From: Bacteroidota bacterium
Lineage (GTDB): Bacteria > Bacteroidota > Bacteroidia > Bacteroidales > P3
DNA: 64,000 nt
Reading direction: 5' to 3'
Assembly (NCBI GenBank): GCA_017860275.1
Contig: JAFNAQ010000001.1
Coordinates: forward strand, 124,001 to 188,000
The number at the start of each line of letters is the position of its first letter. Position 1 is the stretch's first letter. Below are positions 1 through 64,000 of this stretch, in pieces. The notes under the pieces were generated by a model. The model did no database searches, had not been told where the DNA came from, and worked only from the letters and a program-made list of their open reading frames with translations. A program made the position numbers and the translations under genes.

Positions 1-99
1 TAAGTCAACCTTTTGAGCTAACTCGCTAAGACTAATCTTCCTCTTTGCCATCATAACATCTAAATTCACTATTATTCCCATATCAAAATTCCCTTTCAT
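1..99 (-). CDS. Xre/YozG-type HTH regulator, 3' end beyond window
   Basis: Only the first 33 codons lie in the window; the gene runs off the left edge. The visible peptide contains IIVNLDVMMAKRKIS followed by LSELAQKV. This is the start of the short (about 65-75 aa) Cro/C1-type DNA-binding proteins related to YozG, in which this segment is helix 1 and the first helix of the HTH. The start used here lies 4 bp after the stop of the DUF2975 gene, which suggests translational coupling. The ATG ending at position 81 is an alternative that fits the usual family N-terminus better and has AAAGGG upstream. YozG-type regulators commonly sit next to DUF2975 membrane proteins, as here. The target is unknown, but autoregulation is plausible. 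Confidence 0.82.
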   Translation of the reverse strand, partial: MKGNFDMGIIVNLDVMMAKRKISLSELAQKVDL

Positions 100-103
100 G
101 TAT

Positions 104-802
104 TCAGACTGTTAAATCATTTTCCTCTTGAATATCAATTCCTCTTCTTATTATTTCTATTAGAGAAATAAAGAATAAGCCAATAAAAATATAATCCCAT
201 GAAACCAAAGCCAATTGTGATATTGGTTCTATTGAATACCCTTCAATATTTATGTATTTTTGAAGAAAGAATGAATCAAAGAAATATATCATAACTTCTA
301 TTAAGGGCATAACAATAAAAGCATATGCTATATATCTAAATCGCATTATATTTTTTTTATCAAAAATATAGTGCTGTAACTTACTATCTTTTTCATTTAA
401 CCCTTTCACAAGACTGTTAAGTATGTTGCGAATATGAAAAAGAATAAATAGAAGGAAAAACATACTTAAGTTTAATGCCAATAAATAAAATATTCTATAT
501 GCAAAAGGCATCATTTGAAAATCATCACTCTTAATCATAATTGTTAGATGATAACTATCAACTATAGATTTTATGGATACATTTTCAATGCTTGAATTTA
601 CAATAAAATCATCAGTAGTAACAGCTTTTATTGGTTTTGCCTCAGCAAATATTGTTCCTAATGATGATTTTGAAGATAAGTTGGAAATATCAAAAATAGA
701 GAAGGCAATAAAAGATATTGCTAAAATTGACATTAGTATAAATACTATATCAAATCCTATTTTGATTGACTTAATTGAAACGATTTTTGTTTTATTATTC
801 AT
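104..802 (-). CDS. DUF2975-type integral membrane protein
   Basis: About 232 aa with four predicted membrane segments: near residues 15-38, around 105-125, 155-178 and 205-222. The topology and the C-terminal ending (a hydrophobic helix, then an R/E-rich stretch finishing in DLTV) match the DUF2975 family. These proteins of unknown biochemical role are paired with YozG-like HTH regulators. The ATG at 802 was chosen because the open frame further upstream only offers a TTG. The HTH gene follows after 4 bp, so the two are probably one regulatory unit in which the membrane protein may sequester or signal to the regulator (inference). Confidence 0.72.
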   Translation of the reverse strand: MNNKTKIVSIKSIKIGFDIVFILMSILAISFIAFSIFDISNLSSKSSLGTIFAEAKPIKAVTTDDFIVNSSIENVSIKSIVDSYHLTIMIKSDDFQMMPFAYRIFYLLALNLSMFFLLFILFHIRNILNSLVKGLNEKDSKLQHYIFDKKNIMRFRYIAYAFIVMPLIEVMIYFFDSFFLQKYINIEGYSIEPISQLALVSWDYIFIGLFFISLIEIIRRGIDIQEENDLTV

Positions 803-910
803 AACTGAAACTTTAACGCTGCAAAGTAACAAATTATTTTATTATAAAACAAATATATTTTATCGTTTTTCGATAATTTTTTTCTATTTATTGATAAATA
901 AAGGCTATTC

Positions 911-1432
911 CTATAATAAATATAAGTCTATTAAGCCTATTGGTGCATTAATGTATATTATTTTAGACTCTCTATCAACATTAACAATAACGGAATCAAT
1001 AATTGGCATAAGAATTTCTTTCCCATTAAAAATAATTGAGAAAAGTGGAGTTGCTGGGTAATCAAGAACTGTTTCGATCTTTCCAATATTCCCTCTTTCA
1101 TTATCCACTACTTCAAATCCTATAACTTCATGATAATAAAATTTATTCCCTTCTAGTTCCGGTAAGAGTTCTAGTGGCAGATACATATCTTTCCCGATTA
1201 GCTTCAATGCATCTTCTGGTGTGAGATCGGAAAATCGAACAGTGGCTTTATTATTTCTTACCCTTATAGATTCGATAGGATATAATACTAAGCGTTTGTT
1301 AATATCAATGTATACGCCATCTAACTGGGAATAATCCTCTGGAGAATCAACATCGAAGAAAAGAACTAACTCTCCCTTAAATCCAAATGGCTTTGTTACC
1401 TTACCTAAATAAAAACAATTCTTTATTTCCAT
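911..1432 (-). CDS. rimM: Ribosome maturation factor RimM
   Basis: At 173 aa it has the usual RimM length. The N-terminal half is the RimM beta-barrel with the typical start (LGKVTKPFGFKGEL, residues 9-22). The C-terminal half is a PRC-barrel (KFYYHEVIGFEV, then a segment ending in EILMPII). RimM binds S19 in the 30S head and helps 16S rRNA processing. It lies directly downstream of rpsP (S16), a conserved bacterial arrangement. A hairpin in the 86-bp gap (1452-1484) probably lowers read-through from rpsP, so RimM would be made at a lower level than the ribosomal protein. Confidence 0.95.
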   Translation of the reverse strand: MEIKNCFYLGKVTKPFGFKGELVLFFDVDSPEDYSQLDGVYIDINKRLVLYPIESIRVRNNKATVRFSDLTPEDALKLIGKDMYLPLELLPELEGNKFYYHEVIGFEVVDNERGNIGKIETVLDYPATPLFSIIFNGKEILMPIIDSVIVNVDRESKIIYINAPIGLIDLYLL

Positions 1433-1451
1433 TTATAATCTTTTTAAAGAA

Positions 1452-1484
1452 AAAGACTGTCTCCTTGAGTAAGAAACAGTCTTT
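1452..1484 (-). terminator. Rho-independent terminator/attenuator between rpsP and rimM
   Basis: A 9-bp perfect stem (AAAGACTGT at 1452-1460 with ACAGTCTTT at 1476-1484) has a 15-nt loop. On the minus strand it is followed by a T-rich tract. It lies after the rpsP stop and before the rimM start, so partial termination is the likely role. Confidence 0.7.
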
Positions 1485-1518
1485 CTATCATTTATGAAGA
1501 AATTTTACTTTCAAAAAA

Positions 1519-2082
1519 TTATTCTGCTGCTGGAGCTTCAGTTGTTTCAACAACAACTTCTTCTACTTCTGGAGTTTCTTCTGCTGGTACTTCTTCAACT
1601 ACAGGATTAGCTGCAGCTTCTGCTTCTGCTCTTTTCTTTGAAATAGCTTCTGCACGTTTTGCATTAAATTCCATTTCAGCTGCAAGAGTTTTTTTAGCAT
1701 CTGCTTTTGCATTATTTCTTTTAGCTTCTTTTGCTGAAGAAATTTTATTTTCCTTTTCTGTCAACCATGCATTGAATTTAGCATCTGCTACTTCTTGAGT
1801 AATAGCACCTTTTTCAACACCAATTTGTAGATGACGTTTTAATAATACCCCTTTATATGAAAGGATTGCTCTTGCTGTATCTGTTGGCTGAGCTCCATTC
1901 TTTAACCATTTGCAAGCACTATCTATATCTAAATCGATAGTTGCTGGTTGACTTACTGGGTTGTAAGAACCAATTCTTTCAATAAATCTTCCATCACGTG
2001 GTGCACGACCATCCGCAATAACGATATGATAAAAAGGTTGTCCTTTTTTACCATGACGTTGTAATCTAATTTTTACTGCCAT
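1519..2082 (-). CDS. rpsP: 30S ribosomal protein S16 with Ala/Glu-rich tail
   Basis: The first 80-90 residues are canonical S16, starting [18 protein letters not shown] and including [20 protein letters not shown]. The total length of 187 aa is roughly twice that of the E. coli protein. The extra about 100 residues are first Lys/Ala-rich and helical, then a low-complexity acidic A/E/V/P tail. Extended S16 proteins are known in Bacteroidetes; the function of the tail is not known. It is the first gene of an rpsP-rimM unit with a good Bacteroidetes promoter upstream (2132-2161). Confidence 0.96.
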
Positions 2083-2131
2083 AAAGCTTTACTTTGTTGC
2101 TTGTTATTAAAAATCTATATTTTTAGAGGTG

Positions 2132-2161
2132 CAAAGATACAATATTTTATTTTACTGCAAA
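2132..2161 (-). promoter_or_regulatory. Bacteroidetes-type promoter for rpsP
   Basis: Read on the minus strand, TTTG (2161-2158), 18 bp and TATCTTTG (2139-2132) match the TTTG / TAnnTTTG consensus of the primary sigma factor of Bacteroides and relatives. Transcription would start about 45 bp before the rpsP ATG. Confidence 0.7.
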
Positions 2162-2201
2162 AATAAACCTGCTAAAATTACAATTAATCTTATTTATATT
2201 A

Positions 2202-3851
2202 TTAATTATTTTTAGGTTGAAGATTCCAAATTTCTTCTATATCCCAATTTTTTCGTACATTTATTGATTTTTCGAAATATATTACCCTTTCTGGTAATAT
2301 TGCGTTATCATAATTACCACAATCCCATTTGCCATTATTATTTTCATCAATAACTAGCTTTAATTTATAAATCCCCTGTTCTAAATTTCTAAACAAAGTT
2401 TTTTCTCCAATAAATGAAGATAATTGTCCAATTATTTTTGATTTTTCATCTTCAAGAATTAGAATAATGTTCTTGCTATTTATTGTACTATCTTTAACTG
2501 TGATTAATAAATTACCATAACTCTCCACGCCATCAACATTTAATTTAAAAATTATTGAATCATTAGCTTGACCTAATGAATTCTTAATTAGCCCATCTTT
2601 GATAATAATTGTATATTTTGAATTCTGTTGAAAATTATCACCAACTTTTATATACAAAGGAGATTTATTATAAACCTTACAATTTATCTTAGTAGTATCT
2701 TTTTCTTTTATTGCAAATGCTTCAAAAAAATTGCTATCATTATTAATAATAGGTATTGGCATTTTAAGTAAACAATCAGAAAAATAATTAAAATCTAGTT
2801 TAGGTGCAATAAATAAAAAAGTATCCTTGATCGGAGTATTATCTCTAATATTTGAGTACAATTCGACATCTTGATTCAATCCAATATCCTTAATATTAAA
2901 CTTAATAGAATCAAAATTAATTTCTAATCCCCATAAAGTTAATGTATCCTTTTTCTGACTATATTCAACATATATTCTTTTATCTATTAATCCTGATAAT
3001 TTAGGATAATTAAATTTTATTTCTAAACTATCAGTAGTTGGGTTAGAAAAAATAAGTTGGAGTTGGTGATTTGAAATTAGTTTATTTGAGGCTAGATCTA
3101 TTGAAGTATCTTTAGTATCATAGTAATAAAGGGGCTCAAATATTAGATGATTTTTATTTATGGTATCATTCTTATAATAATTGGCTTTTATTTTTTTATT
3201 TGAAAATGCTATTCCTTCATTTGGTAAGTCATAAAGAAGATTTTGATTTTGGTCATCTAAGACTAAAATATGATATTCTCCCTCTGAAATATTGTAAAAA
3301 TGAAAATATCCTGAGCTATCCGTTTTAGTAATATAATTCGGTTTTTCTTTTCTAACAATATTCCTATCATTATCACTATAAAGCATTACATACTTCTTTA
3401 TTACTGGTCTAAGGGAATATGCATCAACCACCATTCCTCTATACTCTAGACTATCAATATAATTACCTGTTGAAAAACTATAAGCAAAATTTCCTAATAC
3501 ATTTCCCTCATTGAAATCGACAATTGAGCTACCAAAATCAAAAATATAGGTTGTATTTGCATTGAGAGTATCATCCCAACCCACCTTAACTCTATTTGAA
3601 TGCTCCTTTATTTGAGGCTTTGTTTTTAGCGGTGGCGATATCATCAATTCTTCTGATGCATTTTTCAACTCAACATACTCATCAAAAACGAGCTCAAAAC
3701 TATTCCCTTTGAAATTAGTAGAATTAATATTTGGGTTGGAAGTCACCAAAATCGGAGGAGTTCTATCATAGCCACCTCCTGTGGGACTTCCTATCTTTGC
3801 ACAAGAAGTTACAAATAAACTAATAAATAAAATATAAAATATCCTCTTCAT
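2202..3851 (-). CDS. Ig-like (Big_5-type) domain lipoprotein
   Basis: 549 aa with a lipoprotein signal: a hydrophobic helix, then the lipobox-like FVTSC with Cys17. It is followed by the GSPTGGGYDRTPP segment typical of a Bacteroidetes family that opens with a bacterial Ig-like (SbsA/Big_5) domain. Features of that domain are visible at about residues 30-130 (TPPILVTSNP, then FSTG). Further on come a Cna-B-like region (SGYFHFYNISEGEYHILVL) and a late DENNNGKWDCGNYD segment. It is probably anchored in the outer membrane. It ends the five-gene run with rlmB (6 bp away). The specific function is unknown. Confidence 0.75.
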   Translation of the reverse strand: MKRIFYILFISLFVTSCAKIGSPTGGGYDRTPPILVTSNPNINSTNFKGNSFELVFDEYVELKNASEELMISPPLKTKPQIKEHSNRVKVGWDDTLNANTTYIFDFGSSIVDFNEGNVLGNFAYSFSTGNYIDSLEYRGMVVDAYSLRPVIKKYVMLYSDNDRNIVRKEKPNYITKTDSSGYFHFYNISEGEYHILVLDDQNQNLLYDLPNEGIAFSNKKIKANYYKNDTINKNHLIFEPLYYYDTKDTSIDLASNKLISNHQLQLIFSNPTTDSLEIKFNYPKLSGLIDKRIYVEYSQKKDTLTLWGLEINFDSIKFNIKDIGLNQDVELYSNIRDNTPIKDTFLFIAPKLDFNYFSDCLLKMPIPIINNDSNFFEAFAIKEKDTTKINCKVYNKSPLYIKVGDNFQQNSKYTIIIKDGLIKNSLGQANDSIIFKLNVDGVESYGNLLITVKDSTINSKNIILILEDEKSKIIGQLSSFIGEKTLFRNLEQGIYKLKLVIDENNNGKWDCGNYDNAILPERVIYFEKSINVRKNWDIEEIWNLQPKNN

Positions 3852-3857
3852 CTGTCA

Positions 3858-4595
3858 TTAATAACCCCTTTGGCGAACCACTTCATACATAATAACTCCA
3901 GCAGCAACAGAAACATTTAATGATTCAATACTACCCTTGATTGGAATTTTCAATCTCTTATCACATAATTTAATTATTTCAGGAGAAACTCCAGCATCCT
4001 CAGAGCCCATAACAATCATCAAACCTTTTGTAAGATTAGTACTTGTATATATTTCTGCACCCTTTTCTGTCGCAGCAAATATTTCTAAGCCCAATTGTTT
4101 TGCCAAATTTATTGTTGATTTAATGTTAGATTCTTTGCATATTGAGATACGTAATAATGCTCCTGCAGATGTTTTAATCGCATCCTCATTGATTTGAGCA
4201 GATCCATGTTGGGGAATAATAATAGCATGTACTCCTGCACATTCTGCACTACGAGCTATTGCACCTAAATTTCTTACATCTGTAACCCTATCTAATAATA
4301 TTACAAATGGAGCCTCACCATCTTCTATTGTTTGAGTAATTACTTGTTCAAAATTAGCATATTCAATTGGAGATATTAATGCTATAACGCCTTGATGAAT
4401 ATTACGCGTTAAACGATTTAGCTTTTCCACTGGGACATATTGAACTGTAATGTTTTTACCTCTCAATGCATCCTTTAGTTCTTGAAGAAGACTCCCTTGT
4501 AAAGCAGATTGAATAAATATTTTATCAATTTCAACTCCACTTCTTATCGCCTCAACTACTGGACGAATACCATAAACCATTTGTGATTCTTTCAT
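3858..4595 (-). CDS. rlmB: 23S rRNA (guanosine-2'-O-)-methyltransferase RlmB (SpoU/TrmH)
   Basis: 245 aa. There is an N-terminal SpoU substrate-binding domain (VYGIRPVVEAI onward) and a C-terminal SPOUT methyltransferase domain with the three knot motifs: NLGAIARSAECAGV, IVMGSEDAGVSPEI and SLNVSVAAGVIMYE. This order and length fit RlmB, which 2'-O-methylates a guanosine of the 23S peptidyl-transferase region. Other TrmH-family 2'-O-methyltransferases share these motifs, so substrate assignment rests on overall similarity. The gene lies between the LolD-type ATPase and the Ig-like lipoprotein, with gaps of 18 and 6 bp. Confidence 0.9.
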   Translation of the reverse strand: MKESQMVYGIRPVVEAIRSGVEIDKIFIQSALQGSLLQELKDALRGKNITVQYVPVEKLNRLTRNIHQGVIALISPIEYANFEQVITQTIEDGEAPFVILLDRVTDVRNLGAIARSAECAGVHAIIIPQHGSAQINEDAIKTSAGALLRISICKESNIKSTINLAKQLGLEIFAATEKGAEIYTSTNLTKGLMIVMGSEDAGVSPEIIKLCDKRLKIPIKGSIESLNVSVAAGVIMYEVVRQRGY

Positions 4596-4613
4596 ATTAC
4601 CTATATTTTATTA

Positions 4614-5264
4614 CTATATTATTTTACCATCTTTCATTACTATTTTCCTATCACTCATATTTGCAAGATCTTCATTATGAGTTACTATTACAAATGTTTG
4701 TTTATACAATTCTCTTAATTTAAAAAATAAGCTATGTAATTCTTTTGCATTATTACTATCCAAATTACCGGAGGGTTCGTCAGCTAAGATAATTGACGGA
4801 CGATTAATCAGAGATCTTGCTACAGCTACTCTTTGTTGTTCTCCTCCAGAGAGTTCTGAAGGTTTATGAAACATTCTTTCGCTAATTTGAAGAATATTAA
4901 AAAGTTCTTTTGCATCTTTTTCTGCATCCTTTTTGCTTCTACCTCCAATAAATGCTGGTATACAAACATTCTCTATTGCAGTAAACTCAGCCAACAAATG
5001 ATGAAACTGGTAAACAAATCCAATCTCTTTATTTCTAAAAGAGGATAAGGATTTCTCTCCCATAGAGCAAATATTTTTCGAATTAACCCACACCTCACCA
5101 CTATCAGGTTTATCCAAAGTTCCCATTATTTGTAATAATGTTGTTTTTCCTGCTCCAGAAGCTCCTACAATAGATACAATTTCTGATTTATCTACATGCA
5201 AATTGATATCTTTAAGTACGTGCAAATTATTATATGATTTAGAGATATGTTTTATATCTATCAT
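4614..5264 (-). CDS. lolD: ABC transporter ATP-binding protein, LolD/MacB type
   Basis: 216 aa with Walker [10 protein letters not shown] (residues 34-42), a Q-loop ([13 protein letters not shown]), the signature [15 protein letters not shown] and Walker [12 protein letters not shown] followed by a switch His (VTHNED). Length and the LLAEFT / EPSGNLD features match the LolD lipoprotein-release ATPases and the related MacB/FtsE class. No permease lies next to it, so the LolCE partner must be encoded elsewhere. Its ATG overlaps the stop of the upstream patatin gene in a TAATG junction, which implies translational coupling with an outer-membrane protein gene. Confidence 0.88.
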
Positions 5265-7582
5265 TATCTATCAATATTTTTCTTATTAAAAATAATATAA
5301 CCAAAATTCACCGATATAGTATATGGATTATCCTTTACATTATCTCTTTGATGGTAACCAGCAATAATAGAAAGAGGACCAACTGGTGTTTTTAAAACAA
5401 TAGCCGAACTTAATACGAAATAATACTTACTAAAAAAATCATCGGAATATACTGGGATATTATTATTTAAGGTTATAATCTTTGAAAATGGGGCAAAAAC
5501 ATACCCACTTAAACGAACCGAAGCATCTGATTGGAATAAATTAATTTTTAAAATATTCTCTACTCCCATTGCTGCAAACTGATTAGCTCTATATTCAGGA
5601 TAATATTGTGTCAAAGTTTCTAAAGTTGGTGTATATATTCCTGCATTTAATAAGGAAGAGGTGTAATTTGAGAATAAATGCTGAAGTGAATAAAAAATAT
5701 CAACATTAAACCCTATTGAATAATGTTTAGTAATACCTATGTATTGTTGGTGCTTTAATAGAAACTGAACCCAATTATGTTTTTGAATACTTCCTTTAGT
5801 TCTTGAAGATGTGTTGCCTGGTTCAAATATTTCTATCCCACCTATATATTGGAATTGTATTTTTGAATACAAACCAGATGTAGGAAATTGAGGACTATCC
5901 AGTGAAGAATAGATTCTTGTGATACCAGATGCTATATTCCTAAAAATGGTATTGTCTGTTGTATCATAAATAGAAATATTATTATAATTAAAATATTCAT
6001 CTTCCGTTTTTCCATAACCAAGATTAATAAAAATTTTATCTTTTTTTGAAGAAGGATAACCTAAACTTAATTGAACATTATTCTCATTCTGAACTAAATA
6101 ATTTAGAGGAGAATAATCAAAAAAATTCGTTTTTAATCTATAATAGCTCCATTTATTTGCATTAAATTCTATTTCAGAATAAAGAGGAAATTTTGTTGAA
6201 TAATCAGTCCTTGTTCTGAAACTATATGAATTATAATATCTTCCTGCATACATATTTGCTTGAAATAAGTACGAATTCTTTTTTAATAAATTATAATCAA
6301 AACCCAAATATAAATGAGAAACCGGATTTGTAGAAAATATACCTCCAATCTTTGTTGTCAAGTACTGTTTTGTCTTAACATTCATATTAAGCACATATGA
6401 CTTCGAAAAATTATTGTAATAAAGGTATGGCTGAATGGACTTTATATTAAAGTCGGAATATAGATTAAAATAATTATCTTTTAATATTTTTGCAGAAACC
6501 TCTTCATTTTTTGTGGAATACATTAATGACTTTACTAGGAATTCCTTTTGAGATTCAGTAACTCCATTTATAGTAATTGTATTTATTCCCAATATTGGTT
6601 TTCTTTGATTAAATATTTTTCTTCTTTGATTAAGTTCTTCTACCGAAATAGAGTCCTTAATAATATTCCTTATATCCTGAATCTTATGGATTGTAGAGTC
6701 ATATCCTACCTGTAAACATTTCTCCATCTTTGAATAGTCAAATATTCCAAAAGATGATAAGTTGGGTTCGATTAACACTCCTTTTTCTGAACACAAACTA
6801 AAATCCGTCTTATTTGTAAATATATTTTGTAAATAAGACACGACATCTCCTTCCGTTGGAGGCAAATAATTCCCAGCGACCTTTACTCCAACAATAATAT
6901 CTGGCTTAAAAATTTCTTGTATTTCCTTAGAAGGAAAATTATTATACATTCCGCCATCAAACATAAGTCTCCCATTTATTGAAATGGGCGAAAAATAAAA
7001 TGGGAATGTCATTGATGCTCTTACTGCTTGTCCTAAATCTCCAGAGCGAAGAATAGTAGATTTATTTTCTCCAATATCAGTAGCAACGCAAAAGAATGGA
7101 ATAAACAGACTGTCAAAGTTATTATTTGATACCACAGAAGCACCAGCAAATATCTCCATAAAAGCATAATCCATCTGAATTGGATTTACTATTGATGTTG
7201 GAAGTTGAAATCTAAACTTATCTTTTGTATCAAAACTAAATGATACAAAGGCAGGATTATCAGCCTTTTGTTTGTAGAAATATAAATAGTTTTCGTCTAC
7301 CTTCCCTTGTAACCATAACTGAAATTCTTTTGATAGGAATAATTTTTCAATTTCAGACACGGAATAACCAGCAGAATATAAACCTCCCACAATTGCTCCT
7401 ACAGATGTTCCTGCAATATAATCAATTGGAATCTGAGCTTCTTCCAAAGCCTTTAGAACTCCAACATGAGCAAGACCTCTTGCTCCTCCTCCACTTAGCA
7501 CAACTCCAACCTTCTGCCTCTGCTGAGCAAAAGAAGAAATTATACTAAGTAGAAGAAGAACAAAAAGCCCTATTTTTTTCAT
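5264..7582 (-). CDS. Patatin-like phospholipase with POTRA/outer-membrane barrel (PlpD-like)
   Basis: 772 aa. A signal peptide (residues 1-20, ending FAQ) precedes a patatin domain with the oxyanion motif GGGARG (31-36), nucleophile GTSVG (Ser60) and the Asp of DGG (209-211), so the Ser-Asp dyad is intact. A POTRA-like segment follows (about 330-390). The last 380 residues are rich in alternating aromatic strands, as in BamA/surface-antigen barrels. This is the type Vd (PlpD) architecture, in which the barrel helps expose the lipase at the cell surface. It is preceded without a gap by the PLP-enzyme gene and overlaps the ATPase gene. The true substrate lipid is unknown. Confidence 0.88.
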
Positions 7583-8767
7583 TTATATGATATCTAAAGC
7601 TTGAGATAAATCTCTTATAATATCTTCAACATCTTCAATTCCTACAGAAAAACGAACAAGTTCATCTGTTATACCTGAGCTAATTCTAGATTCTGGAGTC
7701 ATTTTTGAGTGAGTCATTGAAGCTGGATGTTGAATTAAAGTTTCTACCCCTCCTAAAGAGACTGCTAAAATGCAAAGATTGACATTATTCATAAGGGTTT
7801 TACCTGCATCTAATCCACCTTTTAATCCAAAACTAATCATTGTTCCTGGACCACGCATTTGTTTTTTTACTAAATCAGCTTGAGCAAATGATTTAAGACC
7901 TGGATATTTAACCCAAGAAACTTTAGGATGAGATTCCAAAAACTCCGCTACTTTCATTGCATTTTGCTGAGCTCTTTCTACTCTAATTCCCAGTGTTTTA
8001 AGACCTCTGATTACTAAATAAGCTTGATGAGGATCCATATTACATCCCATATTAACCATCATACCTCTTAATTTAGTGTAAACATCTTTCTCTTTAGCAA
8101 TAATAACACCTCCAATAATATCAGCATGTCCATTGATAAACTTTGTTACAGAATGGAACACAACATCTGCACCTAAATCAATTGGATTCTGAAGATAAGG
8201 AGAACAAAAAGTATTATCGACTACAAGCAAAGCACCTATTGAATGAGCTAGTTCTGCACAAGCCTTAATATCTGTAACATCCATTGTTGGATTCGCAGGT
8301 GTTTCTATATAAATAACCTTTGTATTAGGCTTAATAGCTGCCTTTATTTCTGCTTGATCAGCAGTATTAACATAAGATGATTCAACACCAAAACGAGAGA
8401 AATGTTGTTCCATAACAACACGAGAAGGTCCATAAACCGCAGCAGAGCTAACCATATGATCGCCTGCATTTAGAAGTGCCATGTATATTGTAGTAACTGC
8501 TGCCATCCCTGATGAAACAGCTACTGAATCAAACCCATGTTCTAGGACTGCTATTTGTCTTTCTAAAGCTTTAATTGTTGGATTACCTATACGAGTATAG
8601 ATGTAGCCATTGCTTGCACCAGAAAAACATTCAGCACCATGTTCTGCACTTTCAAATGCAAAAGTTGATGTTTGATAAATTGGGACAGTGGCACTACCAT
8701 ACTCATCATGATGTCCGCTATAGTGGATTAATTGAGAATTAAAACCATAATCTTTTGGATTTTCCAT
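7583..8767 (-). CDS. Cys/Met-metabolism PLP-dependent enzyme, methionine gamma-lyase-like
   Basis: 394 aa and full length for the cystathionine gamma-synthase/gamma-lyase fold. Visible features are YTRIGNPT (Tyr/Arg that bind the PLP phosphate of the neighbouring subunit), SSGMAAV, the Asp of VVDNTF that pairs with the PLP nitrogen, and the Schiff-base Lys in SVTKFINGHADIIGG. Overall similarity is to methionine gamma-lyases, which release methanethiol, ammonia and 2-oxobutyrate. However, where those enzymes carry a Cys after YG, this protein has YGPSR. A cystathionine or O-acetylhomoserine role is therefore possible. It heads the minus-strand run and is divergent from the methylmalonyl-CoA mutase gene. 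2-oxobutyrate feeds propionyl-CoA, which would make a pathway link (inference). Confidence 0.8.
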   Translation of the reverse strand: MENPKDYGFNSQLIHYSGHHDEYGSATVPIYQTSTFAFESAEHGAECFSGASNGYIYTRIGNPTIKALERQIAVLEHGFDSVAVSSGMAAVTTIYMALLNAGDHMVSSAAVYGPSRVVMEQHFSRFGVESSYVNTADQAEIKAAIKPNTKVIYIETPANPTMDVTDIKACAELAHSIGALLVVDNTFCSPYLQNPIDLGADVVFHSVTKFINGHADIIGGVIIAKEKDVYTKLRGMMVNMGCNMDPHQAYLVIRGLKTLGIRVERAQQNAMKVAEFLESHPKVSWVKYPGLKSFAQADLVKKQMRGPGTMISFGLKGGLDAGKTLMNNVNLCILAVSLGGVETLIQHPASMTHSKMTPESRISSGITDELVRFSVGIEDVEDIIRDLSQALDII

Positions 8768-8798
8768 AATATTTTATTTTATGTTTTTGACTAATTTA

Positions 8799-8806
8799 CA
8801 AAAGTA
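8799..8806 (-). promoter_or_regulatory. -7 element upstream of the PLP-enzyme gene
   Basis: On the minus strand this reads TACTTTTG, a full match to TAnnTTTG, about 32 bp before the start codon. The -33 element is not clear. Confidence 0.45.
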
Positions 8807-8844
8807 CAACAATTTCTAATAACAGCGAAAAAACAATAAAATTG

Positions 8845-8875
8845 TTGGCTGTTTCATTATTATAATTTATTTTTG
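8845..8875 (+). promoter_or_regulatory. Likely promoter of the methylmalonyl-CoA mutase gene
   Basis: TTGG at 8845 and TATTTTTG at 8868-8875 are separated by about 20 bp, consistent with the Bacteroidetes TTTG / TAnnTTTG consensus. They lie 48 bp before the ATG in the divergent intergenic region. Confidence 0.5.
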
Positions 8876-8922
8876 CACTTTATTTAGAGATAATAAATTT
8901 AAATCAAATAAAATACACATAA

Positions 8923-11073
8923 ATGAGACCTAACTTCGCAAATATCGATTTCAAAGCCAACCAAGTAGGAAATAGCTTTGATGAATGGGCGAAACTTTCA
9001 GGAAAAGAGAAAAACTGGTTAACTCCAGAACAAATTCCTGTTAAGCCTATTTATACTCCACAAGATTTAGAAGGAATGGAACACCTAAATTACGCAGCTG
9101 GTGTTGCGCCATTTTTACGTGGACCATATTCCACAATGTATGTAATGAAACCATGGACTGTTCGCCAATATGCAGGTTTCTCTACAGCCGAAGAATCAAA
9201 TGCATTTTATAGAAGAAATATAGCTGCTGGTCAAAAAGGACTTTCTGTCGCTTTTGACCTAGCTACACATAGAGGATACGACTCAGACCATGATAGAGTT
9301 GTTGGAGATGTGGGTAAGGCTGGTGTTGCAGTTGACTCAATATTGGATATGAAGATATTATTTGACCAAATTCCATTGGACAAAATGTCGGTATCTATGA
9401 CAATGAATGGTGCTGTACTTCCTATTCTAGCTTTCTATATTATAGCAGCAGAAGAACAAGGAGTATCTATGGATAAACTATCAGGTACAATCCAAAACGA
9501 TATCTTAAAAGAGTTTATGGTTCGTAATACTTATATTTACCCACCAAAACCTTCAATGAAGATTATTGCAGATATATTTGAGTTTACTTCAAAGAATATG
9601 CCTAAGTTTAATTCAATTTCTATCTCAGGTTACCATATGCAAGAAGCTGGTGCAACATGTGATATTGAGATGGCTTACACATTGGCTGATGGAATGGAAT
9701 ATCTTCGTGCTGGTATTAATGCAGGAATGAGCATTGACTCGTTTGCCCCAAGACTTTCTTTTTTCTGGGCAATTGGCATGAATCACTTTATGGAGATTGC
9801 TAAGATGAGAGCTGCAAGAATGATATGGGCAAAACTTGTAAACCAATTCAACCCAAAGAATCCAAAATCTCTTGCTCTAAGAACACACTCTCAAACATCA
9901 GGTTGGTCATTAACAGAACAAGACCCATTCAATAATGTTGGAAGAACTTGTATCGAAGCATTGGCTGCCGGCCTTGGTCACACACAATCATTACACACAA
10001 ATGCACTTGATGAAGCAATTGCTTTACCAACAGATTTCTCAGCACGTATTGCTCGTAACACACAAATTTATCTACAAGAAGAAACTAATATTTGTCGTTC
10101 TGTAGACCCATGGGCAGGTTCTTATTATGTAGAAAGCCTAACACATGAAATAGCACACCGCGCATGGAAGCTTATCCAAGAAGTTGAAGAACTTGGTGGT
10201 ATGGCAGCAGCTATAGAAAGTGGAGTTCCAAAGATGAGAATCGAAGAAGCATCGGCAAGAAAACAAGCAAGAATTGATGCAGGAAGAGATACAATATTAG
10301 GAGTAAATAAATATCGTCTTGAAAAAGAGGACCCTATAGAAACTCTTGAGGTAGACAATACTGCTGTTCGTGAGGCTCAGCTTAAACGTTTAGCTGATTT
10401 AAAGGCTAATCGTAATGAAGAAGAAGTTCAAGCATCACTTGAAGCACTTTCTGAAGTTGCTCGCACAGGAAAAGGAAATCTATTAGAATATGCAATTGAC
10501 TGTGCAAGAAAACGTGCATCTCTTGGAGAGATTTCTTCAGCACTTGAAAAACATTACGGAAGATATAAAGCAAAAATCAATCTTATTTCAAACGTGTATT
10601 CATCAGAAACAAAAGATAACGAAAGCTTCAAAAAAGCTTGTGAGTTAGCAGATAAATTTGCAGAAATGGAAGGACGTCGTCCAAGAATCATGATAGCAAA
10701 GATGGGACAAGACGGACACGACAGAGGTGCAAAAGTTGTAGCAACAGGTTATGCAGACATTGGTTTTGACGTTGATATGGGACCATTATTCCAAACTCCA
10801 GCAGAATCGGCTAAGCAAGCTGTTGAAAACGATGTTCACGTTCTTGGAGTTTCTTCACTTGCAGCAGGACATAAGACTCTTGTTCCTCAAGTAATAGAAG
10901 AACTTAAAAAACTTGGACGAGAAGATATTATGGTAATTGTTGGTGGAGTTATTCCTCCTCAAGACTATGACTTCTTGTATAAGGCGGGTGCCGCAGCAAT
11001 ATTCGGACCTGGCTCAATCATATCTGAGTGTGCGATTAAGATGCTCAACATAATGATAGAAGCACAAAAATAA
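8923..11073 (+). CDS. mutB: Methylmalonyl-CoA mutase, large (catalytic) subunit
   Basis: 716 aa. An N-terminal TIM-barrel substrate domain (with [21 protein letters not shown] near residues 65-85 and [12 protein letters not shown] near 233) is followed by a C-terminal cobalamin-binding domain. That domain has DGHDRG (597-602, His599 being the lower axial ligand), SSLAAGH and GGVIPPQDY. The enzyme interconverts succinyl-CoA and methylmalonyl-CoA using adenosylcobalamin, as in propionate formation. No small-subunit gene is adjacent, unlike the usual mutA-mutB pair. The cofactor could come from the adenosyltransferase at 43499. A strong terminator follows. Confidence 0.96.
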
Positions 11074-11086
11074 AAACAATATATTC

Positions 11087-11113
11087 AAGAGGTTACCACA
11101 TAGGTAACCTCTT
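11087..11113 (+). terminator. Rho-independent terminator after mutB
   Basis: An 11-bp perfect stem (AAGAGGTTACC / GGTAACCTCTT) with a 5-nt loop is followed by TATCATTTTAT. It starts 13 bp after the stop codon. Confidence 0.85.
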
Positions 11114-11149
11114 ATCATTTTATATATAAACATTTTAATTTAATTTTTT

Positions 11150-12565
11150 ATGGGTGGTTTTTTTGGTGTAATCAAACATTCAGAGTGTAAAACAGATTTA
11201 TTCTACGGCACAGACTATCAGTCACACATGGGGACTAGACGTGCAGGTATGGCAACATTAGATGAAAATAATGATATTGCTCGTTCAATCCATAGTTTGG
11301 AGAACGCTTACTTTAGAAATAAATTTGAGGATGAATTAGATAAATTCTCTGGCAAAAGTGGGATTGGTATTATCAGCGATACAGATCCTCAACCAATGGT
11401 TATGAAAACCAAGATTGGTAAGTACGCAATTTGTACTGTTGCTAAATTCAATAATATTGAAGAAGTAGAGGAGGAATTCCTTCAAAGTGGAGGTCACCTT
11501 TCTGAATTAAGCTCTGGAAAAACATCACCAACAGAATTAATTGGTTTATTAATATCTCAAGGAAAAGATTACGTTGATGGAATTGAGATAGCATACAAGA
11601 AAGTTAAGGGTTCATTCTCTGCATTATTACTTACAAAAGAAGGAATTATTGCTGCAAGAGATTATTATGGACGTACTCCTATCGTTGTTGGAAAACACAA
11701 TGATAGTGGATATGCAGTAACGAGTGAAAGCAGCGCATTCTCAAACCTAGGATACGAAGTAGAATACTTTTTAGGACCTGGTGAAATTTGTTTGATAAGT
11801 GCAGATGGAATTAAGCAACTAAGAAAACCTAATGACAAGATGCAAATATGCTCATTCCTTTGGGTCTATTATGGCTTCCCTGTTTCTGAATATGAAGGAA
11901 AGAACGTGGACAATGTTCGTCGTCGTCTTGGAAAGAATATGGCCGCTATTGATGATGTTGATGTTGAACTAGTATCCGGTATTCCTGATTCAGGAGTTGG
12001 AATGGCACTTGGCTATTCTGAAGACACAAAGATACCATATCGTAGAGCAATAACTAAATATACACCAACTTGGCCAAGAAGCTTTACTCCTGCAAACCAA
12101 GAAGTAAGAGACCTAGTTGCTAAGATGAAACTTATCCCTAACAAGAAGATGTTAAGCGGACGCAAGGTTCTATTTTGCGATGACTCAATAGTAAGAGGAA
12201 CACAGCTTAAGGATAATGTAGAGGTATTATATGAATACGGAGCAAAAGAAGTCCACATGAGAATCTCTTGCCCACCTTTAATATATGCATGCCCATTTAT
12301 TAATTTCTCAGCATCAAAATCAATTATGGAGCTTATCACAAGAAGAATAATAAAAGACTTTGAAGGAGATGACAACAAAAACGTAGAGCTTTATTCAACC
12401 TACGGAACAGAGCAATACAATAAAATGGTTGAAAAAATTCGTAACACCCTAAATATAACATCGCTTAAGTTTATAAGCGTAGAAGATCTTATCAGAGCAA
12501 TCGGATTACCAAAAGACCAAATCTGTACACACTGCTTCGATAACTCAAGCTACGGCCACGAATAA
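11150..12565 (+). CDS. PurF-like amidophosphoribosyltransferase homologue lacking the catalytic Cys
   Basis: 471 aa with an N-terminal Ntn-type glutaminase-like domain (about 1-230) and a C-terminal type I phosphoribosyltransferase domain. The latter keeps the PRPP loop CDDSIVRGT (Asp344-Asp345) and GIPDSG. Genuine PurF begins with Met-Cys, the processed Cys being the glutaminase nucleophile. Here the start is MGGFFGV, so the nucleophile is absent, although neighbouring features (GTRRAGMAT, ISDTDPQP) remain. I recall similar Bacteroidales proteins annotated as amidophosphoribosyltransferase. It may use ammonia, act as a different PRPP enzyme, or be regulatory. No other pur gene is nearby, and it is monocistronic between two terminators. 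Confidence 0.82.
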   Translation: MGGFFGVIKHSECKTDLFYGTDYQSHMGTRRAGMATLDENNDIARSIHSLENAYFRNKFEDELDKFSGKSGIGIISDTDPQPMVMKTKIGKYAICTVAKFNNIEEVEEEFLQSGGHLSELSSGKTSPTELIGLLISQGKDYVDGIEIAYKKVKGSFSALLLTKEGIIAARDYYGRTPIVVGKHNDSGYAVTSESSAFSNLGYEVEYFLGPGEICLISADGIKQLRKPNDKMQICSFLWVYYGFPVSEYEGKNVDNVRRRLGKNMAAIDDVDVELVSGIPDSGVGMALGYSEDTKIPYRRAITKYTPTWPRSFTPANQEVRDLVAKMKLIPNKKMLSGRKVLFCDDSIVRGTQLKDNVEVLYEYGAKEVHMRISCPPLIYACPFINFSASKSIMELITRRIIKDFEGDDNKNVELYSTYGTEQYNKMVEKIRNTLNITSLKFISVEDLIRAIGLPKDQICTHCFDNSSYGHE

Positions 12566-12595
12566 CCGGCAAACAAACTATCACAATATCATAAA

Positions 12596-12622
12596 AAAGG
12601 CTACTTCATCGAGGTAGCCTTT
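12596..12622. terminator. Bidirectional terminator between convergent genes
   Basis: A 9-bp stem (AAAGGCTAC / GTAGCCTTT, 12596-12604 and 12614-12622) is flanked by an A-run on the left and T-rich sequence on the right. It serves the PurF-like gene (plus) and the T9SS cargo gene (minus). Confidence 0.85.
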
Positions 12623-12633
12623 CTGTTATTCAA

Positions 12634-13896
12634 TTAATTCTTCACAATTTTTCTCGTATTCACCTTTTTTGCCGAAAAGATTTTTAAAAAGTATATGTCT
12701 TTTGGAAGACTTGATATATTAATATCCGAATTGAAAGCATTAATATTTTCCTCCATAATCTTTCTACCCAATATATTGTATATCTCAACCTTATCAATAT
12801 TCTCCGTACTTTCAATATTGACAATATCCTTGGTAGGGTTCGGGTATAATTTCAATCCGTCAATATCTTCAATAATATTATCCAAACCTACAGTTTTTTC
12901 TGAATAGTAATATTTTTTTGTAGAAGAATACCAAACAGTATCACCATCATAGCCAATATCTATTGACTCTCCCAGCATATATTTATCCATTTTCATTGAT
13001 CCAATTGACCAAATACTACTATTATAATCCACTGGCAACAGCAATTGAGATAGAGAATAATTTACATCATAATCAAATGTTATTTTTCTATATAATTCCA
13101 GAGAATTTGATATATTATCCAAACTATAAAACTCTCTCCAAAGCATTTCATCATTTTCTCCAAATGATTGCAAAACCTTTGATAACAGCGTAGTTTCACT
13201 ACCGGAAAGATCATAATACAAATATTGTAATAAATTATTATTTACATCATAAGAAAACTCAAGCCTTCCAACTTGAGATGAATCAGTCCCGGTAAAATAA
13301 TATACCATACACAAAATTATATTATTATTCGAATCGTAAGTATTGTATTCAGTATATTGCTTAAAATATTCATAACCTGTACTTAAATTTGCACCCCAAT
13401 ATTCTTGTCTAGTCATTATATTGTTAATATCATAAAAATAATTTATTCTATATAACACGTCATCGGTTGTATCTGCATAAGCCTCTAAGGTTAGATTACC
13501 ATTATCATCATATGCATAGCTATGTTCTCCCGATTTAATTAAGTGATGATTATCATCATAAAAAAGCTCTCTGTCTCCGATAAATTTAACATCACCATTT
13601 TGATCATATATCACTGTATCAAAACCAATATTTACATTCCTACTATATTCATCATATTTATACCTAGCAGTACTTATTCCATATTTACTTGAATCCGAAA
13701 CACTATCCAAGGATAATTTTGTAGACAATTTTAATACTGATTGGCTTTTAGTCTTTGAATAATTATCCACAAACTCCTTATAGTTATAGGAATTACTACG
13801 GATAATACTATACTTATCTACTTTTCTGTTATAAGATTGAGAAAATGCAATTGATGAAATTGATAATAGAACCAATAAGATTTGAAACTTTTTCAT
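12634..13896 (-). CDS. Secreted protein with T9SS type A sorting domain
   Basis: 420 aa. A signal peptide (residues 1-19, ending AFS before Q) precedes about 300 residues rich in short repeated Y-D / Y-x-Y-D motifs (YKYDEYSR, FYDDNHH, YAYDDNGNL, EFSYDVNNNL, TFDYDVNYSL). These resemble the spaced YD-type repeats of surface proteins. The last about 75 residues form a T9SS C-terminal domain (LYPNPTKD, then GRKIMEE, SSLPKDIYFLKI and a KIVKN end). The protein should cross the outer membrane through SprA and be surface-attached or released. The function is unknown. It is alone between the terminator at 12596 and a repeat. Confidence 0.8.
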   Translation of the reverse strand: MKKFQILLVLLSISSIAFSQSYNRKVDKYSIIRSNSYNYKEFVDNYSKTKSQSVLKLSTKLSLDSVSDSSKYGISTARYKYDEYSRNVNIGFDTVIYDQNGDVKFIGDRELFYDDNHHLIKSGEHSYAYDDNGNLTLEAYADTTDDVLYRINYFYDINNIMTRQEYWGANLSTGYEYFKQYTEYNTYDSNNNIILCMVYYFTGTDSSQVGRLEFSYDVNNNLLQYLYYDLSGSETTLLSKVLQSFGENDEMLWREFYSLDNISNSLELYRKITFDYDVNYSLSQLLLPVDYNSSIWSIGSMKMDKYMLGESIDIGYDGDTVWYSSTKKYYYSEKTVGLDNIIEDIDGLKLYPNPTKDIVNIESTENIDKVEIYNILGRKIMEENINAFNSDINISSLPKDIYFLKIFSAKKVNTRKIVKN

Positions 13897-14012
13897 GGTA
13901 TATGTTTAATTAATAACTAAATAAAAAATAAAAATATTTATCACTAAAACAAATAGAAAATATTTTTGTTCAATCCAAAATAAACTTTTTTTCATTCTAC
14001 AAACCATCCTCT

Positions 14013-14102
14013 GTCAAGCTGGATTTGCAATCCTGCTTAATATTATTATTAAGATTTATAATCTGACACATCACTTTTCACTCTTAGTTTTTAACTCTTC
14101 AT
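14013..14102. repeat. Dispersed 85-90 bp repeat, copy 1
   Basis: It begins GTCAAGCTGGATTTGCAATCC and shares almost every base with 15499-15584 up to TTTTAACTCTTCA. Differences are a few substitutions and an extra 6-7 bases near 14079. Its left end is an interrupted palindrome (14016-14038; GGATT-TGC-AATCC core). It directly follows the 3' end of the minus-strand gene 14117-14776. Confidence 0.85.
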
Positions 14103-14116
14103 TTAAAAGCATCCTT

Positions 14117-14776
14117 TTATTGTCCATTACTCTCTATTGTATCAAAAATAAATTCGTGAGTAATATTATCAATCGCCCATTTTGGCTTTTTACCATTAAG
14201 TATCTTTTGAAAGTCTGTGGTCCAGGTTCGTTTATTAATTTCTATTTCTTCTCCTTTTTTCCCATTATTGATTATTTTATTGTTTTTATAAATCAGTTCT
14301 CTAGATTTATGTATATATATCCTATTCAATTCAAAGAGCTTTGAGGAATCTAATTTAGAGTCCAACCTTACAAATTTGTACTCCAAATTATTATATAATA
14401 TATTGATTACTTTAACCTTAGACTTAATTTTTAAAGGCAAAATAACTGTATCAAAATGAACTAAACCATTCCCCATTATATTATTAAGGCCTTCTATACC
14501 TTCCATTATTTTTTTTCTTTCATGAGTATAACGTATCCTTTTGATAACATGCTTACTATATATTCTTATATAAATTTCTTTTGCGTTTTCTTTTTGTATT
14601 TCATATTTGAGAATATCATACTTTAATGCATTGATATTAACGCTCCATGGTTTTATAATTGATAATCCTACTTCCGGACTATTATTTATAGTCTTTAGTA
14701 CTATTGTATCACTCTGAGCAAAAATATTTTGACTTGAAATGATAAATATTAATATAATAAGATATTTAATGTTCAT
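14117..14776 (-). CDS. Hypothetical secreted protein
   Basis: 219 aa with a clear signal peptide (residues 1-20, ending IFAQ). The mature part is Lys/Ile-rich and mostly beta-predicted, with no motif I recognise and no sorting domain. It is probably periplasmic. The gene lies in an accessory stretch of orphan minus-strand genes and is followed by repeat copy 1. The coding frame is credible from the leader and length, but no function can be given. Confidence 0.6.
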   Translation of the reverse strand: MNIKYLIILIFIISSQNIFAQSDTIVLKTINNSPEVGLSIIKPWSVNINALKYDILKYEIQKENAKEIYIRIYSKHVIKRIRYTHERKKIMEGIEGLNNIMGNGLVHFDTVILPLKIKSKVKVINILYNNLEYKFVRLDSKLDSSKLFELNRIYIHKSRELIYKNNKIINNGKKGEEIEINKRTWTTDFQKILNGKKPKWAIDNITHEFIFDTIESNGQ

Positions 14777-14866
14777 GATAAGTAGTGCTGGTTTCTGGTT
14801 TTTTTAAATTTCTAAGTGATGAATCATAATACGTTGTTTTACTCTAAAACGAAGAGATATAATTCT

Positions 14867-15442
14867 CTAATCATCGATATCCTCGAATACTAATTTATTT
14901 TCTGTCTTACTTATTGATATACTTCTAAATATAGGGGCATAACCCTCTTTTTCACTTGGTTTAAAGTACTCCCTAACATATGAATCTTCTGTCTCGTAAT
15001 TATCCACAATCTTCGAATTTATAAGATCTTGTTCTTTAAGACTCATTTCTTGTATACGACAGGTTCTTGTATTGAAATTCTTTGAATTCCTAATATTCAT
15101 AATCGCTTTTTGTTTGTCACTATTGGATATTCGTAATGTAAAGGAATGATAATAGTCTCCAATTCCAAACATTGATTCATTTTCAATCAAATCAAAATTA
15201 TCTAATAGGATAATTCCTTGTTCATCAACCAAATCTTTTGCATCATTTTTTGTAAAAAGCCTATCCTCAAAAATAAATAATGAGGAAATTAGGATTATAC
15301 ATAAGCTATAGAATATAAGTATATATTTCGCTAATCTTGGGTAACCAAGTTTCTTTGGAACAATATATAGTAACAAACCTAATACTATTGGTAGAATAAT
15401 AAAAACAAAGGTTAATAATCCAGTTAACAAGATTGCATCCAT
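14867..15442 (-). CDS. Hypothetical membrane-anchored protein
   Basis: 191 aa. Two hydrophobic helices at the N-terminus (about 4-28 and 38-57, separated by a PKKLGYPRLAK loop) anchor a soluble C-terminal domain of about 130 residues, which is acidic at its end (FEDIDD). No known domain is recognisable. It lies between two other orphan genes of similar AT-rich composition, with about 90 bp to the downstream gene. Confidence 0.55.
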   Translation of the reverse strand: MDAILLTGLLTFVFIILPIVLGLLLYIVPKKLGYPRLAKYILIFYSLCIILISSLFIFEDRLFTKNDAKDLVDEQGIILLDNFDLIENESMFGIGDYYHSFTLRISNSDKQKAIMNIRNSKNFNTRTCRIQEMSLKEQDLINSKIVDNYETEDSYVREYFKPSEKEGYAPIFRSISISKTENKLVFEDIDD

Positions 15443-15498
15443 TCCAATTGTATATTTAGAATTTAATTAATAATTTACTCATATATAATAACAGCCCA

Positions 15499-15584
15499 GT
15501 CAAGCAGGATTTGCAATTCTGCTTAATACTATTATTAAGATTTATAATCTGACACATCACTTTTAGCTTTTAACTCTTCACTTA
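15499..15584. repeat. Dispersed 85-90 bp repeat, copy 2
   Basis: Second copy of the repeat at 14013. Its palindromic end reads AAGCAGGATTTGCAATTCTGC. It again lies just after the stop of a minus-strand orphan gene (15591-16097). Confidence 0.85.
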
Positions 15585-15590
15585 ATAAGG

Positions 15591-16097
15591 CTATTTCCCT
15601 CCGTTGGCTTTAGGCTCTTTCATTATTTCTTCAATGTTTAATTGATGCGAATCAGAAATAATGATATTGTCCTCAATAATATCAAGAGTTTTTTGAATGT
15701 ATTGTTTTGCTTCCTTGAAGCTGTATTGCGGATTCCTTCTAAAGAATTTTATCACTTCTTCAAGATCTTCCAACGAAGTTTTATTGTTGACAAATTTGAA
15801 CTTGCCATTTTCTACAAGTAAAAAATGCGTTGTTGTGCTTGTTACCCATGAATCTACTGTGAAAATGCCATATTTTTGATCGGAATACCTTTCTTCTGTC
15901 AGCAAGTCAAAAACAAATATGGCTATATCGTCTTTTTTATCCAAAGATTCTGCCTTTTTGTACGATTTATATACATAATCCTTATCCTTTTTGTTTTTTG
16001 GATTAAAGAGATGCTCCTCATCCTTGTATGCAGTTTGAGAAAACAAATACACAGGCAAAACAAATATTACCGCACTAATCAATAACCTAGTTTTCAT
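15591..16097 (-). CDS. Hypothetical secreted protein
   Basis: 168 aa from the ATG at 16097; the frame extends four codons further only through a GTG. A signal peptide (residues 1-20, ending LFSQ) is followed by a charged domain with Lys/Asp-rich helices and a short ending (KEPKANGGK). No known domain was recognised. It is the first gene of the orphan stretch 14117-16097 and borders the large gene-free region 16098-16900. Confidence 0.55.
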   Translation of the reverse strand: MKTRLLISAVIFVLPVYLFSQTAYKDEEHLFNPKNKKDKDYVYKSYKKAESLDKKDDIAIFVFDLLTEERYSDQKYGIFTVDSWVTSTTTHFLLVENGKFKFVNNKTSLEDLEEVIKFFRRNPQYSFKEAKQYIQKTLDIIEDNIIISDSHQLNIEEIMKEPKANGGK

Positions 16098-16847
16098 ATA
16101 CCTTTCCACTTAATTTTCGGCGAAGGTAGGAATATATTTTGAGATTATGTTTATTTTGGTGGAGAAAATTAACAATATTGTTTAAAAAGCATTGTTTTGC
16201 TAACATTATGCAAGTTTTGATGTTAAATGTTCTCAATTTTTTATTGAGGGTTTTAGGGGTTATAGGGACGGAATTTGCTGAGAGCTGTGGGAGTGAAGAA
16301 ATCTACACGTTAATTTCTCGTAATAAAATTACTAAATTGTGGGCGATTTTCATAGGAATTTGAGTTGTTTTTGAAAAGATGCTGATTTTTCGAAAAAAGA
16401 GCTTGATTTTTTGGAAAAAATCAGGGAGTTTCTTGGAAAAGTCGGCGAGTTTTTGGGAAAAGTCGGCGTAAAATTTTGAATAATCAGCTTAAAATCAGAA
16501 TAAAATCTTATTCTACAAAAATATATCCTTATTCTACGAAAATATAATAAGATTCTAGCGCACCAAAACAAGGATTCTGAGAACAAAAACGAAGATTTTT
16601 CGCACAAACACCATATTTTTATTTCTTAAATTTAACATGGGATTTATTTAATTACACGGTTATTGCATTAACTCTTACCTGACCTGATTAATAATAGTCA
16701 AAATACCTTCTTGAGAATACAACCCCCTCCTTCTTTTATTAATTATCCTTCCTAAAAATAAATTTATCTCTGAGAAAAAGTTCAAATATCTCTCGGAAAA
16801 ATTCGTAGTTGTGGCGTAAATATTTATCATTATCGCTCGCAAATAAA
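16098..16847. other. Gene-free region with degenerate short tandem repeats
   Basis: About 750 bp without a convincing gene. Between about 16365 and 16475 a unit near 20-22 bp recurs in degenerate form (variants of TTGGAAAAGTCGGCGAGTTT). At about 16500-16560 the block TTATTCTACAAAAATATA is repeated as TTATTCTACGAAAATATA. The open frame through this part (minus strand) encodes only F/S/K and R/I/Y-rich low complexity and is not called. Otherwise it is plain AT-rich sequence. Confidence 0.55.
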
Positions 16848-16879
16848 AAAGGCTGTTTCCGGTAAGGGAAACAGCCTTT
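16848..16879 (-). terminator. Rho-independent terminator after the PepC-like gene
   Basis: A 13-bp perfect stem (AAAGGCTGTTTCC / GGAAACAGCCTTT) with a 6-nt loop, then T-rich on the minus strand, 22 bp past the stop codon. Confidence 0.88.
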
Positions 16880-16900
16880 ATATTGATAATATCTATTGGA

Positions 16901-18100
16901 TTATAATCCTAATTTCGATTTGATGTTTGCTGGTATTGCTTTTTTGTTTACCATGTAGTCTATTGTTTTATAACGAACAAAGGCTTCTGATGCGTAGAAG
17001 TAACCATTGTATTTTCCTTCTGTTGACCAAGAGTTCTTAACCTTATAGAATTTGTTTCCATTTTGGTCCTTTGCTATACCTACTATAACCATTCCGTGAT
17101 CGTCTGTAGTGTTATAGTTATCATAAGCTTCTTGGCGCATTGCTTGTGTTATTGTTTTTTCTTTAGCTGTGCCATCAAAGCTGTACATTGCTGCTGCTTT
17201 TTCTGCTGCTGTAAGCTTTTCCCATTTATCTCTTTCTGTTCCACCAAGGTCTGATTTATCTTCAGCTGGAACTATTGCTACTCCATTTTTCCAAGAGAAT
17301 CCTTTTTCGCTTACGTCTGCTCCCCAACCTATTGTATATCCGTTATTGATTGCATTATCGATAACTTGCATCATCTCATCAATGTTTACATTGTAGATTG
17401 AGCTTAACATCCAGTTGTCTTGAACATCAAGGATAAATGGTTTGTAGAAAGGAACATGTGTAAAAGAACCTATTTCAACAAATTCATCCATGTTTAGTCC
17501 TAATGATGCTGCATAAGATTTAGGTGTATATTCTACTCCTTTGTATGTGAACTTTTCTGGCATTTTTCCAAAATAAGCATCTAAGATACCATTGAAGGCA
17601 GGCTTCCATGCTGTAGATAATGTTTTTTGTGATATAACTGCCTTGCAGAAAGCTTCCAAAACCTTATCAATTTCACCATGATTATGTTTTGTTTCACCAT
17701 AGTTTAGACCAGTATAAACTTCTTCTGGAACTATACCATATTTAGAAATCATTGCAGTTACATCGTGGAATCCACCACCTGCTGCAAATGTTGTACTTCC
17801 ATGTAAACGGATATAACGTTCAGCTTTTTCAAGGTATGCTGTACGTACTATCCACATTTCAGATAAATCATATTCTCCTTTACCTGCTTTTAAAAGTTCT
17901 GATTCAAGAAATCCTATTCCTGAAAAGCTCCAGCAAGTACCTGAACGTGATTGGTCTTTTGCTGATGTTGAAGCATTTTCCTTTACAATTGTAAATTCAT
18001 ATCCTTTTTTCTCCTCAGCCTTAGTTTCTTTCTTATCTTGAGCAAATGCTCCTCCACCTACCATAACTGCTAAAGCAAGTGTAATAATTGTTTTATTCAT
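16901..18100 (-). CDS. Secreted C1 papain-family peptidase (aminopeptidase C/bleomycin hydrolase-like)
   Basis: 399 aa. A signal peptide (residues 1-20, ending AFA before Q) precedes a papain-fold domain. The catalytic Cys is in SRSGTCWSFSG (Cys56), the His in DDHGMVIVGI and the Asn in KVKNSWSTEG. Spacing and motifs are those of the bleomycin-hydrolase/PepC group, but the leader shows export to the periplasm. Such secreted forms are common in Bacteroidales and act in peptide degradation. It lies 33 bp after dnaN on the same strand, so read-through from dnaN is possible. Confidence 0.88.
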   Translation of the reverse strand: MNKTIITLALAVMVGGGAFAQDKKETKAEEKKGYEFTIVKENASTSAKDQSRSGTCWSFSGIGFLESELLKAGKGEYDLSEMWIVRTAYLEKAERYIRLHGSTTFAAGGGFHDVTAMISKYGIVPEEVYTGLNYGETKHNHGEIDKVLEAFCKAVISQKTLSTAWKPAFNGILDAYFGKMPEKFTYKGVEYTPKSYAASLGLNMDEFVEIGSFTHVPFYKPFILDVQDNWMLSSIYNVNIDEMMQVIDNAINNGYTIGWGADVSEKGFSWKNGVAIVPAEDKSDLGGTERDKWEKLTAAEKAAAMYSFDGTAKEKTITQAMRQEAYDNYNTTDDHGMVIVGIAKDQNGNKFYKVKNSWSTEGKYNGYFYASEAFVRYKTIDYMVNKKAIPANIKSKLGL

Positions 18101-18133
18101 ATTGTATTTTATTGATTTAATAATAATCGTTAA

Positions 18134-19276
18134 CTAATTAGCTAACATAACAGGCATTACCAACATTAGAATTGATTCAGAGGTTGGTTCTGCATTTTCT
18201 TCGTAAGGGAATATAATACCAGCACGATTTGGTTGCGACATTTCTAATGTTAGATTTTCTGTTTCAACATTATTTAGCATTTCCAAAAGGTATTTTGCAT
18301 TAAATCCTATTTCCAATTCTTCTCCAGTATAATTGCAAGCCAAACGTTCCTTTGCTGCATTAGAGAAATCTATATCCTCAGCAGATATAATTAACTCATT
18401 GCCTGATAATTTTAAACGCACTTGATGTGTTGATTGATTAGCAAATAAAGAAACACGTTTTACTGAGTTTAATAATGCTGAACGCTCAATGATTAATTTA
18501 TTTGGATTTTCTTTTGGAATAGCAGCATCGTAATTTGGGTACTTACCTTCTATCAAACGACAAACAACTAAATAGTTTTCAAATGTAAAAGAAACATTTG
18601 TGATATTATATTCCATCATTACATCAACCTCATCCTTATAGGTCATAAGGATATTCTTCATTAGGTTTAGAGGTTTCTTTGGTAATATAAAGCTTGAAGT
18701 TTGGTCGTTTGAAAAGTCTGTTCTACGATAACGCACAAGTTTGTGAGCATCAGTAGCTACAAATGTGATGCTCTCATCATTTTGTTCACAGAAAACCCCA
18801 GTCATTTGAGGGCGAAGTTCATCAATTCCTGCTGCAAAAACTGTTTTAGAGATTGCATTGACTAATAATGAAGAAGGTAGAACAACTTGTGATGGGTCTT
18901 CTATTGTGTTTACCTTTGGATATTCATCGGCTGAAACACCAGTTAGTTTATACTTACCCTCTCCTGATGTTATTTCGATTGCATAGTTCTCCTCATCAAT
19001 TACAAATGTAAGTGGAACATTTGAGAAGGTTTTTACTATTTCTAATAACATCTTAGCAGGAACAGCAATCTTTGTTAATCCATCTGCATCCGCATCATTA
19101 AGTTCTAACTTAACAGAAACTGTTGTCTCAAGGTCTGAGGCAGTAATTGTTAATGTTTTGTCTTCTAAATTAAAAAGGAAGTTCTCTAAAATAGGAACTG
19201 CATTGTTTGTTGTTACAACGCTAAAAATTGATTGTAAAGAACGAGATAATGTACCTCCGTGAACAATAAATTTCAT
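18134..19276 (-). CDS. dnaN: DNA polymerase III beta subunit (sliding clamp)
   Basis: 380 aa and the usual DnaN length. Three clamp domains are recognisable by the N-terminal KFIVHGGTLSRSL and VVTTNNAVPILENFLF, the central FVATDAHKLVRY (near residue 170) and the C-terminal MLVMPVML. It forms the dimeric ring that tethers replicative polymerase. Here it is not beside dnaA but downstream of gldF-gldG-DUF4340, an association I recall in other Bacteroidetes. Its own -7 element (19309-19316) lies in the 110-bp gap. Confidence 0.96.
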   Translation of the reverse strand: MKFIVHGGTLSRSLQSIFSVVTTNNAVPILENFLFNLEDKTLTITASDLETTVSVKLELNDADADGLTKIAVPAKMLLEIVKTFSNVPLTFVIDEENYAIEITSGEGKYKLTGVSADEYPKVNTIEDPSQVVLPSSLLVNAISKTVFAAGIDELRPQMTGVFCEQNDESITFVATDAHKLVRYRRTDFSNDQTSSFILPKKPLNLMKNILMTYKDEVDVMMEYNITNVSFTFENYLVVCRLIEGKYPNYDAAIPKENPNKLIIERSALLNSVKRVSLFANQSTHQVRLKLSGNELIISAEDIDFSNAAKERLACNYTGEELEIGFNAKYLLEMLNNVETENLTLEMSQPNRAGIIFPYEENAEPTSESILMLVMPVMLAN

Positions 19277-19308
19277 ATCTATATTATTTTATATTAATTA
19301 CTTTGTGG

Positions 19309-19316
19309 CAAATTTA
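19309..19316 (-). promoter_or_regulatory. -7 element upstream of dnaN
   Basis: The minus strand reads TAAATTTG, a full match to TAnnTTTG, 32 bp before the ATG. The -33 element is not obvious. Confidence 0.4.
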
Positions 19317-19386
19317 CTTCGATTCTTTAGATTGTTTGCGCGTTTGGACAATTATTAATCAACAAACTTACGAACAATATCTAAAT

Positions 19387-20445
19387 CTATCTTGAAAAGT
19401 AATAGCTTGCTGGTTTAATTATATTATCGAATGCAAAATACTGAAGCACTAATGTATCTTTACTATTATCCATAAGTCCATACATTCTGTTTATATCAAA
19501 TATCTCGTAGAAATTTGTTTTATCATTCTTGCTAACCCAAGTTCCTTCGTTTAGTTTCATATATGTTCTTAGTCGTCTTTGCTCTCCTTTCTTATTTTTT
19601 ACTGTGAAAATAAAGCTTGGTGACTGAGAAAATATTGTGTCGCTTTGTATCTTAGGGATATTAGTTGCTATATTTTCGAAGTTTAGATCAAAGAATGTAG
19701 ATATAAAGGCTGTTACCTTTATTGTATCGAATGATGGTAGATTTTGTCCACTCTTCAACATCTTTATATGAAATGTACTGCCTTGGCTATATAATTCAAA
19801 TCCTTCTTCTGGAAGCTGAGGAATCTCTACCTTTATTGATGCAATATCTTGTGGTTTATATTTGAAGATTGTATGCATCTTCCAATCGTTTGGCTCAGCA
19901 GTAAAACGAGAAGAAAGATAACCTCTGAAATTTGGGATATGAATAACACAAGGGTTTTCTGTGCCTTTAACGAGCATATATGTTCCCATATTATCCATTG
20001 TTTCATTCCCTATATAGATAGATTTTTCTAATTTTTCTCTTTTAAATAGCTTGATGAAACCTAGGTTTATGTAATAACCCTCGGTGTATATATCTACCTT
20101 TACATTTCTTGCTGAAAGTTGTTTGATGATATTATTGTGAGCTGACTTTGCAACAGGCTCTCTAACTCTCATCTCTTTTAGTGTTTCAAGCATTGTATTT
20201 ATCATCATAGGTGCTGCCTGAAACTCTTTATTAACCATCCAAATACTATCTACCTTTACAATATCTGCTTTCTTTTTCTCTCTATCCTCAATTACTATTC
20301 GAGAAATAGTCTTCACATCCTCAATATGGAAGTTTTGATCTATTGTAGAGCTTTTTTGAGATAATAATACTATTATAGTTACTATGCATAGTAATGCAAT
20401 AATACCTAATCCTATATAGTTTTTTTGTTTTCTATTTAATTTCAT
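19387..20445 (-). CDS. DUF4340-type membrane-anchored protein
   Basis: 352 aa with one N-terminal membrane helix (about 12-30, ending VLLSQK). A large extracytoplasmic part follows, with repeated VxxI-type beta segments such as ISRIVIED, SIKVEIPQL and RRLRTYMKL. This matches DUF4340 proteins, which co-occur with GldG-like proteins. It lies 8 bp after gldG and is probably a third component of that ABC system. The molecular function is unknown. Confidence 0.75.
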   Translation of the reverse strand: MKLNRKQKNYIGLGIIALLCIVTIIVLLSQKSSTIDQNFHIEDVKTISRIVIEDREKKKADIVKVDSIWMVNKEFQAAPMMINTMLETLKEMRVREPVAKSAHNNIIKQLSARNVKVDIYTEGYYINLGFIKLFKREKLEKSIYIGNETMDNMGTYMLVKGTENPCVIHIPNFRGYLSSRFTAEPNDWKMHTIFKYKPQDIASIKVEIPQLPEEGFELYSQGSTFHIKMLKSGQNLPSFDTIKVTAFISTFFDLNFENIATNIPKIQSDTIFSQSPSFIFTVKNKKGEQRRLRTYMKLNEGTWVSKNDKTNFYEIFDINRMYGLMDNSKDTLVLQYFAFDNIIKPASYYFSR

Positions 20446-20453
20446 TTCAATCC

Positions 20454-22223
20454 TTATTTTACGTATTTTTTCTTTCTTAGAAATCCTATCACAAATCCAA
20501 TTAGAATTACAATTATTACGGGTAATGCAACATTAACTATTTGCCAATTCATCTTTTCTCTGTCTACCTTTGCTTGGTCAAGTTTTCTCATTACCACTTC
20601 TCTTGAACGAAGAGGAATCATATCTTTATCTCCACAAAGATAGTTTACACAGTTGATCAGAAACTCTTTATTACCATACATTTCTTTTGTAAATCTGTCG
20701 TAACCAAGTGGAAGTGTTTGTCCTTTTGAAAAATCATTTCGAATAATGTCTCCATCTGCAACTACAATCATAGAGTTAGTAGTATCGCATTTATCTTTAA
20801 ATGCAATTACTTGGTTCTCTAGCATTTCTGGAGCTAAACGATGTTGAAATGCAGAAGTAAATTTCCCTTCCAATAACATTGCTACTGGAAGATTAGACAT
20901 ATTGAATAGTCTTGGATCTTGCTTTTGCTTAAGCATCTCTAAAGATATGATTGCAGGAGTATTCATTATTCGGGTATTGCTTGATGTTACTAGTAATGGA
21001 GTCTTAACAATATCATTTTGAATAGTATCTATACTCGATGCAAACTCCATCTTTACTGGATTTATCTTATCTGTGATTATACTATTTGAATTTGGAGTAA
21101 TTACTGGGAAGAAATTCCAAGGAAAATACGAAAATTGTGGAGTATTGTCGCCATAAACACCTGTTACTATTGGAACTTTTGCACATTGCATATCCATTAC
21201 AAGATTAGTATTGAGTCTTACGCCGTAACGGAAAAGCGGGTCTTCAACTCCTGTAAAATTTGTAATAGCATATGTTTGAGGGGAAGCCTGAAGACTATCC
21301 ATTGAGCAAAGAAGAGGATCTACTAACCAAAGTATTTTACCTCCATGCATTACAAATTGGTCTAATATATAGAGGTCTTTGTATGAGAAAACAGAAAGAG
21401 GTTTTGCAATTATGAGAGCTTTGTATTTATTTTTTATCTTAACATCGTTTGGATGAATGCTATCATAAACTCTATCTGTAACTGAATTTAGTTTTTCATT
21501 AAGCGAAACTGTATCTACTGCATAGAAGTCATTTATGCCACTGATAAAATCCCACATATAAGGTAGGTCCCATTCTCCATGTCCACGTATAATGGCAATC
21601 CTTTCTTTTGAAGTAGTAATTAAACTTCTAAGAGCAGTATATATATTATATTCAAGGTTTTGAACAGAACTATTTATTATTGATTCCTCTCCTGTTCCCT
21701 TTGTGCTTATTAGAGAGACAATTTTCTTTTCTCCTTTATATGTTATCTCAAGATAAGGAAATATATACTGACGCATCTGACCATCCTTTTGCTCAGATGT
21801 CTTAAGTATTGGTTGAAATCCCTTTTCAAATAAACGTTGGTATAATTCTGCCTGCTCTTTTTTGTCCTTAAAATCGTTTGGGTTCATAAACTCAAACTCG
21901 ATATTGCTATTATAAGAACGAAACTGATTAATCATCTCACGAGTTTCATTTCTTAATCTCTTGTAATCAGCAGGTATTTCTCCTTCTAAATAACAACGGA
22001 TAAAGACAACATCATCAACAGACTTTAATATCTTTTTTGTAGATGGTGAAAGTGTATATCTTTTTTCTGCCGTAAGGTCTAAGCGTGTAAAGACATAGTA
22101 TCCAACTATGTTTAGAAATACAATCAAAACCAAACCGACTACTAATTGGAGTATATGGGTTCTTTTTACATCACCCTTTGCATCTGGCTTACTAAATATC
22201 TTTTTTAGAAAATTTATTTTCAT
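20454..22223 (-). CDS. gldG: Gliding-motility ABC transporter component GldG
   Basis: About 589 aa from the ATG at 22223; the longer frame begins only at a TTG inside gldF. An N-terminal membrane helix (HILQLVVGLVLIVFLNIVGYY) is followed by the conserved RLDLTAEKRYTLSPSTKKIL. A DUF4350/ABC-type auxiliary domain follows with AIIRGHGEWDLPY and IAKPLSVFSYKDLYILDQFVM. A C-terminal membrane helix (VALPVIIVILIGFVIGFL) ends in basic residues. GldG works with GldF and the ATPase GldA, which is not in this window. The system is required for gliding in Flavobacterium; its substrate is unknown. Confidence 0.92.
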   Translation of the reverse strand: MKINFLKKIFSKPDAKGDVKRTHILQLVVGLVLIVFLNIVGYYVFTRLDLTAEKRYTLSPSTKKILKSVDDVVFIRCYLEGEIPADYKRLRNETREMINQFRSYNSNIEFEFMNPNDFKDKKEQAELYQRLFEKGFQPILKTSEQKDGQMRQYIFPYLEITYKGEKKIVSLISTKGTGEESIINSSVQNLEYNIYTALRSLITTSKERIAIIRGHGEWDLPYMWDFISGINDFYAVDTVSLNEKLNSVTDRVYDSIHPNDVKIKNKYKALIIAKPLSVFSYKDLYILDQFVMHGGKILWLVDPLLCSMDSLQASPQTYAITNFTGVEDPLFRYGVRLNTNLVMDMQCAKVPIVTGVYGDNTPQFSYFPWNFFPVITPNSNSIITDKINPVKMEFASSIDTIQNDIVKTPLLVTSSNTRIMNTPAIISLEMLKQKQDPRLFNMSNLPVAMLLEGKFTSAFQHRLAPEMLENQVIAFKDKCDTTNSMIVVADGDIIRNDFSKGQTLPLGYDRFTKEMYGNKEFLINCVNYLCGDKDMIPLRSREVVMRKLDQAKVDREKMNWQIVNVALPVIIVILIGFVIGFLRKKKYVK

Positions 22224-22248
22224 CTTTTTCTTTTTTAATTGTCTTAGT

Positions 22249-22986
22249 TTATTTCTTCCAATTACGACTTTCAAGACTTATCTTTGTTAATAGCAAAAAG
22301 AACACTATTGCACTTAGATAATAGATAACATCTCTTGTGTCGATAACTCCTCTAGCCATTGAAACATAATGAGAATTAATCCCTATTGATTTAATTATTA
22401 AGTCTGCATTTCCAAACAATCCAAGCCCTGTTATTACGTCAAATCCTATGTAAGCAAATGCAGATACTATCACTGAAATTATAAATGCTATTATTTGGTT
22501 ATTTGTTATTGAAGAAGAGAAAACTCCTATTGCAACAAATACTCCTCCAAGGAATAATAGTCCAAAATATGAACCAATAATTCCTCCTAGGTCTAAATTA
22601 CCTTTCGGAGCTCCAAGTTGATAGACTGCAACAACATATATTATTGTTGGCAAAACAGAGAAGAGAACTAATGACAATCCAGCAAAAAATTTAGCCAAGA
22701 TAATCGATAAATCTTTTATTGGTTTGGTCAACAACAATTCTATTGTTCCATTCTTTTTTTCTTCTGCAAACATCTTCATTGTAATTGCTGGAATTAAGAA
22801 AAGGAATACCCATGGTGCAAGCATAAATAAACCATCTATTCCTGCAAATCCAAAGTCCAAGATATTAAATTCCATTGGAAATACCCAAAGTAATAAACCA
22901 ATCACCACCAAGAATACAATTATAGTAATATATCCAATAAGTGAAGAAAGGAAACTGTTAAGCTCTTTTAGAAAAAGTACGTACAT
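22249..22986 (-). CDS. gldF: Gliding-motility ABC transporter permease GldF
   Basis: About 245 aa with six hydrophobic segments. The start is MYVLFLKELNSFLSSLIGYI, the typical GldF/ABC-2 permease beginning, so the ATG at 22986 was chosen over an upstream frame extension. A signature FAEEKKNGTIELLLTKPI lies at about residues 83-100. Upstream is the sprA 3' end, with a hairpin region and a -7 element between. gldF, gldG and the DUF4340 gene form one unit (gaps of 25 and 8 bp). Confidence 0.92.
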   Translation of the reverse strand: MYVLFLKELNSFLSSLIGYITIIVFLVVIGLLLWVFPMEFNILDFGFAGIDGLFMLAPWVFLFLIPAITMKMFAEEKKNGTIELLLTKPIKDLSIILAKFFAGLSLVLFSVLPTIIYVVAVYQLGAPKGNLDLGGIIGSYFGLLFLGGVFVAIGVFSSSITNNQIIAFIISVIVSAFAYIGFDVITGLGLFGNADLIIKSIGINSHYVSMARGVIDTRDVIYYLSAIVFFLLLTKISLESRNWKK

Positions 22987-23027
22987 TATTCTGTTCTTTT
23001 TTAAATAATACAATTAAAAGCAAGTTG

Positions 23028-23035
23028 CAAAGATA
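23028..23035 (-). promoter_or_regulatory. -7 element upstream of gldF
   Basis: The minus strand reads TATCTTTG (TAnnTTTG), 42 bp before the gldF ATG and just after the hairpin region that follows sprA. Confidence 0.45.
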
Positions 23036-23037
23036 AT

Positions 23038-23120
23038 AAAATATCTTCGTTTTTTTAGAAAAAAACGAAGAGTTTAGGGTATAATATCTTTGTATTTTTA
23101 GAAAAAAACGAAGATATTTT
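23038..23120 (-). terminator. AT-rich hairpin pair after sprA
   Basis: CTTCG followed by a T-run (23045-23056) pairs with an A-run followed by CGAAG (59-70) in a tight hairpin. The left arm can instead pair with the matching A-run/CGAAGATATTTT segment at 23103-23120. Two mutually exclusive hairpins are thus possible. At least one probably ends the sprA transcript. Confidence 0.5.
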
Positions 23121-23127
23121 CGAATAT

Positions 23128-26100
23128 CTAAAGAGTTAATCTTAAAGAAAAGCCTCCTTGTGTTGTGGAATTAGGAAAAGCATTGCTGACATAAGGGGTA
23201 TTCATAGTCATTTCAAAGAATGCCCTTAACATTATCTTTTCACTTAAGGAATACTCTCCAGATAGATTCAAATTAAACACATCCGATCCAGAAGACATAA
23301 GATTAATATTTTGGTCAATCTTTCTAAGAATTGTAGTATTTTGATTCCAAGTAAGGTTAAGTTTTAAATCAATATCACTCTTTAATTTGCGAGCATTATT
23401 GCCTGCTCTAATATTCAATTCTACATCTTTAAATCTATAACCTGTTCCAAATACAAATTTCAAACGACTAATTTCAGTTAGCTGACTATTAGAAAAACTC
23501 ATCGAGAGGTTTCTGTCCTTTCCCATTTCGAAATTAGCTTGGAAACTATTCTTTAAATTAACATCCAACTTAATCAATGGATTAAAGCTTTCGTTAATTG
23601 TTATTTGGTCAACAACATCCTTAGGCAAATAATTATTATTTAGCTCATTTCTTACCCATTCATAACCATAATCATAACGAGAATCTATCGGAACTCTTAT
23701 ATCTGAGTGCATAGAGCCCACACTATAGGTTGATTGATATGTGCTTGATATAGTTATTGAGGTTACCCATTTTTTCAGCATTTCTATTTTACTTAAACCG
23801 GTGTAAGCTATTTGCCAATTTGGTAATGGTATTGCTAAAAAAGGATTAAGTGAACGTTTGCTTGGGTCAGAGCCTGTATATGCTGCTAAAAATGCTGGTA
23901 TCAAAACTTGTTGTGAGGTTGCACCATATCCATCTGGATAGTAATTTCCGTTTACTGTATCCAAAATCATATTACCTGAGTAGTTTGAATTAGATGCTGC
24001 AAGCCTTTTTGCAATAATAATTCTGTAATCCAAAAACTCTTGGAATGTCTGACTCGTATTATTCTCACCTAAAGAGCGGAACATTGTTGCTATTGTTAGA
24101 ATTGAAGTACTATAGTTTCCTGTCCTCATAGGCGACAAAGGTCCTATAATAAGATTATCTTCTGAGCTATATTTATAGTATGCAACAAAATTTTCGGATT
24201 GTGACTGGCTGAACTTAAGATCAATTTTTAAGTCTTGTACTGGTTCAATCTGTATCTGTCCATTAATTGTTATGTTGCTCTTTTGTTGAAATGCATTATT
24301 CATTAATGAATCATTAGACAACCAACCACTCTTAATAGCCTTACTCATAATATTTGCTTGTGAACCCAAAATAAATCCTACTCCTGGAGCCCATCCATTA
24401 TTTGGGTCAAGACCGAAATATTTTGAATTAGGCATAAAGCCAGGGATATAAGTTCCTTCATTATCGCTATATACTAATGAGGCCGACTTAACACTAGTTA
24501 CAAATCTTATTGAATAGTTTGCAATCTCTTTTAATATCTTTGACATTTTACTCTCTGTGGAGTCTGTCTTTTCATCTACCTCTTTCTTTGGCTCTTTCTG
24601 AGGATTTTTGGAAGGAGGAAGTTTTATGGAGGATTTTGAATTTGGTTTCTTATTCAAATCGTCATATGCCTTCTTCACAAATGGTATTTTATTATAGATT
24701 GTAGAGAAGTTTAAACTACCATTTACTGTTATACGTGCATTATTTTCAATCGTATTTCCCAATCTCCTTAGGGCTTCTGTAGACCCTGTAAACTTATATG
24801 TAGCCACATAGGTAGCACTAAGCCTTGTCCAATCTAAGAATGGAAGTTTATGTATTGGTATAGTAAAATTTAGGTTTATATCTTGATTAAATTGTTGAGC
24901 TCTTCCAAGGTCGAATACAGATGACCAAACTGAGTCCTTTTTCTCTTTGGTATCAATTTTCCCTCTTGGTTCTTCAATAAGCGAGTTCATGGTTGATGAA
25001 TAGCGAAGCTTTATATTTCCAGTAATATCGTAATCAAAATTATATGCTCTATTCCACATAAATTGCTTGAAATAATAAGGCTCCATAATGATTAAACCTT
25101 TACTCTTTGGTCTAATCATTGTTTCTTCAAAATCTCGAATAACCTCTGTTCTAAAAGTAAAACTCTTAGGGGAATAACTAAAAGTAAAATCTCGAAGTAT
25201 TGCAAATGCTTTATTATTGAATAGCTTTATTTTCCCAAATGGCTTGATTGGCTTTGCTTGAAAATTATAATTATAATTCAAGCCTCCTCGATGTTGCTTC
25301 TTTGAGTTATATTGAATATCTACGTCTCTTTGGAAGATATTTGAGTATGAATACGAAGCATCAAAGTTTTCAATGTCCCAAAAATATTGTTTTGTTGATA
25401 CATCTGTACCTACTCTCTCTTTCCTTATATTCATAAAGTTAAGATTGGTGCGAGATGTAAAATCTTGAACCATATTACGAATTGAATCTTTTTCTCTTTC
25501 TGTTTTATAGGTTAGAAGGTCGTTTGACAAATATACATCAGGGTCTAATGGGTTGTATCTTGGATTGCTAACAGATTGAGAATAGTCAAAATGCATTGGC
25601 AATTTTACTCCTAATTTCTCAGGTAATAATTTACCAACTTCAATATTTGTTGCAATATCAAACGCTCCTACATTTTCTAATGAAATTTCTGAAATCTTTT
25701 GTTCTAATGATCCAAATCCAGCAGAACGATAAGAACCTGACATAGACAAGTCTCCTAAATCGGCTAAATTTGTTCTTGCAAAACCTGTTGCAGCCCATCC
25801 TGCTGATTTATTAAAGTCCGTTAAACGTAGTTCATTAACCCATATTTCAACACTCTTAGCCATCATATCATCATTGTCATTGATACTTTGTTTCTTTGGA
25901 TTCCTCACTCCTATCATCATCACTTTGACATCACTTACTGTAGGAGAACCTAAGACTGTAACTCTTTTACCATTTATACTTTCATAATATGGTAACAATG
26001 AAGAAACGGTATTGTCTCCTGAGCGAACCTTTGTGTTTCTATTCTCTTTTACACTTACAAGCTTTTCTAAATCTATCTCAACATTGTTTTCAGTAGGCCA

Positions 26101-29100
26101 TATTGCATTTTGATTTGATTGTCCAGTATACCAAGGAGTAAATATTAATGGTACTTCGTATTCATAATAGTTATTGGTAAAATCGGCACCTAAACGGACA
26201 AAAAGACTTACTTCTCCTGTCTTATAATTATCTCTTTCCAAAAGTTTTTCAGCATGAACAAACATCTTTAGTTTCTTATACTGACGCATATCAAGGTCTG
26301 ATGTCTTGTATATTGCACGCGCATCACCATCTGAAAGGTCAGTAATCTTTATACTCAGAGATTGTTCATTCATTTGTTGGAAGCTTGTAGTGCTATACAT
26401 TTTCTGTCTATCAATTCCTGGAGGCAAAACATAAGGAACAGGGGTACGCTTCCCATTTTCTTCAATATTAACCGATGCTACTGTGAATGTTGTATTTTCT
26501 GTTTGTGTTCCTGAAGGATACATCCCTGGAGCAAGAAGATTATCTGTATATTTTCTCCAATCACCACTAACTAATTCAAATGTTGCAAAACGCAAAATTA
26601 CAGGTTCCTCAAAATCTTTCATAAACATTCTTATGAAACGAATGGATTGGAAACCTTGAATTTCTCCTACAATTTTTTGAGGGTTTCTAACTGGGATTTT
26701 AAACTGATACCATTTACAGTCTGTGTAAGATCCATTAGGGAGAGAAATATTGGAAGCATTTTGAATATCTGTTATATAGTTTTGTCCTACAACAAGATTA
26801 TTAGGATCAATATCTATAACATATTGGTAATAATTCTCTGACTCACTAAGTGTATTATCTTGGTTTATATCCTCAACATTCGGCAATGAAGTTGCTTGAG
26901 TACCATAGAGCTCAGTAGTGTTGTCTGATATCGCAGAATTACCCTCTCCATTATTATAATATTTATATCTCTCCGTTATCTTAACATTTTGATTGTCATA
27001 ATTAGTGCTTCTAAAATATTGAAAATCATCGGCCGATGGGTCTCTTACCAATGAAGAATAAGCATCTGCATTCAATTTCCCTTGTGCTATTTGCAGAAAT
27101 CTATTAAAAAAAGACTGTTCATCTGATGAATTGATACCATCATATCCAATATCTTGATATGTTCTTGAATTTGGATCATTACTGAAAGCATTAACTATTG
27201 ATTGTAATTTTGGAACACGCCCCCATATTGTTGTATCGACATCCTTTACTTGAGAACTTATAGGCAAACCATTTTCAAAACTCTTCCTCCCATCTCTAAG
27301 GATATCTTCTGAAATATCTCCTAGATTAAAGTATAGCTTACCTCCTCTATGATTTGTATTCCCAATAAAAGGATCCATCATCCAAAACTCAATATATTCA
27401 ATATTTGCAGCTTCAAAATCTGTAGACTCCAATTTCCTCATTATTCCACCCCATCTAGATTCTGGTTTTTTTAATGTCCCATCTTCATTCAAACCAGCAG
27501 AATATACTGTTGTTGTATCAAAGTTATAAGGTCCTCGCTCTAAAGGATAAAAAGCTATATTAAACTCTCTAATATTTGTAGGTTGACCTGCTGCAATTTC
27601 TTTATTGGGATGTACCTCTCTTTCTAATATTTGTCTTGCATAAGGTTTTGAGCGGTCTTCCTTATTTATATTTGAAGGGGCAGAAGAACTATAGAATATA
27701 TCATCAATACTATACCATGCTAACTTGGCTCTATTGAAACCATATTCTAGACCTAAACTTTTATTTGTTTCTGGGAAAAGTGCACCTGAGGTCATATAAT
27801 CTTGAGGAGTACTTGCTAATTGCCAAGCTCCAACTGCTCTTAAATCAATTGAACGCTTTGCTGATTCAAAATCGTCAATATATGCTGAGCCAGTGGAACC
27901 TATTGCCGAGGGATTTCCTGGAATAAATTGAGCAAACTCTCCTGTTAGAGAAAGATTTGAAGGTACATTTGTTGAATAGAAAGGGAGTAAATCAACTAGC
28001 TTAGTAATAAAGTTTACTTGCTTCTTATAATTGAAATCAAAACCCCAAAGAGTATTACTCATAGGTTCTTGTCCATAAGAAGGCTTTGTATTTCCTGCAT
28101 TTGGTAACTCATGTAGGTTCAACAATGTCGCACCTACATTAAAATCTTTATTAAGTTCATAACTTGCTCTTAATCCCATCATTCTCTTGGTTGTCATTGA
28201 AAAGAGTTGATGAGATTCTGTTGATACTGTTATTGGTGTCCCTGAATTTAGATAACCTTGATTTATTATCTTAACCCTACCCATTGCATAGTCAACAGTA
28301 TAGTCAACACCCTCAATTAATAATATCCCTCCTGCCATTACTTTAACGGAACCTTGAGGAATGTTCATTCCATTTAAAGATATTTCTGAGCCGGATGATG
28401 ATTTGTATCTCCCTTCTAAATAATATTTATTCTTGTCAGGATACTGTTGAGCTTGAGATAATGTCAAACTATATAAGGAATCAAAACAATATTTATTTGC
28501 AATATCTGGATCATTTAAGATATTTCTTAGGTCTTTACCGAATGGTTCAACATAAGGAAATACGATAAGTCCTTTTTCTGAATGAATTGTTCCTCCTACA
28601 ATTAATGCATTATCAACATAATCAAAAACTCCATCAGCAAAGGCATTTTGTTGATTATCCATTCTATCTAAACCAAAGACTTGAAGAAGCGGAACTCCCT
28701 TCTTGCTCCCTTCTGTAAAATACCCTGTAGAAATCCCTTGATCATCTCCTTGATATAGAACATTCAATCTAAAATCTTCTTTACTTACTTGATAAGTCTT
28801 TAATGAATAAATATTCTTCATCATAAGTTTCCACATTGGGTTGCGGACATTTAAAGAAGAACTCTTTAACAATTTTACAACCAATGCATTTGGGTCTATA
28901 ATTCCTTCATCTGAAAACTCCCCAACTTGATAAACTGTTGTATCTCCAATCACTTGATAACGAAAGGCAACAGCCAAAACCTGATCATTATTTAATTGTT
29001 GATTTAATGATATAAAACCTAATCTTGAGTTAAAGGTATATTCACTTGGGAGTAACTTTCTCGCTGATTCTATTTTTTCATAATTATGACCTGAAACAAA

Positions 29101-30315
29101 GCCTCTAGACTGCAAGTATGTACTTACATTATTGATATTTCTGATTGTATTTAAATCTATAACTCCTAATAAATCATTTGATTTTAATGCATCAGGGAAA
29201 TATGAACCAGAAGGGTTTTCTATACTTGGATTTTTTCCAAAGGGTCTAAATTCTCCAAGGTCAGCAAAGGCAATTAAATTACGATTTTCACTAACAGCTG
29301 CACCAATATTTGTCCTCCAAACCTCTATCTTGATAATATTAATATTGGAATTAATTAATGGAAGAGTAGCCATTGCACTATTAAAATTATCATAGAAGTA
29401 TTGAGCTAAGAAGAAATGTCGATTTTCATCATACTCATCAGCCTTAAAATTAAATTCTTTAAGTTGAGCTCCTCCTTGCATTGTGATACTAGAGGACTCT
29501 GATTTTTGTTCTGAAAAAACAGCATCTAATAATAACTTTCCAAACTTAAGTTTTGTTCTCCCTCCAAATAGAGTCTGAGAACCTTGAATAAGAGTTGTTG
29601 GCAAAGGATAAGAAATATTCCCGACCTCTATCAACTGAACAATATTATCCTCCTTACCCTCATATTTTAATTTAAGCTCATTCTCAAATGAGAAGGTCGC
29701 TCCCGTGTTCCAGTTTAAACCAAAAGAAATTGCCTCTCCTATCTTTGCTGTTACATTTAATTGAATATTTTCATCAAAATCAAATCTAGTAACAGATCTT
29801 TGGTTTTCTTGAATTGATAAATCATGCCTTTTGTTATTTACAATAGCAAACTTTAGTTCTGCACTACCTGAAGGACGAATATCAATGGTCTGTCCTCCAA
29901 ATATTGTCTCAAAAAGCTCTGAATTAACTCTAAGTTGTGGAATAAGATTATCTAGAGTCCCTTGACTTGAGGGTGTCATATTTGATGATTCGGAACGATC
30001 TCTCCAATAATCATTTATCATCTTATCTAAATCATATTTCTGATACTCAGCAAAGGATAAAACTCTTCTTTCAATTACTAAATCGCCAATTTTCCTTAAT
30101 AGTATATATTCATTATTTTTAGAATCATATTCAATCTCTGTTGTAATATTTGTGGGGTCTGATAAATGTAATGGACTTGTGCCATCTATACCATATCTTG
30201 TACTATCAGGCTGAGAAAACTTATTTTGTACAACAAAAGCGTTACTAGTAAGAAATAACAGTAACAAAAGGTGAAAAATAAAAAATAATTTATTTGATCT
30301 ATTTCGATTTTTCAT
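23128..30315 (-). CDS. sprA: T9SS outer-membrane translocon / gliding protein SprA
   Basis: About 2395 aa, the size expected for SprA, a giant single-chain outer-membrane beta-barrel (36 strands in F. johnsoniae) that forms the exit channel of the type IX secretion system. Supporting features are a signal peptide (hydrophobic LLLLLFLTSNAF), the N-terminal LHLSDPTNITTEIEYD segment, the FLAQYFYDNFNSAM region, PGNPSAIGSTGSAYIDDFE in the centre and a C-terminal strand ending in FSLRLTL. The ATG at 30315 was preferred to the TTG one codon earlier. It follows ruvA by 13 bp, the conserved ruvA-sprA pairing. It should export the sorting-domain proteins encoded at 12634, 40907, 45328 and 46797. Confidence 0.96.
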   Translation of the reverse strand: MKNRNRSNKLFFIFHLLLLLFLTSNAFVVQNKFSQPDSTRYGIDGTSPLHLSDPTNITTEIEYDSKNNEYILLRKIGDLVIERRVLSFAEYQKYDLDKMINDYWRDRSESSNMTPSSQGTLDNLIPQLRVNSELFETIFGGQTIDIRPSGSAELKFAIVNNKRHDLSIQENQRSVTRFDFDENIQLNVTAKIGEAISFGLNWNTGATFSFENELKLKYEGKEDNIVQLIEVGNISYPLPTTLIQGSQTLFGGRTKLKFGKLLLDAVFSEQKSESSSITMQGGAQLKEFNFKADEYDENRHFFLAQYFYDNFNSAMATLPLINSNINIIKIEVWRTNIGAAVSENRNLIAFADLGEFRPFGKNPSIENPSGSYFPDALKSNDLLGVIDLNTIRNINNVSTYLQSRGFVSGHNYEKIESARKLLPSEYTFNSRLGFISLNQQLNNDQVLAVAFRYQVIGDTTVYQVGEFSDEGIIDPNALVVKLLKSSSLNVRNPMWKLMMKNIYSLKTYQVSKEDFRLNVLYQGDDQGISTGYFTEGSKKGVPLLQVFGLDRMDNQQNAFADGVFDYVDNALIVGGTIHSEKGLIVFPYVEPFGKDLRNILNDPDIANKYCFDSLYSLTLSQAQQYPDKNKYYLEGRYKSSSGSEISLNGMNIPQGSVKVMAGGILLIEGVDYTVDYAMGRVKIINQGYLNSGTPITVSTESHQLFSMTTKRMMGLRASYELNKDFNVGATLLNLHELPNAGNTKPSYGQEPMSNTLWGFDFNYKKQVNFITKLVDLLPFYSTNVPSNLSLTGEFAQFIPGNPSAIGSTGSAYIDDFESAKRSIDLRAVGAWQLASTPQDYMTSGALFPETNKSLGLEYGFNRAKLAWYSIDDIFYSSSAPSNINKEDRSKPYARQILEREVHPNKEIAAGQPTNIREFNIAFYPLERGPYNFDTTTVYSAGLNEDGTLKKPESRWGGIMRKLESTDFEAANIEYIEFWMMDPFIGNTNHRGGKLYFNLGDISEDILRDGRKSFENGLPISSQVKDVDTTIWGRVPKLQSIVNAFSNDPNSRTYQDIGYDGINSSDEQSFFNRFLQIAQGKLNADAYSSLVRDPSADDFQYFRSTNYDNQNVKITERYKYYNNGEGNSAISDNTTELYGTQATSLPNVEDINQDNTLSESENYYQYVIDIDPNNLVVGQNYITDIQNASNISLPNGSYTDCKWYQFKIPVRNPQKIVGEIQGFQSIRFIRMFMKDFEEPVILRFATFELVSGDWRKYTDNLLAPGMYPSGTQTENTTFTVASVNIEENGKRTPVPYVLPPGIDRQKMYSTTSFQQMNEQSLSIKITDLSDGDARAIYKTSDLDMRQYKKLKMFVHAEKLLERDNYKTGEVSLFVRLGADFTNNYYEYEVPLIFTPWYTGQSNQNAIWPTENNVEIDLEKLVSVKENRNTKVRSGDNTVSSLLPYYESINGKRVTVLGSPTVSDVKVMMIGVRNPKKQSINDNDDMMAKSVEIWVNELRLTDFNKSAGWAATGFARTNLADLGDLSMSGSYRSAGFGSLEQKISEISLENVGAFDIATNIEVGKLLPEKLGVKLPMHFDYSQSVSNPRYNPLDPDVYLSNDLLTYKTEREKDSIRNMVQDFTSRTNLNFMNIRKERVGTDVSTKQYFWDIENFDASYSYSNIFQRDVDIQYNSKKQHRGGLNYNYNFQAKPIKPFGKIKLFNNKAFAILRDFTFSYSPKSFTFRTEVIRDFEETMIRPKSKGLIIMEPYYFKQFMWNRAYNFDYDITGNIKLRYSSTMNSLIEEPRGKIDTKEKKDSVWSSVFDLGRAQQFNQDINLNFTIPIHKLPFLDWTRLSATYVATYKFTGSTEALRRLGNTIENNARITVNGSLNFSTIYNKIPFVKKAYDDLNKKPNSKSSIKLPPSKNPQKEPKKEVDEKTDSTESKMSKILKEIANYSIRFVTSVKSASLVYSDNEGTYIPGFMPNSKYFGLDPNNGWAPGVGFILGSQANIMSKAIKSGWLSNDSLMNNAFQQKSNITINGQIQIEPVQDLKIDLKFSQSQSENFVAYYKYSSEDNLIIGPLSPMRTGNYSTSILTIATMFRSLGENNTSQTFQEFLDYRIIIAKRLAASNSNYSGNMILDTVNGNYYPDGYGATSQQVLIPAFLAAYTGSDPSKRSLNPFLAIPLPNWQIAYTGLSKIEMLKKWVTSITISSTYQSTYSVGSMHSDIRVPIDSRYDYGYEWVRNELNNNYLPKDVVDQITINESFNPLIKLDVNLKNSFQANFEMGKDRNLSMSFSNSQLTEISRLKFVFGTGYRFKDVELNIRAGNNARKLKSDIDLKLNLTWNQNTTILRKIDQNINLMSSGSDVFNLNLSGEYSLSEKIMLRAFFEMTMNTPYVSNAFPNSTTQGGFSLRLTL

Positions 30316-30328
30316 CAAGTAAATTTGA

Positions 30329-30910
30329 CTATAATACTTTTAAAGCTTGTTTTATTAAACCTTCAATAGTCTGGTTGGCATCTTTTTCAATTAATTTGTC
30401 CAATGCTTTTTCTACTATCAGTTTATTAAATCCAAGTGTTTGTAATGCTAATAACGCCTCTTCTTTATTTTTATTGCCAAAAGTTCCAACGCAAGATATT
30501 TCTATATCTATTTTTGAAAGTTTGTCTTTTAATTCTAAAATAACTCTTTGAGCTGTTTTAAGCCCAATACCCTTTACTGATTTTATTGCATTAACATCCT
30601 CTTTTACAATCGAAACCAATAATTCATCAGTATTCATTGAAGATAGTATCATCCTAGCAGTATTGACTCCAATACCATTTACAGATATTAGATGACGAAA
30701 TAATTGTCTCTCTTTGGCTGTTGAAAAACCATATAATTGATGAGCATCTTCTCTAACAACGTGATGTGTGAGAATTCTAGCGTTAACCTTGTCCTTTATT
30801 TCAGTATAGGTAGTTAATGAAATTTCTATATGATATCCAATACCTAAGACATTTACCACTACAGATGATGGATTAATATATTCTAGTTTACCTTCTATGA
30901 ATTCGTACAT
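30329..30910 (-). CDS. ruvA: Holliday junction branch-migration protein RuvA
   Basis: 193 aa. An N-terminal OB-fold (MYEFIEGKLEYINPSSVVV) and a tandem helix-hairpin-helix domain (SVNGIGVNTARMIL near 74-87, VKGIGLKTAQRVILELKDKL near 109-128) are visible. A C-terminal RuvB-contact domain follows (EALLALQTLGF). It binds four-way junctions as a tetramer and loads RuvB. It is the first gene before sprA, with a TATATTTG -7 element at 30930-30937. Confidence 0.95.
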   Translation of the reverse strand: MYEFIEGKLEYINPSSVVVNVLGIGYHIEISLTTYTEIKDKVNARILTHHVVREDAHQLYGFSTAKERQLFRHLISVNGIGVNTARMILSSMNTDELLVSIVKEDVNAIKSVKGIGLKTAQRVILELKDKLSKIDIEISCVGTFGNKNKEEALLALQTLGFNKLIVEKALDKLIEKDANQTIEGLIKQALKVL

Positions 30911-30929
30911 ATTTATTAATTTTAAGCCA

Positions 30930-30937
30930 CAAATATA
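30930..30937 (-). promoter_or_regulatory. -7 element upstream of ruvA
   Basis: The minus strand reads TATATTTG, 20 bp before the ruvA start. Confidence 0.45.
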
Positions 30938-31012
30938 GTCAATTTTTCATTTAAATACTCATATATTTTTCTAAATAATTCGAGTAAATGACTATTGGAT
31001 TGTTTTTATTTC

Positions 31013-31020
31013 TAATTTTG
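31013..31020 (+). promoter_or_regulatory. -7 element upstream of panB
   Basis: TAATTTTG fits TAnnTTTG and lies 37 bp before the panB ATG. A TTG lies at 30995 but the spacing is short. Confidence 0.4.
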
Positions 31021-31056
31021 CTATCTAATTAATCTAAAAATAAAATCATTATAGAT

Positions 31057-31878
31057 ATGTCTACAGTAAAAAACGATAATATAAGAAGAGTTACAGTTCA
31101 CGTACTTCAGTCAATGAAAAACAGAGGAGAGAAAATTTCCATGCTAACCGCTTATGATTATTCTATGGCAAAACTGGTTGACTCGGCAAATATTGATATA
31201 ATACTAGTTGGGGATTCTGCGGCAAATGTTATGGCTGGTTATGAAACTACACTTCCCATAACACTTGATGCAATGATATATCATGCTGCATCTGTTGTTA
31301 GAGCAACCGATCGCGCCTTAGTTGTTGTAGATCTCCCATTTGGAACATATCAGGGGAATTCAAAGGAAGCTCTTCATTCTTCAATTAGAATAATGAAAGA
31401 AACTGAGGCAAATGCTGTTAAAATTGAGGGAGGAAAAGAAATACTCGAATCAGTAAACAGAATACTTTCGGCTGGAATTCCTGTTATGGGACATCTTGGA
31501 TTAACACCACAATCAATAAATAAGTTTGGAACATACGTTGTTAGAGCAACATCAGAGGAGGAAGCGAATAAGTTAATTGAAGATGCTCATGCTCTTGAGG
31601 ATGCTGGATGCTTTGCTCTAATATTGGAAAAAATCCCAGCAACACTTGCTGCTAGAGTAGCTTCTGAATTATCAATACCTGTAATAGGAATTGGAGCTGG
31701 AGGTGGTGTTGATGGTCAAGTATTGGTTCTTCATGATATGCTTGGAATTACTCAAGAATTTTCTCCTCGTTTTCTTCGTCGTTATCACTCTATTGGGAAT
31801 GAAATCACAAATGCAGTCAGAAAATATATAGTTGATGTAAAAAGCCAAGACTTTCCAAACGAAAAAGAGCAATATTAA
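31057..31878 (+). CDS. panB: 3-methyl-2-oxobutanoate hydroxymethyltransferase
   Basis: 273 aa. The motifs of PanB are present: [17 protein letters not shown], then [14 protein letters not shown] (metal-binding Asp), [57 protein letters not shown]. It catalyses the first committed step of pantothenate and hence coenzyme A synthesis, transferring a hydroxymethyl group from 5,10-methylene-tetrahydrofolate to 2-oxoisovalerate. No other pan gene is adjacent. Its 3' end is 7 bp from that of the convergent fucosidase gene. Confidence 0.95.
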
Positions 31879-31885
31879 AAGGAAT

Positions 31886-33298
31886 TTATATTACTATCGC
31901 CATTTCAATTACAATAGCATGCCTTAGTGTATCGTTTTCGATTCCTTTAGGTAATATTATTTTATAACCTCCTGCTTTATTCTTAGATAACCTTGCTTTT
32001 AAAGATGTTCCCTTAATATTTATCTTTCCAATCTTTAAATGCTTATCAATATTTTTGATTATAAGCACTCTGCTAATTGGTTTATTATTTTCTAAAAGAA
32101 TAACCCCAAATATTGTATTTTCTTTTTGAGTAAAACAAACATTACCTTCTTTATATGGAAATACTGGCTTGGTGGCATAAATAGCATCTTGATTAATCTT
32201 CATCCAAGCTCCTATTTCTCTCATTCTCTCTATAGCCTTTTCTGGAATATTCCCTTCTGAGTCAGGTCCAACATTTAATAGAAAATTCCCACCCTTTGAA
32301 ACAATATCTACAAGCAAATGTATCAGTTTATTTGTACTTTTATAGTTATCATTAGGAATATAAGACCACGAATCTCCCATCGTCATACAGGTTTCCCATG
32401 GATAATCTAATGGTTTATCTGGAATTTGTTGTTCTGGTGTTTGATAATTTTCATATTTACCATGAACAGTTCTATCTACAATAAGTAAGTCTGGATTATT
32501 CTCCCTTGCCATCTTGGCAATCTTAGGCATATTAATATCTTGAATCCTCTGGTAGCATCCAATCCAAGTGCGATATTCTTCGTTAAGACTATACTCAGGT
32601 CTAACCCAACCTCCATCTAACCAAAGAATATCAATCTTCCCATAATTAGTTGTAAGTTCATTTATTTGATTGAAGGTAAAATCACAAAATTTCTGCCAAC
32701 GCTCAGGATGTTTATTCACATCATAATTTACATTTCTATCTGGAGTTGCCCACTCAGGAGCCCAATAATCTTGATTATTCCAATCAGGTTTAGAAAAATA
32801 TAGCCCAGTCCAAAAACCCTTATCCCTAAATGCTTTAACAACCTCTGCTGTAATATCTGCTTTTGGATTTAAAGAGAAAGGACATGATTTATCTGTAATA
32901 GAATAATTTGTCTGCTTAGTGTCAAACATAGAAAAACCGTCATGATGTTTTGTTGTAAAAACAACATATCTCATCCCAGCTTCTTTTGCTATTTCTGCCC
33001 ATTTTTGAGGATCAAACTTTGTTGGATTAAATGTAGTGTTGAGTTTTTTATATTCTTTCATATAATCGACATAATTAACTCCCCTTCTATCTATCCATTC
33101 CTCGTTACAAATTGACCAACTTTCCACAACACCCCATTGACAATAAGGCCCCCAATGCATCATAAAACCAAATTTTAGGTCTTGCCATTGTTCCAATTTT
33201 TTTATTATTATTGAATCTGTTTCTGGTTTTGTTAAGTCTTGAGCATTATTATCAATTGCAAAAAACATTAGCAATAGGGCTAAAAAAATCTTTTTCAT
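31886..33298 (-). CDS. Alpha-L-fucosidase, GH29 family, secreted
   Basis: 470 aa. A signal peptide (residues 1-19) precedes a GH29 TIM-barrel: FGFMMHWGPYCQWG (43-56), the KHHDGFSMFD signature (117-126), the catalytic nucleophile Asp228 in LWLDGG and GGNFLLNVGPDSEG. A C-terminal beta-sandwich follows. The enzyme removes alpha-L-fucose from glycans. It lies 5 bp after the GH3 gene, so the two hydrolases are probably co-expressed. No SusC/D pair is nearby. Confidence 0.92.
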   Translation of the reverse strand: MKKIFLALLLMFFAIDNNAQDLTKPETDSIIIKKLEQWQDLKFGFMMHWGPYCQWGVVESWSICNEEWIDRRGVNYVDYMKEYKKLNTTFNPTKFDPQKWAEIAKEAGMRYVVFTTKHHDGFSMFDTKQTNYSITDKSCPFSLNPKADITAEVVKAFRDKGFWTGLYFSKPDWNNQDYWAPEWATPDRNVNYDVNKHPERWQKFCDFTFNQINELTTNYGKIDILWLDGGWVRPEYSLNEEYRTWIGCYQRIQDINMPKIAKMARENNPDLLIVDRTVHGKYENYQTPEQQIPDKPLDYPWETCMTMGDSWSYIPNDNYKSTNKLIHLLVDIVSKGGNFLLNVGPDSEGNIPEKAIERMREIGAWMKINQDAIYATKPVFPYKEGNVCFTQKENTIFGVILLENNKPISRVLIIKNIDKHLKIGKINIKGTSLKARLSKNKAGGYKIILPKGIENDTLRHAIVIEMAIVI

Positions 33299-33303
33299 GC
33301 TTA

Positions 33304-35700
33304 TTATTTTGATATAGTATATTTTATTCTTTCTTTTAATGGTAGATTATCTGAGGAACCTCCAACCATAATTTCATATTCAGATGCTTCAAAACCAAAC
33401 TCTCCACTTTTATTATATTCCAAAAAGTCTTGCTCTGAAAACTCAAAATTTATTGTTTTTATCTCTTTCTTTTTAATATGTGTCCTATTAAATGCCTTTA
33501 ATTGTTTTTCTACACAGGTATACTCCCCATATAATTTTTTGAAATAAACTTGGACAACCTCATCTCCATCTCTATCTCCAATATTCTCAACTTCAATATC
33601 AACACTAAGTTTATTCTCAATTTTATTTACCTTTATTGACCTATATTTAAAATCAGTATAACTTAAACCATACCCAAAACTAAACAAAGGAGTTCCTTTT
33701 TCATCTATATAATTTGACCTAATAGATTTTCCCCTATAATTATAGTAAATAGGTAACTGACCCTCCGAGCGAGGTATTGAGATTGGGAGTCTCCCTGCTG
33801 GATTATAATCTCCATATAAAACATCAACAATTGCATTTCCTCCTTCCATCCCAGGATACCAAGCATCAATTATCGCATCAACATTATCATTTGCCCAATT
33901 TAGTATTAATGGTCTACCTTTTATAAGAACCAAAACAATTGGCTTACCTAATTCTTTAACTTTTTCTAAAAGTTCATTCTGTACACCTAATAATTCCAAG
34001 CTCGCCCTGTCATATCCCTCTCCACAGTCCATATCACTATTTGCATTCTCTGATACCCTTGCTGCTCCTGTTATTTCAAACTCTGAGCTAAAATCTCTTG
34101 CACTTGAGCCTCCCATGCACATAACAATAATATCCGCATCCTTGGCTATCTCCAAAGCATGATTAAAATCTTTTCTTGAAGTATCCCTTATGGCACAACC
34201 CTTTGAATAAGTAATTAAACTCTGATTCTTGAATCTTAATTCCAATGCTTTTCTTAATGTAATTACATCTTTCTCTAACTGAGGTGCAGTATAATCTCCC
34301 AACATATTATAAACATTATCTGCGTTTGGACCAATTAATGCTATTCGTTTATTTGGTTTTAATGGAAGAATATTATCCTTATTCTTTAGTAATGTAATTG
34401 ATTCTTTTGCAACTTCTCTAGCAATTTCTTTATGCTCTTTATCGAATGGTTTAATATCTTCATTGACAAATGGATTATCAAATAATCCTAGATTAAATTT
34501 TAGTTCCAATATTCTTCTAACTGCATTATCCACAATAGAAATATCTAATTCTCCACTGTTTACCAAAGCCTCAATATTATTTTCAAAATCTTTTGCACTA
34601 AGATCCATATCTACTCCTGCGCTTATTGCTCTTAAGCTAGCCTCATTCTTATCCCTAGCCACCCCATGGTTCACTAGTCCTGCTATAGAAAATAAATCTG
34701 ATACCACCATACCTCTAAATCCCCATTTATTCTTTAATATATCGGTAATAAGATACTTATTTGAGCTACAAGGCACTCCATCTATTTCATTATAAGATGT
34801 CATTACCGAACTAGCTCCAATGGCAACTGCCTTATGGAAAGGTTTTAATATCTCTGAATGAAGTTGTCTTTCTCCAATATTTACACTGGCTCCATTATGT
34901 CCTCCTTCAGAAGAACCATATGCAGCAAAATGTTTTAGAGTTGAGGCAATAGTTGTTTTATCTCGAAGGTTGATGGAATCATTTTTTCCATATTGAAAAC
35001 CCCTAACCATAGCCTCTCCCATTTTCGAAACTAGAAAATAATCCTCACCATAAGTCTCCTCTACTCTCGACCAACGAGGATCTTTTGCTAAATCAAGCAC
35101 TGGACCATAACCAATAGTTGCACCTTGGCTTCGAGCCTCAAGGGCAATAATTCTAGCCATTTTCTCAATAAGCTGAGGATTCCAAGTTGATGCCTGACCC
35201 AGTCCTGTTGGAAAAACTGTTGTACCAATTGACATTACTCCATGTGCACACTCCTCCGAAATAAGCATTGGTATCCCGAGGCGAGTGTTTTCTATAGTAT
35301 ATCTTTGTAGAGAATTTATAAACTTAGGGGAAAAATTTGGGTTAAGTCCTGTGATATGATTTTTCTGAGTCCAGGGGTCTGCACGAAGTAATCCCCAAAG
35401 ACCTCCCCATGGTTTTGTACTAATCATACTCTTAAAATAATCTGAAAGAAAGACTTCATCACCCTTTCTTTCATACATAAGCCAACCATAACCTGTAAGA
35501 AGCTGTCCCTCTTTTTCTATTAAACTCATCTTAGACAATAAATCCTCAACCCTATTAATAGTAGGCAGACTAACGTCCTCAAACTTATCCTTAATTCCAT
35601 TCTTATTAAAATCAATATAATCCAAATGATAAGCCACAGTCTGAGCATTTAATCTAGAAAACAAAATAAACAGAAAAAATAAGAAAAATATCTTCTTCAT
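33304..35700 (-). CDS. Glycoside hydrolase family 3 (beta-glucosidase/xylosidase type), secreted
   Basis: 798 aa from the ATG at 35700. A signal peptide (1-20, ending LNAQ) is followed by an EF-hand-like loop (DFNKNGIKDKFE, residues 30-41). Then come the GH3 N-terminal barrel (KHFAAYGSSEGGHNG; nucleophile Asp in GMVVSDLFS), the C-terminal sandwich domain (SITLLKNKDNILPL, GRPLIL, PAGRLPISIPRS, LFSFGYGLSYT) and a fibronectin III-like end (GEFGFEASEYEIMVGGSSD). It is the first gene of the GH3-GH29 pair, with a promoter at 35728-35756. Confidence 0.92.
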   Translation of the reverse strand: MKKIFFLFFLFILFSRLNAQTVAYHLDYIDFNKNGIKDKFEDVSLPTINRVEDLLSKMSLIEKEGQLLTGYGWLMYERKGDEVFLSDYFKSMISTKPWGGLWGLLRADPWTQKNHITGLNPNFSPKFINSLQRYTIENTRLGIPMLISEECAHGVMSIGTTVFPTGLGQASTWNPQLIEKMARIIALEARSQGATIGYGPVLDLAKDPRWSRVEETYGEDYFLVSKMGEAMVRGFQYGKNDSINLRDKTTIASTLKHFAAYGSSEGGHNGASVNIGERQLHSEILKPFHKAVAIGASSVMTSYNEIDGVPCSSNKYLITDILKNKWGFRGMVVSDLFSIAGLVNHGVARDKNEASLRAISAGVDMDLSAKDFENNIEALVNSGELDISIVDNAVRRILELKFNLGLFDNPFVNEDIKPFDKEHKEIAREVAKESITLLKNKDNILPLKPNKRIALIGPNADNVYNMLGDYTAPQLEKDVITLRKALELRFKNQSLITYSKGCAIRDTSRKDFNHALEIAKDADIIVMCMGGSSARDFSSEFEITGAARVSENANSDMDCGEGYDRASLELLGVQNELLEKVKELGKPIVLVLIKGRPLILNWANDNVDAIIDAWYPGMEGGNAIVDVLYGDYNPAGRLPISIPRSEGQLPIYYNYRGKSIRSNYIDEKGTPLFSFGYGLSYTDFKYRSIKVNKIENKLSVDIEVENIGDRDGDEVVQVYFKKLYGEYTCVEKQLKAFNRTHIKKKEIKTINFEFSEQDFLEYNKSGEFGFEASEYEIMVGGSSDNLPLKERIKYTISK

Positions 35701-35727
35701 TATAGTAAATATCAACTAAATAATGTG

Positions 35728-35756
35728 CAAATATAATTATTTGCAACCAAAGCAAC
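35728..35756 (-). promoter_or_regulatory. Promoter of the GH3-GH29 unit
   Basis: Minus strand: TTG (35756-35754), 18 bp, TATATTTG (35735-35728), then the ATG 28 bp further on. Confidence 0.55.
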
Positions 35757-35788
35757 AAATAGATGTTTTTTTCAGCGAAAAGAATAAA

Positions 35789-35819
35789 AAAAGAGCTACG
35801 TTTTAAGGGTAGCTCTTTT
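35789..35819 (-). terminator. Rho-independent terminator after pnp
   Basis: An 11-bp perfect stem (AAAAGAGCTAC / GTAGCTCTTTT) with a 9-nt loop, 28 bp past the pnp stop, followed by a T-run on the minus strand. Confidence 0.88.
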
Positions 35820-35846
35820 GTATAGATTGCTTAGTCTTTTCGAAGA

Positions 35847-38093
35847 CTAGTTTTCTGTTTGATCAGATTCTGCTGGTCGCTCTGCACGAACTGGACGTTC
35901 TGGTCTTGGACGTGAAGAGTCTCTATTTCCTCCCTCAGGTCTATGTGAATGTTCTGCTCTTGGAGCACGTTCTACATATCCTTCAGGTTTTGGAGTAAGA
36001 ACCTTATGTGAAAGTTTATACTTACCAGTCTTCTTATCAACTTCAATAAGTCTAACCGTAACCTTATCTCCCACCTTATATACATCTTCAACATTATCTA
36101 CTCTATTCCATGAAATCTCAGATACATGTAACAAACCATCTTTTCCTGGTAAAAACTCAACGAATGCACCAAATGTTTGAAGATTTTTTACAGTTCCTTC
36201 ATACTCTTCTCCAATTTCAGGAACAGCGATGATACCATTAATCTTAGCAATAACTGAATCAATAGATTCTTTATTAACTGCAACGATATCGATAATACCA
36301 AATTCTCCCTTTTCTTCAATAACAATAACTGCACCAGATTCCTTTTGCATTTCTTGAATAATCTTTCCTCCAGGTCCGATAATTGCTCCAATAAATTCCT
36401 TAGGAATACTCATTTTCACAACTCTTGGAACATGAGGCTTATAATCTTCTCTTGGTGCTGGCATTGTTTCTTCAATGATATTAAGAATATGCATTCTCCC
36501 CGCATTTGCTTGAGCCAAGGCTTTTGCAAGGATTTCATAAGAAAGTCCATCGCATTTAATATCCATTTGACAAGCTGTAATACCATCTCTAGTACCAGTA
36601 ACCTTAAAGTCCATATCTCCTAAATGGTCTTCATCACCTAAAATATCAGAAAGCACTGCCCATTTATCACCCTTAGCAATAAGTCCCATTGCAATACCTG
36701 AAACAGGTTTTCTAATCTTAACTCCTGCATCCATCAATGACAAACATCCTGCACATACAGTAGCCATAGATGAAGAACCATTAGATTCTAAGATATCAGA
36801 AACAATACGTATTGTATAAGGACATTCTTCTGCTGTTGGTAAAACTTGTTTAAGGGCTCTCATAGCTAAATTACCATGACCAATCTCACGACGAGATGTT
36901 CCTCTATTTGGTTTTACTTCACCAGTTGAAAATCCAGGGAAGTTATAATGAAGAATAAAGTTATTCTTTCCTTCAATCATAGCTCCGTCGATGATTTGCT
37001 CATCTAGCTTAGTTCCTAGTGTACATGTTGTAAGAGATTGAGTTTCTCCACGAGTAAATACAGCTGAACCATGTGGAGTTGGAAGATAGTCTACCTCTGC
37101 CCAAATAGGACGGATTTCGTCTAAACGACGACCATCTAAACGAACTCTCTCGTTCAATACCATATCTCTCATAGCCTCTTTCTCAACATCGTGAAAATAC
37201 TTAGATATTAAGAATGATTTTTCTTTTGCTTCTTCTGGTGATAGAGTATCGATAAATTCTTGCTTAATTGCAGCAAAACCCTCTCCTCTTATGCTCTTAT
37301 TTGGAATTCCTTGTTTTGCAAAATCATATACTTTTTGGTAAACAGCATTATGAATTGCATTTTTTAGTTCTTCATCATTAGTTTCATGGCAGTATTCACG
37401 TTTTACTTTTTTACCAACCATTTCCTCTAATTCGCTTATAGCCTTACAATGAGTTTTTATAGCATCATGAGCAATCTTTAGGGCCTCTAACATAATTTCT
37501 TCAGAAACTTCTTTCATCTCACCCTCAACCATCATAATATTATCAGCAGTAGCTGCGACGATCAAATCAAGTTCTGCATTTTCTAATTCAGCTAAAGAAG
37601 GACTTACAACGAATTTTCCATCAGTGTATATTACTCTAACCTCAGATACTGGTCCATTGAAAGGAATATCTGAAACGGCTAATGCTGCAGAAGCTGCGAG
37701 AGCAGCTAATGCATCTGGTGGAGTTGATTGATCTCCAGAAATAAGGGTAATCTGAACTTGAACCTCAGCATGAAAATCTTCTGGGAACAAAGGACGCAAA
37801 GCTCTATCAACTAAACGAGCTATTAATATTTCATACTCCGATGGACGAGCTTCTCTCTTAAAGAAACCTCCTGGGAAACGTCCAACAGAAGCGTATTTTT
37901 CTTGATAATCTACTGTTAGTGGCATAAAGTCCACATTTTCACCAGCAGTTTTCTTTGCTACCGCAGTAGCTAGCAACATAGTGTCGCCCATTCTTACAAC
38001 TACAGAACCATCAGCTTGTTTAGCTAATTTGCCAGTTTCAAGTTCGATAGTTCTTCCATCTCCAATGTCGAAGATTTTTTTGATTCCTTGCAT
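35847..38093 (-). CDS. pnp: Polyribonucleotide nucleotidyltransferase (PNPase)
   Basis: 748 aa. Two RNase PH-like cores are visible ([16 protein letters not shown] and LRPLFPEDF in the first; [12 protein letters not shown] and [14 protein letters not shown] in the second). A KH domain ([21 protein letters not shown]) and an S1 domain ([27 protein letters not shown]) follow. A disordered Arg/Pro/Glu-rich tail of about 45 residues ends the protein. PNPase degrades RNA 3' to 5' using phosphate. It is downstream of rpsO, as in many bacteria, with a terminator hairpin in between. Confidence 0.97.
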
Positions 38094-38191
38094 CTTATTA
38101 TTTTTTTATATACCTCTTTCTAACTGGAGCAACGTTAGACTATGTTTACTTTGCTTCTTTGCTCCCCAAAACAAAACGTATAAATACACGA

Positions 38192-38222
38192 AAAAAGGCA
38201 ATTAGAAGCTAATTGCCTTTTT
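38192..38222 (-). terminator. Terminator between rpsO and pnp
   Basis: A 14-bp perfect stem (AAAAAGGCAATTAG / CTAATTGCCTTTTT) with a 3-nt loop and a T-run, 22 bp past the rpsO stop. It separates rpsO from pnp transcription at least in part. Confidence 0.88.
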
Positions 38223-38244
38223 GGATTATAAATTGATATAAGAA

Positions 38245-38514
38245 TTACTTTCTTATACCTAATTCTTTAATAAGTTCACGATACTTTACAATATCTTTTG
38301 ATTTTAAATAATCTAGTAAACGTCTTCTTTTTCCTACTAATCTCACTAAAGAACGTTCAGTAAATTTGTCATTTCTTTGTTCACGTAAGTGGTTAGTAAG
38401 ATGTTGAATTCTAAATGTGAACAATGCAATTTGTCCTTCAGTTGAACCTGTGTCGCTTACTGACTTGCCGTGTTGAGCAAAAATTTCTTGTTTCTTTTCG
38501 GTTGTTAAATACAT
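38245..38514 (-). CDS. rpsO: 30S ribosomal protein S15
   Basis: 89 aa, the standard length. Conserved S15 features are QHGKSVSDTGSTEGQIALFT, RIQHLTNHLREQRND and LVRLVGKRRRLLDYLKSKD. It binds the central domain of 16S rRNA early in 30S assembly. A well-formed promoter lies upstream (38572-38601), a terminator and then pnp downstream. Confidence 0.97.
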   Translation of the reverse strand: MYLTTEKKQEIFAQHGKSVSDTGSTEGQIALFTFRIQHLTNHLREQRNDKFTERSLVRLVGKRRRLLDYLKSKDIVKYRELIKELGIRK

Positions 38515-38571
38515 ATCTTACCTACTTATTATTATTGTTTTTTCTTCTAATATTTCTCGTCAATGAGTTTG

Positions 38572-38601
38572 CAAAGATATAAATTAATTTTTTATTACCA
38601 A
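38572..38601 (-). promoter_or_regulatory. Promoter of rpsO
   Basis: Minus strand: TTG (38601-38599), 19 bp, TATCTTTG (38579-38572). It matches the Bacteroidetes consensus. Confidence 0.65.
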
Positions 38602-38627
38602 CTACTTTGAACAAAATTTTTATTCTA

Positions 38628-39026
38628 TTATATCTTAACTGCTTTGTTTCTCTTATAGGCAATGATCAAGTACCATAAAAATAATGCCATTACAATTCCT
38701 AGTACATTGAAAGACAAATCAACCCATTCGAATAATCTATTAACAAACTTAAAAAGCAAAAGTTGCATACTTTCAGTAAAAAGTCCAAAAATAATAGAAA
38801 TAAAAAATGTTTGAATTAATGTTTTCATAATCCTTCCCTTAAATATAGCCCAGAATAAAAGAAAAGCAAAACCAAAGAATAGACAAAAATGAACAAACTT
38901 ATCAAAAAAGGGAATAAAGCTAAAAAATCCAACTTCTTTTGAGATCATATCAGAGGGAGCAAGTATAGCTAAGAGCAAGATAAATGTCCAAACTACTAAT
39001 GCTATAACTTTATATTTCCTATTCAT
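38628..39026 (-). CDS. VanZ-like family membrane protein
   Basis: 132 aa with four membrane helices. The pattern DKFVHFCLFFGFAFLLFWAI followed by TESMQLLLF and FEWVDLSFNVLGIVMALFLW fits VanZ-like proteins (conserved D-K-x-x-H in the second segment, E-x-x-Q and D-x-x-x-N further on). The role of these small proteins is not established outside teicoplanin resistance. It is separated from gcvH by a terminator and so probably has its own weak promoter or read-through. Confidence 0.78.
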   Translation of the reverse strand: MNRKYKVIALVVWTFILLLAILAPSDMISKEVGFFSFIPFFDKFVHFCLFFGFAFLLFWAIFKGRIMKTLIQTFFISIIFGLFTESMQLLLFKFVNRLFEWVDLSFNVLGIVMALFLWYLIIAYKRNKAVKI

Positions 39027-39043
39027 AAAAAATATTTAAATAA

Positions 39044-39073
39044 AAAATGCTCGAAAACTATTTCGAGCATTTT
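39044..39073 (-). terminator. Terminator after gcvH
   Basis: A 13-bp perfect stem (AAAATGCTCGAAA / TTTCGAGCATTTT) with a 4-nt loop, between gcvH and the VanZ-like gene. Confidence 0.88.
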
Positions 39074-39095
39074 CTTTTGAAGTAAAATAACTTAA

Positions 39096-39476
39096 TTATA
39101 AACCGATGAAAGCTGAATAAGCCGCAGCGTCCATTAAGTTTTCAACCTCTGAAGGATTAGTCATTTTAATCTTAACAATCCAACCTTCGTTATAAGGATC
39201 AGAGTTAATAGAAGCAGCATTAGCTTCAAGTTCAGCATTGAATTCTATAACCTCCCCAGAAACTGGCATCATTAAATCAGAAACAGTTTTAACAGCTTCA
39301 ATAGAACCAAATGTTTCGTTAATGTCTAAAGTTTCACCTTCAGTATCAACATCTACGAAAACGATATCACCTAACTCATGTTGAGCAAAATCAGTAATTC
39401 CGATATAAGCTTCTTCACCTTCGATTCTTAACCATTCATGGTCATTTGAATACTTTAAATTTGTTGGAATGTTCAT
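39096..39476 (-). CDS. gcvH: Glycine cleavage system H protein
   Basis: 126 aa. It has the lipoyl-carrier fold: [35 protein letters not shown] and the lipoylation site Lys in [18 protein letters not shown], then NEGWIVKIK. It shuttles the aminomethyl group between the P, T and L proteins, none of which is nearby. Transcription is likely from the promoter at 39517-39546. Confidence 0.96.
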
Positions 39477-39516
39477 TTTATTTTCTTTTTTGATTTGTCA
39501 TTAAAATTTCAGGGTT

Positions 39517-39546
39517 CAAAATTACAATTTTTTTATTAAAGTCAAA
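39517..39546 (-). promoter_or_regulatory. Promoter of gcvH
   Basis: Minus strand: TTTG (39546-39543), 18 bp, TAATTTTG (39524-39517). Confidence 0.65.
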
Positions 39547-39633
39547 CAATATGAATGAAAAATATTTTGAACACATATAGTTTTGAATAATATAAAAGAA
39601 AGATAGAAGCATTCATTTTATTGTAATTAATCA

Positions 39634-39641
39634 TATATTTG
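39634..39641 (+). promoter_or_regulatory. -7 element upstream of the Nramp gene
   Basis: TATATTTG matches TAnnTTTG and ends 25 bp before the ATG at 39667. No clear -33 element or metal-regulator site could be picked out by eye. Confidence 0.45.
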
Positions 39642-39666
39642 CACCAATGAATTAATATTATGAAAT

Positions 39667-40926
39667 ATGAATTTGATTAAAAGATTCTTCAAACACGACT
39701 ACAAAGCTATAGAGTCCAATTTCGAAATATTCAAATATATTGGACCAGGACTACTTGTAACTGTTGGCTTTATTGACCCTGGTAATTGGGCATCTAATAT
39801 TGCAGCAGGAAGTATGTTTGGATACTCTTTACTTTGGGTTATAACCCTATCAACCATAATGCTTATTATCCTTCAACATAATGCAGCCCATCTTGGAATT
39901 GTAACAGGGAAATGTTTAAGCGAAGCAGCTACAGAATATTTACCAAAAAAAATACATAAACCAATATTAATATCTGCAATGGTAGCCTCTGCCTCAACTT
40001 CGCTTGCAGAAATATTAGGAGGTGCCATTGCCTTAAAAATGTTATTCAATATCCCAATAGTATTTGGAGCAATAATAATATTTTTCACTTCCTTAATACT
40101 ATTATTCACAAATTCATACTCGAAGATAGAAAAATGGATAATTGCCTTTGTATCTATAATAGGGCTAAGTTTCTTATATGAATTGTCTCTTGTTGATGTA
40201 ATATGGCCTGAAGCAATAAAAGCGTGGGTAGTTCCTTCAATCCCCAATGGTTCAATGCTTTTTGTAATGAGTATACTTGGAGCAGTGGTTATGCCACATA
40301 ACTTATTTCTTCACTCAGAGGTAATACAAAGTAGACAATGGAATCTTCAAGACGAGAAGGTTATAAAACGTCAATTAAAGTTTGAATTTATTGAAACCTT
40401 ATTCTCTATGGGTATAGGTTGGGCAATCAATAGTGCAATGATAATACTTGCGGCTACAGTATTCTTTAAAAATCATATATTAGTAACTGAGCTTGAGCAA
40501 GCCAAGGATATGTTACTACCTCTTCTTGGAAATTCTGCATCGAATATATTTGCAGTAGCATTATTATTTGCATCAATATCCTCAACAATTACTTCTGCAA
40601 TAGCTGGGGGGTCAATTTATGCTGGTATATTTAATGAGTCTTATAATATTAAAGACCCTCATACTAAGGTAGGGGTCTTAATCTCATTCCTATCGGCCTT
40701 ACTAGTAATATTTTTTATAAAAAATCCTTTTATGGGACTTATATATTCTCAAACCCTTCTTAGCATACAACTACCAATCACAATAATATTACTTATTTAC
40801 CTAACATCATCAAAGAAGATAATGGGTAAGTATGCAAATACTAAGTTTCAGAAAACATTATTATGGTCGATAGCAGCAATAATTATTGCCTTAAACATAA
40901 TATTAGTTAGTGGATTACAAGTTTAG
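39667..40926 (+). CDS. Nramp-family divalent metal transporter
   Basis: 419 aa with about 11 membrane helices. The metal-binding motifs of the family are present: DPGN in helix 1 (37-40) and MPHN in helix 6 (209-212), followed by LFLHSEVIQSR. In helix 3 the usual TDLAE is TSLAE (111-115), so a conserved acidic residue is missing. It should bring Mn2+ or Fe2+ into the cell with protons, though the substitution may alter proton coupling. Its last 20 bp overlap the 3' end of the convergent subtilase gene. Confidence 0.9.
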   Translation: MNLIKRFFKHDYKAIESNFEIFKYIGPGLLVTVGFIDPGNWASNIAAGSMFGYSLLWVITLSTIMLIILQHNAAHLGIVTGKCLSEAATEYLPKKIHKPILISAMVASASTSLAEILGGAIALKMLFNIPIVFGAIIIFFTSLILLFTNSYSKIEKWIIAFVSIIGLSFLYELSLVDVIWPEAIKAWVVPSIPNGSMLFVMSILGAVVMPHNLFLHSEVIQSRQWNLQDEKVIKRQLKFEFIETLFSMGIGWAINSAMIILAATVFFKNHILVTELEQAKDMLLPLLGNSASNIFAVALLFASISSTITSAIAGGSIYAGIFNESYNIKDPHTKVGVLISFLSALLVIFFIKNPFMGLIYSQTLLSIQLPITIILLIYLTSSKKIMGKYANTKFQKTLLWSIAAIIIALNIILVSGLQV

Positions 40927-43072
40927 CACTAAATTTCTTTTCTCCTTCAATAAAACAAATAATATAGAACCCTTTTTCTAAGGAAGATATATCTAATTCT
41001 TTTGGATTATTTCTATACTCAATTCTCAGTTTACCAAATACATCGAATATTTTGATTACAGAAGACTGCGAACTTGCAGAATTTATATACAATTTATCTT
41101 TTGCAGGATTTGGATAGAAATTAATCCCACTACTTCTTTCAAAACCATCATTTAAACCTATCAATTGAATAGATCTCTTCACTGCTGCCAAAGCATCAAT
41201 CTTTCCCCATCCCCAACTATTATTTGGAATGGTTGTTCCTGTATATTCATCTACTCTTGCAGTTTGTTTCAATACCTCTTTTATCATACTTGGACTAAGA
41301 TTAGGATTAGCCTCGAGCATAAGAGCAACAACTCCAGTAACTACAGGAGATGACATTGATGTTCCCGAAAAAGGATAGAAACGATAAGTTCTTTCGTTGA
41401 AAACAACAGAATTCGTTGTAGGATAGGTCTCAATATCCGTTGCAAAAGAATTCAAAGAGGAAATAACAGAGACTCCAGGTGCAGCAACCTCAGGTTTTAG
41501 AACACCATCTATTCTAGGTCCAATACTTGAAAACATAGCCCTTGCGCCCCCATTCAAACTACCCCTTTCTTTTGCTGTATAAGCAGCAACCGAAATCATT
41601 GCATCGGCAACAGTAGGCTCTCCTAAACCATAATACTTATCTCCATAAATATAATTAGGTCCAAGGCTCAAAAACCTCATCCCCCAATTTCCAACACCGG
41701 TTGTAAGGGCAGCCACATTCCAAGCGTGAACTCTCCCGCTTGGAGAAGATATAGCTAATACAACATAGTATTTATTTAACTGATAATTAGAAATACGAAC
41801 CTCCCACTCTTGAATAGGTCGATGAGAAATTGGTGTAGAGGCCTGTGAAGAGACTCTAAAAATAATACTATCCCCTCCTGTTATGATAAAGTTATTATTT
41901 ATTACATCATTAGTAATCGTATTTACCCACTGAGTTGAATCAATTAATTGCAATGAACTACTATAAAATTCTAAACGAGTTGAGAATCTATCGGTACTAT
42001 CACCCATCATTGTAATTGTCTGTCCCCAATAATTTGGATTCATATTATCTCCAAAATTAAACTCAATAGATGACTTCTTAATCTCATTATTACTAAATCT
42101 TGCGTTTAGATGAAAATTATCTCTACCATTATTTCCCCCTGCTGAAACAAATACAACATTATTTTGAGAAGAAAGATTCCCAATAGCTTGATCCATAAGC
42201 GAAGTTCCATCTAATAATCCAAAATGATATATACCCCAACTACCATTTATCACTAGTGGCTTGCCTTGAGCTATAGCAACATCTCTCATCCAAGCATAAG
42301 CATCTAATACTGCTGCCTCATCAATCAAAAATGTAGCAAATAATAGATTAGCATCATAAGCCACTCCTCTGTAAATTGTACCTGCTCCTGCTCCTGATGC
42401 GATACCTCCAACATGGGTGCCATGAGTACCTATATTATATATATTAAGTGTATCACTTTGAGCGCCAAGTAGCTGATTTTTTCCTTGAAAAACAGTTCCA
42501 TAAAGAAAATCACTTGGAGCAGGACCTTGTTTTCTATATTGATCCCATGCAGCAATTACCCTATAATTTGTCATCGAGGTATCATAGAAGACAGGATGAG
42601 TATAATCAAAACCCCAATCCGTGATACCTATAATTACGTCTTTACCGGAAAATCCTTTTGGCAATTCAAATCCTTGATTAACTAGGTCTGCATTTACATC
42701 ATTTGTTGCCTTATTGATAAGAGGACTCGACACCTTTCTTGAACACTCAATATCTTCTAATCCTTTTAATGAAAGTACGTCATTAACCTTACAAAGAGGA
42801 ATATAAAGCGTTAGAATATTTCCAAACCTTGCACCAATCTTACAGCTTAGTGGGTTTAGACTCTCAAGGCTAAAATTCTCATTTACCTTAATAATGGTTG
42901 CAAGATAATCAATATTATCAAAGTTACGAATAGCGTATCTATCCGAAAACAAACTGCTATTATTTTTGGAATTTTGATTCGAAATATATCCTCTTAAGCC
43001 TGCTCCAATATTTTGAGCATTTAAGGAAACAACAAAGAAAATAGAGACAATAAAGAATAATACTTTTTTCAT
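40907..43072 (-). CDS. S8 subtilisin-like serine protease with T9SS sorting domain
   Basis: 721 aa. A signal peptide (1-19) and an N-terminal pro-region come first. The peptidase domain has a full triad: Asp152 in GITDWGFDYTHP, His217 in GTHGTHVGG, and Ser near residue 572 in SGTSMSSPVVTGVVALML. The catalytic-domain repeat VINGSWG and oxyanion region FVSAGGNNG are also visible. The C-terminal about 75 residues form a T9SS sorting domain (INFYPNPAKDKLYIN, then DVFGK and SLEKGFYII). It is a secreted or surface protease exported via SprA, and overlaps the Nramp gene by 20 bp tail-to-tail. Confidence 0.92.
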   Translation of the reverse strand: MKKVLFFIVSIFFVVSLNAQNIGAGLRGYISNQNSKNNSSLFSDRYAIRNFDNIDYLATIIKVNENFSLESLNPLSCKIGARFGNILTLYIPLCKVNDVLSLKGLEDIECSRKVSSPLINKATNDVNADLVNQGFELPKGFSGKDVIIGITDWGFDYTHPVFYDTSMTNYRVIAAWDQYRKQGPAPSDFLYGTVFQGKNQLLGAQSDTLNIYNIGTHGTHVGGIASGAGAGTIYRGVAYDANLLFATFLIDEAAVLDAYAWMRDVAIAQGKPLVINGSWGIYHFGLLDGTSLMDQAIGNLSSQNNVVFVSAGGNNGRDNFHLNARFSNNEIKKSSIEFNFGDNMNPNYWGQTITMMGDSTDRFSTRLEFYSSSLQLIDSTQWVNTITNDVINNNFIITGGDSIIFRVSSQASTPISHRPIQEWEVRISNYQLNKYYVVLAISSPSGRVHAWNVAALTTGVGNWGMRFLSLGPNYIYGDKYYGLGEPTVADAMISVAAYTAKERGSLNGGARAMFSSIGPRIDGVLKPEVAAPGVSVISSLNSFATDIETYPTTNSVVFNERTYRFYPFSGTSMSSPVVTGVVALMLEANPNLSPSMIKEVLKQTARVDEYTGTTIPNNSWGWGKIDALAAVKRSIQLIGLNDGFERSSGINFYPNPAKDKLYINSASSQSSVIKIFDVFGKLRIEYRNNPKELDISSLEKGFYIICFIEGEKKFSAKLVIH

Positions 43073-43150
43073 AACTTGTGTATCTTGATTAATGAGTTCA
43101 ATAAATTAGATTTGGCAAAGTTATAAAAAAAGATTTATAGAAATAAAAAA

Positions 43151-43176
43151 AAGCGTCTCAATTACTTGAAACGCTT
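43151..43176 (-). terminator. Terminator after the DUF2795-like gene
   Basis: A hairpin with outer stem AAGCGT/ACGCTT and inner TCAA/TTGA, followed on the minus strand by a long T-run. It lies 11 bp past the stop. Confidence 0.78.
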
Positions 43177-43186
43177 ATTTACAGAA

Positions 43187-43408
43187 TTAATATTCATCTT
43201 CATGAAAAAAGAAATCATCTTTTGTGGGGTAGTCAGTCCAGATATCTTCAATACTATCATAAATCTCTCCCTCGTCTTCTATTTCTGTCAGGTTTTCAAT
43301 AACCTCGGCAGGAGCACCACTTCTCAAAGCATAATCAATAAGCTCTTCTTTTGTTGCTGGCCAAGGAGCATCTTCTAACTTAGAGGCTAATTCTAATGTC
43401 CAATACAT
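43187..43408 (-). CDS. Small acidic DUF2795-like protein
   Basis: 73 aa, single domain, starting MYWTLELASKLEDAPWPATKEELIDYALRSG-type sequence, in which ...PWPATKEELIDYA matches the DUF2795 pattern. The C-terminal half is strongly acidic (EIEDEGEIYDSIEDIW, ending FFFHEDEY). Short proteins of this kind are conserved across Bacteroidetes but have no known role. It has its own full promoter (43443-43473) and terminator, so it is a monocistronic and probably well-expressed gene. Confidence 0.82.
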   Translation of the reverse strand: MYWTLELASKLEDAPWPATKEELIDYALRSGAPAEVIENLTEIEDEGEIYDSIEDIWTDYPTKDDFFFHEDEY

Positions 43409-43442
43409 TTTAACAATATTTTAGATTAATATATCTTTTTTG

Positions 43443-43473
43443 CAAAAGTAGTATTATTTTCAAAACTACCAAA
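43443..43473 (-). promoter_or_regulatory. Promoter of the DUF2795-like gene
   Basis: Minus strand: TTTG (43473-43470), 19 bp, TACTTTTG (43450-43443). Confidence 0.65.
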
Positions 43474-43498
43474 CTTTATTATAGTTTTTTTCTAATTA

Positions 43499-44068
43499 TT
43501 ATGGTTTCCAAAAAATTTCCTCCTTGCCCTTAGCATTGAGAACGGCTCTTGAAAGCATAAAAAAATAGTCCGACAACCTATTAATAAACTTCATTACATT
43601 TTGATCAACACCTTCTTGCTCTGCACCCAGACGACATAGCAACCTCTCTGCTCTTCGACAAATGGTTCTAGCAACATGAATATGAGATACTAAAATATCA
43701 CCACAAGGGAGAATAAAACTTCTAAACTTAGGTAATTGAGCAGAAAAACTATCAATACGTTTTTCTAGCATCAAAATATCATCATCATTGACCCTAGTAA
43801 GAGAGTCTAAAATATCTTTCTTTTCACAAGCTACTATCGCCTCTGCATTAAAGATAACATTCATAATTCTGAAGATTTCGCGGGTAACCTCTTTATCAAG
43901 TTTGTCAATTAAATCCTCCTGTTCATTAGCCATATCATAGATAATACCGATAAAAGAATTTAATTCATCTAAAGTGCCATAGCACTCCACACGAAGATCA
44001 AATTTTTCTACCCTAGTACCACCAACTAAGGATGTAGCACCCTTATCCCCTGTCTTTGTGTAAATCAT
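43499..44068 (-). CDS. Cob(I)alamin adenosyltransferase, PduO type
   Basis: 189 aa. N-terminal YTKTGDKGATSLVGGTRVEK binds ATP, as in PduO-type enzymes. Next come the LDELNSFIG segment and the C-terminal RTICRRAERLLCRL with VMKFINRLSDYFFMLSR. It adenosylates corrinoid to adenosylcobalamin, the cofactor of the methylmalonyl-CoA mutase encoded at 8923. It is the last gene of a compact operon with mrp and nfu (no gap to nfu). Confidence 0.95.
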   Translation of the reverse strand: MIYTKTGDKGATSLVGGTRVEKFDLRVECYGTLDELNSFIGIIYDMANEQEDLIDKLDKEVTREIFRIMNVIFNAEAIVACEKKDILDSLTRVNDDDILMLEKRIDSFSAQLPKFRSFILPCGDILVSHIHVARTICRRAERLLCRLGAEQEGVDQNVMKFINRLSDYFFMLSRAVLNAKGKEEIFWKP

Positions 44069-44317
44069 TTAGCTATATCTCTCTACAGAAACGATTTCAG
44101 GAACAGCTTCTCTAACTGCTGCCTCAACTCCTCTTTTTAATGTCATAAGGCTATGAGGGCAAGAGCCACAATGTCCTTGCAACTCCACATAAACAACCTT
44201 TTCGTCTGTTAGCTCAACAAAACGTAAATCTCCACCATCAGCTTGAAGATAAGGTCTAACTTGTTCTAATACGTTTTTTACTTTTGTTTCTAATACTTGT
44301 CTTTCTTCTGTTGTCAT
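44069..44317 (-). CDS. NifU-like Fe-S scaffold/carrier protein (Nfu)
   Basis: 82 aa, made up of the NifU C-terminal domain alone. It contains YLQADGGDLRFVEL and the cluster-binding CGSC (Cys50 and Cys53), followed by PHSLMTLKRGVE. It carries [4Fe-4S] clusters to target proteins. The neighbouring Mrp ATPase (6 bp away) is a second Fe-S carrier, so the two probably act together. Confidence 0.93.
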   Translation of the reverse strand: MTTEERQVLETKVKNVLEQVRPYLQADGGDLRFVELTDEKVVYVELQGHCGSCPHSLMTLKRGVEAAVREAVPEIVSVERYS

Positions 44318-44322
44318 TTTAT

Positions 44323-45150
44323 TTATTTATTTAATTTATTATTAATTCTATCTGCAAGTTCCATAAAGGCCTCTGCTTCTAACGAAGAAAAGTCCATACT
44401 TATTGGATTTCCACTATCATTTGTTTGCGAAATATCTTCCGAAATAGGTATCTGAGCCAAAAGCTCTATTCCTAATTCCTCAGCCAAACCTTTACCTCCA
44501 TCTTTACCAAATATATAATACTTCTTATCCAAAAGCTCCTTAGGAGTGAAATAAGCCATATTCTCTATTAAGCCAAGCACAGGAATATTTATCCCCTTAT
44601 CTGTGAACATATTCACCGCTCTACGAACATCGGCAACTGCCAATTGTTGAGGTGTACATACAAAGACTGAACCCGAAACCTTAAACTGAGAAGCCAAGGT
44701 TAGTTGAACATCTCCTGTTCCTGGAGGCATATCCATAATCAAGAAATCAAGTTCTCCCCAAAGAGTTTCGCTAAGAATCTGAATCAAGGTATTCGAAGCC
44801 ATAGGTCCTCTCCACATCAAAGCCTTAGAAGGGTCAACAAAGAACCCAACCGACATTAGCTTTATACCATATTTCTCAAAAGGCACAATAAACATCTTTC
44901 CATCTATCTCCTTACCCATCACCTCTTCATTCTCAATATTAAAAAGTGTAGGAATAGAAGGACCATGTATATCTGCATCGGCAAGACCGACCTTAAAACC
45001 TTTTTTTGCAAGACTTATAGCCAAATTAACAGCAACAGTACTCTTACCAACACCTCCCTTACCACTACCAACAGCAACAAGATGCTTAATACCGCTCATA
45101 GCCTTATCAATCATATCCTGTTTCTGTTTCTTTTCTTCAAACATATTCAT
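44323..45150 (-). CDS. mrp: Mrp/ApbC-family P-loop ATPase (Fe-S carrier)
   Basis: 275 aa. The deviant Walker A GSGKGGVGKST lies at residues 28-38. DADIHGPSIPTLF, LIMDMPPGTGD and ENMAYF follow. The N-terminal MIP18/DUF59 domain found in many Mrp proteins is absent. The CxxC expected after ENMxYF is replaced by TPKE, a form I recall from other Bacteroidetes. It is the first gene of the mrp-nfu-adenosyltransferase operon, with an excellent promoter (45174-45204). Confidence 0.92.
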   Translation of the reverse strand: MNMFEEKKQKQDMIDKAMSGIKHLVAVGSGKGGVGKSTVAVNLAISLAKKGFKVGLADADIHGPSIPTLFNIENEEVMGKEIDGKMFIVPFEKYGIKLMSVGFFVDPSKALMWRGPMASNTLIQILSETLWGELDFLIMDMPPGTGDVQLTLASQFKVSGSVFVCTPQQLAVADVRRAVNMFTDKGINIPVLGLIENMAYFTPKELLDKKYYIFGKDGGKGLAEELGIELLAQIPISEDISQTNDSGNPISMDFSSLEAEAFMELADRINNKLNK

Positions 45151-45173
45151 AATACCTAATTTTAAAACACGCG

Positions 45174-45204
45174 CAAAGATACTACAAAAAAATAATAGAG
45201 CAAA
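45174..45204 (-). promoter_or_regulatory. Promoter of the mrp-nfu-adenosyltransferase operon
   Basis: Minus strand: TTTG (45204-45201), 19 bp, TATCTTTG (45181-45174). This is one of the best consensus matches in the window. Confidence 0.7.
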
Positions 45205-45327
45205 TAGATTAATACTATAGGCAAATAGAGAGAATATTTGAACAAAATAAAAATATTGTTAATTGATGCACCAACAGTTAAACAATATTGACTTTTAGGT
45301 GTTTTATGATATAAAACTTATAAAAAA

Positions 45328-46719
45328 ATGAAAATGAAAAAGGTCTTATTGTTTATTTTGCTCTCTATTGGAGCTATGAGTATTTCTGCACAAAATGTGC
45401 TGTTGCAAAATGACACAATTAAAATTGTCGGTGACAGCAGCGTTTACAATTCCTCGACAATTGTAAATCTCGACAATGACGGGCATTGGGCAAACCTTAA
45501 CGGGAAATTAGTAAATTACGATGATACCTTAGGCATTATCAAAACTATTAATCAGAATGATTATTCCTATAAAATGGATAATAAATTCTACAGTGTAAAT
45601 TTGGAAAGCAGATATGTTCAAATTCCAATTGACAGTAATTCTTGGGTATCCGGCAATTTATTAATCGATTCTATTTATTTAAAAGTTGTAAGTGACAGCG
45701 CGAGAACATTTACATTACCTCAATTATATAATTACTCGGATACAAGTACTGATTTTCTCAGATATTTATATACGGTAACACCTAAACATAATTTTATATT
45801 AGCGAATAATTATAAGGTTTCAGATACATTGAATACTATTTTATGTCTATTCGATACTAATGGTAATGTCATTAAGACAAGTGATATACTATATTATAAT
45901 CGCATAATGGATATGGATTGCAACGGTAAGGATATTTTATTAAGCTGTTATCAACCTTCAAATAAAAATATTTTGTATATCATTGATGCAGACAGTTTAA
46001 ACATTAAAGACAGTATTGATCTTCCATCAAATTGCAATATTAGCAGCATTAACGACAGTTTATTATTCATGACCGGTTATTATGATTTGACTGTCTACAA
46101 CCTAAAAACAAAGGAATATAAAACTACCGACATATTGAACTATAGCAATATTAGTGTATGGCTTACGATGGAAAACAGAAAGAATAAAATGGTTAATGTT
46201 GATAATCTCAACAATATGTATATTGCAATCTACACATCCTACTTGGGTCGAGGTTGGGAAGATTCCCCTAGAGGTATCGAGATTATTAACTTTGATGTAA
46301 ATTGCAATATAAAAAACGTTATTACATATAACGGGTATCTACCTACTCACAATAAAATGATTAATGGTTTAGAGGTCACAAAAGACAGCAGTTTAATCAT
46401 TGTTGTCAATTCTTCAGAAGATGATTATTATAGTGACACTACCCTCAACTATCTAATGAAATATTCACACAAGACAGGAGAAGTCGGTTTAACTAAAATA
46501 CAAACGGAAAACTACTCAATCTACCCTAATCCGGTAAAAGACAAACTGCAAATTACTGGCAATTACGACCGAATTGAAATCTACGACAATATAGGAAGAA
46601 ACGTATACAACAGCAATAAATCCTCCGATTACGATTTAAGCAAACTAAATAGTGGATTTTATCTGGTAAAGATATTCGAAGAAAACAAGACCTACACAAA
46701 AAAAATAATCAAAGAGTAA
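45328..46719 (+). CDS. Secreted protein with T9SS type A sorting domain, propeller-like body
   Basis: 463 aa. A signal peptide (1-22, ending ISAQ) is followed by about 370 residues with recurring beta-blade-like segments (NTILCLFDTNGNVIK, NILYIIDADSLNIKDSIDL, LTVYNLKTKEYKT) that suggest a beta-propeller. The C-terminal sorting domain is clear (YSIYPNPVKDKLQI, then YDNIGRNV, SKLNSGFYLVKI and a KKIIKE end). It should be exported by the T9SS. The function is unknown. The base composition is slightly less AT-rich than that of the neighbouring orphan genes. Confidence 0.8.
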   Translation: MKMKKVLLFILLSIGAMSISAQNVLLQNDTIKIVGDSSVYNSSTIVNLDNDGHWANLNGKLVNYDDTLGIIKTINQNDYSYKMDNKFYSVNLESRYVQIPIDSNSWVSGNLLIDSIYLKVVSDSARTFTLPQLYNYSDTSTDFLRYLYTVTPKHNFILANNYKVSDTLNTILCLFDTNGNVIKTSDILYYNRIMDMDCNGKDILLSCYQPSNKNILYIIDADSLNIKDSIDLPSNCNISSINDSLLFMTGYYDLTVYNLKTKEYKTTDILNYSNISVWLTMENRKNKMVNVDNLNNMYIAIYTSYLGRGWEDSPRGIEIINFDVNCNIKNVITYNGYLPTHNKMINGLEVTKDSSLIIVVNSSEDDYYSDTTLNYLMKYSHKTGEVGLTKIQTENYSIYPNPVKDKLQITGNYDRIEIYDNIGRNVYNSNKSSDYDLSKLNSGFYLVKIFEENKTYTKKIIKE

Positions 46720-46796
46720 AACTGATTACTAAAGTCAATAAATTTCAACTTTAGAGTAAATAAAATAAATAGTATTTATTACAAACAGTTTAAGAG

Positions 46797-47462
46797 ATGA
46801 AAAGAAAAGCATCGATATTATTATTATTTCTATTTTTCGGCTATGTGGCAAATTCCCAAATCAATGTGAAATTGGATTCGATAACTGAAGGATGGGGAAC
46901 TGATATATATGAGTATTACAGAAAAGCCAGTATATATTCTTCTATAGATTTGGGGAATGATTCAATTCTAGAGAAGGGAATATTCATATACTCCAACGAT
47001 GGGTATTCTCCTCTGTTAATGTTTATAAACCAAGGGCTTGTAGAATCATCTACCTTATTCCTCCCAATAAAAAACATGGATTTTGACACTATAGTATATT
47101 TCATTCCAAATATGCAATCAATAAAATTCCAATCCTATGCTATTAAAAATACCGACACCATATACAGTGATTCAATAATAGATTTAAATCTTCCTATTAT
47201 TGACGGCTTGAAAGATATTAATAATGATAATATCCAGGTTAAGGTCTACCCTACTATTGTTAAGAATATATTAAATATCGAATCAAGCGGGTATCCGTTA
47301 AGTCTGAGTGTGGTTGACGCATTCGGAAGAGAGATATTTTCCGAAACCCTTTCGTCAAATAAAAGCATTAATTGCAATCACCTGAAGACAGGGACATATA
47401 TTTGCAATATTAGAGACATTAAGACAAACAAGAGCATTTCTAAGAAATTAATTAAACAATAA
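46797..47462 (+). CDS. Small secreted protein with T9SS type A sorting domain
   Basis: 221 aa. A signal peptide (1-20, ending ANS before Q) precedes about 125 residues of unrecognised sequence. A sorting domain follows, with VKVYPTIVKNILNIE, VVDAFGREIF, HLKTGTYICNI and the basic end KKLIKQ. The typical YPNP motif is YPTI here, but the rest of the domain is intact. It follows the 45328 gene by 77 bp on the same strand and may be co-transcribed. Confidence 0.75.
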   Translation: MKRKASILLLFLFFGYVANSQINVKLDSITEGWGTDIYEYYRKASIYSSIDLGNDSILEKGIFIYSNDGYSPLLMFINQGLVESSTLFLPIKNMDFDTIVYFIPNMQSIKFQSYAIKNTDTIYSDSIIDLNLPIIDGLKDINNDNIQVKVYPTIVKNILNIESSGYPLSLSVVDAFGREIFSETLSSNKSINCNHLKTGTYICNIRDIKTNKSISKKLIKQ

Positions 47463-47464
47463 AT

Positions 47465-47493
47465 GTAGAGGCAACACAACGGTTCGCCTCTAC
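47465..47493. terminator. Hairpin after the T9SS cargo gene
   Basis: GTAGAGGC (47465-47472) pairs with GCCTCTAC (47486-47493) across a 13-nt loop, 2 bp past the stop. Similar GTAGAG-palindromes occur as dispersed repeats in Bacteroidetes, so it may be a repeat acting as a terminator. Confidence 0.6.
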
Positions 47494-47494
47494 G

Positions 47495-47641
47495 TTATTT
47501 CACCTTAATATACCGCAAATACTCGAACTCCGTGTTTGGGTTTTTGGAGATTATTATTTGATTGATGCCTTTTGTACCCCAGCGGAAGAACCACCATTTC
47601 TTTGGCTCTCTTGAGATGATTCTGATTAATATTTTTTCCAT
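47495..47641 (-). CDS. Possible small basic protein, 48 aa
   Basis: An open frame of 48 codons with ATG at 47641 and TAA at 47495. It is rich in Trp, Phe, Lys and Ile, including EPKKWWFFRWGTKG and EFEYLRYIKVK. Its base use is less AT-biased than the flanks, unlike random intergenic DNA here. No family was recognised. It lies tail-to-tail with the T9SS cargo gene and shares the hairpin at 47465. It may be a real small protein or the remnant of a larger one. Confidence 0.35.
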   Translation of the reverse strand: MEKILIRIISREPKKWWFFRWGTKGINQIIISKNPNTEFEYLRYIKVK

Positions 47642-48242
47642 TTTTCTGAACAAAAATCAAAAACAAAATTAGCTTGATAATTTAAATTATTAAATCGCAT
47701 TGTTAAAATTTGTGAGCGAAACGAAAATGACCGAAAAAGGGAGTGAAAATTTCGAAGTACAAAATTTCGCTTACCATTTATTTGGGGTTAAATTTAATAG
47801 GAATTAACCAAATAGAGAGCCTTTTTTAAGCAAATCTATTCATAGCTTAAAGCATTGATATAAAGAACGTTTAGTGCCTTTGGGTTAAGGTGGGTTAAGG
47901 TAAAAACATAAAAATAAAACTTTTCTATAAATCAGCGAAAGCGAATTTATTTTTTCAAAAAAAAAATTTCGCTTTCGCTAAAACTAAAGGACTTATTAAA
48001 AATCGATTTTTACCTTAACCCACCTTAACCCAAATGGGGTTTACACTCAATCAATCAGTATCTTAAGCCAAAAATTCCAAACTAGCAAAAATAGATTAAA
48101 GAGATACCAATATTAGATTAAGAATCCACGACACTAGAATCAAAAGCCCCTAACACTATCTCTTTAATCTACCCAAGCCTCTCTTTGCTTTAAAAGATTA
48201 TCTCCAAAACTCCCTTAATTATCTCTTTATCATATTCAGATA
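47642..48242. other. Gene-free region with nested inverted repeats
   Basis: 600 bp with no credible gene. It holds the 156-bp palindromic element (47879-48034) and a second, 14-bp perfect inverted repeat (48093-48106 with 48157-48170, arms AGATTAAAGAGATA / TATCTCTTTAATCT). The part before 47879 is AT-rich sequence with repeated GAAA and TTTCG tracts. Confidence 0.6.
47879..48034. repeat. MITE-like palindromic element, 28-bp perfect inverted repeat
   Basis: The arms 47879-47906 and 48007-48034 are perfect inverted copies of 28 bp. Each arm holds two tandem copies of GGGTTAAGGT. Nested inside is a second 12-bp perfect inverted repeat (AGCGAAAGCGAA at 47934-47945 with its complement at 47968-47979) around a T/A-rich centre. 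No gene is inside. It could be a non-autonomous mobile element or a protein-binding DNA site. Confidence 0.8.
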
Positions 48243-48674
48243 TTATCTTGTTTGATTAACATTAGCTAGAACTGCTGAAATATCAGCTATCAATTCAGGT
48301 AAAAAAGATTGCTCTATTTCGTAATTAATCTCTAATGCTGATTCATACATACTATGGCTAAAATTATCAACGTCTAAGTAATTCAACCTTATGGATACAG
48401 CAATACTCCCAAAGTCTAATTGCTTTAAGTAAATTTCCAGTTGTCTTTCTATTGGTCGAAACTTTGCTATTTTTATTTTATTCAAATAAAGTAAATTCAA
48501 CTCTTTTAGTAAGTCTTCAAAGTAAACTTTATAGTCTTCTATATATTGAAACGCTTTATAAGGAGCATAAGAAATACTTGAAGAAAATCTAATTTTTTGT
48601 TCTTGTTCGTCATCAAAAGAAAAATTAGACAATTCCATTACAATCTTTCTATTTTTATCGTAAAAATGTATCAT
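48243..48674 (-). CDS. Hypothetical protein, possibly WapI-like
   Basis: 143 aa, no signal peptide, probably cytoplasmic. The pattern (an early D-x-x-x-x-I-x-x-E-L strand, a central helix with YFEDLLKELNLLYLN, then KFRPIERQLEIYLKQLDFGSIAVSIRL) resembles WapI-type immunity proteins in layout. The similarity is weak and by eye only. No toxin gene is adjacent. A leader repeat (48755-48823) lies upstream. Confidence 0.5.
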   Translation of the reverse strand: MIHFYDKNRKIVMELSNFSFDDEQEQKIRFSSSISYAPYKAFQYIEDYKVYFEDLLKELNLLYLNKIKIAKFRPIERQLEIYLKQLDFGSIAVSIRLNYLDVDNFSHSMYESALEINYEIEQSFLPELIADISAVLANVNQTR

Positions 48675-48754
48675 AAATTTATTTTGTTTAAGTGAGCAAA
48701 TTGATATGTCGGCTCCAAGTTAGTACGTTATTTTCATTTCTTTTATCATCGTTT

Positions 48755-48823
48755 CCCCGTCGTGAGGGATATGTTATTTCTCACTAATATGTTATTAGGA
48801 TTTTTAATCCGTTGCTTATTCAT
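48755..48823 (-). repeat. 69-bp leader repeat, copy A
   Basis: Closely related to 49657-49725 and 51303-51371. Read on the minus strand it contains an ATG and an open frame (stop at 48746) for a 25-aa peptide with KNPNNILVRNNISLTTG. It lies 81 bp before the start of the 48243-48674 gene. A hairpin can form around GTGAGGGATA / TATTTCTCAC on the plus strand. Confidence 0.8.
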
Positions 48824-48946
48824 CTTTTTTTTCAAAAAATCAAAATATTCTTTTTTTACTCTTAGTATAATATCAATTATACGTTATTCCTTAACAATCT
48901 TTAAGTAAGATAAAAAACATATAACTTTCATTGCAGATTTAACTCA

Positions 48947-49603
48947 CTATCTCAAATAAAAAATATCTCTTTTGGATTCAGGTAGTTCAATTCTTATTCT
49001 ATTATTATCCAATTTGGTTCCAACAAAGGTGTATTTAAGATATTCATCATATAATTCAATTTTATCTCCATTTTCAGACCACTTGCCCTCTGATATACTA
49101 AAAACCTCTCCTTCAATTGCATATCTCCAATCGTCCATAATACTTATTGTCATAAGTTTCCGATTTGAATACTTCCCACATTTGATATTATCAACACTAA
49201 TACTGTATATAGTGTCTTCTTTATCAGAATCTATTTTCGGCAGATAGTCGGATTCTAATCCTCCTACTTTACAGAATAATCCAAACCTTTTATTTTCAAA
49301 AAAAATCGGATATTTCCGAAAGGGGACAAGTTCATTGCTATCTTTTCTAAAAATCATTTCAAACCCCGCTTTACCATCTTTTAGAATTAATAATGAATCA
49401 TCTTGTATACATGTACCCGAAGAAATTGCAGCACTCATAAAAATATCTATGGATAATTGCTTCGAGTAGCCAATTTCATATTTATTTTGCGCAATCTCTA
49501 AATAAATATGTGATACACTATCTTTAAAATCATACCTATAAGATTGAGAATATAGGGATAATGTTGAATAAAGAAACATTATTGTTACAGAAATTTTCTT
49601 CAT
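48947..49603 (-). CDS. Hypothetical secreted protein
   Basis: 218 aa with a signal peptide (residues 1-19, ending LYSQ). The mature part is acidic with mixed beta prediction and no motif I recognise. A C-terminal section (EGEVFSISEGKWSENGDKIEL onward) resembles the lipocalin-like 'balance between synthesis and threshold' strands only in a general way. Its ATG overlaps the TGA of the leader-repeat frame (ATGA), which implies coupling if that frame is translated. Confidence 0.55.
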   Translation of the reverse strand: MKKISVTIMFLYSTLSLYSQSYRYDFKDSVSHIYLEIAQNKYEIGYSKQLSIDIFMSAAISSGTCIQDDSLLILKDGKAGFEMIFRKDSNELVPFRKYPIFFENKRFGLFCKVGGLESDYLPKIDSDKEDTIYSISVDNIKCGKYSNRKLMTISIMDDWRYAIEGEVFSISEGKWSENGDKIELYDEYLKYTFVGTKLDNNRIRIELPESKRDIFYLR

Positions 49604-49656
49604 AAATTAAAAAGGTAAAGGGTTATTACTAATAGAGCGGAATTTTCAATTTGTCT

Positions 49657-49725
49657 CCCCGTAGTTAGGGATATGTTATCCCTCACAAATATGTTATTAG
49701 GATTTTTAATTTGATACTTCGTCAT
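49657..49725 (-). repeat. 69-bp leader repeat, copy B
   Basis: The minus strand reads an ATG (49725) and a 41-codon frame with KNPNNIFVRDNISLTTG. Its TGA at 49602-49600 overlaps the ATG of the secreted protein gene 48947-49603. It shares TATGTTATTAGGATTTTTAA with copies A and C. The hairpin AGGGATA-TGT-TATCCCT is perfect in this copy. Confidence 0.8.
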
Positions 49726-49781
49726 ATTTATATCAATTTATTTTTCACAAATGTTCAATTAACCTTCTCCTAATGGGAAAA

Positions 49782-50762
49782 TTAAAAATCGGTTTTGACT
49801 TTAAACTCTTTATTCAAAATATTGAAGTAAAATTTTAGAGACTCCGATTTATATTCCTTCCATTGCTCAGTGTCTTTCGCCTTGTATCTTACATCCTTTA
49901 AAAAAGAGATTTCAATTTCTTCATTTTTCTTAAACACTTGAATATCTTTTATTGGATATTCAAAACTTTCACATGACACACAAGGCAAAGAGATTTCCAA
50001 TTGCCCAATTTTTACTAATTCATCTTCTGAAACGTAGTAAGCAATTATGACTGGAAAATATTCATATTCTGTCTCCCACAAAATAACATAAGAATTATCT
50101 TTTTGAGATTTAAAGCTATGTATCCTTGATTTATAAGGACTAAATTCGACAGAATCTATTAGCTTTTTATGCTCATCTCCTGTTATATAATACATTTTCA
50201 AATACGAAAAACCACTATCGCATGTGAAATAGAAACAATTCTTTTCATTGATGCAAATTGGTTCATTCTGTTTAATAAGAAAAGAATCTTGTAGTTTAAA
50301 TTCAGAATTAGTTTGCCCACAAGAAACGAAGGGCAACAAAAGCAACTCGCCTATCTTACTAGATTTAGTGTTAAATATTATTTTTCCGAGCTTGTTATCA
50401 ACCTTAATTTCTATTCGCTCTACCATCCTTGCAATTGTTCTCGCCTTTAATATCCATTGTTTATTGCTCTCTACAAAAACGTAAATAGACGGGCAATATA
50501 TACCTGAACATATGTCTATCATTAAAATCAAAACATCATTGTTTTTTATGACTAATTTCTCTGATTTCACCGTAGCTAAAGAACTAATGCTTTTCCCCCA
50601 CTCAATTATTTGGGTAGTATCCTGAAAAATAAGATTTGTAGTTGAATCGCTTAGTTCCCATTTTAATTCTTTAGTAAAAAACTCTTGAGAATAAGAATTC
50701 ATAGTTATTGAAATAAGGAATAACAATAATAAACCTTTAATTTTCATATTCTTTTTATTCAT
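49782..50762 (-). CDS. Hypothetical secreted protein
   Basis: 326 aa from the ATG at 50762; the ATG at 50747 (MKIKGLLLLFLI) is an equally good start for the signal peptide that ends SYSQ. The upstream frame begins only at a GTG. The mature part holds several Cys residues (ICSGIYC, ENPICINEKNC-like and LPCVSCESF segments), which could form disulfides in the periplasm. No domain was recognised. It belongs to the orphan stretch 48243-51299. Confidence 0.55.
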   Translation of the reverse strand: MNKKNMKIKGLLLLFLISITMNSYSQEFFTKELKWELSDSTTNLIFQDTTQIIEWGKSISSLATVKSEKLVIKNNDVLILMIDICSGIYCPSIYVFVESNKQWILKARTIARMVERIEIKVDNKLGKIIFNTKSSKIGELLLLPFVSCGQTNSEFKLQDSFLIKQNEPICINEKNCFYFTCDSGFSYLKMYYITGDEHKKLIDSVEFSPYKSRIHSFKSQKDNSYVILWETEYEYFPVIIAYYVSEDELVKIGQLEISLPCVSCESFEYPIKDIQVFKKNEEIEISFLKDVRYKAKDTEQWKEYKSESLKFYFNILNKEFKVKTDF

Positions 50763-50831
50763 AAAATACACTTCCTAAGTTATAATTTAATATCAGTCAT
50801 TGGGGATTTTTTCAGTGTATTGAAACCCAAA

Positions 50832-51299
50832 CTAAAAAATATGCAACACGAAAGTTTTCTGAATATACCCCTCCATTGCTTTCTTATTCTTTTTTTTGGT
50901 CATATGTGTATAATTTAGAACAAGTCTATTCTCTCCTTTGTGTAAAAAATCTAATTTCTTTAAAATAATCTTATATTTTAAAGTTATTTCTTCATTAGGC
51001 ATCAAATCTTTAATTACCCCATTCATGCCTCTATTTAGAATCAAAACTTCAAATCCATGTGCAAAAGGAGTTTCAAGTTCTTCCACAATAAATAGATTCG
51101 ATGGAGTACATATTTGCAAATTATTATTAGAAACATTTTTAAATATAATTTGCATCACTAACGAATCTCCAAAAGAAATTGAATCTTTTATCAGCCCTAT
51201 ATCTAACTGTATATTGTCTTTTAATTCGTTACTATGTTTTTGACTATATGAAATAAGAGGCAAAATCATAGCGATTAAAATAATTATTCTCTTTACCAT
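50832..51299 (-). CDS. Hypothetical secreted protein with Ig-like fold
   Basis: 155 aa from the ATG at 51299, which directly precedes a signal peptide (MVKRIIILIAMILPLISYSQ). The frame is open further upstream through the leader repeat (copy C), which would add about 24 residues in frame from 51371. The mature part has LDIGLIKDSISFGDSLVMQIIF and NEEITLKYKIIL, a pattern seen in small Ig-like/intracellular-protease-inhibitor-like sandwiches. The function is unknown. Confidence 0.55.
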   Translation of the reverse strand: MVKRIIILIAMILPLISYSQKHSNELKDNIQLDIGLIKDSISFGDSLVMQIIFKNVSNNNLQICTPSNLFIVEELETPFAHGFEVLILNRGMNGVIKDLMPNEEITLKYKIILKKLDFLHKGENRLVLNYTHMTKKKNKKAMEGYIQKTFVLHIF

Positions 51300-51302
51300 A
51301 AT

Positions 51303-51371
51303 CCCCGTCGTGAGTGATATGTTATTTCTCACTAATAAATTATTAGGATTTTTAAACCGTTGCTTATTCAT
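51303..51371 (-). repeat. 69-bp leader repeat, copy C
   Basis: The minus strand reads ATG at 51371 and KNPNNLLVRNNISLTTG. In this copy the frame continues without a stop into the secreted protein gene 50832-51299, giving an in-frame N-terminal extension before its signal peptide. Confidence 0.8.
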
Positions 51372-51630
51372 ATTCCATAATCTCATATTACAACTTCAAT
51401 TTTTAAAATCATTTTATTTAAACGTTAATGAGCAAAAATAAATTGTTGTTGCAAATGTAAATATTTTATTTTTAAAAAACTTAATATATTCGCTTTATTA
51501 TCAGTATAAATGCTTTGTATTTATTTTCAATTGTGAAGATATTTGGGTGTAATTGTCTTGATATTTATTTTTTTGTTATCTTTGTCAATTCGTATTTATT
51601 AGTATGATATATAACAAGAAATTAAGATAG
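51372..51630. other. Divergent intergenic region with -7 element for the DRTGG operon
   Basis: Mostly AT-rich with no gene. TATCTTTG at 51577-51584 fits TAnnTTTG and lies about 46 bp before the DRTGG gene. Candidate -33 TTG triplets are at 51553 and 51558. Confidence 0.5.
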
Positions 51631-51975
51631 ATGAAGATTAAAGAAATAGCCCAAATTATTGACGCTAAAATTGTCACTGGTGAGGATAAAATTGAACGTG
51701 AGATTAAATACGGATTTGCCTCTGACCTTATGAGTGATGTTCTTACTTTGGATGAGGAGGAAATTATCCTTATTACTGGGCTTTGTAATGTACAAACTAT
51801 TCGCACGGCAGAAATGGCTAATATTGGTGTTATCCTTTTTGCAAGAAATAAGAAACCTAATGAGGAGATGCTCGAACTTGCTCAGGATAACGATATGATT
51901 ATCCTTCAAACTAAAAATTCTTTGTTTCGCACAGTAGGTTTACTTTTTAAGGCGGGTCTAAACCCTGTATACTAA
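51631..51975 (+). CDS. DRTGG-domain protein
   Basis: 114 aa, a single DRTGG-type domain. It shows IKEIAQIIDAKIVTGED at the N-terminus, IKYGFASDLMSDVL (matching the 'aSDLMSDVL' core of these stand-alone domains), then NIGVILFARNKKPNEEMLELA and DMIILQTKNSLF. The domain also occurs in phosphotransacetylase and near CBS pairs, and is thought to bind a ligand. It is the first gene of a three-gene module with an ATP-binding protein and a hydrogenase-like protein. A ligand-sensing role is an inference. Confidence 0.88.
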   Translation: MKIKEIAQIIDAKIVTGEDKIEREIKYGFASDLMSDVLTLDEEEIILITGLCNVQTIRTAEMANIGVILFARNKKPNEEMLELAQDNDMIILQTKNSLFRTVGLLFKAGLNPVY

Positions 51976-51986
51976 AGGAAGAAATT

Positions 51987-52400
51987 ATGCATTTTGAATA
52001 TAATATTATTGAAAGCGACTTTGCTAATGCTGGGAAGGCTTCGAGTGAGATAAAAAAGACCATGAAACAGCTCAATATCGATGCTCAAAAGATAAAACGA
52101 ATGGTTGTGGCTGTATATGAAGCTGAGGTAAACGCTATTGCTCATGCCTTTGGTGGGACAATCTTTGTTGACATTGACTCTGAGAAAATTTGCGTATTGA
52201 TTAAGGACTCTGGTCCTGGTATTGAGAATATTGAACTAGCAATGCAAAAAGGCTACTCAACTGCATCGGCAAAGGTAAGAGAAATGGGATTTGGTGCAGG
52301 TATGGGTCTTCCAAATATTAAGAATAATGTCGACGACCTTGATATAAAGTCGGAGGTTGGTGTGGGAACTGAGATTAAAATGGTTGTGAATTTTATTTAG
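51987..52400 (+). CDS. RsbW/SpoIIAB-like HATPase (anti-sigma factor-type kinase)
   Basis: 137 aa, only the GHKL ATPase domain. The N box is YEAEVNAIAHA (44-54), the G1 box DSGPGI (74-79) and the G2 box GFGAGMGLPN (101-110). It lacks a histidine-phosphorylation domain and resembles anti-sigma-factor serine kinases such as RsbW and SpoIIAB. No anti-anti-sigma or sigma gene is adjacent. Gaps of 11 and 8 bp to its neighbours show that it belongs to the DRTGG/hydrogenase-like module. Confidence 0.9.
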   Translation: MHFEYNIIESDFANAGKASSEIKKTMKQLNIDAQKIKRMVVAVYEAEVNAIAHAFGGTIFVDIDSEKICVLIKDSGPGIENIELAMQKGYSTASAKVREMGFGAGMGLPNIKNNVDDLDIKSEVGVGTEIKMVVNFI

Positions 52401-52408
52401 AAACTATT

Positions 52409-53782
52409 ATGAAAGAGAGTTTTTTCTATCATGCTCTAAAGATTGACGAAAAGCGTTGCTTTGGGTGTTCTCGATGTATGAGAAACTGCCCTACCGAGGC
52501 AATTCGTGTTCGTGGAGGTAAGGCAACAATATACGAGAATCGCTGCATTGATTGTGGTGAATGCTATAAGGTTTGTCCCTCTGGTGCTGTTTATGTTGCT
52601 CAAGACGACTTTGCAAGCATATATAATTTCAAGACACGTGTTGTTTTAGCACCTTCTATATTCTTTGGTCAATTCTCAGAAAAATATAACGCCTCTCTTA
52701 TTCACTCCGTTCTTACTGATATTGGTTTCACTCATGCTATTGAGGTTGAAGCCTCAGCATATATTCATAGTCAGGTTACAAGCGATTATATCTCCTCACA
52801 TGAAGAACATAAGCCTTTGATTTCTACTTTTTGCCCTGCAATTGTTAGACTAATTCAAGTGAAATTTCCTGCTCTTGTCGATAATCTTGTGCCGATCAAG
52901 GCTCCTGTTGACTTTACTGCTAACTATATACGAAAAAAACTTATAGATGAAGGTGTGCCTGAGGAGGACATTGGTATTTTCTATATCACACCTTGTGCGG
53001 CTAAGATTGCTGCGACAAAGAGTCCTGTTGGTGAGGATAAATCGTCTGTTGATGGTGTTTTGAATATGGACACTATGTACAATATGGTTTATAAACAACT
53101 AAAAAATCAAGCTAAGGAATATAAGACTAAACTTGTTGCTAATGATGTTACTTCCGATTGTGTTGTCTTTTCCTTGACTAATGGAGAAAAGCGTTTGAAC
53201 AATTGCAAGAAATCATTTGCTATTGATGAGATACATAATGTTATTGACTTTCTTGACAAGGTTGAAAATGACGATATAGAAAATCTTGACTTTTTGGAGC
53301 TTAGAGCTTGTGACCAAGGTTGTCCTGGTGGTATTCTTACTTGTGGAAACCGATTTGTTATTAATGATAGGGTTATGTACAGAGCTAAGAAATTAGCCGA
53401 CAGAGAAAGAAGTGGTGAAACATCAAGGAAAAAAGAAATTACAAAGATGGAGGATTATCTTGTAAAGAATTCTAGGGTAGGTAAAATTCTTCCTCGTTCT
53501 ATGATGAAACTCGATGAAGATATTTCTGTTGCCTTTCAAAAGCTGACAAAGATCCGTGAAATTGAACCTAAACTTCCTCAGATAGACTGCTCTGTTTGTG
53601 GAGCCCCTTCATGCCATGCCTTGGCTGAAGATATTGCATGTGATAATGCTAGCCTATTAGATTGTGTGTTTATTCAGCGTAATCTTGAAAACAGAAACTC
53701 TATGACTGCTCAAGAGTCGGTGGATATAATAAAAAATATCTGGGGTGAGGAAAAACTTGATGATTATATATTAAATAAATAA
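52409..53782 (+). CDS. [FeFe]-hydrogenase-like iron-sulfur protein (sensory type)
   Basis: 457 aa. An N-terminal 2[4Fe-4S] ferredoxin domain (Cys17/20/23/27 and 46/49/52/56) comes first. The hydrogenase large-subunit C-terminal domain follows with three H-cluster loops: STFCP (Cys142), TPCAAK (Cys196) and ELRACDQGCPGG (Cys301, Cys305). A C-terminal Fe-S domain has CSVCGAPSC (394-402) and a later Cys near 419. All four H-cluster-binding Cys are kept, but in loop 1 the proton-relay Cys of TSCCP is Phe. This points to a sensory or slow enzyme rather than a catabolic one. HydEFG maturases are not in the window. It is the third gene of the DRTGG-HATPase module. Confidence 0.9.
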   Translation: MKESFFYHALKIDEKRCFGCSRCMRNCPTEAIRVRGGKATIYENRCIDCGECYKVCPSGAVYVAQDDFASIYNFKTRVVLAPSIFFGQFSEKYNASLIHSVLTDIGFTHAIEVEASAYIHSQVTSDYISSHEEHKPLISTFCPAIVRLIQVKFPALVDNLVPIKAPVDFTANYIRKKLIDEGVPEEDIGIFYITPCAAKIAATKSPVGEDKSSVDGVLNMDTMYNMVYKQLKNQAKEYKTKLVANDVTSDCVVFSLTNGEKRLNNCKKSFAIDEIHNVIDFLDKVENDDIENLDFLELRACDQGCPGGILTCGNRFVINDRVMYRAKKLADRERSGETSRKKEITKMEDYLVKNSRVGKILPRSMMKLDEDISVAFQKLTKIREIEPKLPQIDCSVCGAPSCHALAEDIACDNASLLDCVFIQRNLENRNSMTAQESVDIIKNIWGEEKLDDYILNK

Positions 53783-53786
53783 TATA

Positions 53787-55226
53787 ATGAGTTATTTGCC
53801 TTTTATTAAATCTAGCTTCTATTCAGTAATAACTATAATGTTATTACTATGCTCTTTTTCTTCAAATGCACAGAACATAAGGATCGAAGGTGTTGGTCAG
53901 GAAATTGGCGGGAAAGATATAAGAGTTATTGGCGTTGAGGATTTCATCTCTCGCTTTGAAAAAGAAAAGGCTAGATACAAAGTTAAGGAAGGAGATTCTA
54001 CTTTTAGTTTTGCTCTTACACTGCCTAGCTCAACAATGCTTACTATAAGAATAGATGCCTTTGATTATAATTTCATTGCAGAGCCAGGGAAGGTTTATCA
54101 AATGAGAATACTCCCTTTTAATTTTAATATAAGCGATACGCTTAATACTCTTTTCTACAAAATTCCTTTGCCTATTTTAATTGAAAATGAAACCGAAAAT
54201 GACTTGAATAGAAAGGTATTTATTTTAGATACATTTATTGAAAATTTTATTGCAGATAACAAGAAAGAGATACTGGTTTATAAAACAAAAAAATATATCG
54301 ACTCTATATGTAAAGGAGTTAATGCCTTAGTCGATTCAAATGATGAGGATTATTTCAAAAACTATGCAAAATATTCTCTTGCGAGTGTATTATATTCTTC
54401 AGACCTTGTCAATAAGAGAAAGCTAAAGATTGATTTATTCTTCAACAAGCCTATTCTTTATAGTAATATTGGGTATATGGATTGTTTTGAGTTTATCTAT
54501 GGTTCTTATTTTACTTCCGGAAATAAAATATTTACTCCTTCTAAATTAGATAATTGGTTGGAAGATAATAATTATTTTGCATTGATTGATTCCTTAGGGT
54601 CTGATACTTTACTTAGAAATGAGGTATTTAGAGAGCTTGTCTTTCTGCGAGGGATGAAGGAGGCATATTTCTCTAATCGTTTTGAGCAATTCGAGATTAT
54701 TAATATGCTTGATAAATTTTCTTATCAGACAAAGTTTTCTGAACATAGAACTATTGCAAATAATCTTCTTGAATTGTTTGACAATAAATCTTTTGCAGGT
54801 TCTAATGTAAAAGAATTTGAGCTTAAAGATATTAATGGTAAGAAAATTTCTTTTTCTAAATCTTCAAATAAGCCGACAATTCTTTCGTTTGTGAAACTAA
54901 ATGATATTGCTTCTCTTCGTGAGTTAGAAATACTTAATGGTTTCCAAGACACACTTAAGACTGATTATAATATACTCACAATAACCTGCGATAGAAGTCT
55001 TGAGGCTCTTTATAATTTTATAATAAATTCTAAGGTCGGCTCTAAATATAAATGGGATTTTGCTCATTTTGATGGGAAGTGGGAATTATTAGAACAATTT
55101 AATATTAGGGTATTCCCTACTTTTATTATGATAGATGAAAAAGGGGTGGTTTCTCAAAATCCTATGAAAAAACCTTCTGAGGGTGGATTGATACCTTTTA
55201 TCCCTAAAAAGCAAGTTAATAAATAA
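53787..55226 (+). CDS. Exported thioredoxin-fold (TlpA-like) protein without CXXC
   Basis: 479 aa with a signal sequence (residues 1-28, ending SNAQ). The first 330 residues have no recognisable family. From about residue 345 a TlpA/AhpC-type thioredoxin fold is seen: FELKDINGKKISFS, then TILSFVKLNDIAS and FNIRVFPTFIMIDEKGVV. Where the redox CXXC should be there is VKLNDIAS, so disulfide chemistry is not expected. It follows the hydrogenase-like gene by 4 bp and may be co-transcribed with it. Confidence 0.78.
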   Translation: MSYLPFIKSSFYSVITIMLLLCSFSSNAQNIRIEGVGQEIGGKDIRVIGVEDFISRFEKEKARYKVKEGDSTFSFALTLPSSTMLTIRIDAFDYNFIAEPGKVYQMRILPFNFNISDTLNTLFYKIPLPILIENETENDLNRKVFILDTFIENFIADNKKEILVYKTKKYIDSICKGVNALVDSNDEDYFKNYAKYSLASVLYSSDLVNKRKLKIDLFFNKPILYSNIGYMDCFEFIYGSYFTSGNKIFTPSKLDNWLEDNNYFALIDSLGSDTLLRNEVFRELVFLRGMKEAYFSNRFEQFEIINMLDKFSYQTKFSEHRTIANNLLELFDNKSFAGSNVKEFELKDINGKKISFSKSSNKPTILSFVKLNDIASLRELEILNGFQDTLKTDYNILTITCDRSLEALYNFIINSKVGSKYKWDFAHFDGKWELLEQFNIRVFPTFIMIDEKGVVSQNPMKKPSEGGLIPFIPKKQVNK

Positions 55227-55273
55227 AAATTGATTATAAAAAATAGTGTATATTTGCACAACTAATAAATTTA

Positions 55274-56002
55274 ATGTTTATGTCTGATAGCATTGTTATT
55301 ATTCCTACATACAACGAAAAAGAAAATATCGAGAATATAATCAGAAAGGTATTTTCTTTAAAAAAAGAATTTAATATTCTTATCATAGAGGATAATTCGC
55401 CTGATGGGACTGCTGATATTGTAAAAAGGTTAATGTTAGAGTTTCCTGAAAAACTATTTATTCAAGAAAGAAAGGGTAAACTTGGTCTTGGCACTGCTTA
55501 TATTCACGGCTTTAAATGGGCTTTGGTTTATAATTATGATTTTATTTTTGAGATGGATGCTGATTTTTCTCATAACCCTGATGACCTAGAACGTTTGTAT
55601 GAGGCTTGTGTTAATGGTGCTGATATGGCTGTTGGTTCTAGATATGTTGATGGGAAAATCTCTGTGGTAAACTGGCCTATTGGGAGGGTAATAATGTCTT
55701 ATTATGCTTCAACTTATGTTAAGTTTGTAACAGGTATGCATGTTTGCGATTCAACTGCTGGCTTTGCTTGTTATAGAAAAGAGCTACTTGAGGCTATAAA
55801 ACTCGATAAGGTTAAGTTTATTGGTTACGCTTTCCAGATAGAAATGAAATATACTACTTATCGTTTAGGTTATAAGATTGCTGAGGTGCCTATTATCTTT
55901 ACTGACAGGGTGCTCGGTCAATCTAAAATGAGTATGAAAATTTTCAAGGAAGCATTTTTTGGCGTATTTAATCTTAGATTTAGAAATTGGAAGAAATACT
56001 AA
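55274..56002 (+). CDS. Polyprenol-phosphate mannosyltransferase-like GT2 (DPM1 type)
   Basis: 242 aa. GT2 fold with VIIPTYNEKENIENII, IEDNSPDGTADIV, the metal-binding FEMDADFSHNPDDLERL and GSRYVDG. The C-terminal part keeps YAFQIEMKYTTYRLGYKI and EVPIIFTDR but has no membrane helices, as in soluble dolichol-phosphate mannose synthases. It likely transfers a sugar from a nucleotide donor to a polyprenyl phosphate for protein or polymer glycosylation. The second Met (55280) is an alternative start. TATATTTG lies at 55249. Confidence 0.9.
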   Translation: MFMSDSIVIIPTYNEKENIENIIRKVFSLKKEFNILIIEDNSPDGTADIVKRLMLEFPEKLFIQERKGKLGLGTAYIHGFKWALVYNYDFIFEMDADFSHNPDDLERLYEACVNGADMAVGSRYVDGKISVVNWPIGRVIMSYYASTYVKFVTGMHVCDSTAGFACYRKELLEAIKLDKVKFIGYAFQIEMKYTTYRLGYKIAEVPIIFTDRVLGQSKMSMKIFKEAFFGVFNLRFRNWKKY

Positions 56003-56052
56003 ATGCGTTTCATCATGAAGAGAAAAATTAAAACTATACAAATATAGAAACT

Positions 56053-58185
56053 ATGAAAAAGATTTTAAGTGTGTCAATTATATTGATATTAACTATTTTC
56101 TGTTTAAATTACTCTGTTGCTCAAAACGGGATGATTAATTTAGATGATGTACAAAATAGTAAATATTACCCTACTCGTATTTATGATTTAAAATTTATGG
56201 CTAGTAGTGATTCTTATTCTTTTACAAAGGATGGAAAGTCTCTATGGGTTGCAAAAGGGAAAGATACTCCTAAAGAAATATTGAAAATTAGTGAAATAAC
56301 TCCAGCGCCAAATAATCTTATTGGTATTAAATATATTTCATCAAATATATTCTCATACACAACTAAAGATGCTCTTTATCAATTCGATATTGCAAAGAAA
56401 ACTTCTACTAAAGTAAATACAATCAATCCAAAAGGAACTTTTACCGAGATTGATTATGTTTCAAATAATATTGCTTATAAAAAAGACAATAATATCTGGG
56501 TTAATATAAATAATTCTGATAAACAAATCACAAATGATGGTTCTAAAGATATTGTTTACGCAGAGGCTGCTCATAGAAATGAGTTTGGAATAGATAAGGG
56601 TTTGTTTTGGAGTCCGAATGGAAATGTTTTGGCATTTTATAGGATTGACCAATCGATGGTTACCGATTATCCTATTGTTAATACAACAACTCGTATCGCA
56701 GAGGCTTCTCCAATAAAGTACCCTATGGCAGGCATGAAGTCTCATGAAGTTTTGATTGGAGTTTATAATACTAAGACTAATTCTACAGTTTATTTAAAGA
56801 CACGCAAGAATGAATCTTTAGAGGAAAGAGAAATGTACCTAACTAATATTACTTTTTCCCCCGATGAAAAAACTATTTTTTTGCAGAAATTAAATCGTCT
56901 TCAGAATCATCTTTGGTTAGAGAGCTATGATGCAAATACTGGGGAGTTATTAAAAGTTTTATTAGATGAAGTCTCTGCAAAATTTGTTGAACCTGAGGCT
57001 GGGATATACTTTATCCCTAACAATCCTTCTCAATTTATTTACTTAAGCGAAAGGGATAATTGGAATCATATGTATCTATATGATATAAATGGGAAAATGA
57101 TTAAACAACTAACTAAGGGAGATTGGATGGTTAAATCTATAGAAGGTTTTAATGCTAAATCAGATGAAGTTTTCTTCTATTCAACTAAAGATTCTCCTAT
57201 AGATAATAATTTCTATGGTGTTAATATAAAAACAGGTAAACTTACTCGTTATACTCCAAATGATGGAACCCATAATGTAGCATTTAATTATAATGGAACA
57301 TTATTTTTAGATACTTACTCCAATTATACAAATACTCCAAACACCTCTATTCTCTTGGATAAGAAGGGAAATACAATTACTACTCTTCATAATAGTAATA
57401 ATCCATGGAAAGATCTTGAAATGCCAAAGATTGAAATTGGTACAATTAAGGCTAAGGATAATACTGAGCTTTATTATAGGATGATTAAACCTCATAATTT
57501 TGATCCAAACAAAAAATATCCTGTTTTGGTTTATGTTTATGGAGGTCCTCATGCCCAACTTATTACGAATAACTGGCTTGGAGGCTCTAATAATTTCTTT
57601 TTATTTTTAGCTCAACAAGGCTATATTGTTTGGACTGTTGATTCTAGAGGTAGCGCTAATAGAGGTTATGAATTTGAATCTGCTATATGGCATAACCTTG
57701 GAACAATTGAAGTTTCTGACCAAATGGATGGAGTTAATTACCTAAAGAGTCTTCCTTATATTGATGCTAATAGAATTGGTGTTGATGGATGGAGTTATGG
57801 AGGTTTTATGACTATTTCTATGAAACTTAAGAACCCTGGAATATTTAAAACAGCTACTGCTGGGGGACCAGTTATTGACTGGAAATGGTATGAAGTAATG
57901 TATGGTGAAAGATATATGGGTACTCCTGAGAATAATCCTAATGGATATAAGGAGGCTAGCCTTATAAATCATATAAATAAACTTCAAGGTAAATTGATGC
58001 TTATTCAAGGGGATCAAGACCCTACTGTATTGCCTCAAAATTCAATTGAATTTTTACGTCAATGTATTACAAATAAAAAACAAGTTGATTTCTTCCTTTA
58101 TCCTCAACATGAACATAATGTAAGAGGTGGAGACAGAATTCATCTTTATAGAAAAATTTACGAATACCACAGAGATAATTTATAA
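56053..58185 (+). CDS. Dipeptidyl peptidase IV (S9 family), secreted
   Basis: 710 aa. A signal peptide (1-24, ending SVAQ) and an N-terminal beta-propeller (WSPNGNVLAFYRIDQS, YLTNITFSPDEKTIFL) are followed by an alpha/beta-hydrolase domain. The latter has YVYGGPHAQ, the nucleophile Ser581 in GWSYGGFM, the Asp in IQGDQDPTVL and the His in HEHNVRG. It cleaves X-Pro dipeptides from peptide N-termini in the periplasm. The glutamate motif for binding the free N-terminus is likely in the SLEEREMYL region or nearby, but I did not pin it down. Confidence 0.92.
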   Translation: MKKILSVSIILILTIFCLNYSVAQNGMINLDDVQNSKYYPTRIYDLKFMASSDSYSFTKDGKSLWVAKGKDTPKEILKISEITPAPNNLIGIKYISSNIFSYTTKDALYQFDIAKKTSTKVNTINPKGTFTEIDYVSNNIAYKKDNNIWVNINNSDKQITNDGSKDIVYAEAAHRNEFGIDKGLFWSPNGNVLAFYRIDQSMVTDYPIVNTTTRIAEASPIKYPMAGMKSHEVLIGVYNTKTNSTVYLKTRKNESLEEREMYLTNITFSPDEKTIFLQKLNRLQNHLWLESYDANTGELLKVLLDEVSAKFVEPEAGIYFIPNNPSQFIYLSERDNWNHMYLYDINGKMIKQLTKGDWMVKSIEGFNAKSDEVFFYSTKDSPIDNNFYGVNIKTGKLTRYTPNDGTHNVAFNYNGTLFLDTYSNYTNTPNTSILLDKKGNTITTLHNSNNPWKDLEMPKIEIGTIKAKDNTELYYRMIKPHNFDPNKKYPVLVYVYGGPHAQLITNNWLGGSNNFFLFLAQQGYIVWTVDSRGSANRGYEFESAIWHNLGTIEVSDQMDGVNYLKSLPYIDANRIGVDGWSYGGFMTISMKLKNPGIFKTATAGGPVIDWKWYEVMYGERYMGTPENNPNGYKEASLINHINKLQGKLMLIQGDQDPTVLPQNSIEFLRQCITNKKQVDFFLYPQHEHNVRGGDRIHLYRKIYEYHRDNL

Positions 58186-58193
58186 TTTAGAAT

Positions 58194-58802
58194 ATGTTTA
58201 CAGGGATTATAGAAAATATGTCTAAAGTTGTTAGTATTGAACAAGAGAATACTAATTATCACTTTACATTAGAAAATGAATTGGCAAAAGAACTAAAGAT
58301 AGACCAAAGCTTTGCTCATGATGGATGTTGTTTAACTGTTGTAAAGGTAGATTATGACAAATGTCAATATGTTGTAACAGCAATGAAAGAAACAATGGAC
58401 AAGACTAATCTATCTACATGGAAAGTTGGAACAGAGATTAACGTTGAACGTTCAATGAAGATGGATGGAAGGTTTGACGGTCATATAGTACAAGGTCATG
58501 TTGATCAAACTGCAAAATGTGTAAAAGTTGTTGACGAAAATGGTTCTTGGAGATATTTCTTTGAATATGATACTCAAAATAATAATATTACAGTACCAAA
58601 GGGTTCGATAACTGTTAATGGCGTTAGTCTTACAGTTGTTGATTCAGAGGGGGGGCTATTCTCAGTTTCTATCATTCCTTTTACTTATCAGGTTACAAAT
58701 TTTCATAGCTTTAAGGAAGGTAGCATTGTAAATATTGAGTTCGACGTATTCGGAAAATATGTGCAACGTTTATTAGAACTACATTTCCAATCACAAAAAT
58801 AA
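58194..58802 (+). CDS. ribE: Riboflavin synthase, alpha subunit
   Basis: 202 aa. Two lumazine-binding repeats are visible: MFTGIIENMSKVV with DGCCLTVV (first) and VQGHVDQTAKC with ITVNGVSLTVV (second). It forms the trimer that dismutates 6,7-dimethyl-8-ribityllumazine to riboflavin. No other rib gene is adjacent. It directly precedes hflX without a gap and follows DPP IV by 8 bp. Confidence 0.95.
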   Translation: MFTGIIENMSKVVSIEQENTNYHFTLENELAKELKIDQSFAHDGCCLTVVKVDYDKCQYVVTAMKETMDKTNLSTWKVGTEINVERSMKMDGRFDGHIVQGHVDQTAKCVKVVDENGSWRYFFEYDTQNNNITVPKGSITVNGVSLTVVDSEGGLFSVSIIPFTYQVTNFHSFKEGSIVNIEFDVFGKYVQRLLELHFQSQK

Positions 58803-59993
58803 ATGATTGAAACAAGACTAGACCCAGATAGAGCAGTAATGGTTGGAGTATCTACTCCAAATTGCTCTTTTGAAAAAACACAAGAATATTTAGAGGAATT
58901 AGCATTCCTTATAGATACTGCTGGTGGCGTTGCTGAGAAAAGTTTTATTCAGCGCCTTCAGTATAAAGATCCACGTACCTTTGTTGGTAGCGGAAAGCTA
59001 CACGAAATTAAAGAATATTTGGAAGCTAGCGAGATAAAATTCGTTGTTTTCGACGATGAGCTTACACCTTCTCAAACAAGAAATATTGAGAATGAGCTAA
59101 ATTGTAATGTCATGGATAGAACGGCTCTAATCCTAAATATCTTTGCTCAAAGAGCTAGAACATCTCATGCTAGAACTCAAGTCGAATTAGCCCAATATCA
59201 ATATTTACTACCTAGACTAACTAGGATGTGGACTCACCTTGACCGACAAAGAGGTGGAGGAGGATTAAATATGCGTGGTCCTGGAGAAACCCAAATCGAG
59301 ACAGACCGCCGTATTATTCTCACAAAGATTTCTTTATTAAAGGAAAAACTTATTGAAATTGATAAACAAAAGATTGTACAACGTAAAAACAGAGAAAGCT
59401 TAATTCGTGTTGCTCTTGTAGGATACACTAATGTTGGGAAATCTACCTTAATGAATCTTCTTGCAAAGAGCGAAGTCTTTGCAGAAAATAAACTATTTGC
59501 TACACTTGACACTACTGTGAGGAAGGTGGTTATTGATAATCTTCCTTTTCTACTGACTGATACTGTAGGGTTTATTCGTAAACTCCCTCATAATCTTGTT
59601 GAGTCATTTAAGTCAACTCTTGACGAGGTTCGTGAAGCTGATGTATTAATCCATGTTGTGGATATTTCTCATCCTGGATTTGAAGAACAAATTGAGGTTG
59701 TTCAAAAAACTCTTCAAGATCTTAAAGCCAGTGATAAACCAACCATTATGCTTTTCAATAAGATTGATGCTTATACCTATATAAAAAAAGATGAAGACGA
59801 TTTAACTCCTGTGTTAAGAGAAAACTGGACATTAGAAGATTTAAAATCAACATGGATGGGCACTAACGACCAACCCTCTTTTTTTATTTCTGCTAAGGAA
59901 AAAGAAAATATTGAAGAGTTAAGAACTGCTATGTATGACACCATAAAGCGCATGCACGCTATTCGTTATCCTTATAATGATTTTTTATATTAG
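58803..59993 (+). CDS. hflX: Ribosome-associated GTPase HflX
   Basis: 396 aa. An N-terminal HflX domain with a glycine-rich stretch (RGGGGLNMRGPGETQIETDRR) precedes a GTPase domain: G1 GYTNVGKST (207-215), a DTTVRK switch, G3 DTVGF and G4 NKID. HflX splits stalled or hibernating 70S ribosomes during stress. It is in a plus-strand run with ribE and the MscS gene. Confidence 0.96.
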   Translation: MIETRLDPDRAVMVGVSTPNCSFEKTQEYLEELAFLIDTAGGVAEKSFIQRLQYKDPRTFVGSGKLHEIKEYLEASEIKFVVFDDELTPSQTRNIENELNCNVMDRTALILNIFAQRARTSHARTQVELAQYQYLLPRLTRMWTHLDRQRGGGGLNMRGPGETQIETDRRIILTKISLLKEKLIEIDKQKIVQRKNRESLIRVALVGYTNVGKSTLMNLLAKSEVFAENKLFATLDTTVRKVVIDNLPFLLTDTVGFIRKLPHNLVESFKSTLDEVREADVLIHVVDISHPGFEEQIEVVQKTLQDLKASDKPTIMLFNKIDAYTYIKKDEDDLTPVLRENWTLEDLKSTWMGTNDQPSFFISAKEKENIEELRTAMYDTIKRMHAIRYPYNDFLY

Positions 59994-60014
59994 GTTTTAA
60001 TTAAAATAAAGATT

Positions 60015-60929
60015 ATGTTTACTTCTGAAAATATTGCAGAACATGTAGAAAATGTTGCTACAAATGTAGAAAGTGTTACATCTGTAGCTGTTAACTCTAC
60101 AGTCGAATCTGTTAATGCAAGTCTTTCAATGTTTCAACAATTACAAGAAAAAGGTATTAGTCTATTGCTAGAATATGGACCCAAGATAATTGTTGCCTCT
60201 TTAATTCTTTGGATAAGTTTAAAAATAATAAACTTTATTTGTAGAAGACTTGATAAGCTACTAACAAGAAGAAATGTAGACACTTCTCTTCGTCCTTTTA
60301 TTGTTTCTGTAACATCTATTGGATTAAAAATACTTGTTGCTCTCAGTGTAATAAGTATTATTGGTATACCTATGACTTCTTTTATCACCTTAATTGGGGC
60401 AATGGGTTTGGCAATAGGTATGGCTTTTTCTGGTACCTTATCAAATGTTGCTGGAGGTGTTGTCTTACTTATACTCCGCCCTTTTAAGGTTGGTGATACT
60501 ATTATGGCTCAAACTTTTGAAGGGACAGTTAAGTCTATTCAAATATTCAATACTATTCTTGTAACTGGAGATAATAAAACAGTTATAATTCCAAATGGAG
60601 CATTAGCAACGGGTAATATTATAAACTATTCTACTATGGAAAATAGAAGAATAGATATTAATATTAAGCTTGCTCATGGAGAAGATATTATTCCTATACA
60701 AAAAGCATTGATTGAGATAGCTAAAGAAGATAAAAGAGTTTTCTCTGAGCCTGAACCAACTATTATTGTTACTGTCTCTGAAACTTCAGTTATTTTAGGC
60801 CTTAGATTTTGGTTAAAAAATTCTGACTATTGGGATGTTAATGGGGACTTGAATGAAAAAATATACCATTACCTTAGAGAGTATAATGTAGGAATGCCAT
60901 ATCAAAAGGTAAATTTTATTCAGAAATAA
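60015..60929 (+). CDS. MscS-family mechanosensitive channel
   Basis: 304 aa. A predicted N-terminal amphipathic/coiled segment is followed by three membrane helices (about 55-75, 95-117 and 121-145). The pore helix is GLAIGMAFSGTLSNVAGGVVLL with the Gly/Ala pattern of MscS TM3. A beta domain (LRPFKVGDTI, ILVTGDNKTVIIPNG) and a C-terminal alpha/beta part follow. It releases solutes on hypo-osmotic shock. Gaps of 4 bp downstream and 21 bp upstream suggest an operon. Confidence 0.93.
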   Translation: MFTSENIAEHVENVATNVESVTSVAVNSTVESVNASLSMFQQLQEKGISLLLEYGPKIIVASLILWISLKIINFICRRLDKLLTRRNVDTSLRPFIVSVTSIGLKILVALSVISIIGIPMTSFITLIGAMGLAIGMAFSGTLSNVAGGVVLLILRPFKVGDTIMAQTFEGTVKSIQIFNTILVTGDNKTVIIPNGALATGNIINYSTMENRRIDINIKLAHGEDIIPIQKALIEIAKEDKRVFSEPEPTIIVTVSETSVILGLRFWLKNSDYWDVNGDLNEKIYHYLREYNVGMPYQKVNFIQK

Positions 60930-60933
60930 TAGA

Positions 60934-62136
60934 ATGACAAAAACAAATCCTTTAAGTTTATTCTCTTTCAAAAGACTTATTATTCCTCTTTTGATCGGTG
61001 TAAGCGTAGCAATATATATGATTGCTAAGGATTTTAATACTCCTCTTATTGTCCAAACTGAACCTGGAATTGGTAAATACTACTGGATAGATGCAAATAA
61101 GGATGGAGCAAAAACTATTTCAGAACTCCATTTTGCAGATTCTTCTCATCAAGGAATCTATAATATTGAAAAGCAATCTAATATCTTAGAATTAATAATT
61201 AAGAATTGGACTTGGGGTTCTACCTTATGTCTTTTGATAGCATTGTTATTCGCATTTATGAGAGACTTCATGTATATGTATAGGATAAGACTCCTTTCTG
61301 ACAAACAACTTTCTTGGAAACAATCTTTCCAAATAATTATGTTATGGGAGTTTGGTTCTGCAATCACTCCTACTATTATTGGTGGATCTGCATTAGCTTT
61401 ATTTATCGTCCCTCAGGAAGGAATCCCTGCTGGAAGATCTACTGCGATTGTTATGATTACTACTCTTTTAGATGAATTATTCTATATTGTATTTGCTCCA
61501 TTAATTATTTTGATAGTAGGAATAAACTCAAGTTTCATTCATAATTTTGACTTCGACGTATTTGGATCAACATTTGGAGTAACAACTGTGTTCTTTCTTG
61601 GATATGGTGCTATGTGTCTTCTTACTATATTTATCCTTTTTGCAATATTTATTTACCCAAAAACATTTAGAAGATTTCTTTATAATCTTTCTTCAAAAAG
61701 ACTTTTTCTTAAATGGTCAGCTAAGATGAAAAAGATGGGTGATGATATTATTACTTCCTCAATCGAATTTAGAGGGAAATCATTTTGGTTTTGGACTAAG
61801 GCGTATATGAGCACTATTTTCTCATGGACTTCAAGATTCTGGGTTGTAAACTTTCTAATTCTAGCCTTTACTCCAGTTGGAAACCATTTTTTAGTTTATG
61901 CCCGCCAAATGGTTATGTGGATAATTCTTTGCATCAGCCCTACTCCTGGTGGGAGTGGAATAGCCGAATTTGCTTTTCCATTATTCTTAAACGAGTTTCT
62001 ACCTATCGGGACTTCAGCTACATTATCCGTTCTTTGGAGAATATATACCTACTATCCTTACCTTATTATTGGTTTTATTGTCTTGCCAATATGGTCAAAA
62101 AGAGTATTCAAAAAAAGAGATAGCAATATCAATTAA
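60934..62136 (+). CDS. Flippase-like LPG synthase transmembrane-domain (UPF0104) protein
   Basis: 400 aa with about eight membrane helices, and the MxxWEFGSAITPTIIGGSALALF and CISPTPGGSGIAEFAF motifs of the lysylphosphatidylglycerol-synthase TM family. The family includes flippases and translocators for lipid-linked substrates. Unusually, after the first helix it has an extracytoplasmic segment (about 35-80) with an EF-hand-like calcium loop DANKDGAKTISE (53-64). Its 3' end meets mpl tail-to-tail with no gap. Confidence 0.82.
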   Translation: MTKTNPLSLFSFKRLIIPLLIGVSVAIYMIAKDFNTPLIVQTEPGIGKYYWIDANKDGAKTISELHFADSSHQGIYNIEKQSNILELIIKNWTWGSTLCLLIALLFAFMRDFMYMYRIRLLSDKQLSWKQSFQIIMLWEFGSAITPTIIGGSALALFIVPQEGIPAGRSTAIVMITTLLDELFYIVFAPLIILIVGINSSFIHNFDFDVFGSTFGVTTVFFLGYGAMCLLTIFILFAIFIYPKTFRRFLYNLSSKRLFLKWSAKMKKMGDDIITSSIEFRGKSFWFWTKAYMSTIFSWTSRFWVVNFLILAFTPVGNHFLVYARQMVMWIILCISPTPGGSGIAEFAFPLFLNEFLPIGTSATLSVLWRIYTYYPYLIIGFIVLPIWSKRVFKKRDSNIN

Positions 62137-63492
62137 TTAGATTAATTGATCGGCTAGTTGCCTAAAATCAATCCCATCAAAATTTCCTGAACTCATCATT
62201 AATAAATTAGCATTTTCCCACTTGATATTTTTTATCTTTTGAATAACTTCTTCTGATTCTGTACATACTAAAATATCATTTCTATCGAAGGCTTCAAAAA
62301 CCTGATTCTTTGTTATTTCTGGTAATCTTTTGTGTGCAAGAGTATGTGGATTAAAGTATACTATGGCAATATCTGCCTTATCCATTGCACCTTTATACTG
62401 AAGCAAGAACTCTGCTGTCAATGAACTAAAGGTATGTAATTCCATTGCTGCTATCAATAATCTTTCTGGATATTGTTCTTTTAGAGCTGAAGTCGTAGCC
62501 CTAAGCTTTGAAGGAGAATGAGCAAAATCCTTGTAAATTGATACTGTATCATTCTTTTTTACTAGTTCTAAACGTTTAGATGCTCCTGAAAAGGTTTTTA
62601 TTGAATTAAGAAAATCATCATTCTTTACTCCCATCTGTTCACAGACTAACATTGCGCCATAAAGATTCATTAGATTGTGTTTTCCAAAAACCTCCAATGC
62701 ATACTCATTATTTTCCCACTCAACTATTGTAATTCCTTGTTCAATCCTATGTGGTATTACGCCATAAGGTAATTTATTAATATGATTTGTAGAATTCTCT
62801 GCAACTTCCCTGACATTATTATCCTCTTTACAATAAATAAGAGAACCATTTTCTACAATTTTATCACAAAATATTCTAAACTGATTAACATATATATCAA
62901 ATGTTGGGAATACATTAATATGATCCCATGCAATGCCACTTATCAATGCAATATTTGGTCGGTAAAGATGAAATTTAGGTCTTAAGTCTATTGGAGAAGT
63001 AAGGTATTCGTCGCCTTCTAAAACCATGTACTTGGCATCAGTGGTTAACTTCACCATTACTTCAAAGCCTGCAAGTTGTGCACCAACCATATAATCAGTG
63101 TCAATATTCAAACTATTCAAAACATGGAGTATCATTGCAGTAATAGTTGTTTTACCATGACTACCTCCAATTACTATCCTCGTCTTGTCTTTTGACATCT
63201 CATATAAAAACTCTGGATAAGAAAATATCTTTAGACCTAGGGCTTGAGCCTTTAAAAGTTCGGGATTATCACCCTTTGCATGCATACCAAGAATTACAGC
63301 ATCTAATTCTTCTGTAATAATATTATCATCCCAACCTATTGATTTAGGTAAAAGATTATACTTTTCAAGTCTTGATTTAGCTGGATCGAATATTTCATCA
63401 TCAGATCCAGAGACCTTATATCCCTTTTGTTTTAGTGCAATTGCAAGGTTGTGCATAGCACTACCACCTATTGCTATAAAATGTACTCTCAT
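62137..63492 (-). CDS. mpl: UDP-N-acetylmuramate:L-Ala-gamma-D-Glu-meso-DAP ligase (murein peptide ligase)
   Basis: 451 aa from the ATG at 63492; the longer frame adds only eight codons from a non-ATG. It begins MRVHFIAIGGSAMHNLAIAL (Mur-ligase N-terminal domain). The ATP site is GGSHGKTTITAMI, and EGDEY and SGIAWDHINVFP follow. FAHSPSKLRATTSALKEQYP and ELHTFSSLTAEFL match Mpl rather than MurC. It reattaches recycled tripeptide to UDP-MurNAc. It is monocistronic, with a TACTTTTG -7 element at 63514-63521. Confidence 0.93.
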   Translation of the reverse strand: MRVHFIAIGGSAMHNLAIALKQKGYKVSGSDDEIFDPAKSRLEKYNLLPKSIGWDDNIITEELDAVILGMHAKGDNPELLKAQALGLKIFSYPEFLYEMSKDKTRIVIGGSHGKTTITAMILHVLNSLNIDTDYMVGAQLAGFEVMVKLTTDAKYMVLEGDEYLTSPIDLRPKFHLYRPNIALISGIAWDHINVFPTFDIYVNQFRIFCDKIVENGSLIYCKEDNNVREVAENSTNHINKLPYGVIPHRIEQGITIVEWENNEYALEVFGKHNLMNLYGAMLVCEQMGVKNDDFLNSIKTFSGASKRLELVKKNDTVSIYKDFAHSPSKLRATTSALKEQYPERLLIAAMELHTFSSLTAEFLLQYKGAMDKADIAIVYFNPHTLAHKRLPEITKNQVFEAFDRNDILVCTESEEVIQKIKNIKWENANLLMMSSGNFDGIDFRQLADQLI

Positions 63493-63513
63493 AAATTTAA
63501 GTCTAATTTCCAA

Positions 63514-63521
63514 CAAAAGTA
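63514..63521 (-). promoter_or_regulatory. -7 element upstream of mpl
   Basis: The minus strand reads TACTTTTG, 22 bp before the mpl ATG. The -33 element is unclear. Confidence 0.4.
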
Positions 63522-63563
63522 AATAAATTTATTGGCACATTAATGAAAATATGACAAAAAAAG

Positions 63564-63594
63564 TTGGAATTAAAACTATTTCGTAGTATATTTG
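63564..63594 (+). promoter_or_regulatory. Promoter of the secreted protein gene at 63652
   Basis: TTG (63564-63566), 20 bp, TATATTTG (63587-63594). It is a close match to the Bacteroidetes consensus, 57 bp before the ATG. Confidence 0.6.
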
Positions 63595-63651
63595 CAGCTT
63601 ATAAAAATGTAAGTAATAAATTACAATAGGTTTAACAAAAACAAATTAATC

Positions 63652-64000
63652 ATGAAAAGAACACTTTTATTAGTTATGGCTCTTGTTGTAGGTGCAACAA
63701 GTGCTAACGCACAAAAATTCATTTCTATTGGTCAAAATGCCGATAGAGCTGTGAAGCAAAGTGTTAATTTAGATCAAACTAAGGTTCTAAATAACACATC
63801 AAAGTCAAATACTAAATCAGCAGCAGTAACTGTTGATTTCAACGTTCCTACAGAATATGCTTGTAAAGCCTTGACTGGTCATACTGCAGGTCCAAAAGGA
63901 ACTTTTGCTCGTTTTGATACAATTACAAATCCTGTGTCTTATTTCCAAACTAACTATCCAAAATTATATCAATGGTTATATCTAGGAACTAGAGGATTCT
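63652..64000 (+). CDS. Secreted protein, 5' part only
   Basis: 116 codons are visible before the window ends. A signal peptide (residues 1-21, ending ANAQ) is followed by a Ser/Thr/Asn-rich stretch and then an ordered region (FNVPTEYACKALTGHTAGPKG, YFQTNYPKLYQWLYLG). No family was recognised from this part. With its strong promoter it is a probable secreted or surface protein; whether it carries a T9SS sorting domain cannot be seen here. Confidence 0.75.
   Translation, partial: MKRTLLLVMALVVGATSANAQKFISIGQNADRAVKQSVNLDQTKVLNNTSKSNTKSAAVTVDFNVPTEYACKALTGHTAGPKGTFARFDTITNPVSYFQTNYPKLYQWLYLGTRGF

Follow-up and report, generated by a model that had tools for sequence, protein, structure and literature searches.

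The closest described relatives of the system reported here are the group D (M2e) "sensory" [FeFe]-hydrogenases, in which the proton-relay Cys has been lost and Met353 exchanged for Ser or Thr (PMC8163306). Published group D enzymes mostly carry Ala at the proton-relay position, and their proton path comprises S249, E252, D265, and E289 (TamHydS numbering). TamHydS, the group D protein of Thermoanaerobacter mathranii, activates H2 and changes its secondary structure in response to it (PMC8163306, PMC13104023); in the latest study, the C-terminal cluster was unresponsive to H2 (PMC13104023). Table 5 of PMC3608648 places Tmath_0862 next to Tmath_0865-0869. That group D proteins, encoded close to an ATPase and the bifurcating hydrogenase, serve as sensors has already been proposed in print. 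PMC8163306 asks how signal transduction occurs, noting only the nearby ATPase and an AraC regulator. In the mostly open-access literature covered, neither PMC8163306 nor PMC13104023 gives an experimental answer as to the role of group D or its signal partner. Deletion studies of hfsB were set aside as genetic evidence, since the gene they concern (PMC5707799, PMC11837493) is a PAS-bearing group C member and not group D.

A candidate system of this kind lies in the window, i.e., the whole 64,000-nucleotide stretch of DNA that was analyzed. Three genes on the + strand encode a stand-alone DRTGG-domain protein of 114 aa (DRTGG1, 51631..51975), a stand-alone, SpoIIAB/RsbW-like GHKL ATPase of 137 aa (ATPase1 or HATP1, 51987..52400), and a 457-aa protein of the group D [FeFe]-hydrogenase type (HydS, 52409..53782), with intergenic gaps of 11 and 8 bases, respectively. 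We consider it rather probable that these genes are the leading part, now detached, of a sensory system built around a group D hydrogenase and made up of six proteins, the rest of which resides on another contig (C77) of the same genome. The initial annotation had placed the three genes at 51631-53782 with gaps of 8–11 bp, and had called their domains as DRTGG, RsbW-like ATPase, and [FeFe]-hydrogenase-like; the gene positions and Pfam profile scores bear it out on each count.

Upstream of the trio, TATCTTTG (51577..51584, + strand), located 46 bases 5′ of the DRTGG1 start, was picked out by eye as a possible Bacteroidetes-type −7 element; by reading and without scoring, it matches TAnnTTTG, which we take to be the consensus. 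A sigma-70/terminator scan returned a count that was not above shuffles, and an Rfam scan of 46000-60000 gave zero matches. Downstream, a TlpA/ResA-like Thioredoxin_8 gene (PF13905; 53787..55226, + strand) starts 4 bases past the end of HydS. This neighbor lies outside the core: it follows HydS in the five closest named relatives among the matches listed (L069-L073) and in 0/13 other loci compared.

HydS possesses two N-terminal 4Fe-4S motifs (CxxCxxCxxxC at 17 and 46), an Fe_hyd_lg_C domain (PF02906; 90.4 bits, cut-off 22.1), and a C-terminal FeS domain with Cx2Cx4Cx16C at 394 (PF04060, above cut-off), and ends 38 residues past the last cluster Cys. No PAS family was found in the protein at E 0.001 in a Pfam scan. 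The four H-cluster cysteines that are a hallmark of group D (Cys142, 196, 301, and 305) are present and are invariant among 36 Bacteroidota HydS proteins. As the initial annotation had also observed, the first loop reads STFCP, with F141 at the position of the proton-relay Cys (C299 in CpI); T194 occupies the Met353 position. The Cys-to-Phe exchange is nothing special to this HydS: of 19 proteins of group D type in the tree alignment, 17 have Phe at position 141, one has Tyr, and one has Ala. Residues T257, E260, D273, and E297 stand at a constant offset of +8 from the proton-path residues of TamHydS, a correspondence drawn from published numbering and not from an alignment. E260, D273, and E297 are invariant in the 36 Bacteroidota proteins, and an E260 equivalent is missing from the alignment in four more distant proteins of this type (L060, L061, L067, and L068). 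The AlphaFold2 model of HydS (pLDDT 89.6, pTM 0.89) superimposes on CbA5H (8zqd_A) with a Z of 30.2 and an rmsd of 3.0 over 347 residues.

Phylogenetic placement agrees with these features. HydS falls in a 19-protein clade apart from groups A, B, and C (FastTree 1.0, ultrafast bootstrap 100), and not firmly with the catabolic group A enzymes, the placement that the initial annotation had set against its own reading. The final tree holds 39 rows; a first version held 41, including A2_L060 and A2_L067, which were later dropped. Measured against published descriptions, HydS bears the hallmarks tested for "sensory" [FeFe]-hydrogenases of group D (M2e). Group A identity was considered and rejected given the STFCP and TPC loops, in place of TSCCP and MPC, and the position outside the group A clade. 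It is most improbable that HydS is merely a low-rate catalytic hydrogenase that happens to sit in a conserved operon: TamHydS does turn over H2 (PMC8163306), but the well-supported separation from group A, the low scores against the group A profile TIGR02512 (80.5 bits, cut-off 405.95) and TIGR04105 (102.5 bits, cut-off 450), and the conserved, regulatory type of the neighbors all argue against it.

DRTGG1 belongs to the DRTGG family by profile (PF07085; 30.2 bits, cut-off 25.2). Its AlphaFold2 model (pLDDT 96.8) is closest to 2ioj_A, which is annotated as Pfam DRTGG (Z 17.6, rmsd 1.8 over 113 residues), followed by 3l2b_B (Z 14.0) and 1knx_B (Z 10.1), and a PDB sequence search with DRTGG1 gave zero matches at E 1. 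Comparison with E. coli Pta was weak, the alignment over S-D-L-x-S-D-V being unconvincing. Conservation was counted after identical sequences had been removed, from 135 loci in which some genomes occur twice (the 134 HydS rows, for instance, represent 115 distinct sequences); on this basis, D32, S35, and T49 of DRTGG1 score 1.00 over 111 aligned rows. In the same set of loci, DRTGG1 and ATPase1 are fused into a single gene in two genomes, and the two proteins are therefore probably mutual binding partners.

ATPase1 matches HATPase_c_2 (PF13581) at 52.3 bits (cut-off 27.4), and its GHKL N, G1, and G2 boxes are intact, with E45/N49, D74/G76/G78, and G101/G103/G105/G107 conserved at 1.00 over 109 aligned rows. 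Could it be a classical RsbW/SpoIIAB kinase, phosphorylating a STAS protein and releasing or holding a sigma factor, as the initial annotation implied? The nearest curated model is indeed that of anti-sigma F factor (NCBIfam spIIAB), all four PDB sequence matches are anti-sigma F factors (E ~2e-5), and SpoIIE phosphatases are present in the window's genome, one of which (contig C79) is a homologue of the group C hydrogenase partner. However, the spIIAB score of 68.6 bits is below the cut-off of 135, PRK04069 (32.4 bits) does not reach its cut-off of 145, and two Pfam models detected no stand-alone STAS protein in the genome: PF01740 occurs only in the tail of a SulP-like transporter, and PF13466 has zero matches. 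In the cassettes, as mapped with 17 reference proteins, a gene for a sigma factor was not noticed either. Because such a partner was not found, the anti-sigma route is weakened, and we regard classical partner switching as very doubtful.

Much of the case for a larger system comes from gene order in related genomes. A contig scan yielded at least 80 named-relative loci, all from Bacteroidota, and 79/80 among the matches listed keep the trio in the same order; the trio is therefore more than a chance arrangement, and the neighborhood, for which the initial annotation had proposed a survey and on whose conservation its reading depended, is conserved. The exception (L073) has HydS with 1.2 kb of upstream sequence and no DRTGG1 or ATPase1 there. 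The commonest order in relatives is DRTGG1–ATPase1–HydS–DRTGG2–PHP–ATPase2, followed by a bifurcating hydrogenase operon (cassette mapping used 17 reference proteins). At the 50 loci among the matches listed that are flanked by 5 kb or more in each direction, PHP lies within 5 kb in 41 and is absent from that interval in nine, a strictly local count, and a HydA/HydB-type gene is found at 39. Across genomes of the same taxonomic order, a PHP gene accompanies HydS in 43/43 cases, compared with 4/106 genomes without HydS (Fisher 3e-33); two genomes with a distant HydS type (G439 and G363, E ~1e-67) are outside the 43 and counted among the 106. Both halves have been kept though separated in genomes such as G000, G442, G426, G296, and G414. 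Three more were counted as having HydS apart from PHP, although G308 and G300 resemble contig breaks and the PHP match of G390 is partial.

The same six genes occur as a stand-alone version in Parabacteroides distasonis and, outside the phylum, in the clostridium Subdoligranulum variabile, where ATPase2 is inside a divergent hyd operon. In P. distasonis, DRTGG1, ATPase1, and HydS are UNS60_RS15185, 15180, and 15175, and DRTGG2, PHP, and ATPase2 are 15170, 15165, and 15160. In a phylum-wide sample, HydS matches at 1e-30 were obtained in 5/296 genomes: two with the cassette (G172 and G180), the window's genome with a split cassette, and two (G188 and G287) in which the matches are long ORFs of 27-29% identity. 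Viral contigs gave one weak locus only (L048). Taken on gene order, the six genes make up a single cassette in the majority of relatives whose sequence is long enough to judge, are retained together in the genome even where the cassette is split, and are usually found near a NuoEF-containing complex of the electron-bifurcating type. The nine loci with no PHP nearby, the four genomes with PHP but no HydS, and L073 count against the six-protein reading.

The window's genome, the assembly of which is 98.9% complete, represents one such split. DRTGG2, PHP, and ATPase2 are absent from the window and are found on contig C77, so that the trio, taken by the initial annotation as a whole module, is incomplete. 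Other contigs encode two hydrogenases of group A together with NuoE/NuoF-like partners; hydABCD and a group C-like hydrogenase gene are on contig C87, and the HydABC-type operons are distant from both cassette halves. HydG, the product of one of the hydEFG genes that had been suggested as worth seeking, is also present on another contig. The earlier remark that no catalytic partner is adjacent thus holds locally, while the genome as a whole encodes several hydrogenases and a maturase. Likewise, of the earlier idea of an Fe-S sensor, the core stands: signaling rather than a catabolic role is probable in light of the tree, the motifs, and the conserved neighbors, and the ATPase and DRTGG proteins are near-constant companions of HydS.

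What the cassette serves is suggested by the operons it adjoins. The client is likely, from its genomic position, to be the NuoEF-type complex whose genes lie beside the cassette in most relatives for which the contigs extend far enough. Four genomes have the cassette at the head of NuoEF-type operons with a non-[FeFe] catalytic part, which is [NiFe]/Hdr in two and a NuoG/Fdh-like protein in two. (Proteins at L060, L061, L067, and L068 had been labelled "HydA2" from a ferredoxin-like N-terminus; they are really HdrA-like and NuoG/Fdh-like.) These clients suggest that what is being watched is not a single hydrogenase but the electron-bifurcating hub. That the cassette precedes NuoEF-type operons whatever their catalytic subunit would also be expected of an assembly or stabilizing factor for the complex, with chaperone-like GHKL ATPases, a PHP phosphoesterase, and no signaling. 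Such a role seems distinctly unlikely considering the distance between the cassette halves and the HydABC-type operons in the window's genome, the 52/87 HydG-positive genomes that do without this HydS type (G439 and G363 among the 52 carry the distant type), and the sensor-like properties published for TamHydS.

Whether HydS always carries an H-cluster is a related question. A HydG match (E 1e-80) is absent in 8/43 HydS genomes. In a follow-up of 13 chosen genomes (8/8 HydG-negative and 5/35 HydG-positive), full HydF was also absent in six of the eight HydG-negative genomes, and all eight held other PF02906 proteins. HydF and HydG are adjacent in some genomes (e.g., G391 and G395), and the loss of a single contig could therefore account for more than one of these absences. 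The absences may reflect assembly gaps or an H-cluster that is not always needed by HydS, and are not decisive. They are compatible with a redox sensor that ignores H2, in which HydS would work through its 4Fe-4S clusters to follow ferredoxin/NADH balance, the H-domain being a structural relic or receiving an H-cluster only under some conditions. The two cassettes that head a NuoG/Fdh-like operon with no hydrogenase, and pocket residues unlike those of catalytic enzymes, point the same way. We nevertheless find this account unlikely: the four H-cluster cysteines, and the three acidic residues at the numbering offset of the group D proton path, are conserved without exception in the 36 Bacteroidota proteins, HydG is present in the window's genome and even in G439 and G363, where the cassette heads the NuoG/Fdh-like operon, and TamHydS both binds the H-cluster and turns over H2 (PMC8163306).

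Under the preferred reading, that of a split group D sensory system, a hydrogenase-like Fe-S protein probably reports hydrogen or electron balance in anaerobes. HydS would carry Fe-S clusters plus an H-cluster and would signal the state of H2 or reduced carriers via a change in shape. The signal may then pass to a DRTGG1–ATPase1 complex, in which a dedicated DRTGG protein accompanies a GHKL ATPase or kinase, and which together with the DRTGG2–PHP–ATPase2 half would tune the amount or activity of a NuoEF-type enzyme; here, the target would be hydABCD on contig C87, acted upon in trans. The least certain step is a phospho-transfer, perhaps onto the conserved Ser/Thr of the DRTGG proteins, that a group C-type SpoIIE phosphatase could reverse. 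An extended version, which we offer as a speculative possibility with the odds against it, is a circuit devoid of STAS proteins and sigma factors: a hydrogenase-like sensor would govern GHKL kinases, dedicated DRTGG proteins would act as phospho-acceptors or nucleotide-ligand readers, a SpoIIE phosphatase linked with the sensor of group C would oppose them, and NuoEF-type bifurcating enzymes would be served generally, be they [FeFe], [NiFe]/Hdr, or molybdopterin types.

The question of how group D signals are transduced becomes directly testable with a defined six-protein set, a fusion that points to a probable immediate partner, and a P. distasonis version that stands by itself. If the cassette controls bifurcating hydrogenases, it bears on the H2 output of gut, rumen, and sediment anaerobes. 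New here are the recognition of six genes as one unit, the finding that this unit is retained even in split form, the DRTGG1–ATPase1 fusion, and the non-[FeFe] clients.

Several known systems share parts of this design. DRTGG1 is alike in fold to the DRTGG domains of CBS-pyrophosphatase, the HPr kinase N-domain, and AF1212 (2ioj), but differs in being stand-alone, in adjoining a GHKL ATPase, and in its fixed S-D-L-x-S-D-V motif. ATPase1 and SpoIIAB/RsbW are of the same GHKL family and size with conserved N, G1, and G2 boxes, whereas ATPase1 scores below the family cut-off, is DRTGG-fused in two genomes, and had no stand-alone STAS partner detected by the two Pfam models. The group C (M2f) HydS/HfsB proteins of Ruminococcus albus and Thermoanaerobacterium, which are associated with PAS and a SpoIIE phosphatase, share the N-terminal ferredoxin domain, H-domain, C-terminal FeS domain, and signaling neighbors; in contrast, HydS of the window ends soon past the FeS domain, belongs to another clade, and neighbors an ATPase rather than a phosphatase. 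The nearest counterpart is TamHydS, with the same domain order, the C-terminal Cx2Cx4Cx16C, and no PAS (PMC8163306, PMC13104023). Both proteins have lost the proton-relay Cys and exchanged Met353 for a hydroxyl residue (Thr in HydS, Ser in TamHydS), and both adjoin a histidine-kinase-like ATPase, with a bifurcating hydrogenase operon nearby in relatives. Compared by description, HydS differs from TamHydS in having Phe rather than Ala at position 141, a Bacteroidales host, a split cassette, and a bifurcating hydrogenase that is not adjacent.

The three consecutive + strand genes for DRTGG1 (51631–51975, 114 aa), the stand-alone GHKL ATPase ATPase1 (51987–52400, 137 aa) and the [FeFe]-hydrogenase-like protein HydS (52409–53782, 457 aa) are half of a six-gene cassette, the second half being composed of DRTGG2, PHP and ATPase2. 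The composition of this trio given in the initial annotation holds, with gaps of 11 bases (DRTGG1–ATPase1) and 8 bases (ATPase1–HydS) and a Pfam match above its own cut-off for each protein. HydS begins with a pair of CxxCxxCxxxC motifs, continues into an H-domain and closes with an FeS domain whose Cx2Cx4Cx16C lies at residue 394; the claimed Cys142, Cys196, Cys301, Cys305 and STFCP loop are all present. Its AlphaFold2 model (pLDDT 89.6, pTM 0.89) matches [FeFe]-hydrogenases at Z ~30 (8zqd_A: Z 30.2, rmsd 3.0, 347 residues). In the distant group D type proteins of L015, L016, L067 and L068, the second Cys of the first 4Fe-4S motif (C20 in the window HydS) is replaced by His, Asp or Arg.

The GHKL boxes are intact in the conservation alignment, and both DRTGG1 and DRTGG2 carry a nearly fixed S-D-L-x-S-D-V and a fixed Thr49. 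Structural comparison of DRTGG1 supports the DRTGG fold, which also resembles the MurE N-domain (Z 9.6), in which the corresponding loop holds a uridine nucleotide. The conserved Ser/Thr residues could be either phospho-acceptors or the lining of a ligand site; speculatively, a ligand of this sort might be synthesised or degraded by PHP.

The cassette was read in 30 loci of the same taxonomic order (own and 29 others), then in 80 named genome contigs among the matches listed, Bacteroidota according to their titles. Of these 80, 79 retain the order DRTGG1-ATPase1-HydS. The exception, L073 (65% identity), has neither DRTGG1 nor ATPase1 in the 1.2 kb ahead of HydS. On this contig, HydS (1235–2581) and a TlpA-like sequence (2630–3928) form a single open frame (1124–4006), either a true fusion or an assembly artefact, the contig being short. 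Among the matches listed, 50 contigs extend 5 kb or more to each side; PHP lies within 5 kb in 41 of these, as a rule within a DRTGG2-PHP-ATPase2 set, and HydA/HydB-type genes occur on 39; PHP was not found within 5 kb at L069, L072, L089, L093, L096, L097, L128, L132 and L144. The most frequent arrangement among these matches is DRTGG1-ATPase1-HydS-DRTGG2-PHP-ATPase2-HydD-HydB-HydA-HydC. In an alternative group, DRTGG2-PHP-ATPase2 precedes the trio and the hyd operon is often divergent. A Parabacteroides distasonis record contains all six genes, and hydABC is absent from the surrounding 8 kb; the annotation goes no further than hypothetical, ATP-binding, [Fe-Fe] hydrogenase, DRTGG, PHP and ATP-binding. 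Subdoligranulum variabile (Clostridia) keeps the order of the first five genes on one strand, and its ATPase2 lies inside the divergent hyd operon.

In the window's own genome, the second half is located behind lepA on contig C77 (DRTGG2, 110 aa; PHP, 248 aa; ATPase2, ~180 aa). At the base position of its GHKL N-box, this ATPase2 (L010, ~4156–4701) carries D instead of E (D11xxxN15, 1.00 over 79 aligned rows). Its C-terminus is extended by ~70 residues, which no Pfam model covers at E 1e-5. The closest relatives among the matches listed (L069–L072, 68–78% identity) have the window's neighbours, including the TlpA-like gene, and PHP was not found on their examined stretches; the split therefore probably predates this small clade. 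The TlpA/ResA-like gene (53787–55226) begins 4 bases past HydS and is next after HydS in the five closest named relatives among the matches listed (L069–L073) and in 0 of 13 other loci compared; it is possibly co-transcribed with HydS in this clade only. Elsewhere in the window (45328–47462) are two consecutive secreted-looking proteins, whose C-termini we take to resemble type IX secretion sorting domains.

Co-occurrence was scored across 149 genomes from this order (HydS of the window type at E < 1e-100, PHP at E up to 1e-25), with HydS in 43 and PHP in 47. PHP is present in 43/43 HydS genomes versus 4/106 without HydS (Fisher 3e-33, treating genomes as independent, which is untrue). The two genes are adjacent in 35 of the 43 and apart in eight: five apparent true splits (G000, G442, G426, G296 and G414), two that resemble contig breaks (G308, G300) and one with a partial PHP match (G390).

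The best evidence for a working partnership comes from G439 and G363, where DRTGG1 and ATPase1 form one open frame of 282–283 residues. These frames match the DRTGG1 profile, built without them, at E 3e-23 and 5e-27, and the ATPase1 profile at E 8e-54 and 4e-55. On this sequence evidence the two proteins are likely to be physically linked and to work in contact. The two fusions may represent a single event; no others occur among 9337 open frames from 135 loci.

Other putative client operons lack an [FeFe] enzyme. Downstream of the cassette in G172 and G180 (L060, L061, L194, L195) are NuoE-, HydD-, NuoF- and HdrA-like genes (NCBIfam HdrA2, E 4e-128 and 2e-128, below the model cut-off), together with an FlpD protein of MvhD type and the subunits of a [NiFe]-hydrogenase (PF02662, PF01058, PF00374); the Pfam runs took in the large subunit from both genomes, and for the small subunit and FlpD they covered G180. 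In G439 and G363 (L067, L068), a DRTGG2-like gene precedes the trio, and NuoE, NuoF and a molybdopterin protein of NuoG/Fdh-like type come after it; ATPase2 was not found on the stretch, nor PHP in the genome search. HydA2 identity was ruled out for the catalytic proteins of all four genomes, which are HdrA-like or NuoG/Fdh-like. Since a NuoEF module is common to all putative clients, the sensor may serve the electron-bifurcating hub, the non-[FeFe] genomes being few (four).

Contig C87 of the own genome encodes a group C-like protein as well as two hydrogenases of group A that have NuoE/NuoF-like partners, and the suggested hydEFG check located the maturase HydG on C44. HydG is only moderately associated with HydS (35/43 HydS genomes versus 52/106 others). 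It was not found in eight HydS genomes, six of which also yielded no full HydF; all eight possess other PF02906 proteins. As for anti-anti-sigma partners, the only STAS domain (PF01740) is the tail of a SulP-like transporter, and PF13466 had no match in the genome. Of three SpoIIE matches, that on C79 is a full-length homologue (31–32%, ~400 residues) of the SpoIIE that neighbours the group C HydS of Ruminococcus albus and of Monoglobus; full-length homologues of it occur on 10/135 loci, and at every one of them the stretch with the group D cassette also includes a group C gene. An opposing phosphatase is thus available, yet the protein that kinases of this type usually phosphorylate was not seen, neither model giving a stand-alone STAS match.

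The cassette is a real, conserved module and is probably sensory. HydS would change shape, the DRTGG1-ATPase1 unit would read this change, and a NuoEF-type enzyme would be controlled as a result. With this cassette, the question of what group D hydrogenases talk to narrows to a few named proteins, two of which are naturally fused. The literature search returned no paper on a DRTGG/PHP/ATPase cassette, most subscription papers being outside its reach.

TamHydS, the group D (M2e) enzyme of Thermoanaerobacter mathranii, activates H2 with a relatively low Km and a CO tolerance like that of regulatory [NiFe] enzymes (PMC8163306); its secondary structure changes with H2 (PMC8163306, PMC13104023), and H2 fails to reduce its C-terminal cluster (PMC13104023). 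ATPase and AraC genes adjoin it (Land and others 2020, PMC8163306). A 2012 meta-analysis (PMC3561251) already assigns group D a "sensory" role as monomeric enzymes encoded upstream of bifurcating hydrogenases and close to kinases. In its Table 6, group D locus numbers are five from the nearest hydABC number for Athe_1292, Csac_1857, TTE0887, Cphy_3798, Cthe_0335 and Teth39_1463; PMC3608648 Table 5 gives wider ranges for Thermoanaerobacter. The spacing in these genomes, by locus numbers only, fits the cassette.

HydS has five hallmarks of group D as described in PMC8163306, PMC13104023 and PMC10407848: two N-terminal clusters, C-terminal Cx2Cx4Cx16C, absence of a PAS domain, a missing proton-relay Cys and Met353 changed to Ser/Thr. 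By residue numbering, its T257, E260, D273 and E297 are at a constant +8 offset from the proton path of the same sources (S249-E252-D265-E289, TamHydS numbering). E260, D273 and E297 are invariant in 36 Bacteroidota HydS proteins, and the E260 match is missing in the distant L060, L061, L067 and L068. In an H-domain tree (39 rows), 19 HydS-type proteins, including one clostridial protein (L150), form one clade (FastTree 1.0, ultrafast bootstrap 100) and the ten group A rows another (support 100), so the group A placement that would have told against the initial annotation is absent; group C is poorly resolved (support 31). The Phe of STFCP, singled out earlier as a notable change, is present and is the usual residue at position 141 in this clade (Phe 17/19, Tyr 1, Ala 1). 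Among published group D proteins, Ala predominates at this relay position (PMC10407848), whereas the window HydS has Phe141.
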